A DNA stretch of 53,879 nucleotides from Paludibacteraceae bacterium. Lineage in GTDB: Bacteria > Bacteroidota > Bacteroidia > Bacteroidales > Paludibacteraceae. Positions 1 to 53,879 of this stretch are shown piece after piece. The notes below the pieces were generated by a model. It saw only the letters and a program-made list of their open reading frames with translations, did no database searches and was not told the DNA's origin. Location: contig JAFYZR010000068.1 of the NCBI GenBank assembly GCA_017557345.1, positions 1-53,879 of the forward strand, written 5' to 3'. Numbering within the stretch: the first letter of the stretch is position 1; every line of letters starts with the position of its first letter. The position numbers were made by a program, and so were the translations under genes.

Positions 1-27
1 TTCAGGATTCAGGATTCAGGATTCGGA
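1..27. repeat. 7-bp tandem array (TTCAGGA)
   Basis: Three perfect heptads TTCAGGA (1-7, 8-14, 15-21) and a partial fourth unit (TTCGGA). The TGA stop codon of the hydrolase gene on the - strand (16-18) lies inside the third heptad, so the array supplies the gene's end. The array may continue beyond the window. Confidence 0.85.
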
Positions 28-852
28 ATTTATCATTTGGTCATTCAAGTCATATATCGGACTAGGCTCTGTACGGTCAAGCGGTTTGAGGAAAATCTCC
101 TCGCCCGGGACAATCTCTATCTCTTCGAGATAGGAAGCGACGGTAGCAAACGCTACATCCGGGTCGTTATTCTCAAGCGACAGGTGGCAAAGCCATACAT
201 TTCTCAGGTCGGGATGCCAGTTACGCTCCAGCAACTCGCCGCACACATCATTACTCTGGTGTCCGCGCGGACTGAGGATACGCTCTTTGAGATAAGTCGG
301 ATACGGACCGTTGAGCAGCATATGCTCATCATGATTGGCTTCAATCACAAGGTGATTGGCAGTACGGATATACGCCTCCATCTCTTCGTTCGGGCTGCCG
401 CAGTCGGTCATCAGAACAAAGCGCTGGCCCATATAATCGATACAATAACCGAGACAATCCGTTGAGTCATGCTCAATACCAAAGGTATTGATACGCATTC
501 CGAAGAGCTCCCACTCTTTTCCTTTCTCGAAATATCTCCGGCTGGTCCGCAATTTTTCGCGCACACCGTAGTTACGGTCTATGCCTTCGTGAATTTCGGC
601 TGTGGTATATATTGGCAGCTTGACTCGCTCGCCCAGCGTACCCACCGCGCGTATGTGATCCGCATGATCGTGCGTGATGAGCACACCCATTATATTTTGG
701 AAATCAAGCCCCATGTCGCGCAGACATTTCTGTATCTGTCGCGCAGAAATTCCCGCATCAATCAGGATGCCCTGTTGACGCGTGCCCAGGTAATAGCAAT
801 TGCCGCTACTGCCGCTGGCAAAACTCCTAAATATGAGCCCATTCTCCTCCAT
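16..852 (-). CDS. MBL-fold metallo-hydrolase, YycJ/WalJ-like
   Basis: 278-aa metallo-beta-lactamase-fold protein of the YycJ/WalJ-type single-domain hydrolase group, which are usually treated as putative nucleases or phosphodiesterases; the substrate is not shown by sequence. The N-terminus MEENGLIFRSFASGSSGNCY has the SGSSGN signature of this group, and the metal motif is THDHADH at residues 60-66, with later candidate metal ligands TDCG and EANHDEHM. I use the ATG at 852 and not the in-frame ATG at 900, because the promoter -7 box lies at 870-877, downstream of 900, leaving a leader of about 12 nt. The last codons (NSES, then stop) run into a heptad tandem repeat, so the C-terminus may have been altered by repeat growth. 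No operon partner is visible on this side. Confidence 0.88.
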   Translation of the reverse strand: MEENGLIFRSFASGSSGNCYYLGTRQQGILIDAGISARQIQKCLRDMGLDFQNIMGVLITHDHADHIRAVGTLGERVKLPIYTTAEIHEGIDRNYGVREKLRTSRRYFEKGKEWELFGMRINTFGIEHDSTDCLGYCIDYMGQRFVLMTDCGSPNEEMEAYIRTANHLVIEANHDEHMLLNGPYPTYLKERILSPRGHQSNDVCGELLERNWHPDLRNVWLCHLSLENNDPDVAFATVASYLEEIEIVPGEEIFLKPLDRTEPSPIYDLNDQMINSES

Positions 853-869
853 GTTAACAAAAAATCGTG

Positions 870-901
870 CAAAGATACGAAAAAAAAATGATATATGCAA
901 A
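870..901 (-). promoter_or_regulatory. Promoter of the MBL hydrolase gene
   Basis: On the - strand, TTTGCATATATCA begins at 901 and TATCTTTG occupies 877-870, with exactly 20 nt between the TTTG and the -7 box. Matches the Bacteroidota TTTG/TAnnTTTG promoter, with the extended -33 element seen throughout this window. Confidence 0.8.
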
Positions 902-983
902 TAAAATCGAAGATTTTTTTTATTTTAGTGTATCGCGGCCGTTGCGCCATAGGGAGAATGGGGTTAAATATCGGCTACATACC

Positions 984-1060
984 GGTTACTTACCACCGTG
1001 AATCACGCACTTATCGCGCACTTATCGCGCACTTATCGCGCACTTATCACGCACTAATTT
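984..1060. repeat. 11-bp tandem array (GCACTTATCGC)
   Basis: Four 11-bp units at 1007-1017, 1018-1028, 1029-1039 and 1040-1050 (the last ends CAC), then a partial unit. Upstream, 984-1006 holds diverged sequence GGTTACTTACC, which resembles the 11-bp units found at 52018-52057. It lies in the 430-bp gap between the divergent hydrolase and the first giant gene. Confidence 0.82.
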
Positions 1061-1088
1061 TTGCATGTGATTTTGTTCAACATATACT

Positions 1089-1111
1089 GTATATATACAT
1101 AGTATATATAC
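1089..1111. other. Paired AT-rich palindromes GTATATATAC
   Basis: The self-complementary decamer GTATATATAC occurs at 1089-1098 and 1102-1111, 13 bp apart, about 100 bp upstream of the promoter of the giant gene. It could be a pair of operator sites or simply an AT-rich cruciform-prone tract. Apart from this, the 11-bp array and the two promoters, I see nothing in the 853-1282 gap. Confidence 0.4.
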
Positions 1112-1192
1112 ACAATTTGAAGGGTATTTTTGGCAAAAAAGAGCGGATTTTGTGCAAAAATACACTTTTTTGAAAAAAAATATCGCGCGCGC

Positions 1193-1223
1193 TTGCATAT
1201 GTCATTTTTTTGTTGTATCTTTG
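1193..1223 (+). promoter_or_regulatory. Promoter of the first giant secreted-protein gene
   Basis: CTTGCATATGTCA starts at 1192 (TTG 1193-1195) and TATCTTTG lies at 1216-1223, with a 20-nt spacer. The predicted leader is about 50 nt to the ATG at 1283. Confidence 0.8.
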
Positions 1224-1282
1224 CAGCGGATTAGTATGAATTCGAATAATTAACTAAAATATTAACCAAAAAACTCAACATT

Positions 1283-4200
1283 ATGAGAAAATTCTTTTCT
1301 TTCTTAATGGCGGTCCTGTTCGCAGGTAGTATGATGGCAACGGATGTGACTCTTGTGCCAGGTGACTTTACTGAGGCAACTAGTGCTGCCACGAGTGCAA
1401 CCGTTTCAGGCGTGACGGCAGCCATTTCAACAGGATCCATTACAACCGACCAAATTCGTATTTTCAAAACTAATACGATTACGATTTCGGTTGAAACAGG
1501 CGTTATCACCAAAGTTGTATTTACCTGTGCAGCTACCGGTGCAAACCAGTATGGACCTGGATGTTTTGCAGCGCAAACAGGCTATACCTACGAAACTGAT
1601 GGTAATACAGGTACTTGGACCGGTGAAGCAAGTAGTGTTTCGTTCACTGCCAGCACGAACCAAGTGCGCGCAACGCAAATCGTAGTTACAACAGGGACTG
1701 TTGCAGTTGCTGCGCCGGTTATAAGTCCAACCGAAGAAACGTTTTTCGACAATGTCGATGTGACATTATCTTGCACCACTTCAGGTGCCGATATTTATTA
1801 CACACTTGATGGCACAGATCCAAATGATTTGTCTAATGAGTATGATTATCCCTTCACTATTTATGAAACCACAACGGTTAAAGCTATCGCGTACAGCGGA
1901 ACCCAAAAGAGTAGCATTACCTCCAAGACCTTTACCAAAATCGAAAAACAAAGTTGCGCAAATGTTATTTCTTCTCTTACCGGTAGTAGTTCTTATTTAG
2001 AGGATGTTACCGTTACATGGTCAGATGGAAATAAAAACGTTTGGGTAAAAGATGCGACAGGCTCATTATTGATTTATTTCAGTTCGGGAGCAGTAAGTTT
2101 TGAACCAGGAGATGTTATTAGTGGTCTTTACGGCGAGCATCTTAAGTATAACACAGAGATTCACGAACTTAAGACATACCAAGCTGCGACAGACCTAACC
2201 GTTACTTCCGGTACTGCTCCTGCAGCTGAAATATTCAATAGTATTCCTACTACAAGTGATATTAACAAATTTATCGAGATTAAAGGTGCTACTGTAGTGG
2301 CAGGATCGTTTACCACTGAAACCATACTCAACCTCAACCTTTCTTTAGACGGCGAAACGATTGTTTTACGTAATCAATTTAAACAGGCATATACATTTGA
2401 GAACGGCAAGCAATATAATGTAAAAGCGCTTGTTTCATATTATAGTGACGCTTTACAACTTTACTTCGTCTCCGCAGAAGAGAAGCCTGCTGAAACTTAT
2501 GCGACCCTGTATTTCGTAAAACCGAATGATTGGTTGGATGAGATATATGCATATGTATGGAATAATACCGGCGACGGCGAGTTAAATGTATGGCCGGGCG
2601 ATTATATGTCAAATACCTATGAACAAATAAACGGCTTGTATATTTATTCATATAATTTCCCGACTAAGTACGACAACATCATCTTTACTGATGGCACCAA
2701 CCAGACAGTCGATTTGACATGGGATGAATCGACACCTTATTTCTATAATGGTGCATGGTACGCATATGATGATATACCGGTAAGCACAAAGAAGCACTAC
2801 GAAGTACAATTGTATCCGCCCACTTGCAGTTTGAATACCAATGACCTTCCTGCTATTACGGGTAACTTCAACACCGAAACAGATCCGATTCCAATGCACA
2901 CCGGTTGGGATGGTACCCAAAACTACTATTACTACGAATTCGAAGCAGAACCGGGCGATATAGTTCAATTCTTTGAGGCATATGCCGGCACCACCAATCC
3001 GCTTGAGTTCTACGATGCCGTCACGGAATCATGGGGAACAGATATTGTTTTGCCGGAGACATCCAATGCATCAGAAATAGTAGTGCTTGATCAAACGGAC
3101 AACTACCGCTGGAATAAGTGCATTACATATAACGTAGCAGTCGTTTTATTCCCACCTACGGGCGTTCCCGATGCAGGTATTGAGATTATCGGTTCCTTCG
3201 CGGCAAGCGAAGACTGGTCGAAAGGTATCCAAATGACCGAGAACGAAGGCGCATATATCGCTCTGCTCACTGATGTCCTTCCTACGGATGTATTTAAGTT
3301 CCGTGAAGCCGGCACCTGGGATAACGAGCCGATGTATTATGATTCCGATGCAAACAATTGGTATGTTTTCTCCAACTTCACCTTTGGTGATATATGGGTA
3401 GATGCCGGCAGTTCCGGCATTCCGGGATATGAGAAGTACATCGGCTTCGACTGGAGCAATGAGGCCATGTATAAATGGAAACAGCCGAAACCGGATTGCT
3501 ACTTCACGCTTCAGATGACCGATAGTTATGGCGATGGTTGGAATGGTGCTTCGATTACCGTTTCTGATGGCGACTTCAGTCAGGATTACACGCTATCAGG
3601 TGGTTCATCCGACGAAGTAAACGTTCCTTATTTCGGAAAGGACATGACTCTCACCTGGAATTCCGGTAGTTGGGATTCTGAAGTTGGCTTCACCATTCTT
3701 CTCCCCAATGGATATGGCCTATTCAAACACAATCAGGGAAGTGGTATAGCCGACGGCACAGTTTTCTTTACATTAGATGTAAGTCCTTGTGTCTCCGGAG
3801 CCAACCCATTTAACCCGAATGTACAAGCAGAAGTCACCGAGGATAACAAGTTGCGTGTAACATGGGATGCCATTGAAGGTGTTGCTTTCTATCAAGTGCG
3901 CATTTACACTCCGCAAGGCAACGAAATCACCAATAATGCATCGGTTACCGTTACATCCTATCTCTCTATCCCGCTTGCTTTGAGTGGTGAATATACGATC
4001 GTTGTAACCAGTTTCAATGACGATGATTTGCAATTGGGATCTACATCCGTGACAGAGGATATTGTTATTCCTTCTATCACCGAGCCGGTAAGCATTTCTG
4101 TATTTGCTCCGACAGATTGTAACATGGATGTTTCCGGTGGCCTTTGGCTGGTTTGGAGACCAGGTGGAACAGATGATTGGAATGAACCAATCGCCATGAG

Positions 4201-7198
4201 CACTTCTGACGGACAACTCTTTACCTCCGGATTTGTACCCAATGCTCCTTCTTATGATTACTATGTAATTAATGCAGCCAACCAATCTGATGCCACAGGC
4301 ATTTCCAGTTGGTGGGAAAATCTCACAGACATGCAGCATTGTAGTGAAATTTTGTGGGCTCCTGATGGTTCAGAACACGGATTGAAGGTAAACAGCAGTT
4401 GCGCTTTCACGGATCATAACTACGCTATCACCAGCACATCTTCACTAGTCGCTCCGGGCGTCTTACGTTTGAGCTGGACAGCCGCAGATATGGACGATCA
4501 ATATTATGTGGAGGTATATAAAGCAGATGGAGATCAGTATATTTATGGTGACTATGCAGAAGGAGTTCCTTATAACCTGACGGTAGGAGATGGTTTGGAT
4601 GGAGTTGAGGTTTACTGGACTGTACAACCCGTTTCTCCATACATGCACGCTGCTGTAAGGGCAGACAATGTCACACTACAAAAGAATGACGAATCGCTCT
4701 CACTTGTAAGCGGAGAAGTTACGACCAGCGATAACAAATCGCTGCACGCAGAGTGGGAATTCAGCCAAACTGATCTACATTATCTGGTAGAGGTATATTA
4801 TGGTGGTCAAGTCATTCATAGTGCAGTTGTAACAACCACATCCTATGATTATGAGTTAGCATTCTTCATCCAAGCTAACTTAGCCGTACTTGTAACTCCA
4901 TTGAACTCATCTACGGGAGATTTACTGTGTCAGCCTATTAATTTAGGAAGTATATATCTCGAAAACGCGCCACAAGCCATCGATAACTTCCAAGGTTCGG
5001 CAACTGATCATCATTTGACCTATACTTGGACAAGCTTGGCTCCGAAAGTAAAAGCTACTTTCTATCAAAAACTTTCGAATGGCACATGGAACTACTTGTC
5101 TGCTACAGAAACTATTGCCGAGACGTTGGAATTTGATGTAGCGGAAGATGGTGAATACATCCTTGAACTACAACCGTATTATGAGGTATCCACAGGAAAT
5201 TATCTCCTGATTTCACGATATTTCGACTGTCAAGTGCTTGTCTTTACTAAAAATACTTTCACGGTAACAGTAACAGCCACAGCAGGCGGAACCATTGATC
5301 CGGAAGAACTCGCCGATGGTGTTGAATACGCAGAGGGTTATACAATCAACGTATCTGCTTACCCAGAAGAAGGTTATTACTTCGAGCAATGGAGTGACGG
5401 AGTAACCGGTTACCCACGCACACTCTACGTAGATGGTGATATTACACTCCAGGCTATCTTCAAACCATTAGTTACGCTGACCGTTTCATCCAATGATGAA
5501 TCTATGGGTTATGTAGAAGTATCGGACAACTACTATGACGATTTGGGAAGCGGTGTTTACACATTTATTCCGGGCACAGAAGTACAACTGAATGCAATAC
5601 AAGTGAGCGGTTATGAGTTCATTAAGTGGTCGGATGATGTGCTTACCTACAACCGTTCGTTCATCATCACAGAAAACGTAACGCTCCAAGCTATCTTTGA
5701 TGTAGAAGATACCAGCGTACCTACCCACTTTGTTGACATCTATTCCTTCAATGAGGACATGGGAACGGTAAATAATGTAAGCGGTTATTGGAAAGAAGGC
5801 AAGTCATTCGAAGTAACGGCTACGCCGAAACCGGGATTCCGATTTGTGAAGTGGTCCGATGAAAACACGGAGAACCCACGTATATTCACAGTAGGTACGG
5901 CAGACATTGAGATCTACGCAACCTTCGAGGCTGAGACATATACCTTGAAACTTATTGCCGGCGAAGGCGGTTCGGTTGATCCGAGCACAGAGGTTACAGA
6001 TATCGCATACGGCGAGAAGAAAGCCATCAAAGCATTGGCTGATCCGGGCTACGAATTCTTGAAGTGGTCTGATAACATACCATTTGCAGAGCGTCAGATT
6101 ACAATCGTTCAAGACTGCACGCTGACCGCTTACTTCCAAGCGACAATCGTTCCGATTACCCAGTTCACCTTCGCATTAGGAACGAACATCGGTAACGGAA
6201 CCGTAACAAGTTCGATACCGGAAGGCGATTACGATCCGGATACAGAGATTACTGTTACAGCAAATGCTGCTGATGGTTGGGAATTCGTTAAATGGTCGAA
6301 CGAGAGCACAGAGAACCCGTTGACATTCAACCTGACAAGCGATGTAACGATCTATGCCGTCTTCAAAGAGCAAGGCGTTGCTCCAACAAAATACGTCTTC
6401 TCGTTCGAAGCAACTGCATTAGGCGGTACTGTAGCATCGTCCGAACCTAACGGAACGTACGAAGAGGGCAAGTCGATTACGCTTACCGCTACTCCAAATA
6501 CAGATTGGGAATTTGTTGTATGGGTTGTCAATGGTGTAAATGCAAGCAATGTTAATCCTTTGACAATCACTTTAACTGAGAACATCTCTGTTTCTGCTAT
6601 CTTTACTACTTCAAAGAAGTACAAAGTAACGATTAAGGTTGGTCCGGACAAGGGTGGTACCGTTGACCCGAAAATTACGGAGAAAGAGTACAACGGCGGT
6701 GCGGCTCTTGATATCAAGGCCATTCCGGACGAGGACTACAAGTTCGTTGAATGGAAGGAAGATGGCAATACAGACGCTGAGCGCACGATTGTCATTACCC
6801 AGGATACCGTTCTGACTGCAATCTTCGCAGAGATTGTTTACTACCAGTTGAAGGTGGTTATCGATCCGGAAGAGGCAGGTACGGTTCTGTTCGACGGTAA
6901 AGTGGTTAAGAATCTATCAAAGAGCTACGCAGAAGGCACAACCGTCAAACTGACAGCTGAGCCGGAAACGGGCTATGTATTCGATCACTTCGAAGATGGC
7001 AATAATGACATCACTACCGATGTTTACAACGTTAAGATGGATAAGAAGAGAACCATCACCGCTGTCTTCGTAAAAGATACTCGTGATTTGAATAACATCG
7101 ATGCTACTGAGCATGCTACCAAGATTTTGATTAACGGCGAGATTTACATCCTCCGTGGTGATAAGATTTACACCGTTCAAGGACAGATAGTCAAATGA
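1283..7198 (+). CDS. Giant secreted multidomain protein with eight InlB-type repeats
   Basis: 1971-aa exported protein. Signal peptide MRKFFSFLMAVLFAGSMMA, then a beta-rich N-terminal region, a chitobiase C-terminal-like domain (about 145-222, with YYTLDGTDP), an OB-fold-like module (about 224-402, with NVWVKDATG), a CBM26-like starch-binding segment (about 406-500), two PPT-type beta modules (about 510-735), a DSYGDGWNGA module near 746, fibronectin-like modules, and eight divergent InlB/Listeria-Bacteroides repeats (about 1326-1931, typical core FVKWSDENTENPR). It ends with the short motif NGEIYILRGDKIYTVQGQ shared with four other proteins here. No catalytic domain is recognisable. Probable role: surface-attached carbohydrate binding or adhesion (inference). 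It is a tandem paralog of the next gene. Confidence 0.85.
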   Translation: MRKFFSFLMAVLFAGSMMATDVTLVPGDFTEATSAATSATVSGVTAAISTGSITTDQIRIFKTNTITISVETGVITKVVFTCAATGANQYGPGCFAAQTGYTYETDGNTGTWTGEASSVSFTASTNQVRATQIVVTTGTVAVAAPVISPTEETFFDNVDVTLSCTTSGADIYYTLDGTDPNDLSNEYDYPFTIYETTTVKAIAYSGTQKSSITSKTFTKIEKQSCANVISSLTGSSSYLEDVTVTWSDGNKNVWVKDATGSLLIYFSSGAVSFEPGDVISGLYGEHLKYNTEIHELKTYQAATDLTVTSGTAPAAEIFNSIPTTSDINKFIEIKGATVVAGSFTTETILNLNLSLDGETIVLRNQFKQAYTFENGKQYNVKALVSYYSDALQLYFVSAEEKPAETYATLYFVKPNDWLDEIYAYVWNNTGDGELNVWPGDYMSNTYEQINGLYIYSYNFPTKYDNIIFTDGTNQTVDLTWDESTPYFYNGAWYAYDDIPVSTKKHYEVQLYPPTCSLNTNDLPAITGNFNTETDPIPMHTGWDGTQNYYYYEFEAEPGDIVQFFEAYAGTTNPLEFYDAVTESWGTDIVLPETSNASEIVVLDQTDNYRWNKCITYNVAVVLFPPTGVPDAGIEIIGSFAASEDWSKGIQMTENEGAYIALLTDVLPTDVFKFREAGTWDNEPMYYDSDANNWYVFSNFTFGDIWVDAGSSGIPGYEKYIGFDWSNEAMYKWKQPKPDCYFTLQMTDSYGDGWNGASITVSDGDFSQDYTLSGGSSDEVNVPYFGKDMTLTWNSGSWDSEVGFTILLPNGYGLFKHNQGSGIADGTVFFTLDVSPCVSGANPFNPNVQAEVTEDNKLRVTWDAIEGVAFYQVRIYTPQGNEITNNASVTVTSYLSIPLALSGEYTIVVTSFNDDDLQLGSTSVTEDIVIPSITEPVSISVFAPTDCNMDVSGGLWLVWRPGGTDDWNEPIAMSTSDGQLFTSGFVPNAPSYDYYVINAANQSDATGISSWWENLTDMQHCSEILWAPDGSEHGLKVNSSCAFTDHNYAITSTSSLVAPGVLRLSWTAADMDDQYYVEVYKADGDQYIYGDYAEGVPYNLTVGDGLDGVEVYWTVQPVSPYMHAAVRADNVTLQKNDESLSLVSGEVTTSDNKSLHAEWEFSQTDLHYLVEVYYGGQVIHSAVVTTTSYDYELAFFIQANLAVLVTPLNSSTGDLLCQPINLGSIYLENAPQAIDNFQGSATDHHLTYTWTSLAPKVKATFYQKLSNGTWNYLSATETIAETLEFDVAEDGEYILELQPYYEVSTGNYLLISRYFDCQVLVFTKNTFTVTVTATAGGTIDPEELADGVEYAEGYTINVSAYPEEGYYFEQWSDGVTGYPRTLYVDGDITLQAIFKPLVTLTVSSNDESMGYVEVSDNYYDDLGSGVYTFIPGTEVQLNAIQVSGYEFIKWSDDVLTYNRSFIITENVTLQAIFDVEDTSVPTHFVDIYSFNEDMGTVNNVSGYWKEGKSFEVTATPKPGFRFVKWSDENTENPRIFTVGTADIEIYATFEAETYTLKLIAGEGGSVDPSTEVTDIAYGEKKAIKALADPGYEFLKWSDNIPFAERQITIVQDCTLTAYFQATIVPITQFTFALGTNIGNGTVTSSIPEGDYDPDTEITVTANAADGWEFVKWSNESTENPLTFNLTSDVTIYAVFKEQGVAPTKYVFSFEATALGGTVASSEPNGTYEEGKSITLTATPNTDWEFVVWVVNGVNASNVNPLTITLTENISVSAIFTTSKKYKVTIKVGPDKGGTVDPKITEKEYNGGAALDIKAIPDEDYKFVEWKEDGNTDAERTIVITQDTVLTAIFAEIVYYQLKVVIDPEEAGTVLFDGKVVKNLSKSYAEGTTVKLTAEPETGYVFDHFEDGNNDITTDVYNVKMDKKRTITAVFVKDTRDLNNIDATEHATKILINGEIYILRGDKIYTVQGQIVK

Positions 7199-7203
7199 TT
7201 AAT

Positions 7204-7252
7204 GAGTTAGCGAGTTAGCGAGTTAGCGAGTTAGCGAGTTAGCGAATTAAGG
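7204..7252. repeat. 8-bp tandem array (GAGTTAGC)
   Basis: Five perfect octamers GAGTTAGC from 7204 to 7243 and a decayed sixth, directly after the stop codon of the giant gene and before its terminator. The same unit, with the same orientation on the + strand, recurs at 52086-52130. Confidence 0.88.
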
Positions 7253-7260
7253 AATTAAAG

Positions 7261-7290
7261 GAAAAAGGGCACTTCGGTGCTCTTTTTTTA
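7261..7290. terminator. Rho-independent terminator with TTCG loop
   Basis: AAAAAGGGCAC, loop TTCG, GTGCTCTTTTTTT (stem 7262-7272 / 7277-7287, one mismatch). The A-run and T-run flank the stem symmetrically, so it could also stop - strand transcripts coming from the 7300-7560 region. Confidence 0.85.
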
Positions 7291-7313
7291 TACCTTCGTA
7301 TCTCGCTAATATT

Positions 7314-7405
7314 GTAACTTCGGACGCCGCCTTGGCTAGATTATGAAGCCCCTTCCCGTGTTACGGTTTCCCCGATCAACGGGGACACCTAGCCCCCGAA
7401 ATTAC
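7314..7405. other. Nested inverted-repeat element A (possible structured RNA or MITE-like element)
   Basis: The ends GTAACTTCGG (7314-7323) and CCGAAATTAC (7396-7405) pair at 9 of 10 positions. Nested inside are GGCTAG/CTAGCC (7334-7339 / 7389-7394) and a strong apical hairpin GGTTTCCCCG-ATCAA-CGGGGACACC (7365-7389, one mismatch). An alternative outer stem GGACGC/GCGTCC (7322-7327 / 7410-7415) overlaps the first. It is visibly more GC-rich than the surrounding gap. I do not recognise the family. It could be a non-coding RNA on either strand or a small palindromic mobile element with imperfect terminal inverted repeats. Confidence 0.5.
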
Positions 7406-7432
7406 AGTCGCGTCCCGCGGTACATAGCAAAT

Positions 7433-7559
7433 TGGTTATTTTTCTCATCAGCGCTTTTCGCTGTATTTTGCCCGATCACAAGACGTCTAATACAAGTATT
7501 GCCGTCTTATTACCGTGTCAAAATATAGAATCAATTCTATTTGACGAAAAAAATAACCA
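7433..7559. other. Multibranch inverted-repeat element B (possible structured RNA)
   Basis: The 11-bp perfect ends TGGTTATTTTT (7433-7443) and AAAAATAACCA (7549-7559) enclose three consecutive hairpins: CAGCG-CTTTT-CGCTG (7449-7463); AAGACG...CGTCTT with inner AATAC/GTATT (7480-7508); and GTCAAA...TTTGAC with inner TAGAA/TTCTA (7517-7545). Drawn as RNA this is a closing stem with three arms. It ends just before the -33 box of the next gene's promoter, so it is not part of that gene's leader. The family is unknown to me. Confidence 0.5.
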
Positions 7560-7564
7560 TAAAA

Positions 7565-7596
7565 TTTGCATATGTGCGATTTTTGTTGTAACTTTG
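7565..7596 (+). promoter_or_regulatory. Promoter of the second giant secreted-protein gene
   Basis: TTTGCATATGTGC at 7565 and TAACTTTG at 7589-7596, with a 20-nt spacer. It places transcription start near 7603, which rules out upstream in-frame starts and supports the ATG at 7657. Confidence 0.8.
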
Positions 7597-7656
7597 TGGC
7601 GAATTTTGGATTCGTATGTTCTTTTTAACCAAAATATTAACAAAACAAACAAAATT

Positions 7657-10600
7657 ATGAAAAAAAGGATTTACTTTCTATTAGCAGCGCTGGTTGCGAC
7701 AACATGCTTGTTCGCCCAACGCCCGACGCGTGATGATGGTAAGATCAAAAAGGCGCCCATGGCAGTGGGATTTGACCTTACCAATTATGATTTGGACGCT
7801 TGGACCGTCACAGATGCCACATTGAACACCGTCGAATCGAGCACCTCTACCAATGTGTATGACATTCAAGCTGGTATAGAAGCTGTAGCTTATTGTAGTG
7901 GTGATGAGGACATCCTGTTCAAAATCAAGAACAGTTCGGATAAAGCGAAGGCGTTCTCTATTCGAGCCAATAATTGCTTTGAGTTTGGCGGGAAGAATGG
8001 TGTTATTGTCATCAAGGAGACACTTCCGACTCAGGTCATTCAAATAACCGTAGCGGCAAAAGGCAATACTGATGCAAACTTCAAGGATGCAGACAATGTA
8101 TATCCTAAGAATGCAGTAGCCTATACAGCAGACCTTACCCTACCGGCTAAAGATCCGGACCAAGCAGGAACCGGTGATTATGATGAGAATGGTTATTGCT
8201 GGAAAACGTTGACTTTTATCAGTTCCGGCGGTGATGTAGAAATTAAGGAGTTTGCTGCAGGATACCGCATTAAATCCATTTTAATAAGCAATATAAATGG
8301 TGGCGCCATTGCTATCCTTAACTGTACAGACGCTCTCACAGCAGGAAGTGCCCTGGCAGATAACACTACTTCCGATCAGGCTTATGCCATTTATGGCTAT
8401 GTAGTGAAAGCAGAAAGCTTCAGCTGTGCTCTCGGAAATCAAATTGTTTCGATAGCAGCAGATGCATCAGAGACCGACCCTACCAAGATGATTCAGGGAT
8501 TCAGGTGTACCGCGAAATACGATACAGATGTCAATGCAAAAATGCTTGTCGGAGATTACGTTTACCTAATCGGTTACCTTACCAAAGAAAGTTCTACCAT
8601 TAAGATTAAGAACGGCGTTGGACGACTCAACTCAATTAAGGACTCTTCGGATCCGGGACATTATGTACCTACTGTTTATAGACATGTGTCCGTAGAGGAT
8701 GTATTAGACATAAGCACTGCGTTGAGCGATGGAGAATATACCGATGACTCCTTCTGGGTTGTAGGCTATGTATCGAATATTGAATCAGACTTATATGACT
8801 CTGAAGGCGTTCAGATTTTCTGGATTGCAGATGACAAGAACAGCACAGCGAACACCAATGCGGGTGGCGCCATCCAAGTATATAGAGGTATACCGGAAGG
8901 CAAAGCCGTTCAAGTAGGCGACCGTGTAAAGGTATTGACCCGGATTCACAAAGATGCTACTTCGCTGATTAACTCAGAAACCTTTGCCCGTGTCGCTTTC
9001 TCAAGCGATGACGAGCAATTCCCTGAATGCTATTTAACGCTGTCAATGGCAGACCAGTATGGTGATGGTTGGACCGGAGGTTTTCTTACCGTGACAGACG
9101 GCACTTTCACGAAGGACTATGCTCTTTGCGGTTTTGATGATGGAAATTATAGTAAAATAGCCTATTTAGGAAACGATCTTATTCCTTATTATGGAAAACC
9201 CATTCATTTCTCATGGACTCAGGGAGGCTATTCTGAAGAAGCAGGTTTCACCATCCTCAATCCATTCGATCAGCCCTTGTATGAACACTCTGGCGGAAGT
9301 TCATTCTATTCCGAATCGGATTTCTATACGTTATCTGATCCATGCGGACTATTCCCGACAGAGGCCGATTTGACCGCCGCAGGGTATGATTTATCCACCA
9401 ATGTTGTATTCTGTGTAAAATTCATAGACGATGCAACCGTTTGTGATGATATCTATTTCATTGGTACGCCTTCCGGTGGTGCTTTAGGAACAGATGTTCC
9501 GTTCCAGGCTTTGCCTGGTTTTGACGGCTGGTATGTAGCATCCTATCCATACGAAAGCGGATTCTGGGGTAAACCGATTCATGTAGATCAAGAAGGGCAT
9601 TTGTCTTGGGACTACCAATGTGGAGATGTAGATGCATGGAGTTATGCCGGTGGAAACGTATTGAACCTTACGGCAGGTTATTCAGGAGAAAGCGAAGTTG
9701 CTTTTGGCAGCGCGGGCGCGTATTTTTATAAGTTGTCGTATTGGAAATTCCATGGCAACCCGTGTAAACCGTTAACCTACCACGACTATACCGTTAAGCT
9801 CTACGCTCCAAATGTATGCGATGAAGTGCCGGCTATTATCGGTGATTTCAACGTTTGGGACGATTATGCCCCAGTCAAGATGACAGAGAGTGTAGATGCA
9901 TCCTTGCGGACGATTTACACCGCTACGATCCATGACCGCGAGAATCATACCTTCAAAATCGTCAACATGCCTGATCCGGGAAACCCTGTTGACTGGAACG
10001 ATGAGATTTTCTATTACAACGGCTATGATAACGCATGGTATGCAATGGCTAACTCCATTCTTGGTGAGGAAGAAGAGATTATCCTTGATTGGGACGATTA
10101 CAACAACTATCGTTTCGGTCTTTGCACGGAAGAAACAGCAAGGAAAGTGGTAGTTGCCATTAAACTGCCTACAGAAAATATGCCGGAAGATGGCGCAGAG
10201 ATTATCGGTACATTCAATAACTGGTTAATGGATGCTTCAGATGTACCTGCTCATTTAACTCCGTACGAAGAAATGCCGGGCGTATATTACGCAATCATTG
10301 ATGCCAAATCGACCGACTATTTCAAAATCCGTGAGACAAACAATGCAGCCAACGAAATCTTGCGTTATGACGACATGCTCGGCGCATGGGTTGCTATTAA
10401 CAATGGAGACCTTACATGCGGCCAGCTATGGATCAACGCAGCCACAATCAATGCAGCGTTCGACGGCTACAAAGGCATCTATCTTGACATGTCTAAGGCA
10501 TCTGAATACAAATGGAAACTTCTAGCGCCGATTTGCAAATACCAAATGGTTCTGAGAGACAAATACAATGACAGCTGGGATGGCGGCGGCTATATGATTG

Positions 10601-13600
10601 TGAAAGACGGTGATTTAGAAATGACATTTACTTGCCTTCACGGTGAATCGCCGAAGACCGTCAAAGTGCCGTACTACGGCAATGATGTAACCTTTACATG
10701 GGGAGATGGTGCTTGTACCGGCGAAATATCCATTTCTGTCCTGACATCCAACGGCATGGAAATTTTCTGTCATCCGCAAGATAACCCGATGTCCGCCGGA
10801 GAATTACTATACACGATGCAGGTAAGTCCGTGTAAAGACGGTCCGAATCCGTTCATTCCGCAGAACCTGCAGGTTTCCATCACAGATGAGCACCGTCTGG
10901 CAGCCACATGGGATGCCGTAACAGGTGCGGCTTCGTATCGCGTAACACTCGTTAGGCCAAGCGGATATTCATATGAAATGAATACCACTGTTCTGTATGC
11001 CGCATCGCCCGTTGTAAACGAGAATGGCGAATATAAGATATTGGTTGCCAGTCTCGATGCAGAAGGATTACAGTTAGGCCAGGCTTCTACCACCTACACC
11101 GTGGCTCTTCCGGTATTAGAGGAGGCAGAAGTAACTCTTCTCATGCCATCCGACTGCGGTATAGATATTTCAGCCGGCATGTGGATTGTATGGAAGCCAA
11201 GCGGTGAAAGCACATGGCAGACCGAGCCGATGACGCAGAATGGACGTATCTTCTCGGCGAATATCACCCCCAATGCGCTCACGTACGATCTATATTTCAT
11301 CAATAATACGGATGATACGGATCCAAATTACAAATATTCATATGAGGCGACGCATTTGATGGCTGCTCAGATTTGCTTTGAAGCAAAATTCTCCAGTGGG
11401 TCCAATTTTGACTTTGAGAGCGTTCCATGCGATGGGTTAGCGGATCACAACTACACACCTACGGATCTCCAAGCTACAGCAGCTGCCGGTTATGTAACCT
11501 TCAAATGGGAGGCTGAAGATATTGCCGAGCGATACTATATAGAAATATACGATGCAAGCAACGATAATTATATTACAGGATTCTACGTACCAGACTTTAC
11601 CATCAACGAAGGTGTGATAGAGTATAATTGGGGTGTAGAAAGCAGTCTGGACGGCACAGAGATTTATTGGTATGTACAGGCAGCTGATCCATATCATACT
11701 GCCTATATTAAGTCTATCGCTAATGTAACATTGATTGGCGGTAGTGCAGAATTAAGCGATCTCAGCCTGACAACCGCCGACAACATCACACTGGATGCCT
11801 CATGGACTCCGAGCGCTACTGGTCTTGAGTTCCTGGTAGAAGTTAGGTATAATTCTGTTCCGGTGAAACGAGAGATTATCACCGCGACCGAATATCATTA
11901 CACAGCACTTGTTCCGTACGATTATTATCGCGTTTATGTCACTCCGCTTGACCAGAGTACCGAACTTCCTGTTGGTTCAAGATATGAGCTGGGCAGCGTA
12001 AATCTCGACAAAGCTCCGGAACCATTTGCTAACCTGACAGGTGTAGCAAACGGACATGATTTATCCTTCTCTTGGACATCATTTGTTCCAAAGGCAATGG
12101 TTGGACTCTATCAGAAAGTGGGAGATGACTACCAAGCTCTTTATGAGAGTGAGTCGAGCGCAACCACACTGGAACAAACGGTATCGGCAGACGGTCAATA
12201 CGTTTTGGCATTGTCTCCGTTCGTAGAATATGAGACCGGTAAATTCTCGTTGCTTGAGTACTATCAGACAGTTGCAGTAACAACCTTCAGCAGCGAAACC
12301 TATCATGTAGAGATTAACTGCACAGAAGGCGGACAAATTGAGCCGACTAATCCTTCCGGTGACTATCCATTCGGTTACGCACTAGTCATCTACGCTAATT
12401 CTCAATCCGGCTATGTATTTACGGGATGGTCAGATGGAGAAACGGATGCGGAGCGATATCTTGTTGTAACCGGCGATACCGCTATTACCGCAAACTTTGT
12501 CAAACTGGTTACTCTCACCATCACTAAACCCGAGAACGGGTATATTGAATACAGCGGAGCATACTATGACTACGATACTTACACAGACAGAAGAGATTAT
12601 TATCTCCTTCCGGGAACAGAAGGTACAATCACAGCTCTTCCTAATGGCGGATACAAGTTTGTTCAGTGGAATGACGGTGTGAAGACGATCAACCGTACGA
12701 TTACCGTAACAGAAGATATCGCATTTAACGCCATCTTCGATATACTCGGCACAAGTACCACATGGGAAGTAACCATCAAATCTGAAAGCACCGCTAAGGG
12801 TTCTGTATCTGATGTAAGTGGATATCACTATGACGGTACAATCCTCGAGGTAACCGCTACTCCGAGAATAGGATTCAAGTTTGATAAATGGTCAGATGAT
12901 AACACGGATAACCCGCGTGAGATTACTGTTTCTGGTAACATTGATTTAACGGCATACTTCACAGAACTTACTTATACACTCAATGTCAGTGCAGGCGAAG
13001 GCGGAAGTGTTGATCCTGAAGGCGAAATCACCGGTCTGAAATATGGAGAATCGAAAGTGATTAAAGCTATTCCTGCGTCCGGATATGAGTTTACCAACTG
13101 GAGCGACGGAAATGTATTGGATGAGCGTCAAATTACCATTACGCAAGACTGCACGCTTGTTGCTAACTTCAAAGAGGTTGTTCTTCCGATTACGTACTCC
13201 TTCGCATTGGGTACGAACGTTGGAAACGGAACTGTAACACCATCCATACCGGAAGGCGATTATGCACCGGATACCGAGATTACCATTACAGCTACACCGG
13301 CAACAGGCTGGAAATTCGTGAAATGGTCGAATGAAAGCACGGTTAACCCGTTGACATTCAACCTGACAAGCGATGTAACGATCTATGCAGTCTTCAAAGA
13401 TGAAAGCGTTGCTCCTGAATCGTTCACCTTCGCATTTAGCGTAGATGGCGTAGGAGGTACCGTTGCATCCGACCATGAAGCAGGTACTTATGAAGAAGGC
13501 ACCACGATCACACTGACTGCAACACCGCAGAATGCTGACTGGGCTCTGGAGAGCTGGACGATTAACGGCACACCTGCCGGAACAACGAATCCGCTTACCA

Positions 13601-14229
13601 TTACGCTGACTCAGAATACAGAAGTGGTTGCTAAGTTCGTTACGACGAAGACATACAAAGTAACCGTTGCTGTTGATGGATCAGGCGGTACCGTTAAACC
13701 GACCGGCTACAACAAGAAATCCGTACTCGGCGGTACATCGCTCAAGATAGAGGCAATACCGGACGAAGGCTATAAGTTCGACGGTTGGTCTGATGGCGAA
13801 AGCGATGCAGAGCGTACCATCATCATCACGCAAGATACCGTATTGAAAGCTTCCTTCTCGGATATCGTTTACTACAAACTGACTGTAGATATCAGTCCGG
13901 AAGGTGCAGGTACGGTTAAGGTTGACGGCAAATCCGTATCGAAATGGTCGAGCAGCTATGCAGAAGGCACAACCGTCAGATTGGCTGCAGAACCGGCAAC
14001 GGGTTATGTATTCGACTACTATCAAGACGGCAACGATGATATCGAGACGGAAGAGTATAACGTCAAGATGACGAAGAAGAGATCCATCACGGTTTACTTC
14101 AAGAAAGATACACGTGATCTGGATAACATTGATGCTTCTACTCGCGCAACCAAGATCTTAATCAACGGTGAGATTTACATCCTCCGTGGTGATAAGATTT
14201 ACACCGTTCAAGGACAACTGGTGAAGTGA
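7657..14229 (+). CDS. Giant secreted multidomain protein, paralog of the preceding gene
   Basis: 2190 aa from the ATG at 7657 (signal peptide MKKRIYFLLAALVATTCLFA); the reading frame is open upstream, but the promoter lies inside that extension. Regions: N-terminal beta domain, two OB-fold-like modules (about 220-440), a DQYGDGWTGG module near 465 and a related DKYNDSWDGG module near 967, CBM48-like segments with IIGTFNNW near 849, fibronectin-like modules, then eight InlB-type repeats (about 1548-2148) in the same order as in the preceding gene, and the same C-terminal motif. Patches of near-identical DNA (44 and 47 nt) with the paralog suggest recent exchange. No catalytic residues are recognised; a surface carbohydrate-binding or adhesive role is inferred. 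Confidence 0.85.
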   Translation: MKKRIYFLLAALVATTCLFAQRPTRDDGKIKKAPMAVGFDLTNYDLDAWTVTDATLNTVESSTSTNVYDIQAGIEAVAYCSGDEDILFKIKNSSDKAKAFSIRANNCFEFGGKNGVIVIKETLPTQVIQITVAAKGNTDANFKDADNVYPKNAVAYTADLTLPAKDPDQAGTGDYDENGYCWKTLTFISSGGDVEIKEFAAGYRIKSILISNINGGAIAILNCTDALTAGSALADNTTSDQAYAIYGYVVKAESFSCALGNQIVSIAADASETDPTKMIQGFRCTAKYDTDVNAKMLVGDYVYLIGYLTKESSTIKIKNGVGRLNSIKDSSDPGHYVPTVYRHVSVEDVLDISTALSDGEYTDDSFWVVGYVSNIESDLYDSEGVQIFWIADDKNSTANTNAGGAIQVYRGIPEGKAVQVGDRVKVLTRIHKDATSLINSETFARVAFSSDDEQFPECYLTLSMADQYGDGWTGGFLTVTDGTFTKDYALCGFDDGNYSKIAYLGNDLIPYYGKPIHFSWTQGGYSEEAGFTILNPFDQPLYEHSGGSSFYSESDFYTLSDPCGLFPTEADLTAAGYDLSTNVVFCVKFIDDATVCDDIYFIGTPSGGALGTDVPFQALPGFDGWYVASYPYESGFWGKPIHVDQEGHLSWDYQCGDVDAWSYAGGNVLNLTAGYSGESEVAFGSAGAYFYKLSYWKFHGNPCKPLTYHDYTVKLYAPNVCDEVPAIIGDFNVWDDYAPVKMTESVDASLRTIYTATIHDRENHTFKIVNMPDPGNPVDWNDEIFYYNGYDNAWYAMANSILGEEEEIILDWDDYNNYRFGLCTEETARKVVVAIKLPTENMPEDGAEIIGTFNNWLMDASDVPAHLTPYEEMPGVYYAIIDAKSTDYFKIRETNNAANEILRYDDMLGAWVAINNGDLTCGQLWINAATINAAFDGYKGIYLDMSKASEYKWKLLAPICKYQMVLRDKYNDSWDGGGYMIVKDGDLEMTFTCLHGESPKTVKVPYYGNDVTFTWGDGACTGEISISVLTSNGMEIFCHPQDNPMSAGELLYTMQVSPCKDGPNPFIPQNLQVSITDEHRLAATWDAVTGAASYRVTLVRPSGYSYEMNTTVLYAASPVVNENGEYKILVASLDAEGLQLGQASTTYTVALPVLEEAEVTLLMPSDCGIDISAGMWIVWKPSGESTWQTEPMTQNGRIFSANITPNALTYDLYFINNTDDTDPNYKYSYEATHLMAAQICFEAKFSSGSNFDFESVPCDGLADHNYTPTDLQATAAAGYVTFKWEAEDIAERYYIEIYDASNDNYITGFYVPDFTINEGVIEYNWGVESSLDGTEIYWYVQAADPYHTAYIKSIANVTLIGGSAELSDLSLTTADNITLDASWTPSATGLEFLVEVRYNSVPVKREIITATEYHYTALVPYDYYRVYVTPLDQSTELPVGSRYELGSVNLDKAPEPFANLTGVANGHDLSFSWTSFVPKAMVGLYQKVGDDYQALYESESSATTLEQTVSADGQYVLALSPFVEYETGKFSLLEYYQTVAVTTFSSETYHVEINCTEGGQIEPTNPSGDYPFGYALVIYANSQSGYVFTGWSDGETDAERYLVVTGDTAITANFVKLVTLTITKPENGYIEYSGAYYDYDTYTDRRDYYLLPGTEGTITALPNGGYKFVQWNDGVKTINRTITVTEDIAFNAIFDILGTSTTWEVTIKSESTAKGSVSDVSGYHYDGTILEVTATPRIGFKFDKWSDDNTDNPREITVSGNIDLTAYFTELTYTLNVSAGEGGSVDPEGEITGLKYGESKVIKAIPASGYEFTNWSDGNVLDERQITITQDCTLVANFKEVVLPITYSFALGTNVGNGTVTPSIPEGDYAPDTEITITATPATGWKFVKWSNESTVNPLTFNLTSDVTIYAVFKDESVAPESFTFAFSVDGVGGTVASDHEAGTYEEGTTITLTATPQNADWALESWTINGTPAGTTNPLTITLTQNTEVVAKFVTTKTYKVTVAVDGSGGTVKPTGYNKKSVLGGTSLKIEAIPDEGYKFDGWSDGESDAERTIIITQDTVLKASFSDIVYYKLTVDISPEGAGTVKVDGKSVSKWSSSYAEGTTVRLAAEPATGYVFDYYQDGNDDIETEEYNVKMTKKRSITVYFKKDTRDLDNIDASTRATKILINGEIYILRGDKIYTVQGQLVK

Positions 14230-14252
14230 ATAGTGAAAAGTGAAGAGTGAAA
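14225..14252. repeat. 7-bp tandem array (AGTGAAN)
   Basis: Four heptads AGTGAAT, AGTGAAA, AGTGAAG, AGTGAAA begin in the last codons of the giant gene, include its TGA stop, and end two bases before the tyrS ATG. The whole gap between the two genes is made of the array. Confidence 0.82.
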
Positions 14253-14254
14253 GA

Positions 14255-15550
14255 ATGAAGAATTTTGTTGAGGAACTTCGTTGGCGCGGCATGCTGCAAG
14301 ACATCATGCCGGGAACGGAAGAACAATTGATGAAAGAAGTGACTACCGCCTATGTAGGCATTGACCCGACGGCGGATAGTCTTCATATCGGTCACTTGTG
14401 CGGCATCATGATGCTTCGTCACTTGCAGGCCTGCGGTCATAAGCCCATCGCCCTCTTAGGAGGTGCGACGGGCATGATCGGAGACCCAAGCGGTAAATCA
14501 GCGGAACGAAACCTGCTGACAGAAGAGACGCTTCGTCACAACGTGCAATGTATCCGTGAGCAATTGGAGCACTTCCTGGATTTCAATAGCAATGAACCAA
14601 ATGCAGCCGAGCTGGTAAACAACTACGACTGGATGAAAGACTATACTTTCCTAGACTTTACACGCAATGTCGGCAAGTTAATCACCGTCAATTATATGAT
14701 GGCGAAAGACTCTGTCAAAAAGCGCTTTAACGGTGAGTTTAGCCAAGGAATGTCGTTCACCGAGTTTACGTATCAATTGCTGCAAGGCTACGATTTCGTT
14801 TGGCTGAACGAGCATAAAAATTGCAAACTGCAAATGGGTGGCTCGGATCAATGGGGCAACATCACCACCGGTACCGAATTGATTGAGAAAATGACCGGCA
14901 ACGATGCGTACGCATTGACCTGTCCGCTTATCACGAAAGCCGACGGCGGAAAGTTCGGAAAGACGGAAAGCGGAAACGTATGGCTGAGCCGCAAATATAC
15001 GAGCCCGTATAAGTTCTTCCAATTCTGGATGAACGTAAGCGATGACGATGCGAAACGCTATATCAAGATCTTCACCAGCCTGACGCGCGAAGAGATTGAA
15101 TCGCTTATCGCAGAGCATGACCAGGCACCGCATTTACGCATATTGCAAAAACGCCTGGCAAAAGAGGTTACCTGTATGGTTCATTCCGAAGCCGATTACA
15201 ACGCAGCCGTGGAAGCAACGAATATACTATTCGGAAATGCAACCGCAGATGCTCTGCGCGCGTTGGATGAAGAGACCTTCTTGCAGGTTTTTGACGGTGT
15301 AGAGCGCTACGAGATTCCGATGAAGGAACTGAAAGCAGGTATCGGTCCGCTGGATTTGCTGGCAGAGAAGACGAATATCTTCCCAAGTAAAGGTGAGGCA
15401 CGCAAGATGATTCAGGCAAATGGCTTTAGTTTGAATAAAGAGAAACTGACCGATCCGCAAACGCCTATTACCGACGCCCAACTGCTCAACGGCAAGTATC
15501 TGCTCTTCCAAAAAGGAAAGAAAAACTACTACTTGGTGGTAGCTAAATAA
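14255..15550 (+). CDS. tyrS: Tyrosyl-tRNA synthetase
   Basis: 431-aa class I aminoacyl-tRNA synthetase charging tRNA-Tyr in the cytoplasm. It has the HIGH signature (DSLHIGH), the KFGKT version of the KMSKS loop ([10 protein letters not shown]), the tyrosine-pocket region QGYDFVWL and a C-terminal S4-like RNA-binding domain ([12 protein letters not shown]). The length is normal for bacterial TyrRS. A GTG at 14240 is in frame, but it lies in the heptad array; the ATG at 14255 gives the expected N-terminus [14 protein letters not shown]. There is no separate promoter or terminator between it and the giant gene, so it may depend on read-through. Confidence 0.96.
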
Positions 15551-15588
15551 AGAAAATGCACCAAAAAGTGCAAAATTATTCGCAAAAA

Positions 15589-15620
15589 TTTGGTCATATC
15601 AAAAATTTGTTGTAATTTTG
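15589..15620 (+). promoter_or_regulatory. Promoter of the tRNA-Gln gene
   Basis: TTTGGTCATATCA from 15589 and TAATTTTG at 15613-15620, with a 20-nt spacer. The mature tRNA begins 19 nt after the -7 box. Confidence 0.75.
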
Positions 15621-15639
15621 CACGCTTTTTTGGCAATGG

Positions 15640-15710
15640 TGTCCACTCGTATATCGGTATTACACCGGATTTTGGTTCCGAGAAGCGAGGTTCGACTCCT
15701 CGGTGGACAA
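15640..15710 (+). tRNA. tRNA-Gln (anticodon TTG)
   Basis: A 71-nt cloverleaf read by eye: acceptor stem TGTCCAC/GTGGACA, short D arm GTA/TAC, anticodon stem CCGGA/TCCGA with loop TTTTGGT (anticodon TTG), variable loop GAAG, T stem CGAGG/CCTCG with loop TTCGACT, discriminator A. CCA is not encoded. Flanked by its own promoter and terminator. Confidence 0.93.
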
Positions 15711-15711
15711 C

Positions 15712-15734
15712 AAGGCTGCGCAGGCAGCCTTTTT
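15712..15734 (+). terminator. Rho-independent terminator after tRNA-Gln
   Basis: AAGGCTGC, loop GCAG, GCAGCCTT, followed by three more T. Perfect 8-bp stem immediately after the tRNA. Confidence 0.88.
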
Positions 15735-15769
15735 AGTCGAAAGTAGAAGGTCGAAAGACAAAAGACTTG
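15735..15769. repeat. 7-bp tandem array (AGTCGAA family)
   Basis: Five degenerate heptads AGTCGAA, AGTAGAA, GGTCGAA, AGACAAA, AGACTTG directly after the tRNA terminator. The unit is the same family as at 19573 and 20415. Confidence 0.75.
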
Positions 15770-15822
15770 AGACAACGTGTGATGGAATACACGGTATTAA
15801 GTAACACAAAAACAAAAAACAA

Positions 15823-16383
15823 ATGAAAGAATTCGCATTAGTAGGTACTCCGCGTAGCGAGTACGGCAAGAAAGCATCCAAGGCTTTCCGCGCAGAGGAT
15901 TTGATTCCTTGCAACATTTACGGTTGTGGCATCAACGCTACCTTCACAGTAGCAGCCGCTGACGTTCGCAAACTGATTTACACTCCTGACACGCTGATCG
16001 TTGACCTCACCGTTGGTGACTTGAAGACGAAAGCTATCGTTAAGGAATTGCAACACCACCCGATTGACGGCAAAACACTGCATATCGATTTCCTCGCCGT
16101 TGACGAGAAGAAACCGGTAGTAGTTGAGATTCCTATTCAATTGAATGGTTTGGCAGAAGGTGTAAAAGCCGGTGGTAAATTGGTTCAAGCAATGCGCAAA
16201 CTCCGCGTACAAGGTATCTACACCGCATTCCCCGATCGTATCAACATCGATGTTACCGAGCTTGGTCTGGGTAAGAAGATCGCTGTTGAGGACGTTAAGA
16301 TTGAGGGCTTGAAGATGGTTAACCCGGCTGATGCTTGCGTAGCAGAGGTTAAGGCTACCCGTCAGAGCAAGGCTCAAGAGTAA
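15823..16383 (+). CDS. rplY: 50S ribosomal protein L25 (CTC type)
   Basis: 186-aa L25/general-stress CTC-type ribosomal protein, which binds 5S rRNA in the large subunit. The N-terminal L25 domain (residues 1-90, MKEFALVGTPRSEYGKKASK, with SEYGKKASKAFR as RNA-contact segment) is followed by the TL5-like C-terminal beta domain (about 95-180). The length is typical for the two-domain form. No promoter of the local type lies in the 53 nt after the heptad array, so it may be read from the tRNA promoter. It is followed 3 bp later by pth, a common bacterial pairing. Confidence 0.95.
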   Translation: MKEFALVGTPRSEYGKKASKAFRAEDLIPCNIYGCGINATFTVAAADVRKLIYTPDTLIVDLTVGDLKTKAIVKELQHHPIDGKTLHIDFLAVDEKKPVVVEIPIQLNGLAEGVKAGGKLVQAMRKLRVQGIYTAFPDRINIDVTELGLGKKIAVEDVKIEGLKMVNPADACVAEVKATRQSKAQE

Positions 16384-16386
16384 ACC

Positions 16387-16950
16387 ATGCGATTTTTAAT
16401 CGTAGGATTGGGAAACATCGGTCCCGATTATGAGGGAACGAGGCATAACATCGGCTTTCAAATGGTCGATGTTTTTGCTAATTATATGAAGGCAGAGTGG
16501 CAAGACAAGCGATACGGGTTCATAGCAAAATGCAGAGTCAAGAATGCCGAACTCGTTCTGCTTAAGCCCTCTACTTTCATGAATCTAAGCGGCAATGCGG
16601 TGCGCTACTGGTTGGCACAAGAGAAAATCCCGGTAGAGAACATGCTTGTTCTGGTCGATGATTTGAACTTGCCGTTTGGAACGATTCGCATACGCAAGCA
16701 AGGTTCGAATGGCGGTCACAACGGTTTGGGCAATATACAATCTGTAATAGGAACGGAGGCATACGCGCGCGTGCGATTCGGTATCGGGAATGAGTTTGCT
16801 CAAGGCAATCAGATAAATTTTGTACTTGGTCATTGGACAGATGAGGAAGAGAAAGCTCTGCCGGAGAAGTTGGAAGTGATGAAAGAAATCATTCCTTCGT
16901 TCTGCCTGCAAGGTATCGACCGAACGATGAACCAGTTTAATCATAAATGA
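16387..16950 (+). CDS. pth: Peptidyl-tRNA hydrolase
   Basis: 187-aa cytoplasmic esterase that releases peptides from stalled peptidyl-tRNA. It shows the family signature [18 protein letters not shown] with the catalytic His in TRHN, the FMNLSG segment with the conserved Asn, and the [20 protein letters not shown] and GHNGL motifs. The usual GLGNPG is GLGNIG here. The spacing of 3 bp to rplY indicates co-transcription, and the downstream gap to the S4 gene is filled by a heptad array. Confidence 0.95.
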
Positions 16951-16956
16951 TTAAAA

Positions 16957-16987
16957 TTTGTGATTTGTAATTTGTGATTTGTGATTT
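16957..16987. repeat. 7-bp tandem array (TTTGTGA)
   Basis: Heptads TTTGTGA, TTTGTAA, TTTGTGA, TTTGTGA and a partial TTT run from just after the pth stop to the base before the ATG of the next gene, leaving no conventional ribosome binding site. Confidence 0.83.
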
Positions 16988-17401
16988 ATGGCTGAGGTTC
17001 GGGTAGATAAATATTTATGGGCAATGCGAATTTATAAAACGCGAAGCATTGCTGCTGATGCCTGTAAAAACGGACGCATTTCAATGAATGGCGTTCAACT
17101 CAAGCCCAGCCGTACTTTCCACATAGGCGATACATTTAATGTGCGCAAAGGTCCGATTACCTATACTTTCCGCGTACTTCAGCTAACTGAAAACCGATTA
17201 GGTGCCAAGTTAGTGCCGGAATATTTGCAAGACTGCACCGCTCCCGAGCAATTGGAAATCCTCGAGTTAGCCAAAATGGCGGGCCAAAGCGGACGTGACA
17301 GAGGAACAGGAAGACCGACAAAAAAGGACCGTAGGGATATCGAAACATTCATGAGTGACAGTTATTTAGATGAACTTGACTGGGATGAAGACGAAGCGTG
17401 A
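16988..17401 (+). CDS. S4-domain RNA-binding protein, Hsp15-like
   Basis: 137-aa protein with an N-terminal S4 RNA-binding domain (residues 4-65, VRVDKYLWAMRIYKTRS and NGRISMNG) and a basic C-terminal tail with the Hsp15-type GQSGRDRGTGRPTKKDRR stretch. Hsp15 recycles 50S subunits that carry a stalled nascent chain, which fits its position next to pth (peptidyl-tRNA hydrolase); this functional link is inferred. The ATG directly abuts a heptad array. The 3' end overlaps the next gene by 17 nt, implying coupled translation. Confidence 0.88.
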   Translation: MAEVRVDKYLWAMRIYKTRSIAADACKNGRISMNGVQLKPSRTFHIGDTFNVRKGPITYTFRVLQLTENRLGAKLVPEYLQDCTAPEQLEILELAKMAGQSGRDRGTGRPTKKDRRDIETFMSDSYLDELDWDEDEA

Positions 17402-17843
17402 CAATATAGCAGAATATATCCTCTATCTATGGCAGATGGAGGATTATTTGCGGGCATTTCCGGAGCAAGCCGATGCAACGCAAGAGTTGCATGAGCTGAA
17501 CGAGATGATGCATCGTGAAGGAATTATCGAAAGCGGCCATCTGCAGTTAGCGAACAATGCCTTGAGTGAGTTGGAAGAATTGCACACGCAGATTCTCAAC
17601 GAAGATGCCATGTACCGCGCCGCGATTCTTCGCTTACAGCCATCGCTGAATTTGCTCAAAGCAAAGACCGACCGACCGACGATGAGCGATATTGAAGCGT
17701 GTCTGATTTTGCTATACCAGATTATGATGCTCCGCCTGCAGAAAAAGCCTATTTCTCCCCAAACCGCAGATGTACAGCAACGTGCAACGCAAATCCTGCA
17801 GTTTTTAAGCAAGGCCTATTATGACACAAAAGCAACGGTTTGA
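17385..17843 (+). CDS. DUF4924 family protein
   Basis: 152-aa mostly helical protein of the Bacteroidota DUF4924 family; function unknown. The N-terminus MKTKRDNIAEYILYLWQMED is the conserved start of the family (NIAEYxLYxWQxED). I choose the ATG at 17385 over an in-frame ATG at 17370, which would add only MNLTG. It overlaps the upstream S4 gene by 17 nt and the downstream nth by 23 nt, so the four genes pth to nth look like one tightly packed operon. Confidence 0.8.
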   Translation: MKTKRDNIAEYILYLWQMEDYLRAFPEQADATQELHELNEMMHREGIIESGHLQLANNALSELEELHTQILNEDAMYRAAILRLQPSLNLLKAKTDRPTMSDIEACLILLYQIMMLRLQKKPISPQTADVQQRATQILQFLSKAYYDTKATV

Positions 17844-18456
17844 ACATATTATTCGTTGGTTTGAGGCCAATATGCCGGTTGCGGAAAGCGAATTGGTTTT
17901 TGTGAATCCGTTTCAATGCCTGGTAGCCGTGATGCTTTCTGCACAATGCACAGACAAACGGGTAAATATGGTCACCCCTACTCTTTTTGCTGCCTACCCT
18001 ACACCTGAATCTATGGCTCATGCAACAAGCGATGAGGTATTTGAATTGATTAAGTCGGTCAGTTACCCTCGTTCAAAAGCGGAGCATTTGGTGCAAATGG
18101 CACAACGACTGGTAGAAGTATACGAAGGGCAAGTGCCGGATAACATAGACGATTTGCAGACACTACAAGGTGTGGGACGCAAAACAGCGAATGTAGTTTG
18201 TGCCGTTATTTGGAATCAACCGACCATGGCTGTAGATACGCATATTTTCCGCGTAAGCGAACGATTGGGATTGACAACCAACAGTAAAAATCCGCTGCAA
18301 ACGGAGAAACAACTGGTTCAATATATTCCCGCTGCAATCATTCCGAAAGCTCATCACTGGCTCTTGCTGCACGGCCGATATGTATGCGTAGCACGAAAGC
18401 CCAAGTGCGCCCAATGCGGACTGAGCGAATATTGCAGATTTTTTACAAAAAAGTGA
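17821..18456 (+). CDS. nth: Endonuclease III
   Basis: 211-aa bifunctional DNA glycosylase/AP lyase of base excision repair, acting on oxidised pyrimidines. The helix-hairpin-helix LQGVGRKTANVV carries the catalytic Lys (GRKTAN), the catalytic Asp is in AVDTHIFRVSERLGL, and the [4Fe-4S] cluster loop C-x6-C-x2-C-x5-C is complete at the C-terminus (CVARKPKCAQCGLSEYC). The start ATG overlaps the DUF4924 gene. It is followed by the recA promoter. Confidence 0.96.
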   Translation: MTQKQRFEHIIRWFEANMPVAESELVFVNPFQCLVAVMLSAQCTDKRVNMVTPTLFAAYPTPESMAHATSDEVFELIKSVSYPRSKAEHLVQMAQRLVEVYEGQVPDNIDDLQTLQGVGRKTANVVCAVIWNQPTMAVDTHIFRVSERLGLTTNSKNPLQTEKQLVQYIPAAIIPKAHHWLLLHGRYVCVARKPKCAQCGLSEYCRFFTKK

Positions 18457-18463
18457 CATATAT

Positions 18464-18495
18464 TTTGCATATGTCATTTTTTTTTCGTACCTTTG
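18464..18495 (+). promoter_or_regulatory. recA promoter
   Basis: TTTGCATATGTCA at 18464 and TACCTTTG at 18488-18495, with a 20-nt spacer and a leader of about 32 nt. Best match to the window's promoter consensus. I see no obvious LexA-type palindrome. Confidence 0.85.
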
Positions 18496-18533
18496 CACTC
18501 GCAAAGGTTGGATAACTAAAAAACGATTATATT

Positions 18534-19574
18534 ATGGCAACAGAGAACAAACCATCAGCAGAGAAACTGAAAGCCTTAAAGGCAGCGATGGACAAGATTG
18601 ACAAGAACTTCGGTAAAGGCGCAATTATGAAACTCGGCGACGAGAACATAGAGAATGTGCCCGTTATTCCTACCGGCAGTTTAGGATTGAACTACGCATT
18701 AGGCGTAGGCGGTTATCCACGCGGACGTATCATCGAGATCTACGGTCCGGAGTCTTCCGGTAAGACCACGCTCGCCATTCATGCCATGGCTGAAGTGCAG
18801 AAACAAGGCGGTATAGCTGCTATAATAGATGCTGAGCATGCTTTTGACCGTTTCTATGCAGAGAAACTGGGTGTAGACATCACTGATTTGCTTATTGCTC
18901 AACCGGATAGCGGCGAGCAAGCATTGGATATTGCCGATGAGTTGATTCGTTCAGCCGCAGTCGACCTGATTGTTATTGACTCTGTAGCTGCACTTACCCC
19001 GAAGGCGGAGATTGCCGGAGAGATGGGTGATAACAAAGTAGGTCTGCAAGCCCGACTAATGTCACAAGCATTGCGTAAGATGACGGCATCGGTAAACAAG
19101 ACCGGAACGACTGTTATTTTCATCAACCAGTTACGCGAGAAAATCGGTGTTATGTTCGGCAATCCGGAGACCACTACAGGCGGTAATGCATTAAAATTCT
19201 ATGCATCCGTTCGTCTCGACATTCGTCGTACAGGACAGATTAAAGACGGCGAAACCATCAAAGGTAACCAAGTGCGCGTAAAGGTTGTAAAGAATAAAGT
19301 TGCTCCTCCATTCAAGAAAGCCGAATTCGACCTGATGTTCAATGAAGGCATCTCCCGTATCGGTGAAATCCTAGACTTTGCCGTTGCCACCGAGGTTATC
19401 AAAAAGAGCGGTTCATTCTTCAGTTACGGCGATACCAAATTAGGTCAAGGCCGCGACAAAGTGAAAGAAGTTCTGACAGAAAATCCGGATTTGTGCGAAG
19501 AATTGGAAGCAAAGATCGGCGAGAAGATTAAAGAATTAGGTCTTGAGGCTGTACTGAATAAGATTGGTAGATAG
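18534..19574 (+). CDS. recA: Recombinase RecA
   Basis: 346-aa DNA strand-exchange ATPase for homologous recombination and SOS signalling. Walker A is GPESSGKTT, the Walker B segment is [12 protein letters not shown], and the L1 and L2 DNA-binding loops ([17 protein letters not shown] and [19 protein letters not shown]) are conserved. Length and gene start ([19 protein letters not shown]) are typical for Bacteroidota. The stop codon is the first part of a heptad array that runs into the next gene. Confidence 0.98.
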
Positions 19575-19602
19575 TCAAAAGTCGAAAGACAAAAGACGAA
19601 AG
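19573..19602. repeat. 7-bp tandem array (AGTCAAA/AGACGAA)
   Basis: Four heptads AGTCAAA, AGTCGAA, AGACAAA, AGACGAA, starting at the recA stop codon and ending two bases before the TTG proposed as start of the next gene. Confidence 0.8.
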
Positions 19603-21111
19603 TTGGTGGATACTATTCAGTATATCTTATCTCCGCGTGAAGCTCAGGAGGCGGAGCAGAAATGGCGGATAGTGAAACGTTCAGTAGATGCACGGCAACG
19701 AGAGTTGCGCGTGCATCTTACTATACTTACGGACGATAAAGGTCATCCTATTGCGAAAGATGCACCTATTCCGCTCTATGAACCTCCTGTATTTCAAGAT
19801 GTACATCATGCGAAGCGCTCTGTAATAATTATCGGTTGCGGTCCTGCAGGGTTATTTGCCGCCCTTGCATTGTTGGAGCATGGCATTAAGCCTATCATCT
19901 ATGAGCGCGGCAAAGAGGTAAGCGAACGGAAGAAAGATATCGCGTTATTAAATCGCAACGAAGGCCTGAATCCCGAGTCGAATTATTGCTATGGAGAAGG
20001 CGGCGCCGGTACGTTTAGTGACGGTAAGTTGTTCTCAAGATCCAAGAAACGCGGGAATATGCAACGAGTGATGGAACTATTCCATTATTTCGGTGCTCCG
20101 GATACCGTGCTTTACGAAGCCCACGCGCATATCGGTAGCGACAAGCTACCAGGGATTATCAAGCGGATGCGAGAATGTATTATTGAGCATGGAGGGGAAA
20201 TTCACTTCGGCTGTAGGGTGGACAGCCTTCGTGAGTTGAAAGTTGAAAGTTTAAAGTTTAAAGATACTCCTATTATACTAGCGATTGGGCATTCGGCACA
20301 TGATACTTATCGGATGCTGGCACAAGAAGGCGTGGCGATGGAGACGAAAGGCTTTGCGATGGGCGTGCGTGCAGAACATCCGCAGGAGTTGATTAACCGG
20401 CTGATGTACCATTTAGTCGAAAATCGAAAGTCGAAAGACGAAAGCATTATAGACTTTGTCGGGAATGCAAGCTATTCGATGGTGACGCAGGTCGATGGCC
20501 GAGGTGTTTATTCATTCTGTATGTGTCCAGGCGGACATATTGTGCCTGCCGGCAGTTCGGAAGGTTCATGCGTTGTGAATGGCATGTCTGCGAGTCATCG
20601 TAATTCGCCTTATGCGAACAGCGGCATGGTGGTTCAAATACTGCCTGAAGATATACCAGGAGAAGATCCATTAAGAGGATTGGCTTTTCAAGAAGCTCTT
20701 GAACGATTGGCATTTGAGCACGGCATAGAACCTAACATAGCTCCAGCACAGCGGATGAGGGATTTTGTGGAAGGAAGGGCAAGCAAAGATTTGCCAGCAT
20801 GCAGTTATTTGCCGGGAATTGTGCCAAGCCGATTAGATGAGTGGCTGCCAGCACATATAGGCAAACGTTTGCAACAAGGTTTTAGAGATTTTGACCGCAA
20901 ATATCCGGGATTTTTAACGAATGATGCAGTTATCGTAGGTGTAGAAAGCCGCAGTAGCAGTCCTGTGCGTATTATTCGTGATCCGGAAACATTGCAATCG
21001 ATCAACACACCTAATCTTTATCCTTGCGGAGAAGGAGCCGGTTACGCGGGAGGAATCACCAGTAGCGCTTTAGACGGAATTAATGCAGCGCTTTGGATAG
21101 CCGGTGAGTAG
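19603..21111 (+). CDS. FAD-dependent oxidoreductase (COG2509-type)
   Basis: About 502-aa flavoprotein of the uncharacterised FAD-dependent dehydrogenase group. The N-terminal small domain (IVKRSVDARQRELRV) is followed by a dinucleotide-binding fold with VIIIGCGPAGLFAALAL near residue 75, the YGEGGAGTFSDGKL motif and a C-terminal FAD-contact segment (YPCGEGAGYAGGITSSALDG). Substrate unknown. No ATG start exists: TTG at 19603 or GTG at 19606 follow the heptad array, and TTG at 19564 would translate the array. Two further heptad arrays sit inside the coding region (20234-20261, encoding around LKVESLKFK, and 20415-20442, encoding around ENRKSKDES), in positions likely to be surface loops. The C-terminus faces a bidirectional terminator. 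Confidence 0.85.
   Translation: MVDTIQYILSPREAQEAEQKWRIVKRSVDARQRELRVHLTILTDDKGHPIAKDAPIPLYEPPVFQDVHHAKRSVIIIGCGPAGLFAALALLEHGIKPIIYERGKEVSERKKDIALLNRNEGLNPESNYCYGEGGAGTFSDGKLFSRSKKRGNMQRVMELFHYFGAPDTVLYEAHAHIGSDKLPGIIKRMRECIIEHGGEIHFGCRVDSLRELKVESLKFKDTPIILAIGHSAHDTYRMLAQEGVAMETKGFAMGVRAEHPQELINRLMYHLVENRKSKDESIIDFVGNASYSMVTQVDGRGVYSFCMCPGGHIVPAGSSEGSCVVNGMSASHRNSPYANSGMVVQILPEDIPGEDPLRGLAFQEALERLAFEHGIEPNIAPAQRMRDFVEGRASKDLPACSYLPGIVPSRLDEWLPAHIGKRLQQGFRDFDRKYPGFLTNDAVIVGVESRSSSPVRIIRDPETLQSINTPNLYPCGEGAGYAGGITSSALDGINAALWIAGE
20234..20264. repeat. 7-bp tandem array inside a coding region (AGTTGAA/AGTTTAA)
   Basis: Heptads AGTTGAA, AGTTGAA, AGTTTAA, AGTTTAA inside the flavoprotein gene, encoding a charged segment around LKVESLKFKD. 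The reading frame stays open through it. Confidence 0.75.
20415..20444. repeat. 7-bp tandem array inside a coding region (AGTCGAA)
   Basis: Heptads AGTCGAA, AATCGAA, AGTCGAA, AGACGAA inside the flavoprotein gene, encoding around VENRKSKDES. Same unit family as the intergenic arrays at 15735 and 19573. Confidence 0.78.
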
Positions 21112-21141
21112 CATCTGAGTTGCTTTATCGTTCGTGTATAA

Positions 21142-21180
21142 TTCGTCAATAGTTCGTCAATAGTTCGTCAATAGTTCGTG
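21142..21180. repeat. 11-bp tandem array (TTCGTCAATAG)
   Basis: Three perfect 11-bp units (21142-21152, 21153-21163, 21164-21174) and a partial fourth (TTCGTG) downstream of the flavoprotein gene, just before the shared terminator. Confidence 0.88.
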
Positions 21181-21211
21181 TTTAAGAGCAGAAAGATAGC
21201 AGAACAATACA

Positions 21212-21246
21212 AAAAAAGGCCCGCATAATTGCGAGCCTTTTATTTA
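21212..21246. terminator. Bidirectional terminator between convergent genes
   Basis: AAAGGCCCGCA, loop TAAT, TGCGAGCCTTT (21215-21240, one mismatch) with an A-run before and a T-rich run after, serving both the + strand flavoprotein gene and the - strand secreted-protein gene. Confidence 0.85.
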
Positions 21247-21259
21247 TCTTTTCTAAAGA

Positions 21260-21967
21260 TTAGAGTGCAGCACCCAGTGCGTTGTAGCGAACGCCATTCT
21301 TGATGATAACGAGCTGTCCGTTTTCAAATACCTTAACGGCCTTTGTATCTGCATTGATTGCATCAATACCTTGCTCGCCACCAACTTGGATTTTATGGAG
21401 CAGATAGCCACCTACGGTCTCGCGAATAACAACCGTTGATGCAATAGCCTGTACCTTGATTTCATAAGGATCGGTCTCGTTTGACTTGCCCGGAAGAGCC
21501 GTAGCGATTCCAACTGCATTTGCATCTACTGCAACAGCACCTGTGAAGGCAGTACCTTTTTCTCCGTCAACGAATTGAGCGCCCGTATCACCTTTAGAGT
21601 TCACAAATAATGTGATAACATCGCCTACATTTACATTGCTGATAGTAATGTCACGTTGGTTACCATCCATTTGGATCTTACCGTGAGCATTCACACCTTC
21701 CGTGATAAAATATACCTTGAAAGCGGTTTTAACAGAAGAGTTCTTGTAGGAGAATTTAATATTCGGAAGTTGAGCAACAGTCATTTCTACTGTTTCTCCT
21801 TCCTTGTTCTTTACCTCAAAATAGCTCTTAGAGTCATTTTTTGAAATCGTACCATTCGTTACGGTCAGATCGCTTTCAGCGAAATTCATTTCAGCGAGAT
21901 CGTAAACAACGGCGTTAACAGTCATAGCTGCGATAAGTGCAGCAGCGAAGAGGAAAAATTTCTTCAT
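21260..21967 (-). CDS. Small secreted beta-rich protein with shared C-terminal motif
   Basis: 235-aa exported protein of unknown function. Signal peptide MKKFFLFAAALIAAMTVNA, a single beta-rich domain (about 20-195) and a linker (GIDAINADTKAVK) leading to the C-terminal motif ENGQLVIIKNGVRYNALGAA that is also found at the end of the giant proteins in this window. The body resembles the N-terminal region of the second giant protein in style (DITISNVNVGDVITLFV against secreted beta-sandwich modules), suggesting a single-domain member of the same exported family (inference). It has its own promoter and terminator, so it is not part of the adjacent pectin operon. Confidence 0.82.
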   Translation of the reverse strand: MKKFFLFAAALIAAMTVNAVVYDLAEMNFAESDLTVTNGTISKNDSKSYFEVKNKEGETVEMTVAQLPNIKFSYKNSSVKTAFKVYFITEGVNAHGKIQMDGNQRDITISNVNVGDVITLFVNSKGDTGAQFVDGEKGTAFTGAVAVDANAVGIATALPGKSNETDPYEIKVQAIASTVVIRETVGGYLLHKIQVGGEQGIDAINADTKAVKVFENGQLVIIKNGVRYNALGAAL

Positions 21968-22026
21968 GTTAGTTGAGTTTTAAATGGTTAATATTGTTGT
22001 TTATTAATTGTTTTCAAATTCCGTTG

Positions 22027-22058
22027 CAAAATTACTACATTTTTAGGATATATACAAG
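22027..22058 (-). promoter_or_regulatory. Promoter of the small secreted-protein gene
   Basis: On the - strand, CTTGTATATATCC from 22058 and TAATTTTG at 22034-22027, with a 20-nt spacer; the leader is about 50 nt. Confidence 0.72.
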
Positions 22059-22093
22059 TACATTTTGTTAAAAAATGTAGATTTTTTGCATTT

Positions 22094-23653
22094 TTAGTCC
22101 TCTGCATCGGGATCTTTGCCATTATAGAGGACATTTTTGATCTTTTTATAGTCGGTAATAGGCATCGGTTTGGGGTTAATCTGACAGTTGACAAACTTGA
22201 TATCTTCCGCATTCTCCAATTTAATGCCGTTTTTGTTTCCAATAATCGTCACCTGATCAAAGAGGATATCATGAACAGGTTTTCCTTTGAGTCCCTGAAT
22301 ATCCACAGCCTGCTTGCTACCGACACACGTGATATTACGGAATGTGATATTCGCCCAATCAGGAAAGAAAGCATTCTTATCATCACTATCGGTAGCGCTG
22401 ACGCCGGCTCCTTTATCTGCGTATCCCGATGAGATAAGGAATGCCGATTCGAGAATATCCTTCATGATGATATTGACGCAATAGATATCTTCACACCAAC
22501 CACCACGTCCCGGCGCCGATTTGAAACGACATCCGATATCCGTTCCCTCAAAGCGGCAATCTTTCACGACGAGACGCTGCATTCCTCCGCTAAACTCTGA
22601 ACCGATGACGAATCCACCATGCGCACGATAAACGGTATCATTACAAATCAGGAAATCGCGTTGCGGACCAGCATCCACACCTTTCTGCCCTACTCCGCCT
22701 TTCATGCAAATACCATCATCACCGCACGAGATATTACAATTGACAATCAATGCGACCTGTATGTTTCCCGGGTCCATCGCATCGCCATTCTGCGCCCAAT
22801 GCGGGCAACGGATATTGACACCATCGATGATTAGATTCTGTATGCGTGTCGGCACAAAATGGAACTTAGGCGAATTGAGCAAATGCACATTCTCCATGAG
22901 AAGGTTTTTCGAATCGGTGATATTGACCAGATGCGGACGCATCTTCTCTTGAATAATGGCATCCGAAGCAATATTGGGGATATTGAGATTCTTATTGAGA
23001 TTGAAAGGATACCAAATCTTCCAGTTTTTGCTATTTCCGTCCTGTTTGGTAACGCCTCCCATTGAAAGGACCTCATTCCATATATCTTCCGTCACCTTCT
23101 TCTGCTTAACAGGCCGCCAGTAAATGCCTTGCCCGTCAATAGTACCATGACCCGTAATAGCGACATTCTCCAGTTTAGAGCCATAAATCAAGGCATGACA
23201 TTTCTTCGAACCATCACGCAAAGAATCAGAAGCTTGTACATAGAGCTCTTTGTTGGTCGAACCGAGAATAACCGCATTATCCGAGAGGTGCAAATCCAGA
23301 TTGCTGACGAGTTTGACAGGTCCCGTAAGCCATTTGCCATCGGGCACGATAAGATGTCCGCCACCTTGTTTCTTGATGTGCTTCATTGCCTTTGCGAAAG
23401 CCTCGGTATTATCCGTGACTCCATCTCCTACAGCGCCAAAATCAGTGAGGTTCACCGTATAATCAGGGATAACGACAGGCTGCACATGTTCAACCGCGCA
23501 AGGCAGATCCGTGTAATACTTGTCATACGGATTTTGCGCTATAGCATCGTTTCCGATGCTGACCGCTAACGCTATAAGACCGACTGCCAGCAACCTAAAA
23601 GACCGCTTCGCTGAAAGACCACTCGCGATGCTCGTTGAAAGACTATTTCTCAT
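22094..23653 (-). CDS. Glycoside hydrolase family 28 polygalacturonase-like protein
   Basis: 519-aa secreted pectinase, expected to hydrolyse alpha-1,4 galacturonic acid linkages. A pectate-lyase-like N-terminal start of the beta-helix (VNLTDFGAVGDGVTDNTEAF, residues 67-86) is followed by the GH28 active-site set: NGDAMD (289-294), GDDG (311-314), AHGG (344-347) and RFK (376-378), corresponding to the NTD/DD/HG/RxK motifs. The last step of the SusC-SusD-lyase-hydrolase cluster, 21 bp after the lyase gene. Oddity: the first 18 residues before the hydrophobic signal (SLSTSIASGLSAKRSF) are encoded by GTCTTTC-containing direct repeats, giving an unusually long n-region. Confidence 0.9.
   Translation of the reverse strand: MRNSLSTSIASGLSAKRSFRLLAVGLIALAVSIGNDAIAQNPYDKYYTDLPCAVEHVQPVVIPDYTVNLTDFGAVGDGVTDNTEAFAKAMKHIKKQGGGHLIVPDGKWLTGPVKLVSNLDLHLSDNAVILGSTNKELYVQASDSLRDGSKKCHALIYGSKLENVAITGHGTIDGQGIYWRPVKQKKVTEDIWNEVLSMGGVTKQDGNSKNWKIWYPFNLNKNLNIPNIASDAIIQEKMRPHLVNITDSKNLLMENVHLLNSPKFHFVPTRIQNLIIDGVNIRCPHWAQNGDAMDPGNIQVALIVNCNISCGDDGICMKGGVGQKGVDAGPQRDFLICNDTVYRAHGGFVIGSEFSGGMQRLVVKDCRFEGTDIGCRFKSAPGRGGWCEDIYCVNIIMKDILESAFLISSGYADKGAGVSATDSDDKNAFFPDWANITFRNITCVGSKQAVDIQGLKGKPVHDILFDQVTIIGNKNGIKLENAEDIKFVNCQINPKPMPITDYKKIKNVLYNGKDPDAED
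23597..23643. repeat. Imperfect GAAAGAC repeats in the signal-peptide region
   Basis: Copies of (A/G)AAAGAC at 23597-23603, 23613-23619 and 23637-23643, spaced 16 and 24 bp, each preceded or followed by CGCTTCG- or CTCGTT-like sequence. The heptad motif GAAAGAC links them to the AGTCGAA-family arrays elsewhere. Confidence 0.5.
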
Positions 23654-23674
23654 AAAGTATCTAATTTTCTTTTG

Positions 23675-25114
23675 TTAGAACAAATCCTGTACCAAACTAT
23701 TCATATACACCTCCAAATTGGTGTATTCTTTGTTTAATGAATATAGTTTAGAGTCCGCGGAGTTATTCTTATCCAATCCATTTGCATCTTCCCAATCATC
23801 GGGCATACCATCCCTATCAGTATCTTTCGGAGCCGCAGTACTATTGAGTTTAGGATAGCCACCTACGTCATCCGGGGAATCGATGAGTCCATTAGTAGAT
23901 CCATTGGATCCGCTATAAGTATAAGTTCCCTTACGCACCTCGTTCACGATGCGAGCATCAACGGCATCCCGATGCAAGGAACAGCCTGCCTTGGAAAGCA
24001 CCGTTTCGTAAGCCATTTCTGCACTCTGCTCTTTCACCATTGCCGTTAGGTTATCCACATGCCGTGATTCCGCTTTGACGTTACTGCCCTTTTGAGTTGA
24101 GCCCTGCCAGTTATCGTTAGTCACGACATCCGAGCCAAACATATAATTGCCGGAGAGATAGAATTTACCGGGTATCAATGTATGTCCATTCGAGCAATAT
24201 TCGCAACTGATGGTCGGGTCAACCAGGCGAGCACGTTTGGAACTACCCGTAGCGGGTCCGTATTTATAGTAATTATTAACCATATTGATTTTACGTGCCT
24301 GGTCATACCCTTCGCCTCCATAAGTCGAGTTGCCACCCCAGTTATAGACGACATTATTAACATAATCAACAGGGCCAAAACATTTGTTATTGACATACGA
24401 ATGGTCAAAACGCGGATTACGGCTATCGTGATGTGCTAACAAGTTATGATGAAATGTGGCATTGGTGCCGCCCCAGATACCTCCGTAGCCATGGTTACCT
24501 TTGACGTGAACGGATCTGCGCAGACTCTCCGTAATGAAACAATATTGGAGCGTAAAATCCGTGTTTCCGTAACAACTGACGCATTCATCCGTACTCCACG
24601 AGAAAGAACAGTGGTCAATGATGATATTCTTATGGTCATTGATGGACAGCGCATCTCCTTCCACTTTATTTTGATCACCCATGCGGAAACGTAGGAAACG
24701 GATGATCACATTGCTTGCCTTGACAACAACCGGGTAACCGGCAATACAGATACCATCTCCCGGAGCCGTTTGTCCTGCAATAGTGACATTTCCGCTAGCT
24801 ATATCGAGTTGCTTGCTCAATTGAATGGTTCCAGACACATCAAACACGATGGTTCTTGTTCCATCCATTTGCACAGCCCTACGTAATGTGCCAACCGTCG
24901 GTTGTCCCGTGTCTTTATCACGCGAATCTTCCAGCGTAGTTACATGAATCACCACGCCACCACGACCTCCATTCGTCAAGCTCCCTCCGCCTTCTGCGCC
25001 AGGAAAGGCAAGAACGGAAGTAATCGGTTCTGGTTCATCGCCTCCGCCTTTGCATGCAGAGAGACAAAGCGAAAGCCCCAAGAACAAATAGCCTATTTTA
25101 GTATAGATAGTCAT
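23675..25114 (-). CDS. Polysaccharide lyase family 1-type pectate lyase lipoprotein
   Basis: 479-aa lipoprotein pectate lyase that cleaves pectate by beta-elimination, probably at the cell surface. The ATG at 25114 gives MTIYTKIGYLFLGLSLCLSAC with a lipobox (LSAC) and an acidic stretch after the Cys (KGGGDEPEPE-like), typical of surface lipoproteins in Bacteroidota. The right-handed beta-helix carries IIIDHCSFSWSTDE, and the SRNPRF segment holds the conserved catalytic-region Arg. Near the C-terminus lies a calcium-binding-like DTDRDGMPDDWED motif common in these lyases. It overlaps the susD gene by 17 nt and precedes the GH28 gene. Confidence 0.9.
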   Translation of the reverse strand: MTIYTKIGYLFLGLSLCLSACKGGGDEPEPITSVLAFPGAEGGGSLTNGGRGGVVIHVTTLEDSRDKDTGQPTVGTLRRAVQMDGTRTIVFDVSGTIQLSKQLDIASGNVTIAGQTAPGDGICIAGYPVVVKASNVIIRFLRFRMGDQNKVEGDALSINDHKNIIIDHCSFSWSTDECVSCYGNTDFTLQYCFITESLRRSVHVKGNHGYGGIWGGTNATFHHNLLAHHDSRNPRFDHSYVNNKCFGPVDYVNNVVYNWGGNSTYGGEGYDQARKINMVNNYYKYGPATGSSKRARLVDPTISCEYCSNGHTLIPGKFYLSGNYMFGSDVVTNDNWQGSTQKGSNVKAESRHVDNLTAMVKEQSAEMAYETVLSKAGCSLHRDAVDARIVNEVRKGTYTYSGSNGSTNGLIDSPDDVGGYPKLNSTAAPKDTDRDGMPDDWEDANGLDKNNSADSKLYSLNKEYTNLEVYMNSLVQDLF

Positions 25115-27038
25115 TCCAGAGAGTGCCATTTGAAGCGGCTACATTCACATCAAAGATTGGCCAGTATTGATGCATATCAATGTCTGTTCCTTCTTTATAG
25201 AGATACCATTTATCAGCTGTGATATACGGTTCATCATCTTTATCAAAGAAGGACTTAACGACCCAGCCGTTCTCTTTGTCAAAGTCAGCAGGTCGTTGAG
25301 CGTCCTTATCAATCCCCACGAATCGATCGAAGACATATGCAGCTCCCTTCTGAGCATAAGCATCATTTCGTGTATAATGGAACCACACAGAATCCGGGCG
25401 TCCGGCATATGCTCCTTGATTTTTCTGCAAGTCATAGCAAGCAGCCTGAGTTGCTTCCAGTTTCTCTTTGAGCAATCCCCAACGCATGAGGTCATATTTA
25501 CGAATATTCTCTCCGCAGAACTCGAAAGCACGCTCATCAACGATATTCGCAAAAGAAACAGCTTTCGAAGCCAATCCAGCACGTTTGCGCACTTTATCAA
25601 AGCAAGCCTGTGCACTAATGCCATACAAATCCGAGGGAGCATTCCCTTCTTTAGAGCCGATAGCCGCTTCTGCAAACATCAACAAGATATCTGTATAGCG
25701 AAGGACGGGCATATCTATTCCATCTTCATTGGAAGAATAACTGCGGACCATCCATTCCACACGCAGTTTTCCGCAATACATTTGCGAAATATTCGATTGC
25801 TTCTGGTATACTTTCTTATCGCTGGCTGCCACTCCAGGGAAAGCAATATCGGTAAGCGAAGCAGTTCCCGAACCCGTATCGTATTCCCAAGTCCAAGGCA
25901 GTATAGTGACATCACGACGCTTATCTTTTTTATCATACGCATAATAGAATGTCGGCACAATCTCTATCATCGCTTGCGTCTTGGCATTATTCGTGTTGCC
26001 ATCGCCGTAAGTGATGGTATTAATCAAAGCCCCCGCACAATTGTTTGACATCTTATTTCCCGTCAATGCCAATACTTGTCCGCGCGCGCCATTCAAGAAA
26101 GGCAGTGCCCATATCCACTCTGACTGCGAATAATCCGTCACATCTTTGCAGAGGTCTTTGAACACATCCGCAAAATCGTCTTTGAATTTCCAATCTTCAT
26201 TCTTAATTACCTGTGCGCATGCCCAAACCGCCTCTTGATACAGTTCCTGACGTTTGCCGGCATCCTTCACATTATATTGAACAGAACAGGCCTTTGTTCC
26301 TCCTTTTGTGAACACATCAGGGCGCATGGCTAAGCCGGCATACATTAGATCCATTCTTGCCAACAAACCATATGCTAACGCCTTACTTGGACGACCCGTA
26401 TAGTTAGCAGCCTTAGCAATGGGCACAGAAGCCGACCAAGGCATCAAGCGTGCGGCCTCTTTGAGATCAATACGCAGTTGTTCAAACACCACATTACGAT
26501 CCTGCTTCTCCGTATATAGCACCTCGGGATTATAGCCATTGAAGGACTCAAAACTTGCCGGCACATCACCCCATAATTTCACCATTTCGAGATAACAGAA
26601 AGAGCGTAGTGCAAGCGCTTCTCCCAAGAGATATTTAAATGTAACATCCGTGGTATCTGAATGCGCACGAATACCATCTATGACGACGTTTGCTCGCTCA
26701 ATAGCCGAGTTGAGATATGCCCACGGGTCTTTACCGTTAGATGTCGACAAATTACCTGTGCCTCCAGTCATGTTATATGCAGCATAATCAGCATCCTCAG
26801 ATTTTGAGCAGTGCTCGATATCTGTATTCATCGCCACATAGCCGCCACAGAGACGATTTCTAAATGATTTATCCTCTCCAAAGGTATTATAAATAGCGCC
26901 GATTGCCTGCTCCGTAAGGTCTGCGGATTTGAATACTGCCTCATCCATTGCCGAAGGAGACTCGGTTTCGAAGAAATCTTTCTCACAAGCGACGAGTGTC
27001 AGTGCTAAAGCACCTAAAAGAAAATATTTTGCTTTCAT
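25098..27038 (-). CDS. SusD/RagB-like nutrient-binding outer membrane lipoprotein
   Basis: 646-aa surface glycan-binding lipoprotein that caps the SusC transporter. Signal peptide with lipobox LVAC (MKAKYFLLGALALTLVAC) and the typical EKDFFETESPSA start; tetratricopeptide-like helical core with NAVIDG/IERANVVIDG-type SusD_N features and the C-terminal RagB/SusD domain (DILLMFAEAA and CGENIRKYDLMRWG segments). An in-frame ATG two codons upstream (27044) is an equally possible start. It lies 15-21 bp after susC and overlaps the pectate lyase gene, so its substrate is probably an oligogalacturonide. Confidence 0.94.
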   Translation of the reverse strand: MKAKYFLLGALALTLVACEKDFFETESPSAMDEAVFKSADLTEQAIGAIYNTFGEDKSFRNRLCGGYVAMNTDIEHCSKSEDADYAAYNMTGGTGNLSTSNGKDPWAYLNSAIERANVVIDGIRAHSDTTDVTFKYLLGEALALRSFCYLEMVKLWGDVPASFESFNGYNPEVLYTEKQDRNVVFEQLRIDLKEAARLMPWSASVPIAKAANYTGRPSKALAYGLLARMDLMYAGLAMRPDVFTKGGTKACSVQYNVKDAGKRQELYQEAVWACAQVIKNEDWKFKDDFADVFKDLCKDVTDYSQSEWIWALPFLNGARGQVLALTGNKMSNNCAGALINTITYGDGNTNNAKTQAMIEIVPTFYYAYDKKDKRRDVTILPWTWEYDTGSGTASLTDIAFPGVAASDKKVYQKQSNISQMYCGKLRVEWMVRSYSSNEDGIDMPVLRYTDILLMFAEAAIGSKEGNAPSDLYGISAQACFDKVRKRAGLASKAVSFANIVDERAFEFCGENIRKYDLMRWGLLKEKLEATQAACYDLQKNQGAYAGRPDSVWFHYTRNDAYAQKGAAYVFDRFVGIDKDAQRPADFDKENGWVVKSFFDKDDEPYITADKWYLYKEGTDIDMHQYWPIFDVNVAASNGTLWNDYLY

Positions 27039-27059
27039 AATCATTAGAATTTACGGTGA

Positions 27060-30000
27060 TTAGAACTGGATATTCATACCAATATTGATACCTCTACTCT
27101 TAGGATATGCCGAGAAATCCACACCCGGAGTAAGCGGGTTTTTGCTCGAGCGAGTATCCACTTCAGGGTCAAGACCGCTGTACTTTGTCGCACAGAACAG
27201 ATTGCTTCCCTGAACATATACGCGGATGGTATTGATTACCTTGGTTTTGGTCATCCATGCTTTAGGGAGCGAATAACCAAGCGTCAGTTGATTAAGGCGC
27301 AAGAATGAGCCATCCTCCAAATCCTGATCTGTCACAACATAATGCGACATGATCGGGCTATAGGTTGTCGCGCCCTTATCTCTATTCATCTGATCCAGTT
27401 GATTAGCGAATTCCACATACTCATCGCCAAATACCAAAGTGCTTGATGCATAAACATCCGGCATATATTGACCTTGTGCAGAGAACAACGAATAGCGATT
27501 ATTGTAACTCATCGCTGAGATGAGGTTGCGCATTTTCGTTTTTTCTGTAATGGTGGTATATTCCATTTTGGATAGGTTGAGAATCTTATTTCCAAAAGCA
27601 AAAGTGAAATTAGCAGCAAGATCGAACTTACCCCATTTATCTCCACCTATATTGAAATTGAGATTAATACCACCTGTATGCGTAGGAACGGTGTTGCCTA
27701 AAATAGTCTTGTCCTTTTCATCGATAACACCATCTTCATTTAGGTCTTTGAACTTAATCGATCCAGGAACTGGGGCATTTGTCAAGAAACCGTCGCCATA
27801 CGTAACTACGCCATCCTTAATACCCCATGCGTGCGATGTGGCAAGATAACTCTGGAAATCAGCTGCTGTGTAATAACCGTCCGTTACATAACCATAGACA
27901 TTGCCGACAGGCTGTCCAACCTCTAACAGGAACTCTGCTGTAGTTAAATATTCGGATGATCCGAAACAACTGGTTTGCGCAAGCATGGATGTAACATTAC
28001 CAAGGTCTTGTACACGAGTTCTATTGAAAGAGATATTACCATCGATGGAGAGGTTATAACTCAAACTCTTTGATTTATGGTCAAGAATAATACCTTTGAC
28101 GGAGAACTCCATACCCATATTACGGGTTGAACCGATATTCTGATATTGATAATTATATCGAGCAGGCATGATTTGACGAATAATCAGGTCTTTGGTAGTA
28201 TTCCAATAGAGGTCGATTGTTCCTGTAAGACGTTCATTGAAGAAGCCGTAATCAATACCAAAGTCACGCGTGATTGTTGTTTCCCATTTGAGGTTGGGAT
28301 TAGCTGCGATCTTATCACTTCCTCCTACTACAAGAATGTTACTTGTTCCTTGTCCCAAGTCGAAATATGTCATCTGCTGTGAAAGGAAATCAGGATGCAG
28401 ATAGCCCAAATCCACATTGTTATTACCGGCCATACCAAGTGACAAACGGAACTTCATATTGCTCAACCAAGATGAAGCATCTTGCATAAACTCCTCATCA
28501 GACATACGCCAAGCAACTGCGCCCGATGGGAAATAGCCCCATTGATTACCCTTTGCGAAACGCGTCGAGCAATCTGCACGGAACGTTCCTGTGATGTAAT
28601 AGCGACCTTTATAATCATAGTTGGCACGAGCCAGGAAGGATAGCTGGTTATCACGCGGGTTGATATAATTCGTAAATTCAGAGTATGCCGCTTGCCCCAT
28701 ATAGTTAAATATCTCACCATTGAGCACATCATAACTGCCTTTGTAGCCAAAGCCATACTCATTCTGTGTCTCGCCTTTGCGGATAACTGTCTCCTCTCCG
28801 ACTAATACACTTACGTTATGATCACTATTGAAACTTTGCTTCCACTCAAGCGTATTATGATTTGTCAATGAAGAACGGAGTTCATCCGTCACTTGAATCT
28901 GCGCCGTTCCTCCTTCTATTCCAGGACGACCCGTATTACGCGAGAAATACGTAGTTGGACCATAGTAACGATCGGTCGTGATATGACGAGATTCGTATCC
29001 CAAATCCACTCGCGCAGTAAAATGCTTCGCAAACTTATAACTCATATAACCTTGGATATTCCATTTTTTATCCTGCTTGAGTTTATAGTTATCGCGGATG
29101 GTGGTCAGCGGGTCATAGAGCGATCCGAAAGTCTCATCCTCATCCTCTACTGTACCATCATTTTTCGAGAGTAGTTTGGTCGGGGTATATACTACGCAAT
29201 TACGCAAACGCGATTCAGTAGTCGTTCCGTTATCCTTGATAGCATTCGAACCCGACCCAAGCACTTCTGTGCTCGTGTAACGAGTAGTAAAACCAATGGT
29301 GAAATTCTTGAACGGTTTGAATTTCGCTTTAGCTGAAATATTATTGCGGGTATAGTTAGACTGCTCCATAATTGCCTTGTCATCTATACGATTATAAGAC
29401 AACGTAAAGTTAGCATTTTTGTTACCACCACTCATGCTAACCGATTGATTAGAATTAAAACCTGTACGACCGAACGTTTGATCTTGCCAATCGATAAAGG
29501 GATGCAAGGAAGCATCCGTATATTCCGTCAACAACTCCGAAATGGACGAGTTTTCCACCTCTGATGGGTCTTTGTATTTCGTATCATTATACACTTTATC
29601 AAAATAGGCATAGAAATTGCTGCGAAGACCGGAAAGAGAATGGTCTTTCTGATAAGCCCATTCGTATTGCATAAGGGCGAATTCCTCAGGATCCAGCACT
29701 TCATATTTCTTGGCTATTTTCTTCCATCCGATATAACCGGAATAATCCACATGGAAAACCATCTTATCTTCATCGGAATTCGAATCCTTGGTTGTGATGA
29801 TGATAACTCCGTTCGCTCCCTGCGCTCCATAAATAGCAGTAGCTGCGGCATCTTTCAACACATCCATCGAAGCGATGTCACTCGGTGCAATATCGGAGAT
29901 AGAGCTAACCGGCATACCATCCACGATATACAAGGGATCGTTACTCTGTGTAAGCGATGTACCTCCACGAACACGGATTTTCACATCCGCGTCCGGACTT

Positions 30001-30470
30001 CCTTCTGTTGTTGTCACCGACACACCAGATAACTTTCCTTGTAATGCCTCTGCCGCACTTGCAACAGGAATATCCTTGAGTTGTTCTGCACTCACAGAAG
30101 CAACAGATGTTACCACATCGCGTTTCTTCGTTGTGCCGTATCCCGTAACAACCACTTCTTCGAGCACTTCGCTATTCTCTGACAGCACTACATTCATCGT
30201 ATTGCCAGTGATGGTCAATTCCTGCGTTTGCATACCAATGTAGGAAAAAACAAGCACTTGCGCATCATCCGGAACATCGAGTGAATAATTGCCATCAAAA
30301 TCCGTAACAGTACCGATTGAAGTACCTTTAACGACCACAGAAGCCGAGATGATAGTCTCGCCCGTCGGATCTTTTACTGTTCCTGTGACAACACGAGCTT
30401 CCACAACCATACCCATCAAGAGGACAGTTGAAAGCATCATGGTACGGAACATACTGAAACTCTGTTTCAT
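27060..30470 (-). CDS. SusC/RagA-type TonB-dependent transporter
   Basis: 1136-aa outer membrane transporter. Signal peptide (about 1-25), a carboxypeptidase-D-regulatory-like domain (about 27-90, VTGTVKDPTGETIISASVVV), the SusC-specific linker LEEVVVTGYGTTKKRDVV as TonB box region, a plug domain (about 115-225, with VRGGTSLTQSNDPLYIVDG), and a 22-strand barrel ending in the terminal aromatic residue (MNIQF). Length is typical. With SusD it forms the import pair of a pectin utilisation locus. No ECF sigma/anti-sigma or hybrid two-component regulator is adjacent; regulation may act at the palindrome in its promoter. Confidence 0.95.
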   Translation of the reverse strand: MKQSFSMFRTMMLSTVLLMGMVVEARVVTGTVKDPTGETIISASVVVKGTSIGTVTDFDGNYSLDVPDDAQVLVFSYIGMQTQELTITGNTMNVVLSENSEVLEEVVVTGYGTTKKRDVVTSVASVSAEQLKDIPVASAAEALQGKLSGVSVTTTEGSPDADVKIRVRGGTSLTQSNDPLYIVDGMPVSSISDIAPSDIASMDVLKDAAATAIYGAQGANGVIIITTKDSNSDEDKMVFHVDYSGYIGWKKIAKKYEVLDPEEFALMQYEWAYQKDHSLSGLRSNFYAYFDKVYNDTKYKDPSEVENSSISELLTEYTDASLHPFIDWQDQTFGRTGFNSNQSVSMSGGNKNANFTLSYNRIDDKAIMEQSNYTRNNISAKAKFKPFKNFTIGFTTRYTSTEVLGSGSNAIKDNGTTTESRLRNCVVYTPTKLLSKNDGTVEDEDETFGSLYDPLTTIRDNYKLKQDKKWNIQGYMSYKFAKHFTARVDLGYESRHITTDRYYGPTTYFSRNTGRPGIEGGTAQIQVTDELRSSLTNHNTLEWKQSFNSDHNVSVLVGEETVIRKGETQNEYGFGYKGSYDVLNGEIFNYMGQAAYSEFTNYINPRDNQLSFLARANYDYKGRYYITGTFRADCSTRFAKGNQWGYFPSGAVAWRMSDEEFMQDASSWLSNMKFRLSLGMAGNNNVDLGYLHPDFLSQQMTYFDLGQGTSNILVVGGSDKIAANPNLKWETTITRDFGIDYGFFNERLTGTIDLYWNTTKDLIIRQIMPARYNYQYQNIGSTRNMGMEFSVKGIILDHKSKSLSYNLSIDGNISFNRTRVQDLGNVTSMLAQTSCFGSSEYLTTAEFLLEVGQPVGNVYGYVTDGYYTAADFQSYLATSHAWGIKDGVVTYGDGFLTNAPVPGSIKFKDLNEDGVIDEKDKTILGNTVPTHTGGINLNFNIGGDKWGKFDLAANFTFAFGNKILNLSKMEYTTITEKTKMRNLISAMSYNNRYSLFSAQGQYMPDVYASSTLVFGDEYVEFANQLDQMNRDKGATTYSPIMSHYVVTDQDLEDGSFLRLNQLTLGYSLPKAWMTKTKVINTIRVYVQGSNLFCATKYSGLDPEVDTRSSKNPLTPGVDFSAYPKSRGINIGMNIQF

Positions 30471-30528
30471 AAAGAGAATTTGTTTGTATTGATATTAAGT
30501 TAAATGAATTCTATTCACTATTTGGGCG

Positions 30529-30572
30529 CAAAGGTACAAAAAAAACGTCAATCTTTTGTGGAAAAATTGACG
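30529..30572 (-). promoter_or_regulatory. susC promoter with palindrome at the -33 position
   Basis: A -7 box TACCTTTG lies on the - strand at 30536-30529. The expected -33 site (30557-30560) has no TTTG. It is the exact centre of the inverted repeat CGTCAAT (30546-30552) / ATTGACG (30566-30572), 13 nt apart. Probably an activator or repressor site controlling the pectin operon (inference). Confidence 0.65.
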
Positions 30573-30604
30573 CAAAATTTACACTATTGCATTTTTTGCT
30601 ATAT

Positions 30605-32560
30605 TTAGTTATCAAAAGGCGCTGCGTAGGTACATCCTTCACGCCATCTGGAACATCCGTAGCGCGTTTTACCACGAATGATAAGTCCCTTTCGACAAAC
30701 CGGGCAAAGCATACCTGCTTTGTTTGTTTTGACATCGCGCACTACGCTGGACGTCATATCTTTGAGTTCATCGAGAAATTGCTGGGCAGTATAGTCTCCG
30801 CGTTCTATCTCGCGTAACTTTTTCTCCCAAAGTCCAGTCAGTTCTGCCGATTTAAGAAGCGGCGAGACGATAGTATGAATCAGGTCTATTCCCACATCTG
30901 TAGCACGCAAAGATTTGCCCTGTTTTTGGATATACTTCCGCTGGTAGAGTTTTTCAATGATAGCCGCACGAGTAGAAGGCCGTCCAATACCATTCTCCTT
31001 CATCGCATCGCGCAACTCTTCATCCTCCACCGTCTTTCCCGCAGTTTCCATAGCACGGAGTAACGTTGCTTCGGTATAATATTTAGGTGGAGTAGTCGTT
31101 TTCTCTTTCAATTGCGGAATATGCGGTCCACTTTCTCCTTTTGTAAAAGTTGGAAGCGACTTAACTAATTCTTCTTGATTTTCCGGAGTATCAGGAGTAT
31201 CCTGCGTTTCCGGTTCTTCTTTTTCAAAGACCGCCCGCCAACCTTGTTTGAGTACCTCGCGCCCTGTTACCTTGAAGTCTATCTCGCCGGCTTTAGCAAG
31301 AACGGTTGTGTTGCTCACTTCACATTCAGGATAAAAAGCCGCAATAAAATGCAGAGCAACAAGATCATATACTTTCTTCTCCTCTGCCGTCAGACCTTCA
31401 GGACGTTGCCCTGTAGGAATAATAGCATGGTGGTCTGTGACTTTACTATTATCGAATACTTTCTTCGATTTAGGCAATGATTCAGCACTTTTTTTACCAT
31501 CTGCTTTCAATCCTAAAAGAGGCTGGACTTGTGGGAAATAGTCCTTTATTCCGGCTAGAGTGTTCGGCACTTTCGGATAGAGGTCATCGCTAAGATATGT
31601 TGTATCTACACGCGGATAGGTAGTCACTCTTTTCTCGTAAAGAGACTGTATTAATTGAAGCGTCTGCTCTGCTGAATAAGAAAACTTCTTGTTGCAATCT
31701 ACTTGCAGGGACGTTAAGTCATATAGTTTTGGTGCGTACTCAAGCCCCTTTTTCTTTTCAACGGATGTGATGGTCAATGGCAGATCTTTGATCGAATCCA
31801 CAAGCGCTTGTCCCTGTTCTTCCGAGGTAATGGCATATTCTCCATCCTCAACCGGAATCTGTGCATTAAAAAGTGTGCTGCGGTATTCTGTTTTGAGTTC
31901 CCAATAAGTACGAGGAACAAAATTCTCTATCTCAGCCTGCCGTTTAACCACCAACGCTAATGTAGGCGTCTGCACACGTCCGACAGAAAGCACTTGTCTG
32001 TCTTTTCCGGTTCCTCGCGCGTACCTTATTGTATACGCGCGCGTGGCGTTCATGCCAAGCAACCAATCACCAATAGCACGCATCAGCCCGGCCTCATACA
32101 GATGCTGGTATTCAGATTGATCTTTGAGTTGCTGAAAACCGTCACGAATAGCCTCTTCGGTAAGAGAGTTTACCCAAAGACGCTTTACAGGGCATGCGCA
32201 ACCTGCCTGCTGATATACCCAACGCTGAATAAGCTCTCCTTCTTGCCCGGCATCGCCACAATTGATTACCTCATCCGCCTGTGTAATAAGCGACTTAATG
32301 ATATTAAATTGTTTGTGAACGCCTTCGTCACCTTGTACCTTGATAGAAAAACGAGGTGGAATCATCGGTAGCGAACCGAGACTCCACGCTTTCCATTGCT
32401 CAGAATATTCTTGCGGATCCAGTAGTGCACAGAGATGACCGAATGTCCAAGTTACTTGGTATCCGTTGCCTTCAAAATAGCCATCTTTCCGTTGTTTGGC
32501 ACCAAGCACATTTGCTATATACGCGCCCACTGACGGTTTCTCTGCGACACAAACAATCAT
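30605..32560 (-). CDS. topB: DNA topoisomerase III
   Basis: 651-aa type IA topoisomerase that relaxes and decatenates DNA. N-terminal TOPRIM fold (VCVAEKPSVGAYIANVLGA, residues 3-21), active-site Tyr in TTYPRVDTTYLSDD (around residue 315), GRPSTRAAIIEKL segment, and one C-terminal zinc ribbon (CPVCRKGLIIRGKTRYGCSR). The start codon overlaps the wzc stop by one base (TAATG), so translation is probably coupled to the upstream exopolysaccharide gene, an unexpected partner. Confidence 0.95.
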   Translation of the reverse strand: MIVCVAEKPSVGAYIANVLGAKQRKDGYFEGNGYQVTWTFGHLCALLDPQEYSEQWKAWSLGSLPMIPPRFSIKVQGDEGVHKQFNIIKSLITQADEVINCGDAGQEGELIQRWVYQQAGCACPVKRLWVNSLTEEAIRDGFQQLKDQSEYQHLYEAGLMRAIGDWLLGMNATRAYTIRYARGTGKDRQVLSVGRVQTPTLALVVKRQAEIENFVPRTYWELKTEYRSTLFNAQIPVEDGEYAITSEEQGQALVDSIKDLPLTITSVEKKKGLEYAPKLYDLTSLQVDCNKKFSYSAEQTLQLIQSLYEKRVTTYPRVDTTYLSDDLYPKVPNTLAGIKDYFPQVQPLLGLKADGKKSAESLPKSKKVFDNSKVTDHHAIIPTGQRPEGLTAEEKKVYDLVALHFIAAFYPECEVSNTTVLAKAGEIDFKVTGREVLKQGWRAVFEKEEPETQDTPDTPENQEELVKSLPTFTKGESGPHIPQLKEKTTTPPKYYTEATLLRAMETAGKTVEDEELRDAMKENGIGRPSTRAAIIEKLYQRKYIQKQGKSLRATDVGIDLIHTIVSPLLKSAELTGLWEKKLREIERGDYTAQQFLDELKDMTSSVVRDVKTNKAGMLCPVCRKGLIIRGKTRYGCSRWREGCTYAAPFDN

Positions 32561-34854
32561 TATTCTCTATAGCCGTAGTTATAACCGGTACGCCCGCCTT
32601 TCACCGCATTCAATACGCACGCCACATTATGCATACGCTTCTGGTCAATGATTTGATTAATTTGCTCTATCATCTCCGACGAAGTATATTTATAGCGGCT
32701 GACAAAGATAGTCATATCTGCTATGCGGTCTAACAAATAAGTATCGCTAACAAGAGCTATAGGAGCAGTATCTACAATGATATAATCGTAACGTTTACGT
32801 AATTCCGTGAAGAGCTTATCAACACGCTCCGTTTGTAGCAATTCCGAAGGATTTGGAGGTATTGCACCACAAGGGATCACATCCAGATTTTGATGTTCAC
32901 CACTCGGAATGATAATCTCATCCAGCTTTACATCCGGTTCTGATAGATAGTTGGTAAGAGATCCACGGGTAGGCAAATTGAAATATTCTGCCAACATCGG
33001 TTTACGAACATCGAGACCAACCAACGCCACTTTCTTATTGAGAAGTGCCAAAGATAAAGCCATGTTACTTGCCACATATGTTTTACCTTCGTCATTGACA
33101 CAAGAAGTCACTAAGATAACCGGCGACTTTATATCCTTAGAGAGTGCAAAACGAAGATTCGTACGGACAAGTCGGAATAATTCCGCCGAAGTAGACTGTT
33201 CTCCATCTCTTATGGCAATACGTGGGCGATGGATATCTAAAGCCAACTGACCTAAAACAGGTGCCTTTACTTGGCGCTCAAAGCCGGCCAGGTCGTCTAT
33301 CTTATCATTAAAGATCATGAAAACATAGAGTAGTCCGGCAGGGAATATCAGCCCTAAAATAAAGCATATCATCAACAGCCGCAGCAGTTTCGGATTTTTG
33401 CTGCGCACATCACGTTGCGGCACATCCACTATTTTCGCCGGCATTGATGTGGCTGCTAACATAAGCGCATTTTCCTCGCGCTTCTGATAGAGATAGAGGT
33501 ATAATCCTTCTTTCAATTTCTGTTCACGTGCCACGCGGACATACTCACGCTGCTGTTCAGGAGCCTCCTTGATTTGTTGGTTATATTTAGTGTCTTGCGC
33601 CAATAAACTGCGTTTACGTATCTTCAAGCTCTCACGCACCGCCCCGATAGAAGCAATGATGTTCTGGCGCATCGTCGCTAACTGCAAGTTCATTTGCTTG
33701 ATAACCGGGTTCTCTTCCGTAGCCGTACGCTGAATACGCATACGCTGGAGTTGCAACGCGTTATAATCAGAGAGCGCACTAACAAGTGATTCATCAGAAA
33801 TACCTAAATTAGCCGGAATCAAATTATTGCGTTTCGTATCGTCACGCAAGAACTCATCTACATATGCCACCAAACTCAATTGTGTCTCTATCTCAACCAA
33901 CGCACGTTGCTCCTTGTTGCTTGCCTCGAGGAATAACTGGGCCTGTGTGCTGATATCTGCAATATTATTCTTCTCTTTATAGTCTGACAGATTTTGTTCC
34001 GCATCCGCCAATTCTTCCGAAATAATAGCCATACGTTCGTCGATAAAAGCAGCAGTATTGGTTGCTATCATATTTTTATCCACTATGGCGTTGAGATTAT
34101 ATTGGTCTATCAATTGACTCAACAATGCCTTGTCTCGTTCCGGAACCGGAGAAGAAATGGAAAGGTTGATGATATTGGACTCTTTCTTATTCTGGGAAAT
34201 TTTAATCTCTTTACGGAAATTGGAAACCACAATTTCTTTACGAGAGTGCACAATACGATAGGTTGAATCCGGACTCAAAGGACGATTCGCATGAAGAGCA
34301 ATCGTACCAACGCACGTCTCAAATGGTTCATCCAAATCATTGACCTTATTCGTCGAGAAATTGACATAACCCATTCTTGTCTTTATCTTATATCCCGACT
34401 TCAATGGTTTTACAGTCACCACAAATGTCTGTAATTCTGCATCTTCTGTCAATTGGATACAATCTATTTTCAACGAAGGATTGCGAAATTCTGTTTCCCA
34501 GCGCCATCCATTTCTTACCGCTGTTGGTTCCCAGATATTTAACGCATCGATAGCTTGATACAATAAATCACGGGAAGCGAATACAACCACTTCATCACCC
34601 GTAGCCGAATTGCCGGAAAGGCCTAACATCGACAATGCGTCAAACTGTGCTCCTCCGGCTTTTTGACGAAGCATCACACTTGCATCGGTCGTCCACTTAG
34701 GAGCCTTCCGCATATAATAAGCCATACCAAGTGAAGTGAAGCAGATGATTCCAATTACAAACCACCACCAATGCTCCAGCACCGCACGCACAATTTTGCG
34801 CACGTCTACCTCGTTTGCCACTGTATTCGTATTTTTATTTTCTGTATTTTCCAT
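32560..34854 (-). CDS. Wzc-like polysaccharide co-polymerase / tyrosine autokinase
   Basis: 764-aa inner membrane protein for exopolysaccharide chain-length control and export. N-terminal Wzz domain with two membrane helices (about 30-50 and 490-515) around a long periplasmic coiled-coil region, then a cytoplasmic BY-kinase (about 545-750): Walker A region SCVNDEGKTYVASNMA, Walker A' VALVGLDVRKP, Walker B YIIVDTAP, and a short C-terminal tyrosine cluster (TGYNYGYRE). The Walker A has NDEGKT where PGEGKT-like sequence is usual. It lies 8 bp downstream of wza. No glycosyltransferases are nearby, so the sugar made is unknown. Confidence 0.92.
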   Translation of the reverse strand: MENTENKNTNTVANEVDVRKIVRAVLEHWWWFVIGIICFTSLGMAYYMRKAPKWTTDASVMLRQKAGGAQFDALSMLGLSGNSATGDEVVVFASRDLLYQAIDALNIWEPTAVRNGWRWETEFRNPSLKIDCIQLTEDAELQTFVVTVKPLKSGYKIKTRMGYVNFSTNKVNDLDEPFETCVGTIALHANRPLSPDSTYRIVHSRKEIVVSNFRKEIKISQNKKESNIINLSISSPVPERDKALLSQLIDQYNLNAIVDKNMIATNTAAFIDERMAIISEELADAEQNLSDYKEKNNIADISTQAQLFLEASNKEQRALVEIETQLSLVAYVDEFLRDDTKRNNLIPANLGISDESLVSALSDYNALQLQRMRIQRTATEENPVIKQMNLQLATMRQNIIASIGAVRESLKIRKRSLLAQDTKYNQQIKEAPEQQREYVRVAREQKLKEGLYLYLYQKREENALMLAATSMPAKIVDVPQRDVRSKNPKLLRLLMICFILGLIFPAGLLYVFMIFNDKIDDLAGFERQVKAPVLGQLALDIHRPRIAIRDGEQSTSAELFRLVRTNLRFALSKDIKSPVILVTSCVNDEGKTYVASNMALSLALLNKKVALVGLDVRKPMLAEYFNLPTRGSLTNYLSEPDVKLDEIIIPSGEHQNLDVIPCGAIPPNPSELLQTERVDKLFTELRKRYDYIIVDTAPIALVSDTYLLDRIADMTIFVSRYKYTSSEMIEQINQIIDQKRMHNVACVLNAVKGGRTGYNYGYRE

Positions 34855-34862
34855 AATAAAAA

Positions 34863-35702
34863 TTATTCAGGATTTTGAGGAGGTTCTGTTGTATTATTAT
34901 TTGATTTAGTTAAACTAACCACTGTTACAATTACCGTTGCTGCACTTGCTACGGTTGAAACCATACTCAGCCACAAGCCGACATTCGCACTATTAACAAC
35001 ACGCACCTTGTTCGGAGAAACATAGATCACATCATTTTGTTGCAAGTAATAGTAAGGAGATGTGTACAAATTAACATCGCCCAGATCCAAACGGGCAAAT
35101 TCCAATTTGCCATCCACTTCACGCGTGAGTAATACATTCTCACGACGACCGTAAGGCGTTAAATCTCCGGCTGCTGCAAGTGCCTCTAATATGGTTAACC
35201 GGCCGCGGCCAAGTGATACGTAACCAGGCTGTTTTACTTCGCCCAAAACAGACACTTTCGCTCCAATTAAATTCACTTTCACCATCGGATTGAGGACTTG
35301 CCGTTCCAATTGTTCGCGAATTGTCTGTTCTACCTCTACGCGCTTCTTGCCTGCCACAAAAATCTTTCCAAGAATCGGCATTTCTACATAACCATCCTCG
35401 TCTACGATATAATACTGTAGAGACGAAGTAGTCTGAATCTGAGCCGAACCGGGAGAAGATTGATTTACAGTATAGAGATTAAAAGGAGCAACAGCCTCTT
35501 TATCCAAGGCAGATACGACTATTGTTAACGCATCGCCACTACGAATCACAGTCTCCGATTGCGCGTCAAACTTCTTATTGATGGAATCCGCTATCTCCGG
35601 ACTTGCATCGCGAAGATAGGTCATCTTCTTCTGAGTCACGCAACTTGCCGCAGACAAAGCGACAAGGCTAAGCAATAAAAAATGTTGAATTGATTTATTC
35701 AT
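34863..35702 (-). CDS. Polysaccharide export outer membrane lipoprotein (Wza family)
   Basis: 279-aa lipoprotein, lipobox region LSLVALSAASC near residue 20. Polysaccharide export domain (about 45-135, with IRSGDALTIVVSALD and EMPILGKIFVAGK), then an SLBB domain (about 140-225, VSVLGEVKQPGYVSLGRGRLTILEALAAAG), and a C-terminal hydrophobic helix (VGLWLSMVSTVASAATVIV, about 240-265), as in short Bacteroidota Wza proteins. Partner of the adjacent Wzc-like kinase; together they form the export channel and its regulator. Confidence 0.93.
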   Translation of the reverse strand: MNKSIQHFLLLSLVALSAASCVTQKKMTYLRDASPEIADSINKKFDAQSETVIRSGDALTIVVSALDKEAVAPFNLYTVNQSSPGSAQIQTTSSLQYYIVDEDGYVEMPILGKIFVAGKKRVEVEQTIREQLERQVLNPMVKVNLIGAKVSVLGEVKQPGYVSLGRGRLTILEALAAAGDLTPYGRRENVLLTREVDGKLEFARLDLGDVNLYTSPYYYLQQNDVIYVSPNKVRVVNSANVGLWLSMVSTVASAATVIVTVVSLTKSNNNTTEPPQNPE

Positions 35703-35757
35703 ATCTTTTTTAACTCTTAAATATCTCGATATTTACCCAATTTCACAATTAAGCGTG

Positions 35758-35789
35758 CAAAATTACGAAAAATAAATGACATACGCAAA
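35758..35789 (-). promoter_or_regulatory. Promoter of the wza-wzc-topB operon
   Basis: On the - strand, TTTGCGTATGTCA from 35789 and TAATTTTG at 35765-35758, 20-nt spacer; the predicted leader is about 50 nt. Confidence 0.8.
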
Positions 35790-35804
35790 TTTTTTGTAAA
35801 TTTA

Positions 35805-35836
35805 TTTGCATATATCACAAAAAAGCAGTACTTTTG
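35805..35836 (+). promoter_or_regulatory. Promoter of the sigma54-type regulator gene
   Basis: TTTGCATATATCA at 35805 and TACTTTTG at 35829-35836, 20-nt spacer. The leader would be only about 17 nt, and it excludes long upstream starts. Confidence 0.8.
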
Positions 35837-35859
35837 CATGACATTTTGGCAGATTGAGT

Positions 35860-37029
35860 ATGACACAACAGGAATTATTGGCCATAAAGCAACGTTTTGG
35901 AATCATCGGGCAAAGTCCGCTTTTGAATCGTGATATTGAGGTAGCCGTTCAGGTTGCCAAGACCGATTTAAGCGTCTTGATAACAGGAGAGTCTGGAGTC
36001 GGCAAAGAGCATTTCCCGAAGATCATCCATGCTTTCTCTTCTCGCAAACATGGCGCATATTTTGCGGTTAACTGCGGAGCTATTCCTGAAGGAACGATTG
36101 ATAGCGAGTTATTCGGACACGAAAAGGGTGCATTTACAGACGCGAAGAATGAGCACAAAGGTTATTTTGAAATCGCAGACGGAGGAACATTATTCCTGGA
36201 CGAAGTAGGTGATTTGCCCTTACAGACACAAGTACGTTTGTTGCGTGTATTAGAGACCGGAGAATATTTGCGAATGGGATCAAGCCAGGTACGCAAGACC
36301 AACGTTCGCGTTGTGGCGGCGACAAACCTTAATATGCGGCAAGCGATTGACGACGGGCGATTCCGAGAAGATCTGTATTACCGACTCAATACCGTTGAAA
36401 TCCGTGTACCTGCGCTACGCGAGCGGAAAGAAGATATACCTATTCTCTTCAAAAAGTTCGCCCTTGACTTCTGCAATCGTTATCAAATGCCGCCACTCTC
36501 GCTCAATGAAGAAGCTACACGCTTATTGCAAGAGTCATATTGGCGGGGAAATATACGTCAGTTGAAGAACTTGGCGGAGCAAATGGCGGTTATTGAACTG
36601 GATCATCAGATTAATGCAGATACTTTACGTCGCTATTTGCCTAAAGAGGAGAATCAGCAAAGTATTGTTCTGCGTAATCCGCAGCGAACACAAGAAAAAG
36701 ACTACTCGCATGAGATCGGCATCCTATATAACATGGTGATGAAAAACCGTCAAGAGTTGGATGAACTGAAAGAATTCATTATGTCCGGCTCTCAACGAAA
36801 TGATGCATTCACAACGCCGCCAACCATCATCACAGCGCCCACGGAAACATCCGTGCGTAAACCAATTGAGGCAGAAGATATCGAAGGAAGCCTGCGCGTA
36901 GAAGACGGAGAACGCGAACGCATTAAAAAAGCCCTTGAATTATCCGGAGGAAACAGAAAGGTAGCTGCAGAAAAAGTCGGACTCTCAGAAAGAACCCTTT
37001 ATCGAAAAATCAAAGAGTATGGACTATAG
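35860..37029 (+). CDS. Sigma54-interaction-domain (AAA+) regulator with a variant GAFTGA loop
   Basis: 389-aa regulator without a receiver or sensor domain. The AAA+ domain has Walker A GESGVGKE (43-50), Walker B LFLDE (111-115), the arginine-finger region FREDLYYRLN and ends near residue 265; a linker is followed by a Fis-type HTH (GNRKVAAEKVGLSERTLYRK, 364-383). The sigma54-contact loop reads GAFTDA (90-95) where the family consensus is GAFTGA. I start at the ATG 35860; an in-frame TTG two codons earlier is less likely. It overlaps lptE by 11 nt, so it is the first gene of an operon with an outer membrane biogenesis gene. Confidence 0.9.
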   Translation: MTQQELLAIKQRFGIIGQSPLLNRDIEVAVQVAKTDLSVLITGESGVGKEHFPKIIHAFSSRKHGAYFAVNCGAIPEGTIDSELFGHEKGAFTDAKNEHKGYFEIADGGTLFLDEVGDLPLQTQVRLLRVLETGEYLRMGSSQVRKTNVRVVAATNLNMRQAIDDGRFREDLYYRLNTVEIRVPALRERKEDIPILFKKFALDFCNRYQMPPLSLNEEATRLLQESYWRGNIRQLKNLAEQMAVIELDHQINADTLRRYLPKEENQQSIVLRNPQRTQEKDYSHEIGILYNMVMKNRQELDELKEFIMSGSQRNDAFTTPPTIITAPTETSVRKPIEAEDIEGSLRVEDGERERIKKALELSGGNRKVAAEKVGLSERTLYRKIKEYGL

Positions 37030-37609
37030 GGCAAATCAGACTAACGAGACACTATCGAGAGAGTATCGGATCGGTGGCATCACGGGGTTATCTCGGTGGA
37101 ATCCTAGACAATACACGTGGTTAATAGGCACTTTTGTGCTGCTTCTCTCCTCATGTTCTATCAGTTACAAATTCAACGGAGCCAATATAAATTATCAAAC
37201 AACCCACTCTATCTCTATTGCGGACTTTCCAAATAACGCCGCGATGGTCAATCCTACGCTCAGCAATAATCTAACCGAAGGAATCCGCGATTTATATCAA
37301 CGCCAAACGAGGTTACAAGTGTTGCGCAAAGGCGGAGATTTGGAGTTGGAAGGTGAAATCACAGGATATGACATCTCACAAGGTGCTATCGGCTCGGATA
37401 GCTATGCGACGGAGAGTAAACTGACAATAACGGTAATGGTGCATTTCACCAATAATATCTATCCGGAAGAATCGTTTGACAAGGCGTTTTCGGCTTACCA
37501 GACCTTTGATTCCAGCCGATTGCTAACGGATGTGCAAGATGAGTTGTGCGCCATTATTATTAAGGAAATCGCAGAGAATATTTATAACGACACGGTCGCA
37601 AAGTGGTAA
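37019..37609 (+). CDS. lptE: LptE-family lipopolysaccharide assembly lipoprotein
   Basis: 196-aa outer membrane lipoprotein of the Bacteroidota LptE group, the expected plug of the LptD lipopolysaccharide translocon. Lipobox LLSSC with Cys at residue 46, followed by the family-typical SISYKFNGANINY. The n-region before the hydrophobic core is about 34 residues, far longer than usual. Residues 7-28 are encoded by six degenerate 11-bp units (37038-37103, exactly 22 codons), so the extension looks like a tandem-array insertion that kept the frame. No ATG exists nearer the hydrophobic core. It overlaps the regulator gene by 11 nt. Confidence 0.85.
   Translation: MDYRANQTNETLSREYRIGGITGLSRWNPRQYTWLIGTFVLLLSSCSISYKFNGANINYQTTHSISIADFPNNAAMVNPTLSNNLTEGIRDLYQRQTRLQVLRKGGDLELEGEITGYDISQGAIGSDSYATESKLTITVMVHFTNNIYPEESFDKAFSAYQTFDSSRLLTDVQDELCAIIIKEIAENIYNDTVAKW
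37038..37103. repeat. 11-bp tandem array inside the lptE coding region
   Basis: Six 11-bp units: AGACTAACGAG, ACACTATCGAG, AGAGTATCGGA, TCGGTGGCATC, ACGGGGTTATC, TCGGTGGAATC. The first three resemble each other, as do the last three. The 66 bp equal 22 codons. Confidence 0.6.
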
Positions 37610-37624
37610 AAAATACAAAAAAAC

Positions 37625-37655
37625 TTGCGTATATCAAAAAAAAGCAGTACCTTTG
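37625..37655 (+). promoter_or_regulatory. secG promoter
   Basis: CTTGCGTATATCA (TTG 37625-37627) and TACCTTTG at 37648-37655, 20-nt spacer; leader about 55 nt. Confidence 0.8.
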
Positions 37656-37715
37656 CAGCCGATTTCGCAGAAATGCACGTAAATCTATAATTGTAAATCG
37701 AAAAAATTAAATATT

Positions 37716-38027
37716 ATGTACATTTTTATTACTATCTTAATCGTTATTGCCGCCATACTGCTGACGCTGTTGGTGTTAGTTCAAAATAGTAAAGGCGGTG
37801 GTTTAGCTGCTGGCTTTGCAAGCGGCAACCAGGTAATGGGTGCTCCGAAAACAGCTGATTTCTTGGAAAAAGCAACATGGACGATTATCGCCTTGATTGT
37901 TGTTTTCAGCATCGCAGCTGTTGGTTTCAGCGCTGGTCAACGCGCTACTGTTGAAGAGCAATCTGCTATTCAAGTAGAGGAAGTGGCTACGCCTGCAGCT
38001 GATATCCCTGCTGAACCTGCTGAATAA
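37716..38027 (+). CDS. secG: Preprotein translocase subunit SecG
   Basis: 103-aa inner membrane protein, accessory part of the SecYEG translocon. Two membrane helices (about 2-22 and 53-73) separated by the conserved cytoplasmic loop QNSKGGGLAAGFASGNQVMG, then a low-complexity Ala/Glu/Pro tail (about 80-103) typical of Bacteroidota SecG. It has its own promoter and is only 4 bp from the convergent maf stop, with no terminator visible between them. Confidence 0.95.
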   Translation: MYIFITILIVIAAILLTLLVLVQNSKGGGLAAGFASGNQVMGAPKTADFLEKATWTIIALIVVFSIAAVGFSAGQRATVEEQSAIQVEEVATPAADIPAEPAE

Positions 38028-38031
38028 AAAG

Positions 38032-38595
38032 TTACAGCAGTTCTTTGAGCTTGCGATAAACGAGGTGAATGGGGAAACCCATTACATTGAAATAAGAACC
38101 CTTCATCTGCGTGCAAGCCACATAGCCAATCCATTCTTGGACTCCATAAGCACCGGCCTTGTCTAAAGGTCGGTACTTTTGTACATAATGGGTTATCTCA
38201 TCATCTGAAAGGTCTCCGAAAGTAACATCCGTTTTATCAACTACTGTCTCTAATTCTTTGCCTTTTAAGGCAAATGTAACAGCGGTATAAACCTGATGAG
38301 TTTTATTGCGGAGTTGCTGCAGCATTGCTATCGCTTCAGATTCGTCATGCGGTTTACCAAGCATTTTGCCGTCTAACCAAACGATAGTATCTGCCGTTAT
38401 GAGAAGTTGATTTTCTTGAAGTTTCGATTCATATGCCCGCGCTTTCGCCCGCGAGATATGATATGGAATTTCGCCTGCTTGCAATGAAGCAGGAAAAGAT
38501 TCATCAGCATCAATCGATATAGCAGTAAAAGGCAGGTCTAAACCTGCCATTAATGCGCGTCTGCGAGGAGACTGAGAACCTAAAATAATTTCCAT
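38032..38595 (-). CDS. maf: Maf-like nucleoside triphosphate pyrophosphatase
   Basis: 187-aa Maf/HAM1-fold house-cleaning enzyme that hydrolyses non-canonical or dTTP/UTP-type nucleotides to monophosphates. N-terminal GSQSPRRRALM (5-15) is the Maf signature; ITADTIVWLDGKMLGKP (67-83) holds the catalytic Asp, and the TDVTFGDLSDDEI, DKAGAYGVQEW and NVMGFP segments are conserved. Its start overlaps the parC stop by one base, so it is co-translated after parC. Confidence 0.94.
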   Translation of the reverse strand: MEIILGSQSPRRRALMAGLDLPFTAISIDADESFPASLQAGEIPYHISRAKARAYESKLQENQLLITADTIVWLDGKMLGKPHDESEAIAMLQQLRNKTHQVYTAVTFALKGKELETVVDKTDVTFGDLSDDEITHYVQKYRPLDKAGAYGVQEWIGYVACTQMKGSYFNVMGFPIHLVYRKLKELL

Positions 38596-41225
38596 TAGAA
38601 TAAATCCAATTGGGTATCTGAAGGTTTTTCTATCGTCATCGGCACACCTTCCACATCGATTGTTTCAGGGGCATCTGATGCTTCCGGTGTCTCGCCTTCT
38701 TCATCTTCCGATTCTTCCGAATCCGGTTCTTCTGGTTCCGGTTCCGGCTCTGGTTCTGGCGTGATATCTCCAAAAGAAGCTACTTCCAATGTAGTTACTC
38801 GCTTGCCTTTTGCCTTCGCCGATTTCTCATCGATAAATTCTTCCATCAGAATCTCCAATGGTTGCTTGTTTTCATCTGCGAAAATGACCCGGAATGTAGC
38901 CTCAGCACGATCAGAAAGCAACATAATGCGCGATTCTGCATCCTCGCCTAACATGGACTGCACTTTCGCGTTCGCATCATCCAATTTGAATCGTTTGCCG
39001 TAATAATATTTCAGTTCACCGTTCCATTGAATGAGCGACCATACTTTATCGGGATTCCATTTCTCGATGCGCAGGATATTATCCTCGAAGTGTGCCGTTA
39101 GATCGAAGGACGTGGTATAATAGGAACCATCCTTATTGATAACGAGAATACGATCATCATCGTAGAATTCGCCCAGATAAATGCCATGTTCATCATAGTT
39201 AACACGAAGCACATCAGGATCAAACCATACTTTTCGTCCGCCGAGAGTAGAATGGCCTTTTTGCTTGAGAGTAATCGACTTTACTTCGAATTTCGTCAGC
39301 ACATTTCCTCGTGCTGTACGTGATTTGACAGCTAATTCAGACAAGTCTTTGCATACCTCAAGTTTCTTGAGATGCAATTGCGGTTTAAGGGCAACCTTGA
39401 TAACTTCCGCCTCGCCATTTGGATTGACTGTAAAATAGACGACTTTCGAACCCGCCTTACCTTGAGTCAGGTCATATTCCTTATCTTTAGCAACGCCGGT
39501 GACATTGAAGCGCTTCATGAAATAAGTGCCCTTCTTGCCATCACGATAAACAACGTTATAAACCGTACGATCGTCCCCACGTTTGAATACGGCAATATGA
39601 AGGATATCCGTTCCTACGAATAGTTTCTCCGCCACCTTCATAATTTTGTATTTGCCATCCTTATGGAATACGATGATATCATCAATATCGGAACAATTGA
39701 AGAGGAACTCATCTTTCTTGAGGCCGGTGCCAACGAATCCTTCAGCGCGGTTGATATAGAGTTTTTCATTATTCTCCACTACCGCCTTAACATTGATAGC
39801 ACCGAAGTTGCGAACTTCCGTTCGACGAGGATAGGCTTCTCCGTATTTCTTCTTCAGCATCTCAAACCAAGCAATAGTATAATCCGTCAGATGGTTGAGA
39901 TTTTTGATGCATGCTTTAATTTTCTTTTCGAGATCCTTCATCAACTCGTCCGCTTTCTTGGAATCGAACTTAGTAATACGGATCATACGGATCTCAAAGA
40001 GTTTCTCGATATCTTCCGTACGCACTTCTCGGATGAGTTGCGGCTTGAACGGTTCGAGAGCGTTATCCACAAACTCAATCAACTTCTCCTTATTCGGCGC
40101 GTTCTCATAGCCTTCTTGCTTGTAGATTCGATTCTCGATAAAGATCTTCTCGAGGGATGTATAGAAATATTTCTCTTCCAATTCACCCTTCTCTATCTCA
40201 AGTTCCCATTTAAGAAGCGCCTTGGTGTTATCAGTCGATAACTTGAGCAGACTGCTGACAGAGGTGAATATCGGTTTTCGATTCTCTACGACGCAACAGT
40301 TGGGCGATATATTAACCTCACAGTCTGTAAATGCATAGAGTGCATCTATCGCTTTATCAGAAGAAGATCCCGGGGCTAATTGCACAACTATACGTGCCGA
40401 ATCAGCAGTAAAATCATCTATCTTACGAATCTTTATTTTACCCTTTTGATTCGCCTTAAGGATAGTCTCAATTATTTTGGAAGTAGTTGTGCCAAATGGT
40501 ATCTCGGTGATGATAAGAGTTTTATTATCATCGGCTTTCGTGATACGCGCACGTATTTTGACAGATCCTCCTCGTTCACCGTCGTTATATCGAGTGACAT
40601 CAATGATACCACCCGTTGGGAAATCCGGGAACAACTGGAACTCCTGATTGCGCAAATAAGCTAGTGAGGCATCGCACAATTCATTGAAGTTATGCGGCAA
40701 AATCTTCGAGTTCAAACCGACAGCGATACCTTCTACACCTTGCGCTAACAACAATGGGAATTTAACAGGAAGATGGATAGGTTCGTTCTTTCGTCCGTCA
40801 TAGGACTTCATCCATTCGGTTGTCTTAGGATTAAATACCGTTTCGAGAGCGAACTTAGAGAGTCGTGCCTCGATATAACGCGGAGCAGCTGCTCCATCAC
40901 CTGTAAGGATATTGCCCCAGTTACCCTGACAATCGATAAGCAAGTCTTTTTGACCAAGCTGGACGAGTGCATCTCCGATAGATGCATCACCATGCGGGTG
41001 GTATTGCATTGTCTGACCGACGATATTGGCAACTTTATTATACTTGCCATCATCAACGGTCTTCATAGCATGCAAGATACGCCGCTGTACAGGCTTGAGT
41101 CCATCCTCAATTGCCGGAACAGCGCGCTCTAGAATGACGTACGACGCATAGTCCAGGAACCAATCCTGGTACATGCCGGTCAGATGATACTTCACAGCAT
41201 CATTAAATCCACCCTGGCCTGCCAT
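38595..41225 (-). CDS. parC: Topoisomerase IV / gyrase-type subunit A
   Basis: 876-aa type IIA topoisomerase A subunit. Winged-helix breakage-reunion domain with ERAVPAIEDGLKPVQRRIL (33-51), HPHGD, and the catalytic Tyr in APRYIEARLSKFA; beta-pinwheel C-terminal domain with several six-bladed segments; then an acidic tail (EPEPEPEPEEPDSEESEDEE). It matches the Bacteroidota DNA gyrase/topoisomerase IV A protein that is usually called ParC. The ParE partner is not in the window. Upstream, 7 bp away, lies a small membrane protein gene that shares its promoter. Confidence 0.93.
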   Translation of the reverse strand: MAGQGGFNDAVKYHLTGMYQDWFLDYASYVILERAVPAIEDGLKPVQRRILHAMKTVDDGKYNKVANIVGQTMQYHPHGDASIGDALVQLGQKDLLIDCQGNWGNILTGDGAAAPRYIEARLSKFALETVFNPKTTEWMKSYDGRKNEPIHLPVKFPLLLAQGVEGIAVGLNSKILPHNFNELCDASLAYLRNQEFQLFPDFPTGGIIDVTRYNDGERGGSVKIRARITKADDNKTLIITEIPFGTTTSKIIETILKANQKGKIKIRKIDDFTADSARIVVQLAPGSSSDKAIDALYAFTDCEVNISPNCCVVENRKPIFTSVSSLLKLSTDNTKALLKWELEIEKGELEEKYFYTSLEKIFIENRIYKQEGYENAPNKEKLIEFVDNALEPFKPQLIREVRTEDIEKLFEIRMIRITKFDSKKADELMKDLEKKIKACIKNLNHLTDYTIAWFEMLKKKYGEAYPRRTEVRNFGAINVKAVVENNEKLYINRAEGFVGTGLKKDEFLFNCSDIDDIIVFHKDGKYKIMKVAEKLFVGTDILHIAVFKRGDDRTVYNVVYRDGKKGTYFMKRFNVTGVAKDKEYDLTQGKAGSKVVYFTVNPNGEAEVIKVALKPQLHLKKLEVCKDLSELAVKSRTARGNVLTKFEVKSITLKQKGHSTLGGRKVWFDPDVLRVNYDEHGIYLGEFYDDDRILVINKDGSYYTTSFDLTAHFEDNILRIEKWNPDKVWSLIQWNGELKYYYGKRFKLDDANAKVQSMLGEDAESRIMLLSDRAEATFRVIFADENKQPLEILMEEFIDEKSAKAKGKRVTTLEVASFGDITPEPEPEPEPEEPDSEESEDEEGETPEASDAPETIDVEGVPMTIEKPSDTQLDLF

Positions 41226-41232
41226 GCCTTAG

Positions 41233-41397
41233 TTATGCTTTTTTATTGATAAAAATATATGCCAGTATACCTGCTACCTCCAGCGCTATGCCCGTAACGA
41301 GCAGGCCATTAGTTTGAAGAGCATACTTATAAACAATCAGGCATACCACACCCAAAAGGAGGAGAATAACTCCCAAATACTTCTTGAAAAGTTCCAT
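41233..41397 (-). CDS. Small two-helix membrane protein (54 aa)
   Basis: Short - strand gene starting at the ATG 41397 and stopping at TAA 41233. The product begins MELFKKYLGVILLLLGVVCL and consists of two hydrophobic helices (about 8-24 and 32-49) with a short loop and a Lys-rich end (INKKA). Similar small membrane proteins are common in Bacteroidales but have no known function; I do not assign a name. It lies between the operon promoter (41438-41469) and parC, so it is the first gene of the parC-maf transcript. Confidence 0.8.
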   Translation of the reverse strand: MELFKKYLGVILLLLGVVCLIVYKYALQTNGLLVTGIALEVAGILAYIFINKKA

Positions 41398-41437
41398 ATA
41401 TAACGCGTTATTTTATGTCCAATTCCAATTTTGCGTG

Positions 41438-41469
41438 CAAAATTACAAAAAAAAAATGACATATGCAAG
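41438..41469 (-). promoter_or_regulatory. Promoter of the small membrane protein-parC-maf operon
   Basis: On the - strand, CTTGCATATGTCA from 41469 and TAATTTTG at 41445-41438, 20-nt spacer; leader about 35 nt. Confidence 0.8.
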
Positions 41470-41483
41470 TTTTTGTCATTTTT

Positions 41484-42557
41484 TTATCGTACAAATCGAT
41501 AAATTCCTCCGGGAAGCGATCGAACAAGTCCCTGTATCTCGAGAAGAACGAGATCGGATGACACATCTGCATAGGGTTCTTCGGTTTCCATAACAATCAA
41601 GTTAATATGCAAGCCTTCTTCCGCCTCTTGCAGTTTGTTAAGGATGGTTCGTTGGCGTTCCGTCAAATCATCCATCAGTCCGATAAGTTGTGTTTGAACA
41701 GGTTGTGTAGGTGTTTGGCGGGTCTTCCACCCCATTACATCAATCAAATCATCTGCACTGTCAATGAGATGTGCGCTATTGGTTCGTATCAGATTATTAC
41801 AGCCTTTGGAAGACATATCATCCGGTCTGCCGGGGAAAGCGAAGAGTTCACGGTTATAATCGCTCGCCATGCTGGCCGTAATGAGACTACCGCCTTTATC
41901 TCGCGACTCTACTACAACAACAGCATCCGCCAAACCTGCCACTATGCGGTTACGCTGTACAAAATAAGGAGCAAGCGGTTCCACTCCTGATGGAAATTCT
42001 GTAAGCAGACCTCCATGTTTTAGCGAAGCTACTGCCTCCGGACGATGCCCATACGGATAGATACGGTCGAGTCCATGTGCCGGAACGATAATGGTTGGGA
42101 TATCGCACTTAATGGCCGCACGGTGCGCCGTAATATCAATGCCATAAGCGCCTCCGCTAACGATGGTGACCTGCTCTAATCGCTCGCGCAATTCAGTAAC
42201 CAGTTTCGTTGTCAGCTCTTTGCCTCTTTCAGTAGGACGCCTTGTACCGACAATCGAAACGATATGTCCTTCGGATGGATGCAAGTTTCCTTTTCCGTAT
42301 AAAACCAATGGCCTGTCAGGGCATTGCCGTAACCGATACGGATAATTTTCATCCGTAAGTGTCCAAACATGAATGCCGTGCTCGTTGATCCATTCCAATT
42401 CCCGTTCGGCACTCCGCAGGCTCTTATCCATCTCCGGTTCATCGATTGCCTGCCATGCCGCCTCCGCAGAGCCATAATGCTCAACGAGAGAAAGACTTTT
42501 CCTCAAGCGAGTACGATAGAGGAAAGAAAGGGCAATATCGTAGATATAAGGATTAAT
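41484..42557 (-). CDS. dprA: DNA-processing protein DprA
   Basis: About 357-aa Rossmann-fold protein that loads RecA on incoming single-stranded DNA. Core motifs SIVGTRRPTERG, VSGGAYGIDITAHRAA, GLDRIYP, RNRIVAGLADAVVVVE and the C-terminal winged-helix DML1-like region are present. No ATG is available: the reading frame is open up to an ATT at 42557 that overlaps the stop codon of the upstream vanZ-like gene. Residues encoded before the TTG at 42506 (YIYDIALSFLYRTR) match the expected N-terminal helix of DprA, so a start upstream of that TTG is needed. A 340-aa product from 42506 remains possible. Confidence 0.9.
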   Translation of the reverse strand: MNPYIYDIALSFLYRTRLRKSLSLVEHYGSAEAAWQAIDEPEMDKSLRSAERELEWINEHGIHVWTLTDENYPYRLRQCPDRPLVLYGKGNLHPSEGHIVSIVGTRRPTERGKELTTKLVTELRERLEQVTIVSGGAYGIDITAHRAAIKCDIPTIIVPAHGLDRIYPYGHRPEAVASLKHGGLLTEFPSGVEPLAPYFVQRNRIVAGLADAVVVVESRDKGGSLITASMASDYNRELFAFPGRPDDMSSKGCNNLIRTNSAHLIDSADDLIDVMGWKTRQTPTQPVQTQLIGLMDDLTERQRTILNKLQEAEEGLHINLIVMETEEPYADVSSDLVLLEIQGLVRSLPGGIYRFVR

Positions 42558-42945
42558 GGCGGATAAGTTTTATCAATGCAACGAGGAATACGCCTATAAA
42601 TGCGCCGAGAAAATCAGCCAGAACGTCCAGCCACTCTCCTGTACGTGTTTGTGTACAAGAGTATTGGAGTAATTCAAGCAGCGCGCCATAGACAGTAATG
42701 GAAAGACATACTATGACATATGACGCGATTTGCAACTTATGATTTGAACGATAAGATTTTATCACAGGAATTATCCATGTAAGTGTTAATAACAAATACA
42801 TCATTCCGTGAGTTATCTTATCATGCAATGCTACTGTTTGCGGAACATTAGGTTGCTCCCAAAGGGAGACAATGGCAATACCGACCGTCAAAAGGACGGC
42901 CGGTATATACCCTACTATATGAGATTTATGATTGATGATGTTAAT
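42553..42945 (-). CDS. VanZ-like membrane protein
   Basis: About 130-aa protein of the VanZ-like family with four hydrophobic segments: HIVGYIPAVLLTVGIAIVSL, the HGMMYLLLTLTWIIPVI stretch, ASYVIVCLSITVYGALLEL and DVLADFLGAFIGVFLVAL. The conserved D-K-HG (HDKITHG) and E-x-x-Q (LLELLQ) and DVLAD positions are present. Function unclear. No ATG starts it: TTG at 42891 would cut the first helix, while an ATT at 42945, 9 bp after the upp stop, would keep the helix whole. It overlaps dprA by a few bases. Member of the coiled coil-upp-vanZ-dprA operon. Confidence 0.78.
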   Translation of the reverse strand: MNIINHKSHIVGYIPAVLLTVGIAIVSLWEQPNVPQTVALHDKITHGMMYLLLTLTWIIPVIKSYRSNHKLQIASYVIVCLSITVYGALLELLQYSCTQTRTGEWLDVLADFLGAFIGVFLVALIKLIRH

Positions 42946-42954
42946 ATGGATGGA

Positions 42955-43623
42955 TTATAATTTTACACCAAAGCATAAATCACCAGCGTCTCCAAGTCCA
43001 GGAACAATATATTTATGTTCATTTAGAACAGGGTCGATAGCAGCGCACCAAAGCGTTACATCCTCGCTATCATTGAGCGCGTTGCGTAGATATTCGACAG
43101 CCTGCGGTGTCCCAATCGTGCAACACATGTGCGTATGGCGAGGTTTACCATGCTTAAGAAGCGAAATATAACTTGCTTCCATTGACATACCAGTAGCCAG
43201 CATCGGGTCTGCTATAACGAGTGTCTTTCCTTCGATAGACGGCGAAGCCATGTATTCGGCAACGATCTCGATATCTTCCTTTCCCTCCGCATCTTTCACT
43301 ACGCGACGATAAGCGCTCAGGAAAGCATTCTCGGCATGATCAAAGATATTAAGGAATCCCTGATACAAGGGAAGTCCGGCGCGGAGAATGGTAGCCAACA
43401 CGAGTGGCTCTGCTATGGTATTGACAGTGGCCTCAGCCAGCGGAGTTTGCACTTTTGTTGGTGTATAGTGCAATTGCTTGCTCATCTCTATGGCCATCAC
43501 CTCGCCTATCCGCTCAATATTACGGCGGAAGCGAAGACTATCGCGCTGGATATCGACATCGCGTATCTCTCTCAGGAACTGGTTGAGAACGCTATTTTGT
43601 TCCGATAGATTGATGACTTTCAT
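42955..43623 (-). CDS. upp: Uracil phosphoribosyltransferase
   Basis: 222-aa pyrimidine-salvage enzyme converting uracil and PRPP to UMP in the cytoplasm. The PRPP-binding loop LVIADPMLATGMS (about 136-148) and the C-terminal uracil-binding YIVPGLGDAGDLCFG motif are both intact, and the N-terminal RRNIERIGE region is typical. The start overlaps the stop of the preceding coiled-coil gene by one base (TAATG). Confidence 0.95.
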   Translation of the reverse strand: MKVINLSEQNSVLNQFLREIRDVDIQRDSLRFRRNIERIGEVMAIEMSKQLHYTPTKVQTPLAEATVNTIAEPLVLATILRAGLPLYQGFLNIFDHAENAFLSAYRRVVKDAEGKEDIEIVAEYMASPSIEGKTLVIADPMLATGMSMEASYISLLKHGKPRHTHMCCTIGTPQAVEYLRNALNDSEDVTLWCAAIDPVLNEHKYIVPGLGDAGDLCFGVKL

Positions 43624-44264
43624 TATTGCATCGATTTAGCAGCTTTCTGCTCAGCTTTTACCAATGCTACGCGGTCTTTATGTTGTGATTCGAGAGCTGT
43701 CAAATCAGCATTCTTCTGGTTAACCTCTTGGAGGTAGTATTGTAAATTAGATTGGCTGGTGCTGATAGATGCCTCCAAATCCGAAACGGCACGTTGACGG
43801 TCTGCAACCTCGCGGAGCGAATAGTTCAATTCTTTCTGTTGTTTCTCCAAGAAAGCAATGTAATTCTCACGAGTTTCAGCATTCAACTCAACTTGTTTGC
43901 TCAGCGTCTGCTGTTGTTTTTGAACAGTTTGCTGCATGCTCTTAATCTCGCTTTCCTCTTTTGCATAGAGACCTTTGAGAGAAGAAGCCATTTTGTTAGC
44001 TTCTTTGAGCGAGTTCTCCATCTCTTTTGCATGAGCTTGCTCAACTTTCAGTTGGTTACGAGCAGCTTTCAACTCACCGGCATTTTTGTCCAAATCCTTA
44101 GCAAGTGCTTCCAAAGCAGCACGATACATGATAGGTTCGGACTGATACTGAGCGCGAAGAGCATTTAAGTCAGCTTCTGCCAATTGAATGTTTAGCGGAG
44201 TAACATGTTGAGCCATAGCTGTCAGGCTCAGCGCCATAAAGGCCAAAAAGAATACTTTTTTCAT
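43623..44264 (-). CDS. Secreted coiled-coil protein, unknown function
   Basis: 213-aa protein with a signal peptide (MKKVFFLAFMALSLTAMA, cleavage before QHV) and then an almost continuous coiled coil (about 35-210) rich in Lys, Gln, Glu and Ala, with few aromatic residues. I recognise no enzyme domain. It may be a periplasmic scaffold or a cell-envelope spacer protein (inference). First gene of the operon with upp, its promoter shares a palindrome with the divergent DUF5063 gene promoter. Confidence 0.82.
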   Translation of the reverse strand: MKKVFFLAFMALSLTAMAQHVTPLNIQLAEADLNALRAQYQSEPIMYRAALEALAKDLDKNAGELKAARNQLKVEQAHAKEMENSLKEANKMASSLKGLYAKEESEIKSMQQTVQKQQQTLSKQVELNAETRENYIAFLEKQQKELNYSLREVADRQRAVSDLEASISTSQSNLQYYLQEVNQKNADLTALESQHKDRVALVKAEQKAAKSMQ

Positions 44265-44329
44265 AATACTAATGATTTAAATTGTATATAAATTGGTTGG
44301 ATTTTGTATTCTTCAGCAAAATTCGGGTG

Positions 44330-44361
44330 CAAAGTTAGTAATTTTTTTGCATATATGCAAA
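44330..44361 (-). promoter_or_regulatory. Promoter of the coiled coil-upp-vanZ-dprA operon
   Basis: On the - strand, TTTGCATATATGC from 44361 and TAACTTTG at 44337-44330, 20-nt spacer. The -33 half-site is one arm of the palindrome TTTGCATATATGCAAA at 44346-44361. Confidence 0.8.
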
Positions 44362-44377
44362 TTTTTTTGTACCTTTG
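44346..44377 (+). promoter_or_regulatory. Promoter of the DUF5063-exonuclease-phosphatase operon
   Basis: TTTGCATATATGC at 44346 and TACCTTTG at 44370-44377, 20-nt spacer. It uses the other arm of the same 16-bp palindrome, so this and the divergent promoter overlap physically. Confidence 0.82.
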
Positions 44378-44398
44378 TAGCGTTTTTTAGAAAAAACT

Positions 44399-44908
44399 AT
44401 GCAAAGCTACATTTATCAAGACGCAACGATTGCTTTTGTGACGGCTGCCGCACAGACCTGTCTATTGATAGAGAAGTGCTCAGAGCATGATAGAGAAGAA
44501 TGGCGAGAACAATTATTGCGGTTATTACCGGTACTCTATCTACGGACAAGATTATTAGAACCCGCAGAAAAAATGCTGGACGAAGAGCCGCAACGGTTTG
44601 TGACTGAAGAAGATTATAACTATGTATTGGTCGGAATGCGGGAGCTATTATGTCAGGATGATGCTTATCTGGATGTATTTGTGGACCAAGGCATCTATAC
44701 CGACGAAGTACAAACGGCATATATCTCGGAAGGTCTGGCAGATATTTATCAGGAACTAAAAGACTTGGCTGCAGCATTTCAAACCGGAGAAGAAACGATT
44801 ATGAATGATGCTGTTGTCACTTGCCGTGAGGCTTTCGATGCACACTGGGGACAGAAACTGCTTGCAGTCATGCGCGCATTACATGCAATACAAGATTCAT
44901 CATATTAG
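44399..44908 (+). CDS. DUF5063 domain protein
   Basis: 169-aa acidic, helical cytoplasmic protein of the DUF5063 family, function unknown. It has the family's LLPVLYLRTRLL and DEPQRFVTEEDY features and a His/Gln-rich C-terminal helix. First gene of a three-gene + strand operon; it overlaps the downstream exonuclease gene by 26 nt, suggesting a linked role. Confidence 0.85.
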   Translation: MQSYIYQDATIAFVTAAAQTCLLIEKCSEHDREEWREQLLRLLPVLYLRTRLLEPAEKMLDEEPQRFVTEEDYNYVLVGMRELLCQDDAYLDVFVDQGIYTDEVQTAYISEGLADIYQELKDLAAAFQTGEETIMNDAVVTCREAFDAHWGQKLLAVMRALHAIQDSSY

Positions 44909-45716
44909 CAAAGAGTTGCTCCAATGGATGCCTGTTGCGGCATTTGAAGGAGAAGTCATTGTGGTTGATAAACCGGAAATGGTGGCTGATGCAGTTGCCT
45001 ACCTGCGTTCTCAGAAAACATTAGGCGTCGATACAGAAGCCCGTCCCAGTTTCAAGCGAGGCACGCACTACCCTACTGCCCTTGTACAGATTGCAAGCCA
45101 CGAGCGGTGTTATCTTTTCCGCCTCACGCACATCGGTTTGCCGGAAGAGTTGGCAGATATATTCGCAGATCCGAAGATATGCAAAGTAGGACTTGCTTTT
45201 AGAGATGATATCAACGGATTGCGAAGAATACGCAATTTTACACCGGCCAATTGTATTGACGTGCAGAAAATGGTTGTGCGTTACGGGATTTTGGATTTGG
45301 GATTACAGAAGATTTTTGCCATTTGCTTTGGCAAGAAGATCTCCAAAACGCAACAACTAACCAACTGGGAAAACAGTCATCTTACTCCGGAACAGGCGCG
45401 TTATGCAAGTACTGACGCTTGGGCAACACTTCTAATCTATGAAGATTTGCTAGCCCATAAACCTCTTTCGCTCAAGGAAGTAGAAGCGCTGCAACGAAAA
45501 GAGAAAGAGCGGATGATTGAACATCAGCAAGAGATTCAAGATCAACGGCTACGCGAGCAAGGCATTGAACCGCCGCCTCATATGACACCGGAAGAGCGAG
45601 AAGCGCATCGGGCAGAGAAACGCCGCGAAGCCAGAAAACGCAAGAGACAGCGTGCTTCGGCAAAGCGCAAGATTGAAAATCAAAAGAAAGATCAAAACAA
45701 TACTACATCCTTATGA
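44883..45716 (+). CDS. RNase D-like 3'-5' exonuclease
   Basis: 277-aa DEDDy-type exonuclease. DEDD residues: GVDTEAR (first D, E), FRDDING (second D region), and YASTDAWATLLIYE with the third D and its Tyr environment (LTPEQARYASTDA). After the catalytic domain (about 20-200) comes a very basic tail (REAHRAEKRREARKRKRQRA) that would bind nucleic acid. The ATG at 44883 gives MQYKIHHISKELLQW; longer reading in frame would be buried in the upstream gene. The stop overlaps the alkaline phosphatase start (ATGA). Confidence 0.88.
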   Translation: MQYKIHHISKELLQWMPVAAFEGEVIVVDKPEMVADAVAYLRSQKTLGVDTEARPSFKRGTHYPTALVQIASHERCYLFRLTHIGLPEELADIFADPKICKVGLAFRDDINGLRRIRNFTPANCIDVQKMVVRYGILDLGLQKIFAICFGKKISKTQQLTNWENSHLTPEQARYASTDAWATLLIYEDLLAHKPLSLKEVEALQRKEKERMIEHQQEIQDQRLREQGIEPPPHMTPEEREAHRAEKRREARKRKRQRASAKRKIENQKKDQNNTTSL

Positions 45717-47122
45717 AACGAATAATCTGTGTTTTTTGTTCCGTATTTTTTGTTCTGTGTTCGTTCGCAGAAATTAAATACGTGTTTTATTTCATCGGAG
45801 ATGGAATGGGTGCCAATCAAGTATTAGGAGCGGAGATGTATCGTTCGGCTTTACAAGGAGAGCCATTGGGACGCGTACAAACATTGATGACCACTTTCCC
45901 CTATTCCGGTCATGCTTCATCCTATTCAAAGAGCAACGGAATTACCGATTCTGCGGCTGCAGGAACATGTTTAGCGACCGGCAGTAAGACAAAGAACGGC
46001 ATGTTAGGTCTTGGTGCAGACAGTACTCGTTTGACCAGCATTGCCGAGGAATTGAAAGCACAAGGTTGGGGCGTTGGTATTATGACAACTGTTGCCATCG
46101 ATCATGCGACACCTGGCGCTTTTTACGCGCACGTGCCCAAGCGCAGTCAATATTATAAAATAGGTCAGCAACTGAGCGAGAGCCATTTCGATTTCTTTGG
46201 CGGAGCAGGATTTCATCACCCGCAAGGAAAGCATGATGACAAGGATGTGAATCTCTATCGTCTGGCTGAACAAAACGGATATGTTATTGCTCATGGTTAC
46301 GATGAAGCACAATATCTATTAGCAAGTGATGAGTTAAAAACAGAAGAAAAACTTATTCTTGTCCAGAAAGATGATGACCAAGGCCCTAAGCATGGCGATA
46401 ATTTGCACTATGCCATAGATCGTAAGGAAGGTGATTTGACTTTAGCACAGATAGTAAGCACGGCTATTCCATTTCTGGAGGCACGTCACGACCGATTCTT
46501 TATGATGGTAGAAGGCGGAATGATTGATTACGCATGCCATGGAGACGATGCTGCTACAGCTTTCGGTGAAGTATGGGATATGGATGAAGCGATGCATGTT
46601 GCATACGCTTTCTATGAGGCACATCCGGATGAGACGCTTATCGTAGTTACAGCGGATCATGAGACAGGCGGTTTGGCTTTAGGCAATAGCGATTATACCT
46701 TGCATCTGGATCAATTGCAATACCAAAAATGCTCATCGTGGGTGTTGAGTGATCTTTTTGCTACATTATTTGACTCCAAGAAGAAACCGTCTTGGGATGA
46801 AGTACAGACTATTTTCCGCGAGAACTTAGGTTTCTGGGATCAAGTAAAGATTAGTGCCGATGAAGAGAAAGAACTGAAAGCGCTTTATAAAGCAGCCTGC
46901 AAGAAGAAAGGCAAAGATACCAAAACGATGTATAAGACGATTAACCAACTGAGTGGCGCAGGTATAGCATTATTAGATAAAAAAGCGCATATCGGTTGGA
47001 CGACATACGCTCATTCTGCTCATGCAGTTCCCATTTTTGCGATTGGTAACGGTGCAGAAATCTTCTCAGGCTGGCACGATAATACAGAAATCGTTCCGTT
47101 AATCAGAAAGGCTATTCATTAA
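45713..47122 (+). CDS. Alkaline phosphatase, secreted
   Basis: 469-aa PhoA-type alkaline phosphatase. Signal peptide MKRIICVFCSVFFVLCSFA, metal site IGDGMGANQ, the catalytic Ser in TDSAAAGTCLATGSKT, a third metal site in DHATPGAFYAHV, later TADHETGG and HSAHAVPIFAIG. It would release phosphate from monoesters in the periplasm or outside. The start overlaps the upstream exonuclease by 4 bases. No Pho box was recognised. It ends before a shared bidirectional terminator. Confidence 0.95.
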   Translation: MKRIICVFCSVFFVLCSFAEIKYVFYFIGDGMGANQVLGAEMYRSALQGEPLGRVQTLMTTFPYSGHASSYSKSNGITDSAAAGTCLATGSKTKNGMLGLGADSTRLTSIAEELKAQGWGVGIMTTVAIDHATPGAFYAHVPKRSQYYKIGQQLSESHFDFFGGAGFHHPQGKHDDKDVNLYRLAEQNGYVIAHGYDEAQYLLASDELKTEEKLILVQKDDDQGPKHGDNLHYAIDRKEGDLTLAQIVSTAIPFLEARHDRFFMMVEGGMIDYACHGDDAATAFGEVWDMDEAMHVAYAFYEAHPDETLIVVTADHETGGLALGNSDYTLHLDQLQYQKCSSWVLSDLFATLFDSKKKPSWDEVQTIFRENLGFWDQVKISADEEKELKALYKAACKKKGKDTKTMYKTINQLSGAGIALLDKKAHIGWTTYAHSAHAVPIFAIGNGAEIFSGWHDNTEIVPLIRKAIH

Positions 47123-47175
47123 TCGGTATTAAGTCGGGGTTTAGTCGGTATAAAGTCGGTATAAAGTCGGTATAA
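47121..47175. repeat. 11-bp tandem array (AGTCGGTATAA)
   Basis: Five 11-bp units: two diverged (47121-47131, 47132-47142) and three perfect (47143-47153, 47154-47164, 47165-47175). It starts inside the stop codon of the phosphatase gene and runs into the terminator stem. Confidence 0.9.
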
Positions 47176-47208
47176 AAAAGAGGGACGTTTTCGCGCCCCT
47201 CTTTTTCT
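47173..47208. terminator. Bidirectional terminator between convergent genes
   Basis: AAAAAGAGGG (47175-47184), loop ACGTTTTCGCGC, CCCTCTTTTT (47197-47206), with a T-run in both directions; serves the phosphatase gene and the giant gene on the - strand. Confidence 0.85.
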
Positions 47209-47226
47209 ATATCATCCTTTGTGAAA

Positions 47227-50200
47227 TTATTTCACAAGTTGTCCGGTAACGTTGAAGATCTGACCATTCTTGATGATGAATACCTGACCATTCTCCAATA
47301 CCTTCTCTACCTTAGCATTAGCATCGGTATTATTGATTCCGGTAGCAGGGCTATTAGCATCAATCCAGATGTATCCGCCAAATGCTGCCCAATTCTCATC
47401 GTAATTCGGTTTGAAGTAAATGGTCTTAGCAGCACCTGCGTGATCAGCATCAACGATGTACTCATTACCCAAACCATCAGGATACCAAGTCTTGATTTCA
47501 TCATTCTCTACGGATACCACTTTGATGTGATCGCTAACCGCCAATGCTATGGTAAGCATAAACTCACCATCTGCATCCGGATTAGCCTCGAACTTAAGAT
47601 CTGCGCTGAGAGCCTCTTCATCCCAACCTGTTTTACCAATCAGATAGTAGCCGTTAGCAAGTGTCGGTTCCGGTTTTGCCGGGAAGGTGATTTCGAGAGC
47701 GTTATCTGCGAATGTCCAAGTGAAGGTATAATCACCTGCGATGTCAACAACAACCAACATATTATCATCCACATTGTCAACGATGTCAGTAGCGCCAACG
47801 AATCCGCGGTGATAGAGGTATCCATTGCTACGCCATCCGCCGTTAATCATCATCTTGAAGGTCAAGGTGTCACCATCTGCATCGCTTGGAACGAAATGTT
47901 TGGTAATAGAAGCAGACAATTTATCTTGTGCCAGGATCATATCTTCACCAACCCAAGGATTTTCGCCATCAGCCAAACCTTTCAGAACTGCCGTAGGATC
48001 AACCTCTACCGGCTCTTTGAATGTAGCCGTTGCGACGATTTCTTTAGTCTCAGCATTGAATGTAATCAAGACATCATACTTACCATCTTGAGGGATATTA
48101 AGTACATAGTTCTCTGCAGGCCAAGCGTTAGCCCAGTCATGATTCATAACAACTTTGAATTCTATATTGCCTGTTAGCAAGACTACATCATCTGCACCCC
48201 AATAGAATACACCGTTAACATCGTCAAATGGCATATCATTAGCGTCATCTGCAGGATCCCAGTTGCTTGTGAACAAAACAGCATCACCAGCAACGGTATA
48301 AACATCCGGAGCTTTATATGGGAATTCAATACCGAGCGAGTCATTAGCAAATGTCCAGGTGAATACATAATCACCTTCAACATCAACAACAACCTTCATG
48401 TTACCATTATTCTCATCGGTAGGTGTCACATCACCAACGATGCCAGCAGCACCGACGAATCCACGATGATAGAGGTATCCATTGCTACGCCAAGCGTCAT
48501 CAATAAGCATTTTGAATTCCAATGTATCGCCTTCCGGTTTGCTTGGAATGAAATGCTTGGTAATAGAAGCCGTCAATTTATCTTGAGCCTGCTCCATGTC
48601 TTCACCGATCCACGGATTCTCGTTATCTGCCAAACCTTTCAGGACAGCGGTATGATCAAGAGCAACTGCCTCTTTGAACGTAGCCGTTGCAAGGATTTCT
48701 TGGGTTGACTCGTTGAATGTAATCACAACATCATACTTGCCATCTTGAGCAATAGCGAGAGCATAGTTCTCTGCGGGCCAAGCATTTGCTCCATTATTCC
48801 AGTCATGGTTCTTAACCACCTTGAATTCTACATTACCTTTGCGGAGGATAACATCATTCTTTGTCCAAGTATAGAGACCTTCACTCAATACCATATCATT
48901 GTCAGTATCCGTCTCATCCCAGTTGGAACCACAGAGCGAAGGAACACCAGCAACGGTATAGAATGCATCTCTTTCAACAATTTGGATATCCGAAATCTCA
49001 ATAACTGTTCCGGCAGCAGCAAATCCGAAGTCAAATACAAAGATACCATTACCACCATCTACACCATCAAGATTATTCTTGGTATAAACATATGTTTCAT
49101 CAGCTACAAGGTTAACGCTTGCTTCTTCATAAAGCAATTGACCAACATCTTGATACTTCAGCGTAACACCATTGACATTTTTATTAGCCAAGAACTTCAA
49201 TGAGATATCATAGTATTTACCTGCTTTAGCAATCGGTCCCTGATAATGAACCTGTGCTTGCCATTGAGCCTCTTTGTACTTAACGAGGTTAACGATTATT
49301 TTCTCGTTAACTGCATCGTAAACTGCACTTGACTCATCATCAGAACTCCATCCGCTTGTAGTTGCCATAAAGGTCTTAACAATCGGAGTTACAACGAAGT
49401 CGCCTTCCAGTTCGAACTTCGTAGCATTGAAGGTAACTGTTACATCTCCCTTATCAGCAAGCGTGAAGCCGATATTACCGTTAATATCTTGCAAACCAGC
49501 AGCACGAGTCGTCAGATTTGCAATACCCTTAACATTGTTGTCCGGATCATCCCATGTTCCATCGAGCGTAACTTTCATTCTATAGTCACCAGCGGGCAGG
49601 TCTACGAAAGTATAGCTGTCAGCAGTTGCTCTAACTGCAGCGGCATTCCAAGCCTTTCCATCGCCAACCAAAGCAGCATTACCTGTGATGTAGTACTTAG
49701 CAGGAAGTTCGAAATCACCACTCATAGTAATAACAGTATCTCCGCTTACGATAGCAACGGTAACCGTTACATCACCATCGGTAGCCAATCTGAAAGAGAT
49801 ATTGGTGTTGCCACCCAGTCCATCATCTACGCCGGTAACGCCTGCAGGCGGATTAACAATAGCTTCAAATCCCTTTGAACCGCCGGCCCAAGTGCCATCA
49901 AACGTAACTTTCATCAAGTAATCTACACCAGCTTTCAAGCTCAATGTATAGGTATCATCGGTTGACTTAATTGCATCAGCAGCCCAAGCAGCAGCAGTTG
50001 AACCTGCGTCTTCTACCAAAGCCTGATTACCTGTGATGTAGAATTTAGCGGGTTCTTCGGCAGAAATGAAATAAACTTGAAGCGTACCATTATAATTAGC
50101 TACCACGCCAATAACATCGTATAGCTGCTCTGCTACGAATGTTTTAGCAATTTTAAAGTTATTGCGCAGCGCTATCGTTTGTGCACCAACCGTCATATTA

Positions 50201-51807
50201 AGGTTTGTTGCACTTGAGGTGGTAAACTCACCAGCTGCAACAGTAACACCTTTTAAGATGATGTATTTGTTAACGTCTGCAAGAGTAACCGCATTCAAAG
50301 CCTCCGGAGCAACAACTACACCTTCTGCTGCAGCTTTAACCGTAATAGCAGCTACTTGTGTCGAATTTGGCACGATTTCATGAAGGCCATTGTAAATAGA
50401 TATTGCACCAGCAACATTTGAAAGCGTATCACCTGCATGCCAAGTTGCGTTAGAAGACAGATAGAGCAACGCAGGACCTGTTTCATCCTTAACATAAACG
50501 CTTCTTCCGTTTACGTAAGTTACAACTAAATCGTTAGCCAGAGCAATCTGATCTCCCGTTTCCAAACCATAAACCTCAGCACAATATTTTGCAGGGAATT
50601 TAATACCGAGCGAGTCATTTGCATATGTCCAAGTGAAGGTATATTCACCAGCCCAGTCTGCGATAAGTTTCAGGTTAGCTTCATTTTCATCATTAGCACC
50701 AGCTACACCCGGCCAGTCACGTTTTAATTCATAAGGTGCATCACCATTAGCTTTTGACCACCAATGCGCATTCTTGAGGAGTTTGAACTCATATTCACCT
50801 ACAGCAAGTGTCTTTTTGAAAGAAGCAGTTGCTCCACCAGCAGCATCTACGAAGTCTGTTTCAGCAGCCCAGCCATCCCAAGCACCTTTTGCGGTAAATG
50901 CAGGATATTTCAACCAGTAACCATCGCCATCATCACCTGTTCCGGCAGTAGTAACGGTAAAGAGACTTTCAACAGAAGGCAAGTCAAGATCAATTGTTTG
51001 GCTCCATTTATCCGTCCAGTTGCCTGCAGTAGCAGCACCATCCAAGCGAACAAAAATGAGTTTGTCGTATCCCAATGGAATAGAAGTTTTGTACATGTTC
51101 GTTTCACCGGTAACTTCATCCATCAAATCGGACCAGCCATTGTCGGAATTATCATCACTCTTGAAATAATATACCGCATAGTTTGCAGGATAACCTGCCC
51201 AGTCAGCACTCAGTCTCAGATACAGATCCTTTGCTGTTGCTGCAACTTTATACGAATAGAATTCAATCTTACTTAAAACAAATGCATAATTTGAACTATT
51301 GCTATTCGAGACATTGAAGTCAAATTTGTAATAAGCATCCTTTGCCCAATAGTCTGCTGCCGGTTCGAATGTAATCGTTCCATTCGTATTCTTGGCAACA
51401 GTAAAATCTGTACCGGCAACAAGAGTCTTTGTCACTACATCTGCCGTAAAATCAGCATCTGATGCTACGGTCAGTTTAACAGAATTAACAACCAAGGCGT
51501 CAGATGTGGTTCCAGCGTGCGTAATCACAATTTGAGCAATAGCATCGCCCATTTTAGATTTGCCCGTAATGGTACGGTCAATATTAGAGATTGATTTCCC
51601 ACCGATACGAAGAGCTCCGGTACCATACCAGTTACCCGGCACATTCCAATCCATACCGTCAACCGTTTGGTCACCTGTCTTAGTGTAGTCGGTAACGTTT
51701 CCACTTGAGAGTTTCTGTGGTGTAAATGTGTAGAACAAAGTGCCTACATCTGCCCACATTCCAACGCTAACGAATAGCGCCATCATAAAAGAAAGAAATT
51801 TTCTCAT
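47227..51807 (-). CDS. Giant secreted multidomain protein with duplicated carbohydrate-binding-like modules
   Basis: 1526 aa from the ATG at 51807 (signal peptide MRKFLSFMMALFVSVGMWA). An in-frame ATG at 51894 lies inside the promoter and is rejected. Regions: N-terminal beta domain, SusE/F-like or CBM-like stretches (about 220-410), an OB-fold-like module with RSVYVKDETG (about 410-590) like that of the first giant protein, paired KYYITGNAALV modules, then two long tandem modules of about 210 residues (each with NVEFKVVKNHDW and SNGYLYHRGFVG), a YYLIGKTGWDEEAL module and the C-terminal motif ENGQVFIIKNGQIFNVTGQL. No InlB-type repeats here. No catalytic residues are recognised; surface sugar binding is inferred. 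Confidence 0.85.
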   Translation of the reverse strand: MRKFLSFMMALFVSVGMWADVGTLFYTFTPQKLSSGNVTDYTKTGDQTVDGMDWNVPGNWYGTGALRIGGKSISNIDRTITGKSKMGDAIAQIVITHAGTTSDALVVNSVKLTVASDADFTADVVTKTLVAGTDFTVAKNTNGTITFEPAADYWAKDAYYKFDFNVSNSNSSNYAFVLSKIEFYSYKVAATAKDLYLRLSADWAGYPANYAVYYFKSDDNSDNGWSDLMDEVTGETNMYKTSIPLGYDKLIFVRLDGAATAGNWTDKWSQTIDLDLPSVESLFTVTTAGTGDDGDGYWLKYPAFTAKGAWDGWAAETDFVDAAGGATASFKKTLAVGEYEFKLLKNAHWWSKANGDAPYELKRDWPGVAGANDENEANLKLIADWAGEYTFTWTYANDSLGIKFPAKYCAEVYGLETGDQIALANDLVVTYVNGRSVYVKDETGPALLYLSSNATWHAGDTLSNVAGAISIYNGLHEIVPNSTQVAAITVKAAAEGVVVAPEALNAVTLADVNKYIILKGVTVAAGEFTTSSATNLNMTVGAQTIALRNNFKIAKTFVAEQLYDVIGVVANYNGTLQVYFISAEEPAKFYITGNQALVEDAGSTAAAWAADAIKSTDDTYTLSLKAGVDYLMKVTFDGTWAGGSKGFEAIVNPPAGVTGVDDGLGGNTNISFRLATDGDVTVTVAIVSGDTVITMSGDFELPAKYYITGNAALVGDGKAWNAAAVRATADSYTFVDLPAGDYRMKVTLDGTWDDPDNNVKGIANLTTRAAGLQDINGNIGFTLADKGDVTVTFNATKFELEGDFVVTPIVKTFMATTSGWSSDDESSAVYDAVNEKIIVNLVKYKEAQWQAQVHYQGPIAKAGKYYDISLKFLANKNVNGVTLKYQDVGQLLYEEASVNLVADETYVYTKNNLDGVDGGNGIFVFDFGFAAAGTVIEISDIQIVERDAFYTVAGVPSLCGSNWDETDTDNDMVLSEGLYTWTKNDVILRKGNVEFKVVKNHDWNNGANAWPAENYALAIAQDGKYDVVITFNESTQEILATATFKEAVALDHTAVLKGLADNENPWIGEDMEQAQDKLTASITKHFIPSKPEGDTLEFKMLIDDAWRSNGYLYHRGFVGAAGIVGDVTPTDENNGNMKVVVDVEGDYVFTWTFANDSLGIEFPYKAPDVYTVAGDAVLFTSNWDPADDANDMPFDDVNGVFYWGADDVVLLTGNIEFKVVMNHDWANAWPAENYVLNIPQDGKYDVLITFNAETKEIVATATFKEPVEVDPTAVLKGLADGENPWVGEDMILAQDKLSASITKHFVPSDADGDTLTFKMMINGGWRSNGYLYHRGFVGATDIVDNVDDNMLVVVDIAGDYTFTWTFADNALEITFPAKPEPTLANGYYLIGKTGWDEEALSADLKFEANPDADGEFMLTIALAVSDHIKVVSVENDEIKTWYPDGLGNEYIVDADHAGAAKTIYFKPNYDENWAAFGGYIWIDANSPATGINNTDANAKVEKVLENGQVFIIKNGQIFNVTGQLVK

Positions 51808-51860
51808 GATAATTGATTTTAAGTTAAACAATAAATTAATTAAATATAGTAATACTATAA

Positions 51861-51880
51861 TGTTTCGATATGTTTCGATA
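51861..51880. repeat. 10-bp direct repeat (TGTTTCGATA) in the leader
   Basis: TGTTTCGATA at 51861-51870 and 51871-51880, then a decayed CATTTCGGGT. It lies in the transcribed leader of the giant gene, just downstream of the predicted transcription start. Confidence 0.6.
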
Positions 51881-51891
51881 CATTTCGGGTG

Positions 51892-51923
51892 CAAAGGTAA
51901 TACAAAATTTTGACATGTGCAAA
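51892..51923 (-). promoter_or_regulatory. Promoter of the - strand giant gene
   Basis: On the - strand, TTTGCACATGTCA from 51923 and TACCTTTG at 51899-51892, 20-nt spacer; it fixes the start at 51807. Confidence 0.8.
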
Positions 51924-51995
51924 TTTATTTCATAAAAAATCACGTTTTGTCCCGAAATCTTAAAAATCGTACATTTTTTTACTCAAAGTTAGATA

Positions 51996-52057
51996 GGTAA
52001 TAACCAGGTAATGCCCATTACTTGATAGTTACTTGCCAGTTACTTGACCTTTACGGG
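51996..52057. repeat. 11-bp periodic array (GGTAATNNCCA and TTACTTG units)
   Basis: GGTAA repeats at 51996 and 52007 (11 bp apart), then TTACTTG at 52018, 52029, 52040 and TTACGGG at 52051, all 11 bp apart. The unit resembles the sequence GGTTACTTACC at 984-994. Confidence 0.68.
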
Positions 52058-52085
52058 GCAAAATCTTAAAAATAGTAAACTTTGC

Positions 52086-52130
52086 GATTAGCGAATTAGC
52101 GAGTTAGCGAGTTAGCGAATTAGGGATTAG
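52086..52130. repeat. 8-bp tandem array (GAGTTAGC), second locus
   Basis: Units GATTAGC, GAATTAGC, GAGTTAGC, GAGTTAGC, GAATTAGG, GATTAG. Same octamer as at 7204, about 45 kb away. It follows the terminator of the - strand gene. With this, the 11-bp array and the promoter, the 375-bp gap 51808-52182 is accounted for; nothing else is visible in it. Confidence 0.8.
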
Positions 52131-52135
52131 AAGAC

Positions 52136-52157
52136 AAAAAGAGGGGCAAAGCCCCTC
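52136..52157 (-). terminator. Terminator of the partial giant gene
   Basis: On the - strand, GAGGGGC, loop TTT, GCCCCTC, TTTTT (52157-52136). Perfect 7-bp stem, 26 nt after the stop codon. Confidence 0.85.
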
Positions 52158-52182
52158 CTTTAATCATTATCATCCCAAATGT

Positions 52183-53879
52183 TTATTTCAGGATTGCGCC
52201 TTGGGCGTTATACTTAACGCCATTCTTGATGATGATCAGTTGGCCATCGATAAGCGATTTGGATGCCTCTCCCGACCTCCCCTGAAGGGAAGGAGAAACG
52301 ATGTCTGTCGGAGTATCTTCATCCTCGGTAAAGAATGCCTCGACAGAATAGATGCCTTCTTCTGAATCGAGCGCAAAAGCATTCTCGTAGATATACATCT
52401 GTTGAACCGTAAAGACAGCCTCTGCCGAGAAGATTTGCTGGTAATAATCCCGGAGATCTTTTTGCGCATCGTTCAAGGCATCGCCTGCTGCAACATAATC
52501 GTCATAGACAGCTCTTTCGTCAGCAAAGAACTCCTCAACGCTCTTGTATGCGCCACTAAACCAATCGTACTCCGGATCTTCGCCCACGGCTTTCTCGAGT
52601 TCATACGGTCCCCATCCAAGGAATTTATATCCCTCTTTCGGCTCGGCTTTGATTTCCAACGTCCAAGTGGATGCAGGATTGAAGAGTTCGCGGATATACA
52701 AAGGCTGTGCATTAACGAGCGTAACAGTACCTTTTTCCTCATCCTGAGAGACAATCAGCGGTTGAAGGATGAACGGAGCGATATACATCGTGATGACGGT
52801 ATCTTGGAAGATATCTACGCCATGATAGAAAGTCGTCGATTCATCATCACTCCATTTCACGAACTCATAGGACTTAGAAGAGAAATTCTCGAAGTTCAGG
52901 ACCGTTCCTTCGTTGAAGGTACCTGCCATGACAAGTGTTCCGCTTTCATACTGAACGAATTCGTGACCCTCTGTTTCATCGTTATCAAACGTTCCAAACG
53001 AGATAGCCGCGAACAAATCTGCCTCGGAAATGCCTTCGTCCGGAATGGTTGCGATGTGAAGCGTGAGGGTGTAAACTACAGGCTCAGTAACGTTTAAGGT
53101 ATATTTGGCGCCGGCAGGCCGGAAATCCTCGTTTCCATCAAAATTAGCCCAGATCTCTGTTGCTCCGGCCGCAACCAATGTGATAACACCCGTGTTCTCG
53201 TCAATCGTAGCCACAGAAGGATCAGAACTGGAGTATTTAACCGGCAGATTATCAGGGTTATCCAACGTCTTCTGCGTAAACGGATCGCCTACTGTGACAT
53301 TCGTTTCTCCATCGTCGTTCCAAGCGAGACTAGCAAATGGCTTTTCCGCAAAAGTAACAACAATATTAACATCCTCCGTACCAATCGTAAATTGCCCATT
53401 TTCAATCGTTGCGCCTGTGCATGACACATTGCTCAGTTTCGAATCAGAATTTGGAGTGATAGTAATCGTCAAAACCGTTTCCTTCGGGAATTCCTGACCA
53501 TTAGAGATGGTTTCCTCTTCCTGATATTCGTTAATGGCTTTAACAACAACCGTTCCGGAACCAACTCCGTCCGAGCCAAAATAGACATGATGGCGCTTTA
53601 CTGTTACGTACACATCCGTATCAACCCAAGTGGTGCCATTGATCCGACCAACAACAGGACGAGCACCATCTCCATCGATAATAACCGGATCAAACTCCAG
53701 CAGATCCGTTACATCGGCCGTATAACCGCTTACGAACGTGCCGATAACGGTAAAACCTGTCGGATCCAATGACTCTCCAAATTCGTATTCCGTTTTGATT
53801 ACCTTCTTCAGCAGCCACTGCGGTGGATGTTTCGACATTGAACGCATTGTATGCAGGCCGCACCCTGTACCAGGGAGAA
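52183..53879 (-). CDS. Secreted Ig-like/InlB-repeat protein, partial at the window end
   Basis: C-terminal part (at least 554 aa) of a large secreted protein; the frame stays open to the window edge, so the true start lies outside. Domains seen: an Ig-like domain (TEYEFGESLDPTGFTVIG), an InlB-like segment, a BIG_2-type domain (PSVATIDENTGVITLVAAGA), InlB-type repeats with KSYEFVKWSDDEST and GYKFLGWG, then the C-terminal motif LIDGQLIIIKNGVKYNAQG. The linker before it reads IVSPSLQGRSGEASKS, in place of the NNxDAxxxATK-type linker of the other family members, and is encoded by an inverted-repeat insertion at 52258-52296. No catalytic domain seen. Confidence 0.8.
   Translation of the reverse strand, partial: LPGTGCGLHTMRSMSKHPPQWLLKKVIKTEYEFGESLDPTGFTVIGTFVSGYTADVTDLLEFDPVIIDGDGARPVVGRINGTTWVDTDVYVTVKRHHVYFGSDGVGSGTVVVKAINEYQEEETISNGQEFPKETVLTITITPNSDSKLSNVSCTGATIENGQFTIGTEDVNIVVTFAEKPFASLAWNDDGETNVTVGDPFTQKTLDNPDNLPVKYSSSDPSVATIDENTGVITLVAAGATEIWANFDGNEDFRPAGAKYTLNVTEPVVYTLTLHIATIPDEGISEADLFAAISFGTFDNDETEGHEFVQYESGTLVMAGTFNEGTVLNFENFSSKSYEFVKWSDDESTTFYHGVDIFQDTVITMYIAPFILQPLIVSQDEEKGTVTLVNAQPLYIRELFNPASTWTLEIKAEPKEGYKFLGWGPYELEKAVGEDPEYDWFSGAYKSVEEFFADERAVYDDYVAAGDALNDAQKDLRDYYQQIFSAEAVFTVQQMYIYENAFALDSEEGIYSVEAFFTEDEDTPTDIVSPSLQGRSGEASKSLIDGQLIIIKNGVKYNAQGAILK
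52258..52296. repeat. Palindromic insertion in the C-terminal linker
   Basis: On the - strand CCTTCCC, loop TTCA, GGGGAGG forms a 7-bp hairpin flanked by GGGAGAGG. It encodes SPSLQGRSGEAS. Its composition (pure C/T and G/A stretches) differs from the surrounding gene and looks like a dispersed REP-type repeat. Confidence 0.5.

Follow-up and report, generated by a model that had tools for sequence, protein, structure and literature searches.

Intergenic tandem repeats in bacteria are usually put down to slippage. Long simple sequence repeats (LSSR) of prokaryotes reportedly have periods of 5–11 bp, a range that covers the arrays described here, and are said to show no sharp peaks at 7, 8 and 11 bp, no set unit number and no partner palindrome. 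Porphyromonas gingivalis belongs to the Bacteroidales. Its BrickBuilt MITE, present in 19 copies with a tandem array between a leader and a tail, resembles the elements reported below in being intergenic, dispersed and built around an internal array; its unit, however, is 23 nt long and occurs in 1 to 22.8 copies, whereas here the unit is 11 bp, is repeated about five times and varies between elements (PMC4596501). REP and REPIN sequences, as described in two papers, are short dispersed extragenic palindromic repeats connected with RAYT (Y1) transposases (PMC3116915, PMC3733652). The present elements are likewise short, dispersed, extragenic and palindromic, but their defining part is a phased row of direct repeats.

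Repeats of TAACTGA and other heptamers are recorded in two further papers from Beggiatoaceae, Cyanobacteria, Xanthomonas and some Bacteroidetes, many of them right before start codons (PMC4679880, PMC4692102); they include two TAACTGA sets in Paludibacter propionicigenes and, in some Bacteroidetes, other heptamers beside TAACTGA (PMC4679880). These fixed-period intergenic repeats match a 7-bp class found here, yet those papers deal mainly with one heptamer per genome, whereas we find many heptamers together with an 11-bp class that has five units and partner sites. A row of direct repeats at about one helical turn, five per set, is known from the R1 parC iterons of ParMRC (PMC4949242), and ParR and omega form helical complexes on rows like R1 parC and pSM19035 parS, as stated in a further paper (PMC5016525). 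The five-site, one-turn row of ParMRC-type centromeres (plasmid R1 parC; ribbon-helix-helix sites such as pSM19035 parS) is also present in the arrays here; these differ in being chromosomal, in occurring in tens of copies with many units, and in lying beside a palindrome or end repeats, and no partition genes were noticed beside them in a survey made without a ParM/ParR model search. No description of such elements in Paludibacteraceae was found among the matches listed in the open-licence literature.

Results

Period-11 arrays in the window

The window, which is the whole stretch of DNA analysed (53,879 nucleotides), is contig C57 of a 2.84-Mb, 155-contig assembly, a rumen MAG of Paludibacteraceae-like type. 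The original prediction placed arrays of period 11 at five loci in it. TRF detects all five, four strong and one weak, with period-11 calls at 1002–1055 (4.9 copies, score 94), 21130–21179 (4.5, 79), 37040–37068 (2.6, 37), 47123–47176 (4.9, 73) and 52018–52048 (2.8, 48). When arrays with at least 2.5 copies and a score of at least 37 were counted in 200 dinucleotide-preserving shuffles of the window, the mean was 0.035 period-11 arrays per shuffled window with a maximum of 1, and none of the 200 held an array scoring 45 or more. Read in register, exactly five units are present at three arrays (1002–1056, 21130–21184 and 47123–47177), and at the fifth locus (51993–52047) two units in one orientation are followed by three in the opposite one (Table 1).

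The weak array is that at 37038–37103, of which TRF backs the part at 37040–37068; it lies behind a sigma-54 activator gene (end 37029) and within the first part of an lptE-like ORF (37019–37609), a gene whose start is placed at 37244 by our own ORF/hexamer script, with which genes were called, and at 37019 in the ORF listing. The array at 21130–21184 sits between convergent genes and is the sole member of its unit family among the 99 period-11 arrays considered below. The array at 47123–47177 begins directly after the stop codon of an alkaline phosphatase gene (45713–47122) and has array-like matches elsewhere in the genome (78–88% over 33–58 nt). The window also contains a SusC/SusD-type locus adjoining a pectate lyase-like protein (23675–30470).

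Table 1 Features of the window; in the window copy of element A the spacer is measured to the inner TATATAC, so that the first four bases of the palindrome are also counted in the spacer.
Feature	Position	Strand	Description	Basis
Element A array module	1002..1056	+	five 11-bp units ATCACGCACTT-ATCGCGCACTT-ATCGCGCACTT-ATCGCGCACTT-ATCACGCACTA	TRF, register
Element A spacer, last unit to inner TATATAC	1058..1091	+	34 nt in window copy	
Element A palindrome, 11-3-11	1088..1112	.	TGTATATATAC-ATA-GTATATATACA, variant of GTATTATATAC-N3-GTATATAATAC	
Period-11 array, five units	21130..21184	+	GTTCGTGTATA-ATTCGTCAATA-GTTCGTCAATA-GTTCGTCAATA-GTTCGTGTTTA	TRF, register
Weak period-11 array	37040..37068	+		TRF score 37
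Period-11 array, five units	47123..47177	+	TCGGTATTAAG-TCGGGGTTTAG-TCGGTATAAAG-TCGGTATAAAG-TCGGTATAAAA	TRF, register
Terminator-like hairpin	47175..47206	+	immediately 3' of the 47123 array	fold prediction, sequence
Left end repeat, fifth locus	51955..51977	+	AAATCTTAAAAATCGTACATTTT	
Five 11-bp units, fifth locus	51993..52047	.	ATAGGTAATAA-CCAGGTAATGC, then inverted type CCATTACTTGA-TAGTTACTTGC-CAGTTACTTGA	unit types by eye
Right end repeat, fifth locus	52061..52083	+	AAATCTTAAAAATAGTAAACTTT, 106 bp after left repeat	
8-bp array	7204..7249	+	GAGTTAGC, just 3' of stop codon of gene 1283-7198; 7/8-bp class	
7-bp array	16956..16987	+	ATTTGTG, fills gap from stop (16950) to start (16988); 7/8-bp class	
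8-bp array	52087..52123	+	ATTAGCGA, adjoins fifth locus	

Period spectrum of the genome and its relatives

The genome sample comprised 853,879 bases, namely 40 stretches of 20 kb and the window (30% of the assembly, contigs chosen non-randomly). It holds 75 non-overlapping TRF arrays with a score of at least 50 and at least 2.5 copies, of which 15 have period 7, 4 period 8, 19 period 11, 6 period 14, 3 period 15 and 15 period 22, the remaining 13 having other periods; two shuffles of the sample gave none at these thresholds. Exact-match runs at each lag in intergenic DNA, counted independently of TRF, number 16, 7, 1, 2, 31, 0 and 1 at lags 7 to 13, and the lags found are mainly 7, 8, 11 and their multiples, with one or two runs each at 9, 10, 13, 15, 19 and 23. 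The smooth distribution expected of neutral microsatellites is thus not seen in this genome. Relatives of the same genus pooled with parC comparison loci gave 58, 14, 8, 8, 32, 0 and 0 at lags 7 to 13, counts that include some duplicates because two groups of stretches, L061–L065 with L082 and L076/L077 with L101, each derive from shared contigs and overlap in part. The parC comparison loci represent the best 80 ParC relatives, mostly from Paludibacteraceae and uncultured Bacteroidales MAGs and assemblies, several of them from rumen or gut. In 372,958 bases from other Bacteroidales families the same lags are almost empty, with one run each at 7, 10 and 12.

The period plot that the original prediction had called for therefore shows, on a 30% sample of the genome, a sharp peak at 11 and 7 bp and a smaller one at 8 bp; because the spectrum is peaked, the objection that a flat one would have raised falls away. 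Measured against the outgroups used, the peaked spectrum is specific to the lineage. Intergenic autocorrelation at lag 11 has a z of 17.0 before and 8.0 after masking of the arrays (outgroup 1.0). Since lags 8 and 9 also stay high after masking (z 7.4 and 6.2), part of this residue may stem from other motifs, such as promoters.

Unit diversity and unit number

The 99 period-11 arrays collected from this genome, its relatives and the parC loci fall into 51 unit families, with some double counts from the overlapping stretches named above; even when rotated and oriented for the best match, units of different families differ at more than one base. This agrees with the earlier statement that the units differ while the period is constant. 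A single motif common to all arrays was rejected, since most families are unrelated; pairs of families at distance 2 are nevertheless in excess (23 versus 4.6 ± 1.9 expected). After extension, 22 arrays have three units, 24 have four, 37 have five, 11 have six, 4 have seven and 1 has eight. This distribution is broader than five, which counts against the element model developed below; no period-11 array exceeds eight units (n = 99), and 7-bp arrays reach 14. Flanking direct repeats exceed the 95% control level in 9 of the 51 families and inverted ones in 5 of 51, with about 3 expected, and ends or a palindrome were found only for two elements, here called A and C, and for the fifth locus of the window.

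Three other repeats were seen in passing. A further dispersed element, about 130 bp long and built of GGTTTATATGA-type units, occurs at L010:17505, L014:3757 and L017:12868 (90–92% alike in the sample), a near-perfect 47-bp tandem repeat of 4.2 copies lies at L041:10129-10325, and the 3' tail of the parC gene carries 9-bp repeats that differ between species at several loci, for example L082:10518-10567 and L085:10482-10511.

Element A joins a row of mostly five units to a palindrome

In element A, 11-bp units in a row are joined through a spacer of set length to an 11-3-11 palindrome, GTATTATATAC-N3-GTATATAATAC. A BLAST search with window positions 1–3000 found the element A stretch at 22 further places in the same genome, and in 14 copies aligned from the genome sample the conserved parts are the unit row and the palindrome. 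Among 8 distinct palindrome sequences the outer four of the 11 pairs covary between subfamilies; because these palindromes were preselected for a stem, their 100% pairing is partly due to selection. Selection for a unit similar to TCACGCACTAA no more than 140 bp from the palindrome gave 35 distinct copies, 13 in this genome and 22 in other genomes. Five units are present in 29 of the 35 (13 of 13 and 16 of 22, respectively), six in 4 and four in 2, and the spacer from the last unit to TATATAC measures 24–26 nt in 28 of 35 (10 of 13 and 18 of 22); copies within one genome are related, so their common geometry is not fully independent. The rarer spacers of 15, 29, 34 (three copies, that of the window included) and 43 nt (two copies) are not 11-bp steps from 25. 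Spacer sequence differs between species, and most copies in this genome are alike.

Of 101 genomes of the genus, 31 contain the exact palindrome, among them this one with 18 sites (reversed-pattern control, 0). Beside it, at one locus from each of 30 genomes, the best of lags 5–16 is 11 in 25 cases, 7 in 4 and 10 in 1, with at least 24 of 33 matches at lag 11 in 24 of the 30. By eye, two classes of unit adjoin the same palindrome, ACGCACTTATC in 21 of 30 and GGAATAACTAA-like in 9 of 30. Two loci of the latter class, L242 and L259, are in a 10-bp register (26 of 33 at lag 10 in L259), and therefore the conserved quantity is about one site per helical turn rather than exactly 11 bp. In the 854-kb sample each of the 15 palindromes of element A type has an 11-bp lattice no more than 130 bp away; by the same test 4 of 6 have one in stretches from other genomes, where lag 9 is best in two loci, and no such palindrome was found in the outgroup sample. 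When the window copy was compared by BLAST with 60 further genomes of the family, of which only two belong to the same genus, a single 21-nt match resulted, to the palindrome.

Searches by blastn (E limit 1e-5, low-complexity filter on) gave no match for the window copy among 72,556 plasmid records and none for the L038 copy among 50,697 phage records, and the exact palindrome is in no IMG/VR contig. The element A loci share no neighbouring gene family, since the two biggest groups among 87 neighbouring ORFs have 6 and 4 members, and for this reason an operator serving one cognate gene was rejected. Orientation is mixed, such that the array side faces a gene 5' end in 23 cases and a 3' end in 20, and the palindrome side in 28 and 16. 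At L022:2018, L241, L257 and L260, one locus in this genome and three in other genomes, element A precedes the same gene (MARIHHDSS...), and the gene on its other side in L241 is gyrB-like by eye.

Element C and the fifth locus keep fixed end spacings

Element C has quasi-palindromic ends in direct orientation, AAAATnGAACATTT, that enclose an 11-bp lattice, and its left units (CATAGGTnnTG) are roughly inverted relative to its right units (ATACCGATnAG). The whole genome contains 40 exact end pairs, whose spacings, derived from match coordinates, are 72 bp (7 pairs), 73 (11), 74 (10), 83 (1), 84 (2), 85 (4), 95 (3) and 96 (2); no exact pair has any other spacing between 59 and 151 bp. With two mismatches allowed, the genome sample gives 25 pairs in the 73 + 11n series (up to 107 bp); a further 11, with spacings outside the series of up to 140 bp, seem to have arisen by chance. 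Inspection by eye indicates that the 11-bp increments in spacing extend to copies whose additional DNA has no visible repeat. One copy has the same ends around quite different, CATTACCTTAT-type units, and in genomes G004 and G015 element C ends enclose rows of other units (by eye). Inspection by eye of the DNA flanking 21 copies, whose boundaries are uncertain, revealed no target-site duplication.

The array at the fifth locus of the window is flanked by 23-bp direct repeats (AAATCTTAAAAATCGTACATTTT and AAATCTTAAAAATAGTAAACTTT) 106 bp apart. The same ends at this spacing are also found at L010 and L018, there with different units, and L045 is a fourth locus with 106-bp end spacing. Element C is related to the element at the fifth locus. 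The view that the arrays are hard to explain by the spread of one repeat therefore fails for at least two of the five loci, since the element at 984–1060 recurs at the 22 further places noted above and the ends around 51996–52057 recur at 106 bp elsewhere.

Arrays at orthologous sites

Are these arrays fixed features of their sites? Upstream of pta, an 11-bp lattice is present in 9 of 9 species in which the gap is 310–590 bp (lag-11 score 23–32 of 33), and eight species with a gap of 178–229 bp have no lattice (14–17); these counts are without the duplicates L065 and L077 and without L126, L133, L134 and L157 (pta identity below 93%; gaps of 172–375 bp, lag-11 scores of 13–18, no array). The pta arrays are found between the start codon and a box recognised by eye as promoter-like; of the 17 loci, L103, L105 and L130 yielded no homologue of the far-side gene. 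On the parC tree, presence of the pta array changes 4 times, and at least 3 of these changes are forced by well supported branches. At the dapB junction, 5 of 11 loci (L206–L215 and L217, with L216 and L218–L220 left out) have arrays of different units by eye and 6 have none. The arrays include a row of five units, AATCACTCGAC/AATCACCCGTG/..., in G002 and GCATCGCTATT/GCATAGCATTT/... in G004, and in G003 the dapB stop overlaps the next start, leaving no room for an array. Truncation of dapB by insertion of the element was rejected, because L207, which lacks the element, also has a short C-terminus.

The 7- and 8-bp arrays occupy other positions

In tandem gaps the 7/8-bp arrays lie a median of 2–5 bp behind the upstream stop and 9–42 bp before the next start, versus 58–68 bp and 65–159 bp for the 11-bp arrays; these figures and the stop counts below again contain some duplicates from the overlapping stretches. 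The former mostly fill stop-to-start gaps within operons, often iterating the stop codon itself, and the latter are also common in convergent and divergent gaps, such that the two classes look largely separate. Within 10 bp of a stop, however, sense-strand stops in all three frames are found in 34 of 45 7-bp arrays (antisense 14; column-shuffled 21.7 ± 3.0), in 12 of 24 8-bp arrays (6; 7.4 ± 1.5) and in 9 of 14 11-bp arrays (4; 3.7 ± 1.4). This sense-strand stop bias is common to all three periods near stops, and for the 11-bp arrays it is not predicted by the element model. A common mechanism for 7, 8 and 11 bp, as originally envisaged, was set aside but may still hold; the classes agree in the stop bias and differ in gap position.

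Discussion

Throughout these data the geometry is largely fixed while the sequence differs, and the arrays are dispersed and patchily distributed. We hypothesize that the period-11 arrays are mainly helically phased protein-binding-site modules of small, dispersed and probably mobile intergenic elements of about 90–130 bp in one Bacteroidales genus, and we hold this to be the probable reading, albeit with reserve. The module would consist of 11-bp sites, typically five, that are direct or partly inverted and recur once per helical turn, so that molecules of one protein species could bind next to each other along the same face of the DNA. In element A a second dimer, of this protein or of a partner, presumably occupies the palindrome, which stands at a set distance; in element C two AAAATnGAACATTT ends enclose the row, and their spacing is 73 bp or exceeds it by multiples of 11. 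The elements have multiplied within the genome and are patchy at orthologous sites, and for this reason they may be non-autonomous mobile DNA, in which case a recombination or replication protein acting in trans could recognise the array together with the palindrome or ends. Recognition sites of mobile DNA and regulatory sites appear about equally probable.

The original prediction offered two explanations for the constant period, a local duplication with a fixed step or a protein that binds one face of the helix. The protein is the better account of the analysed elements, because element A mostly keeps five units and a 24–26 nt spacer and element C keeps about 73 + 11n bp, and a duplication step is possible for arrays without partner sites. 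For such arrays, those at 21130 and 47123 included, period and unit number are the sole grounds for assignment to the class.

How do the elements compare with known mobile DNA? As in MITEs, copies are dispersed (18 exact palindromes for element A, 40 exact end pairs for element C) and empty orthologous sites exist at pta (8 of 17) and dapB (6 of 11), where loss is not separable from never having been filled. With regard to the terminal inverted repeats of a MITE, element C has direct but quasi-palindromic ends and element A has one palindrome on one side. A link to RAYT was set aside, since the whole assembly has one PF01797 hit, on a contig without an 11-bp array. That contig, L236 (G000:C93), is GC-rich by eye, carries a perfect 13-bp array and no 11-bp lattice, and is probably contamination, for which the assembly is listed at 6.84%.

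A first alternative, which we consider rather unlikely, is that the arrays are control sites fixed in place, acting in transcription or after it as operators or as leader or terminator RNA. The position of the pta arrays between start codon and promoter-like box would suit such a role, as would the recurrence of element A upstream of the same gene in four genomes and the slightly better folding of element A and C copies than of shuffles (z −1.9 to −2.3, four sequences). However, shuffles fold at least as well as the arrays at 21130 and 52018 (z +1.4 and 0.0), and Rfam at the gathering threshold identifies two tRNAs only (window and L048) among the window, L015, L048 and L043. Terminator-like hairpins are not clearly enriched beside arrays, being present in 3 of 8 long convergent gaps with an array and 4 of 27 without, numbers too few for a claim. 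The mixed orientation of element A, its lack of a common neighbour gene and the patchy presence of arrays at orthologous sites also argue against fixed control sites.

Slippage with preferred steps, whereby the replication machinery would duplicate 7, 8 or 11 bp of any sequence at places that tolerate it and some arrays would then be copied, is in our judgement unlikely as a general account, and possible for the arrays without partner sites. It would accommodate 51 mostly unrelated unit families that share a single period, the rarity of periods 9, 10, 12 and 13 in this genome, and arrays that begin at a stop codon, as 7/8-bp arrays mostly and 11-bp arrays sometimes do. Slippage usually gives a long tail of unit numbers, and the limit of eight units among the 99 arrays, compared across loci and species, speaks against it, although the numbers range from 3 to 8. 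So do the five units (29/35) of element A, its 24–26 nt spacer (28/35), whose sequence differs between species, and the 11-bp steps between element C ends where no repeat is visible by eye. For heptamers the idea of a polymerase footprint is in print, in a discussion that cites another paper (PMC4692102).

The least likely alternative, and a very improbable one, is selection for curved DNA, in which once-per-turn repeats would add bends in phase and cheaply curve intergenic DNA under negative supercoiling: an 11-bp periodicity is called characteristic of bacterial genomes in one paper (PMC4132750), and predicted curvature, computed with wedge parameters, is 0.88 deg/bp for arrays versus 0.56 for shuffled letters and 0.74 for random intergenic DNA, but real units are no more curved than column-permuted ones (mean percentile 0.49, n = 51), so nothing beyond repetition itself is favoured, and the five units, palindrome and spacer are left unexplained.

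Returning to phased binding sites in small elements, units change between sites and species while the geometry stays, as seen at dapB, at pta and for element C in two other genomes, and such exchange may reflect co-evolution of site and protein. A bolder possibility is a genus-wide DNA recognition system of uncultured gut Bacteroidales whose geometry (period, number, spacer and end spacing) is kept while the recognised sequence is exchanged between elements and species, as if site and protein were co-evolving, either as a new non-autonomous mobile element or as a chromosome-organising site. We regard this as tentative and somewhat doubtful, because the ACGCACTTATC unit is conserved in 21 of 30 genomes, which argues against rapid unit replacement in element A.

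A period, number and set of distances that are largely fixed while the sequence varies point to the geometry of a nucleoprotein complex, and the contrast between 31 genomes with the exact palindrome and 70 without it provides a handle on the protein, which could be sought among genes that co-occur with the palindrome. Should the elements be mobile, Bacteroidales would possess in them an equivalent of REPINs with a different construction principle; should they be regulatory or structural, they would represent an overlooked phased binding system of a common rumen lineage.
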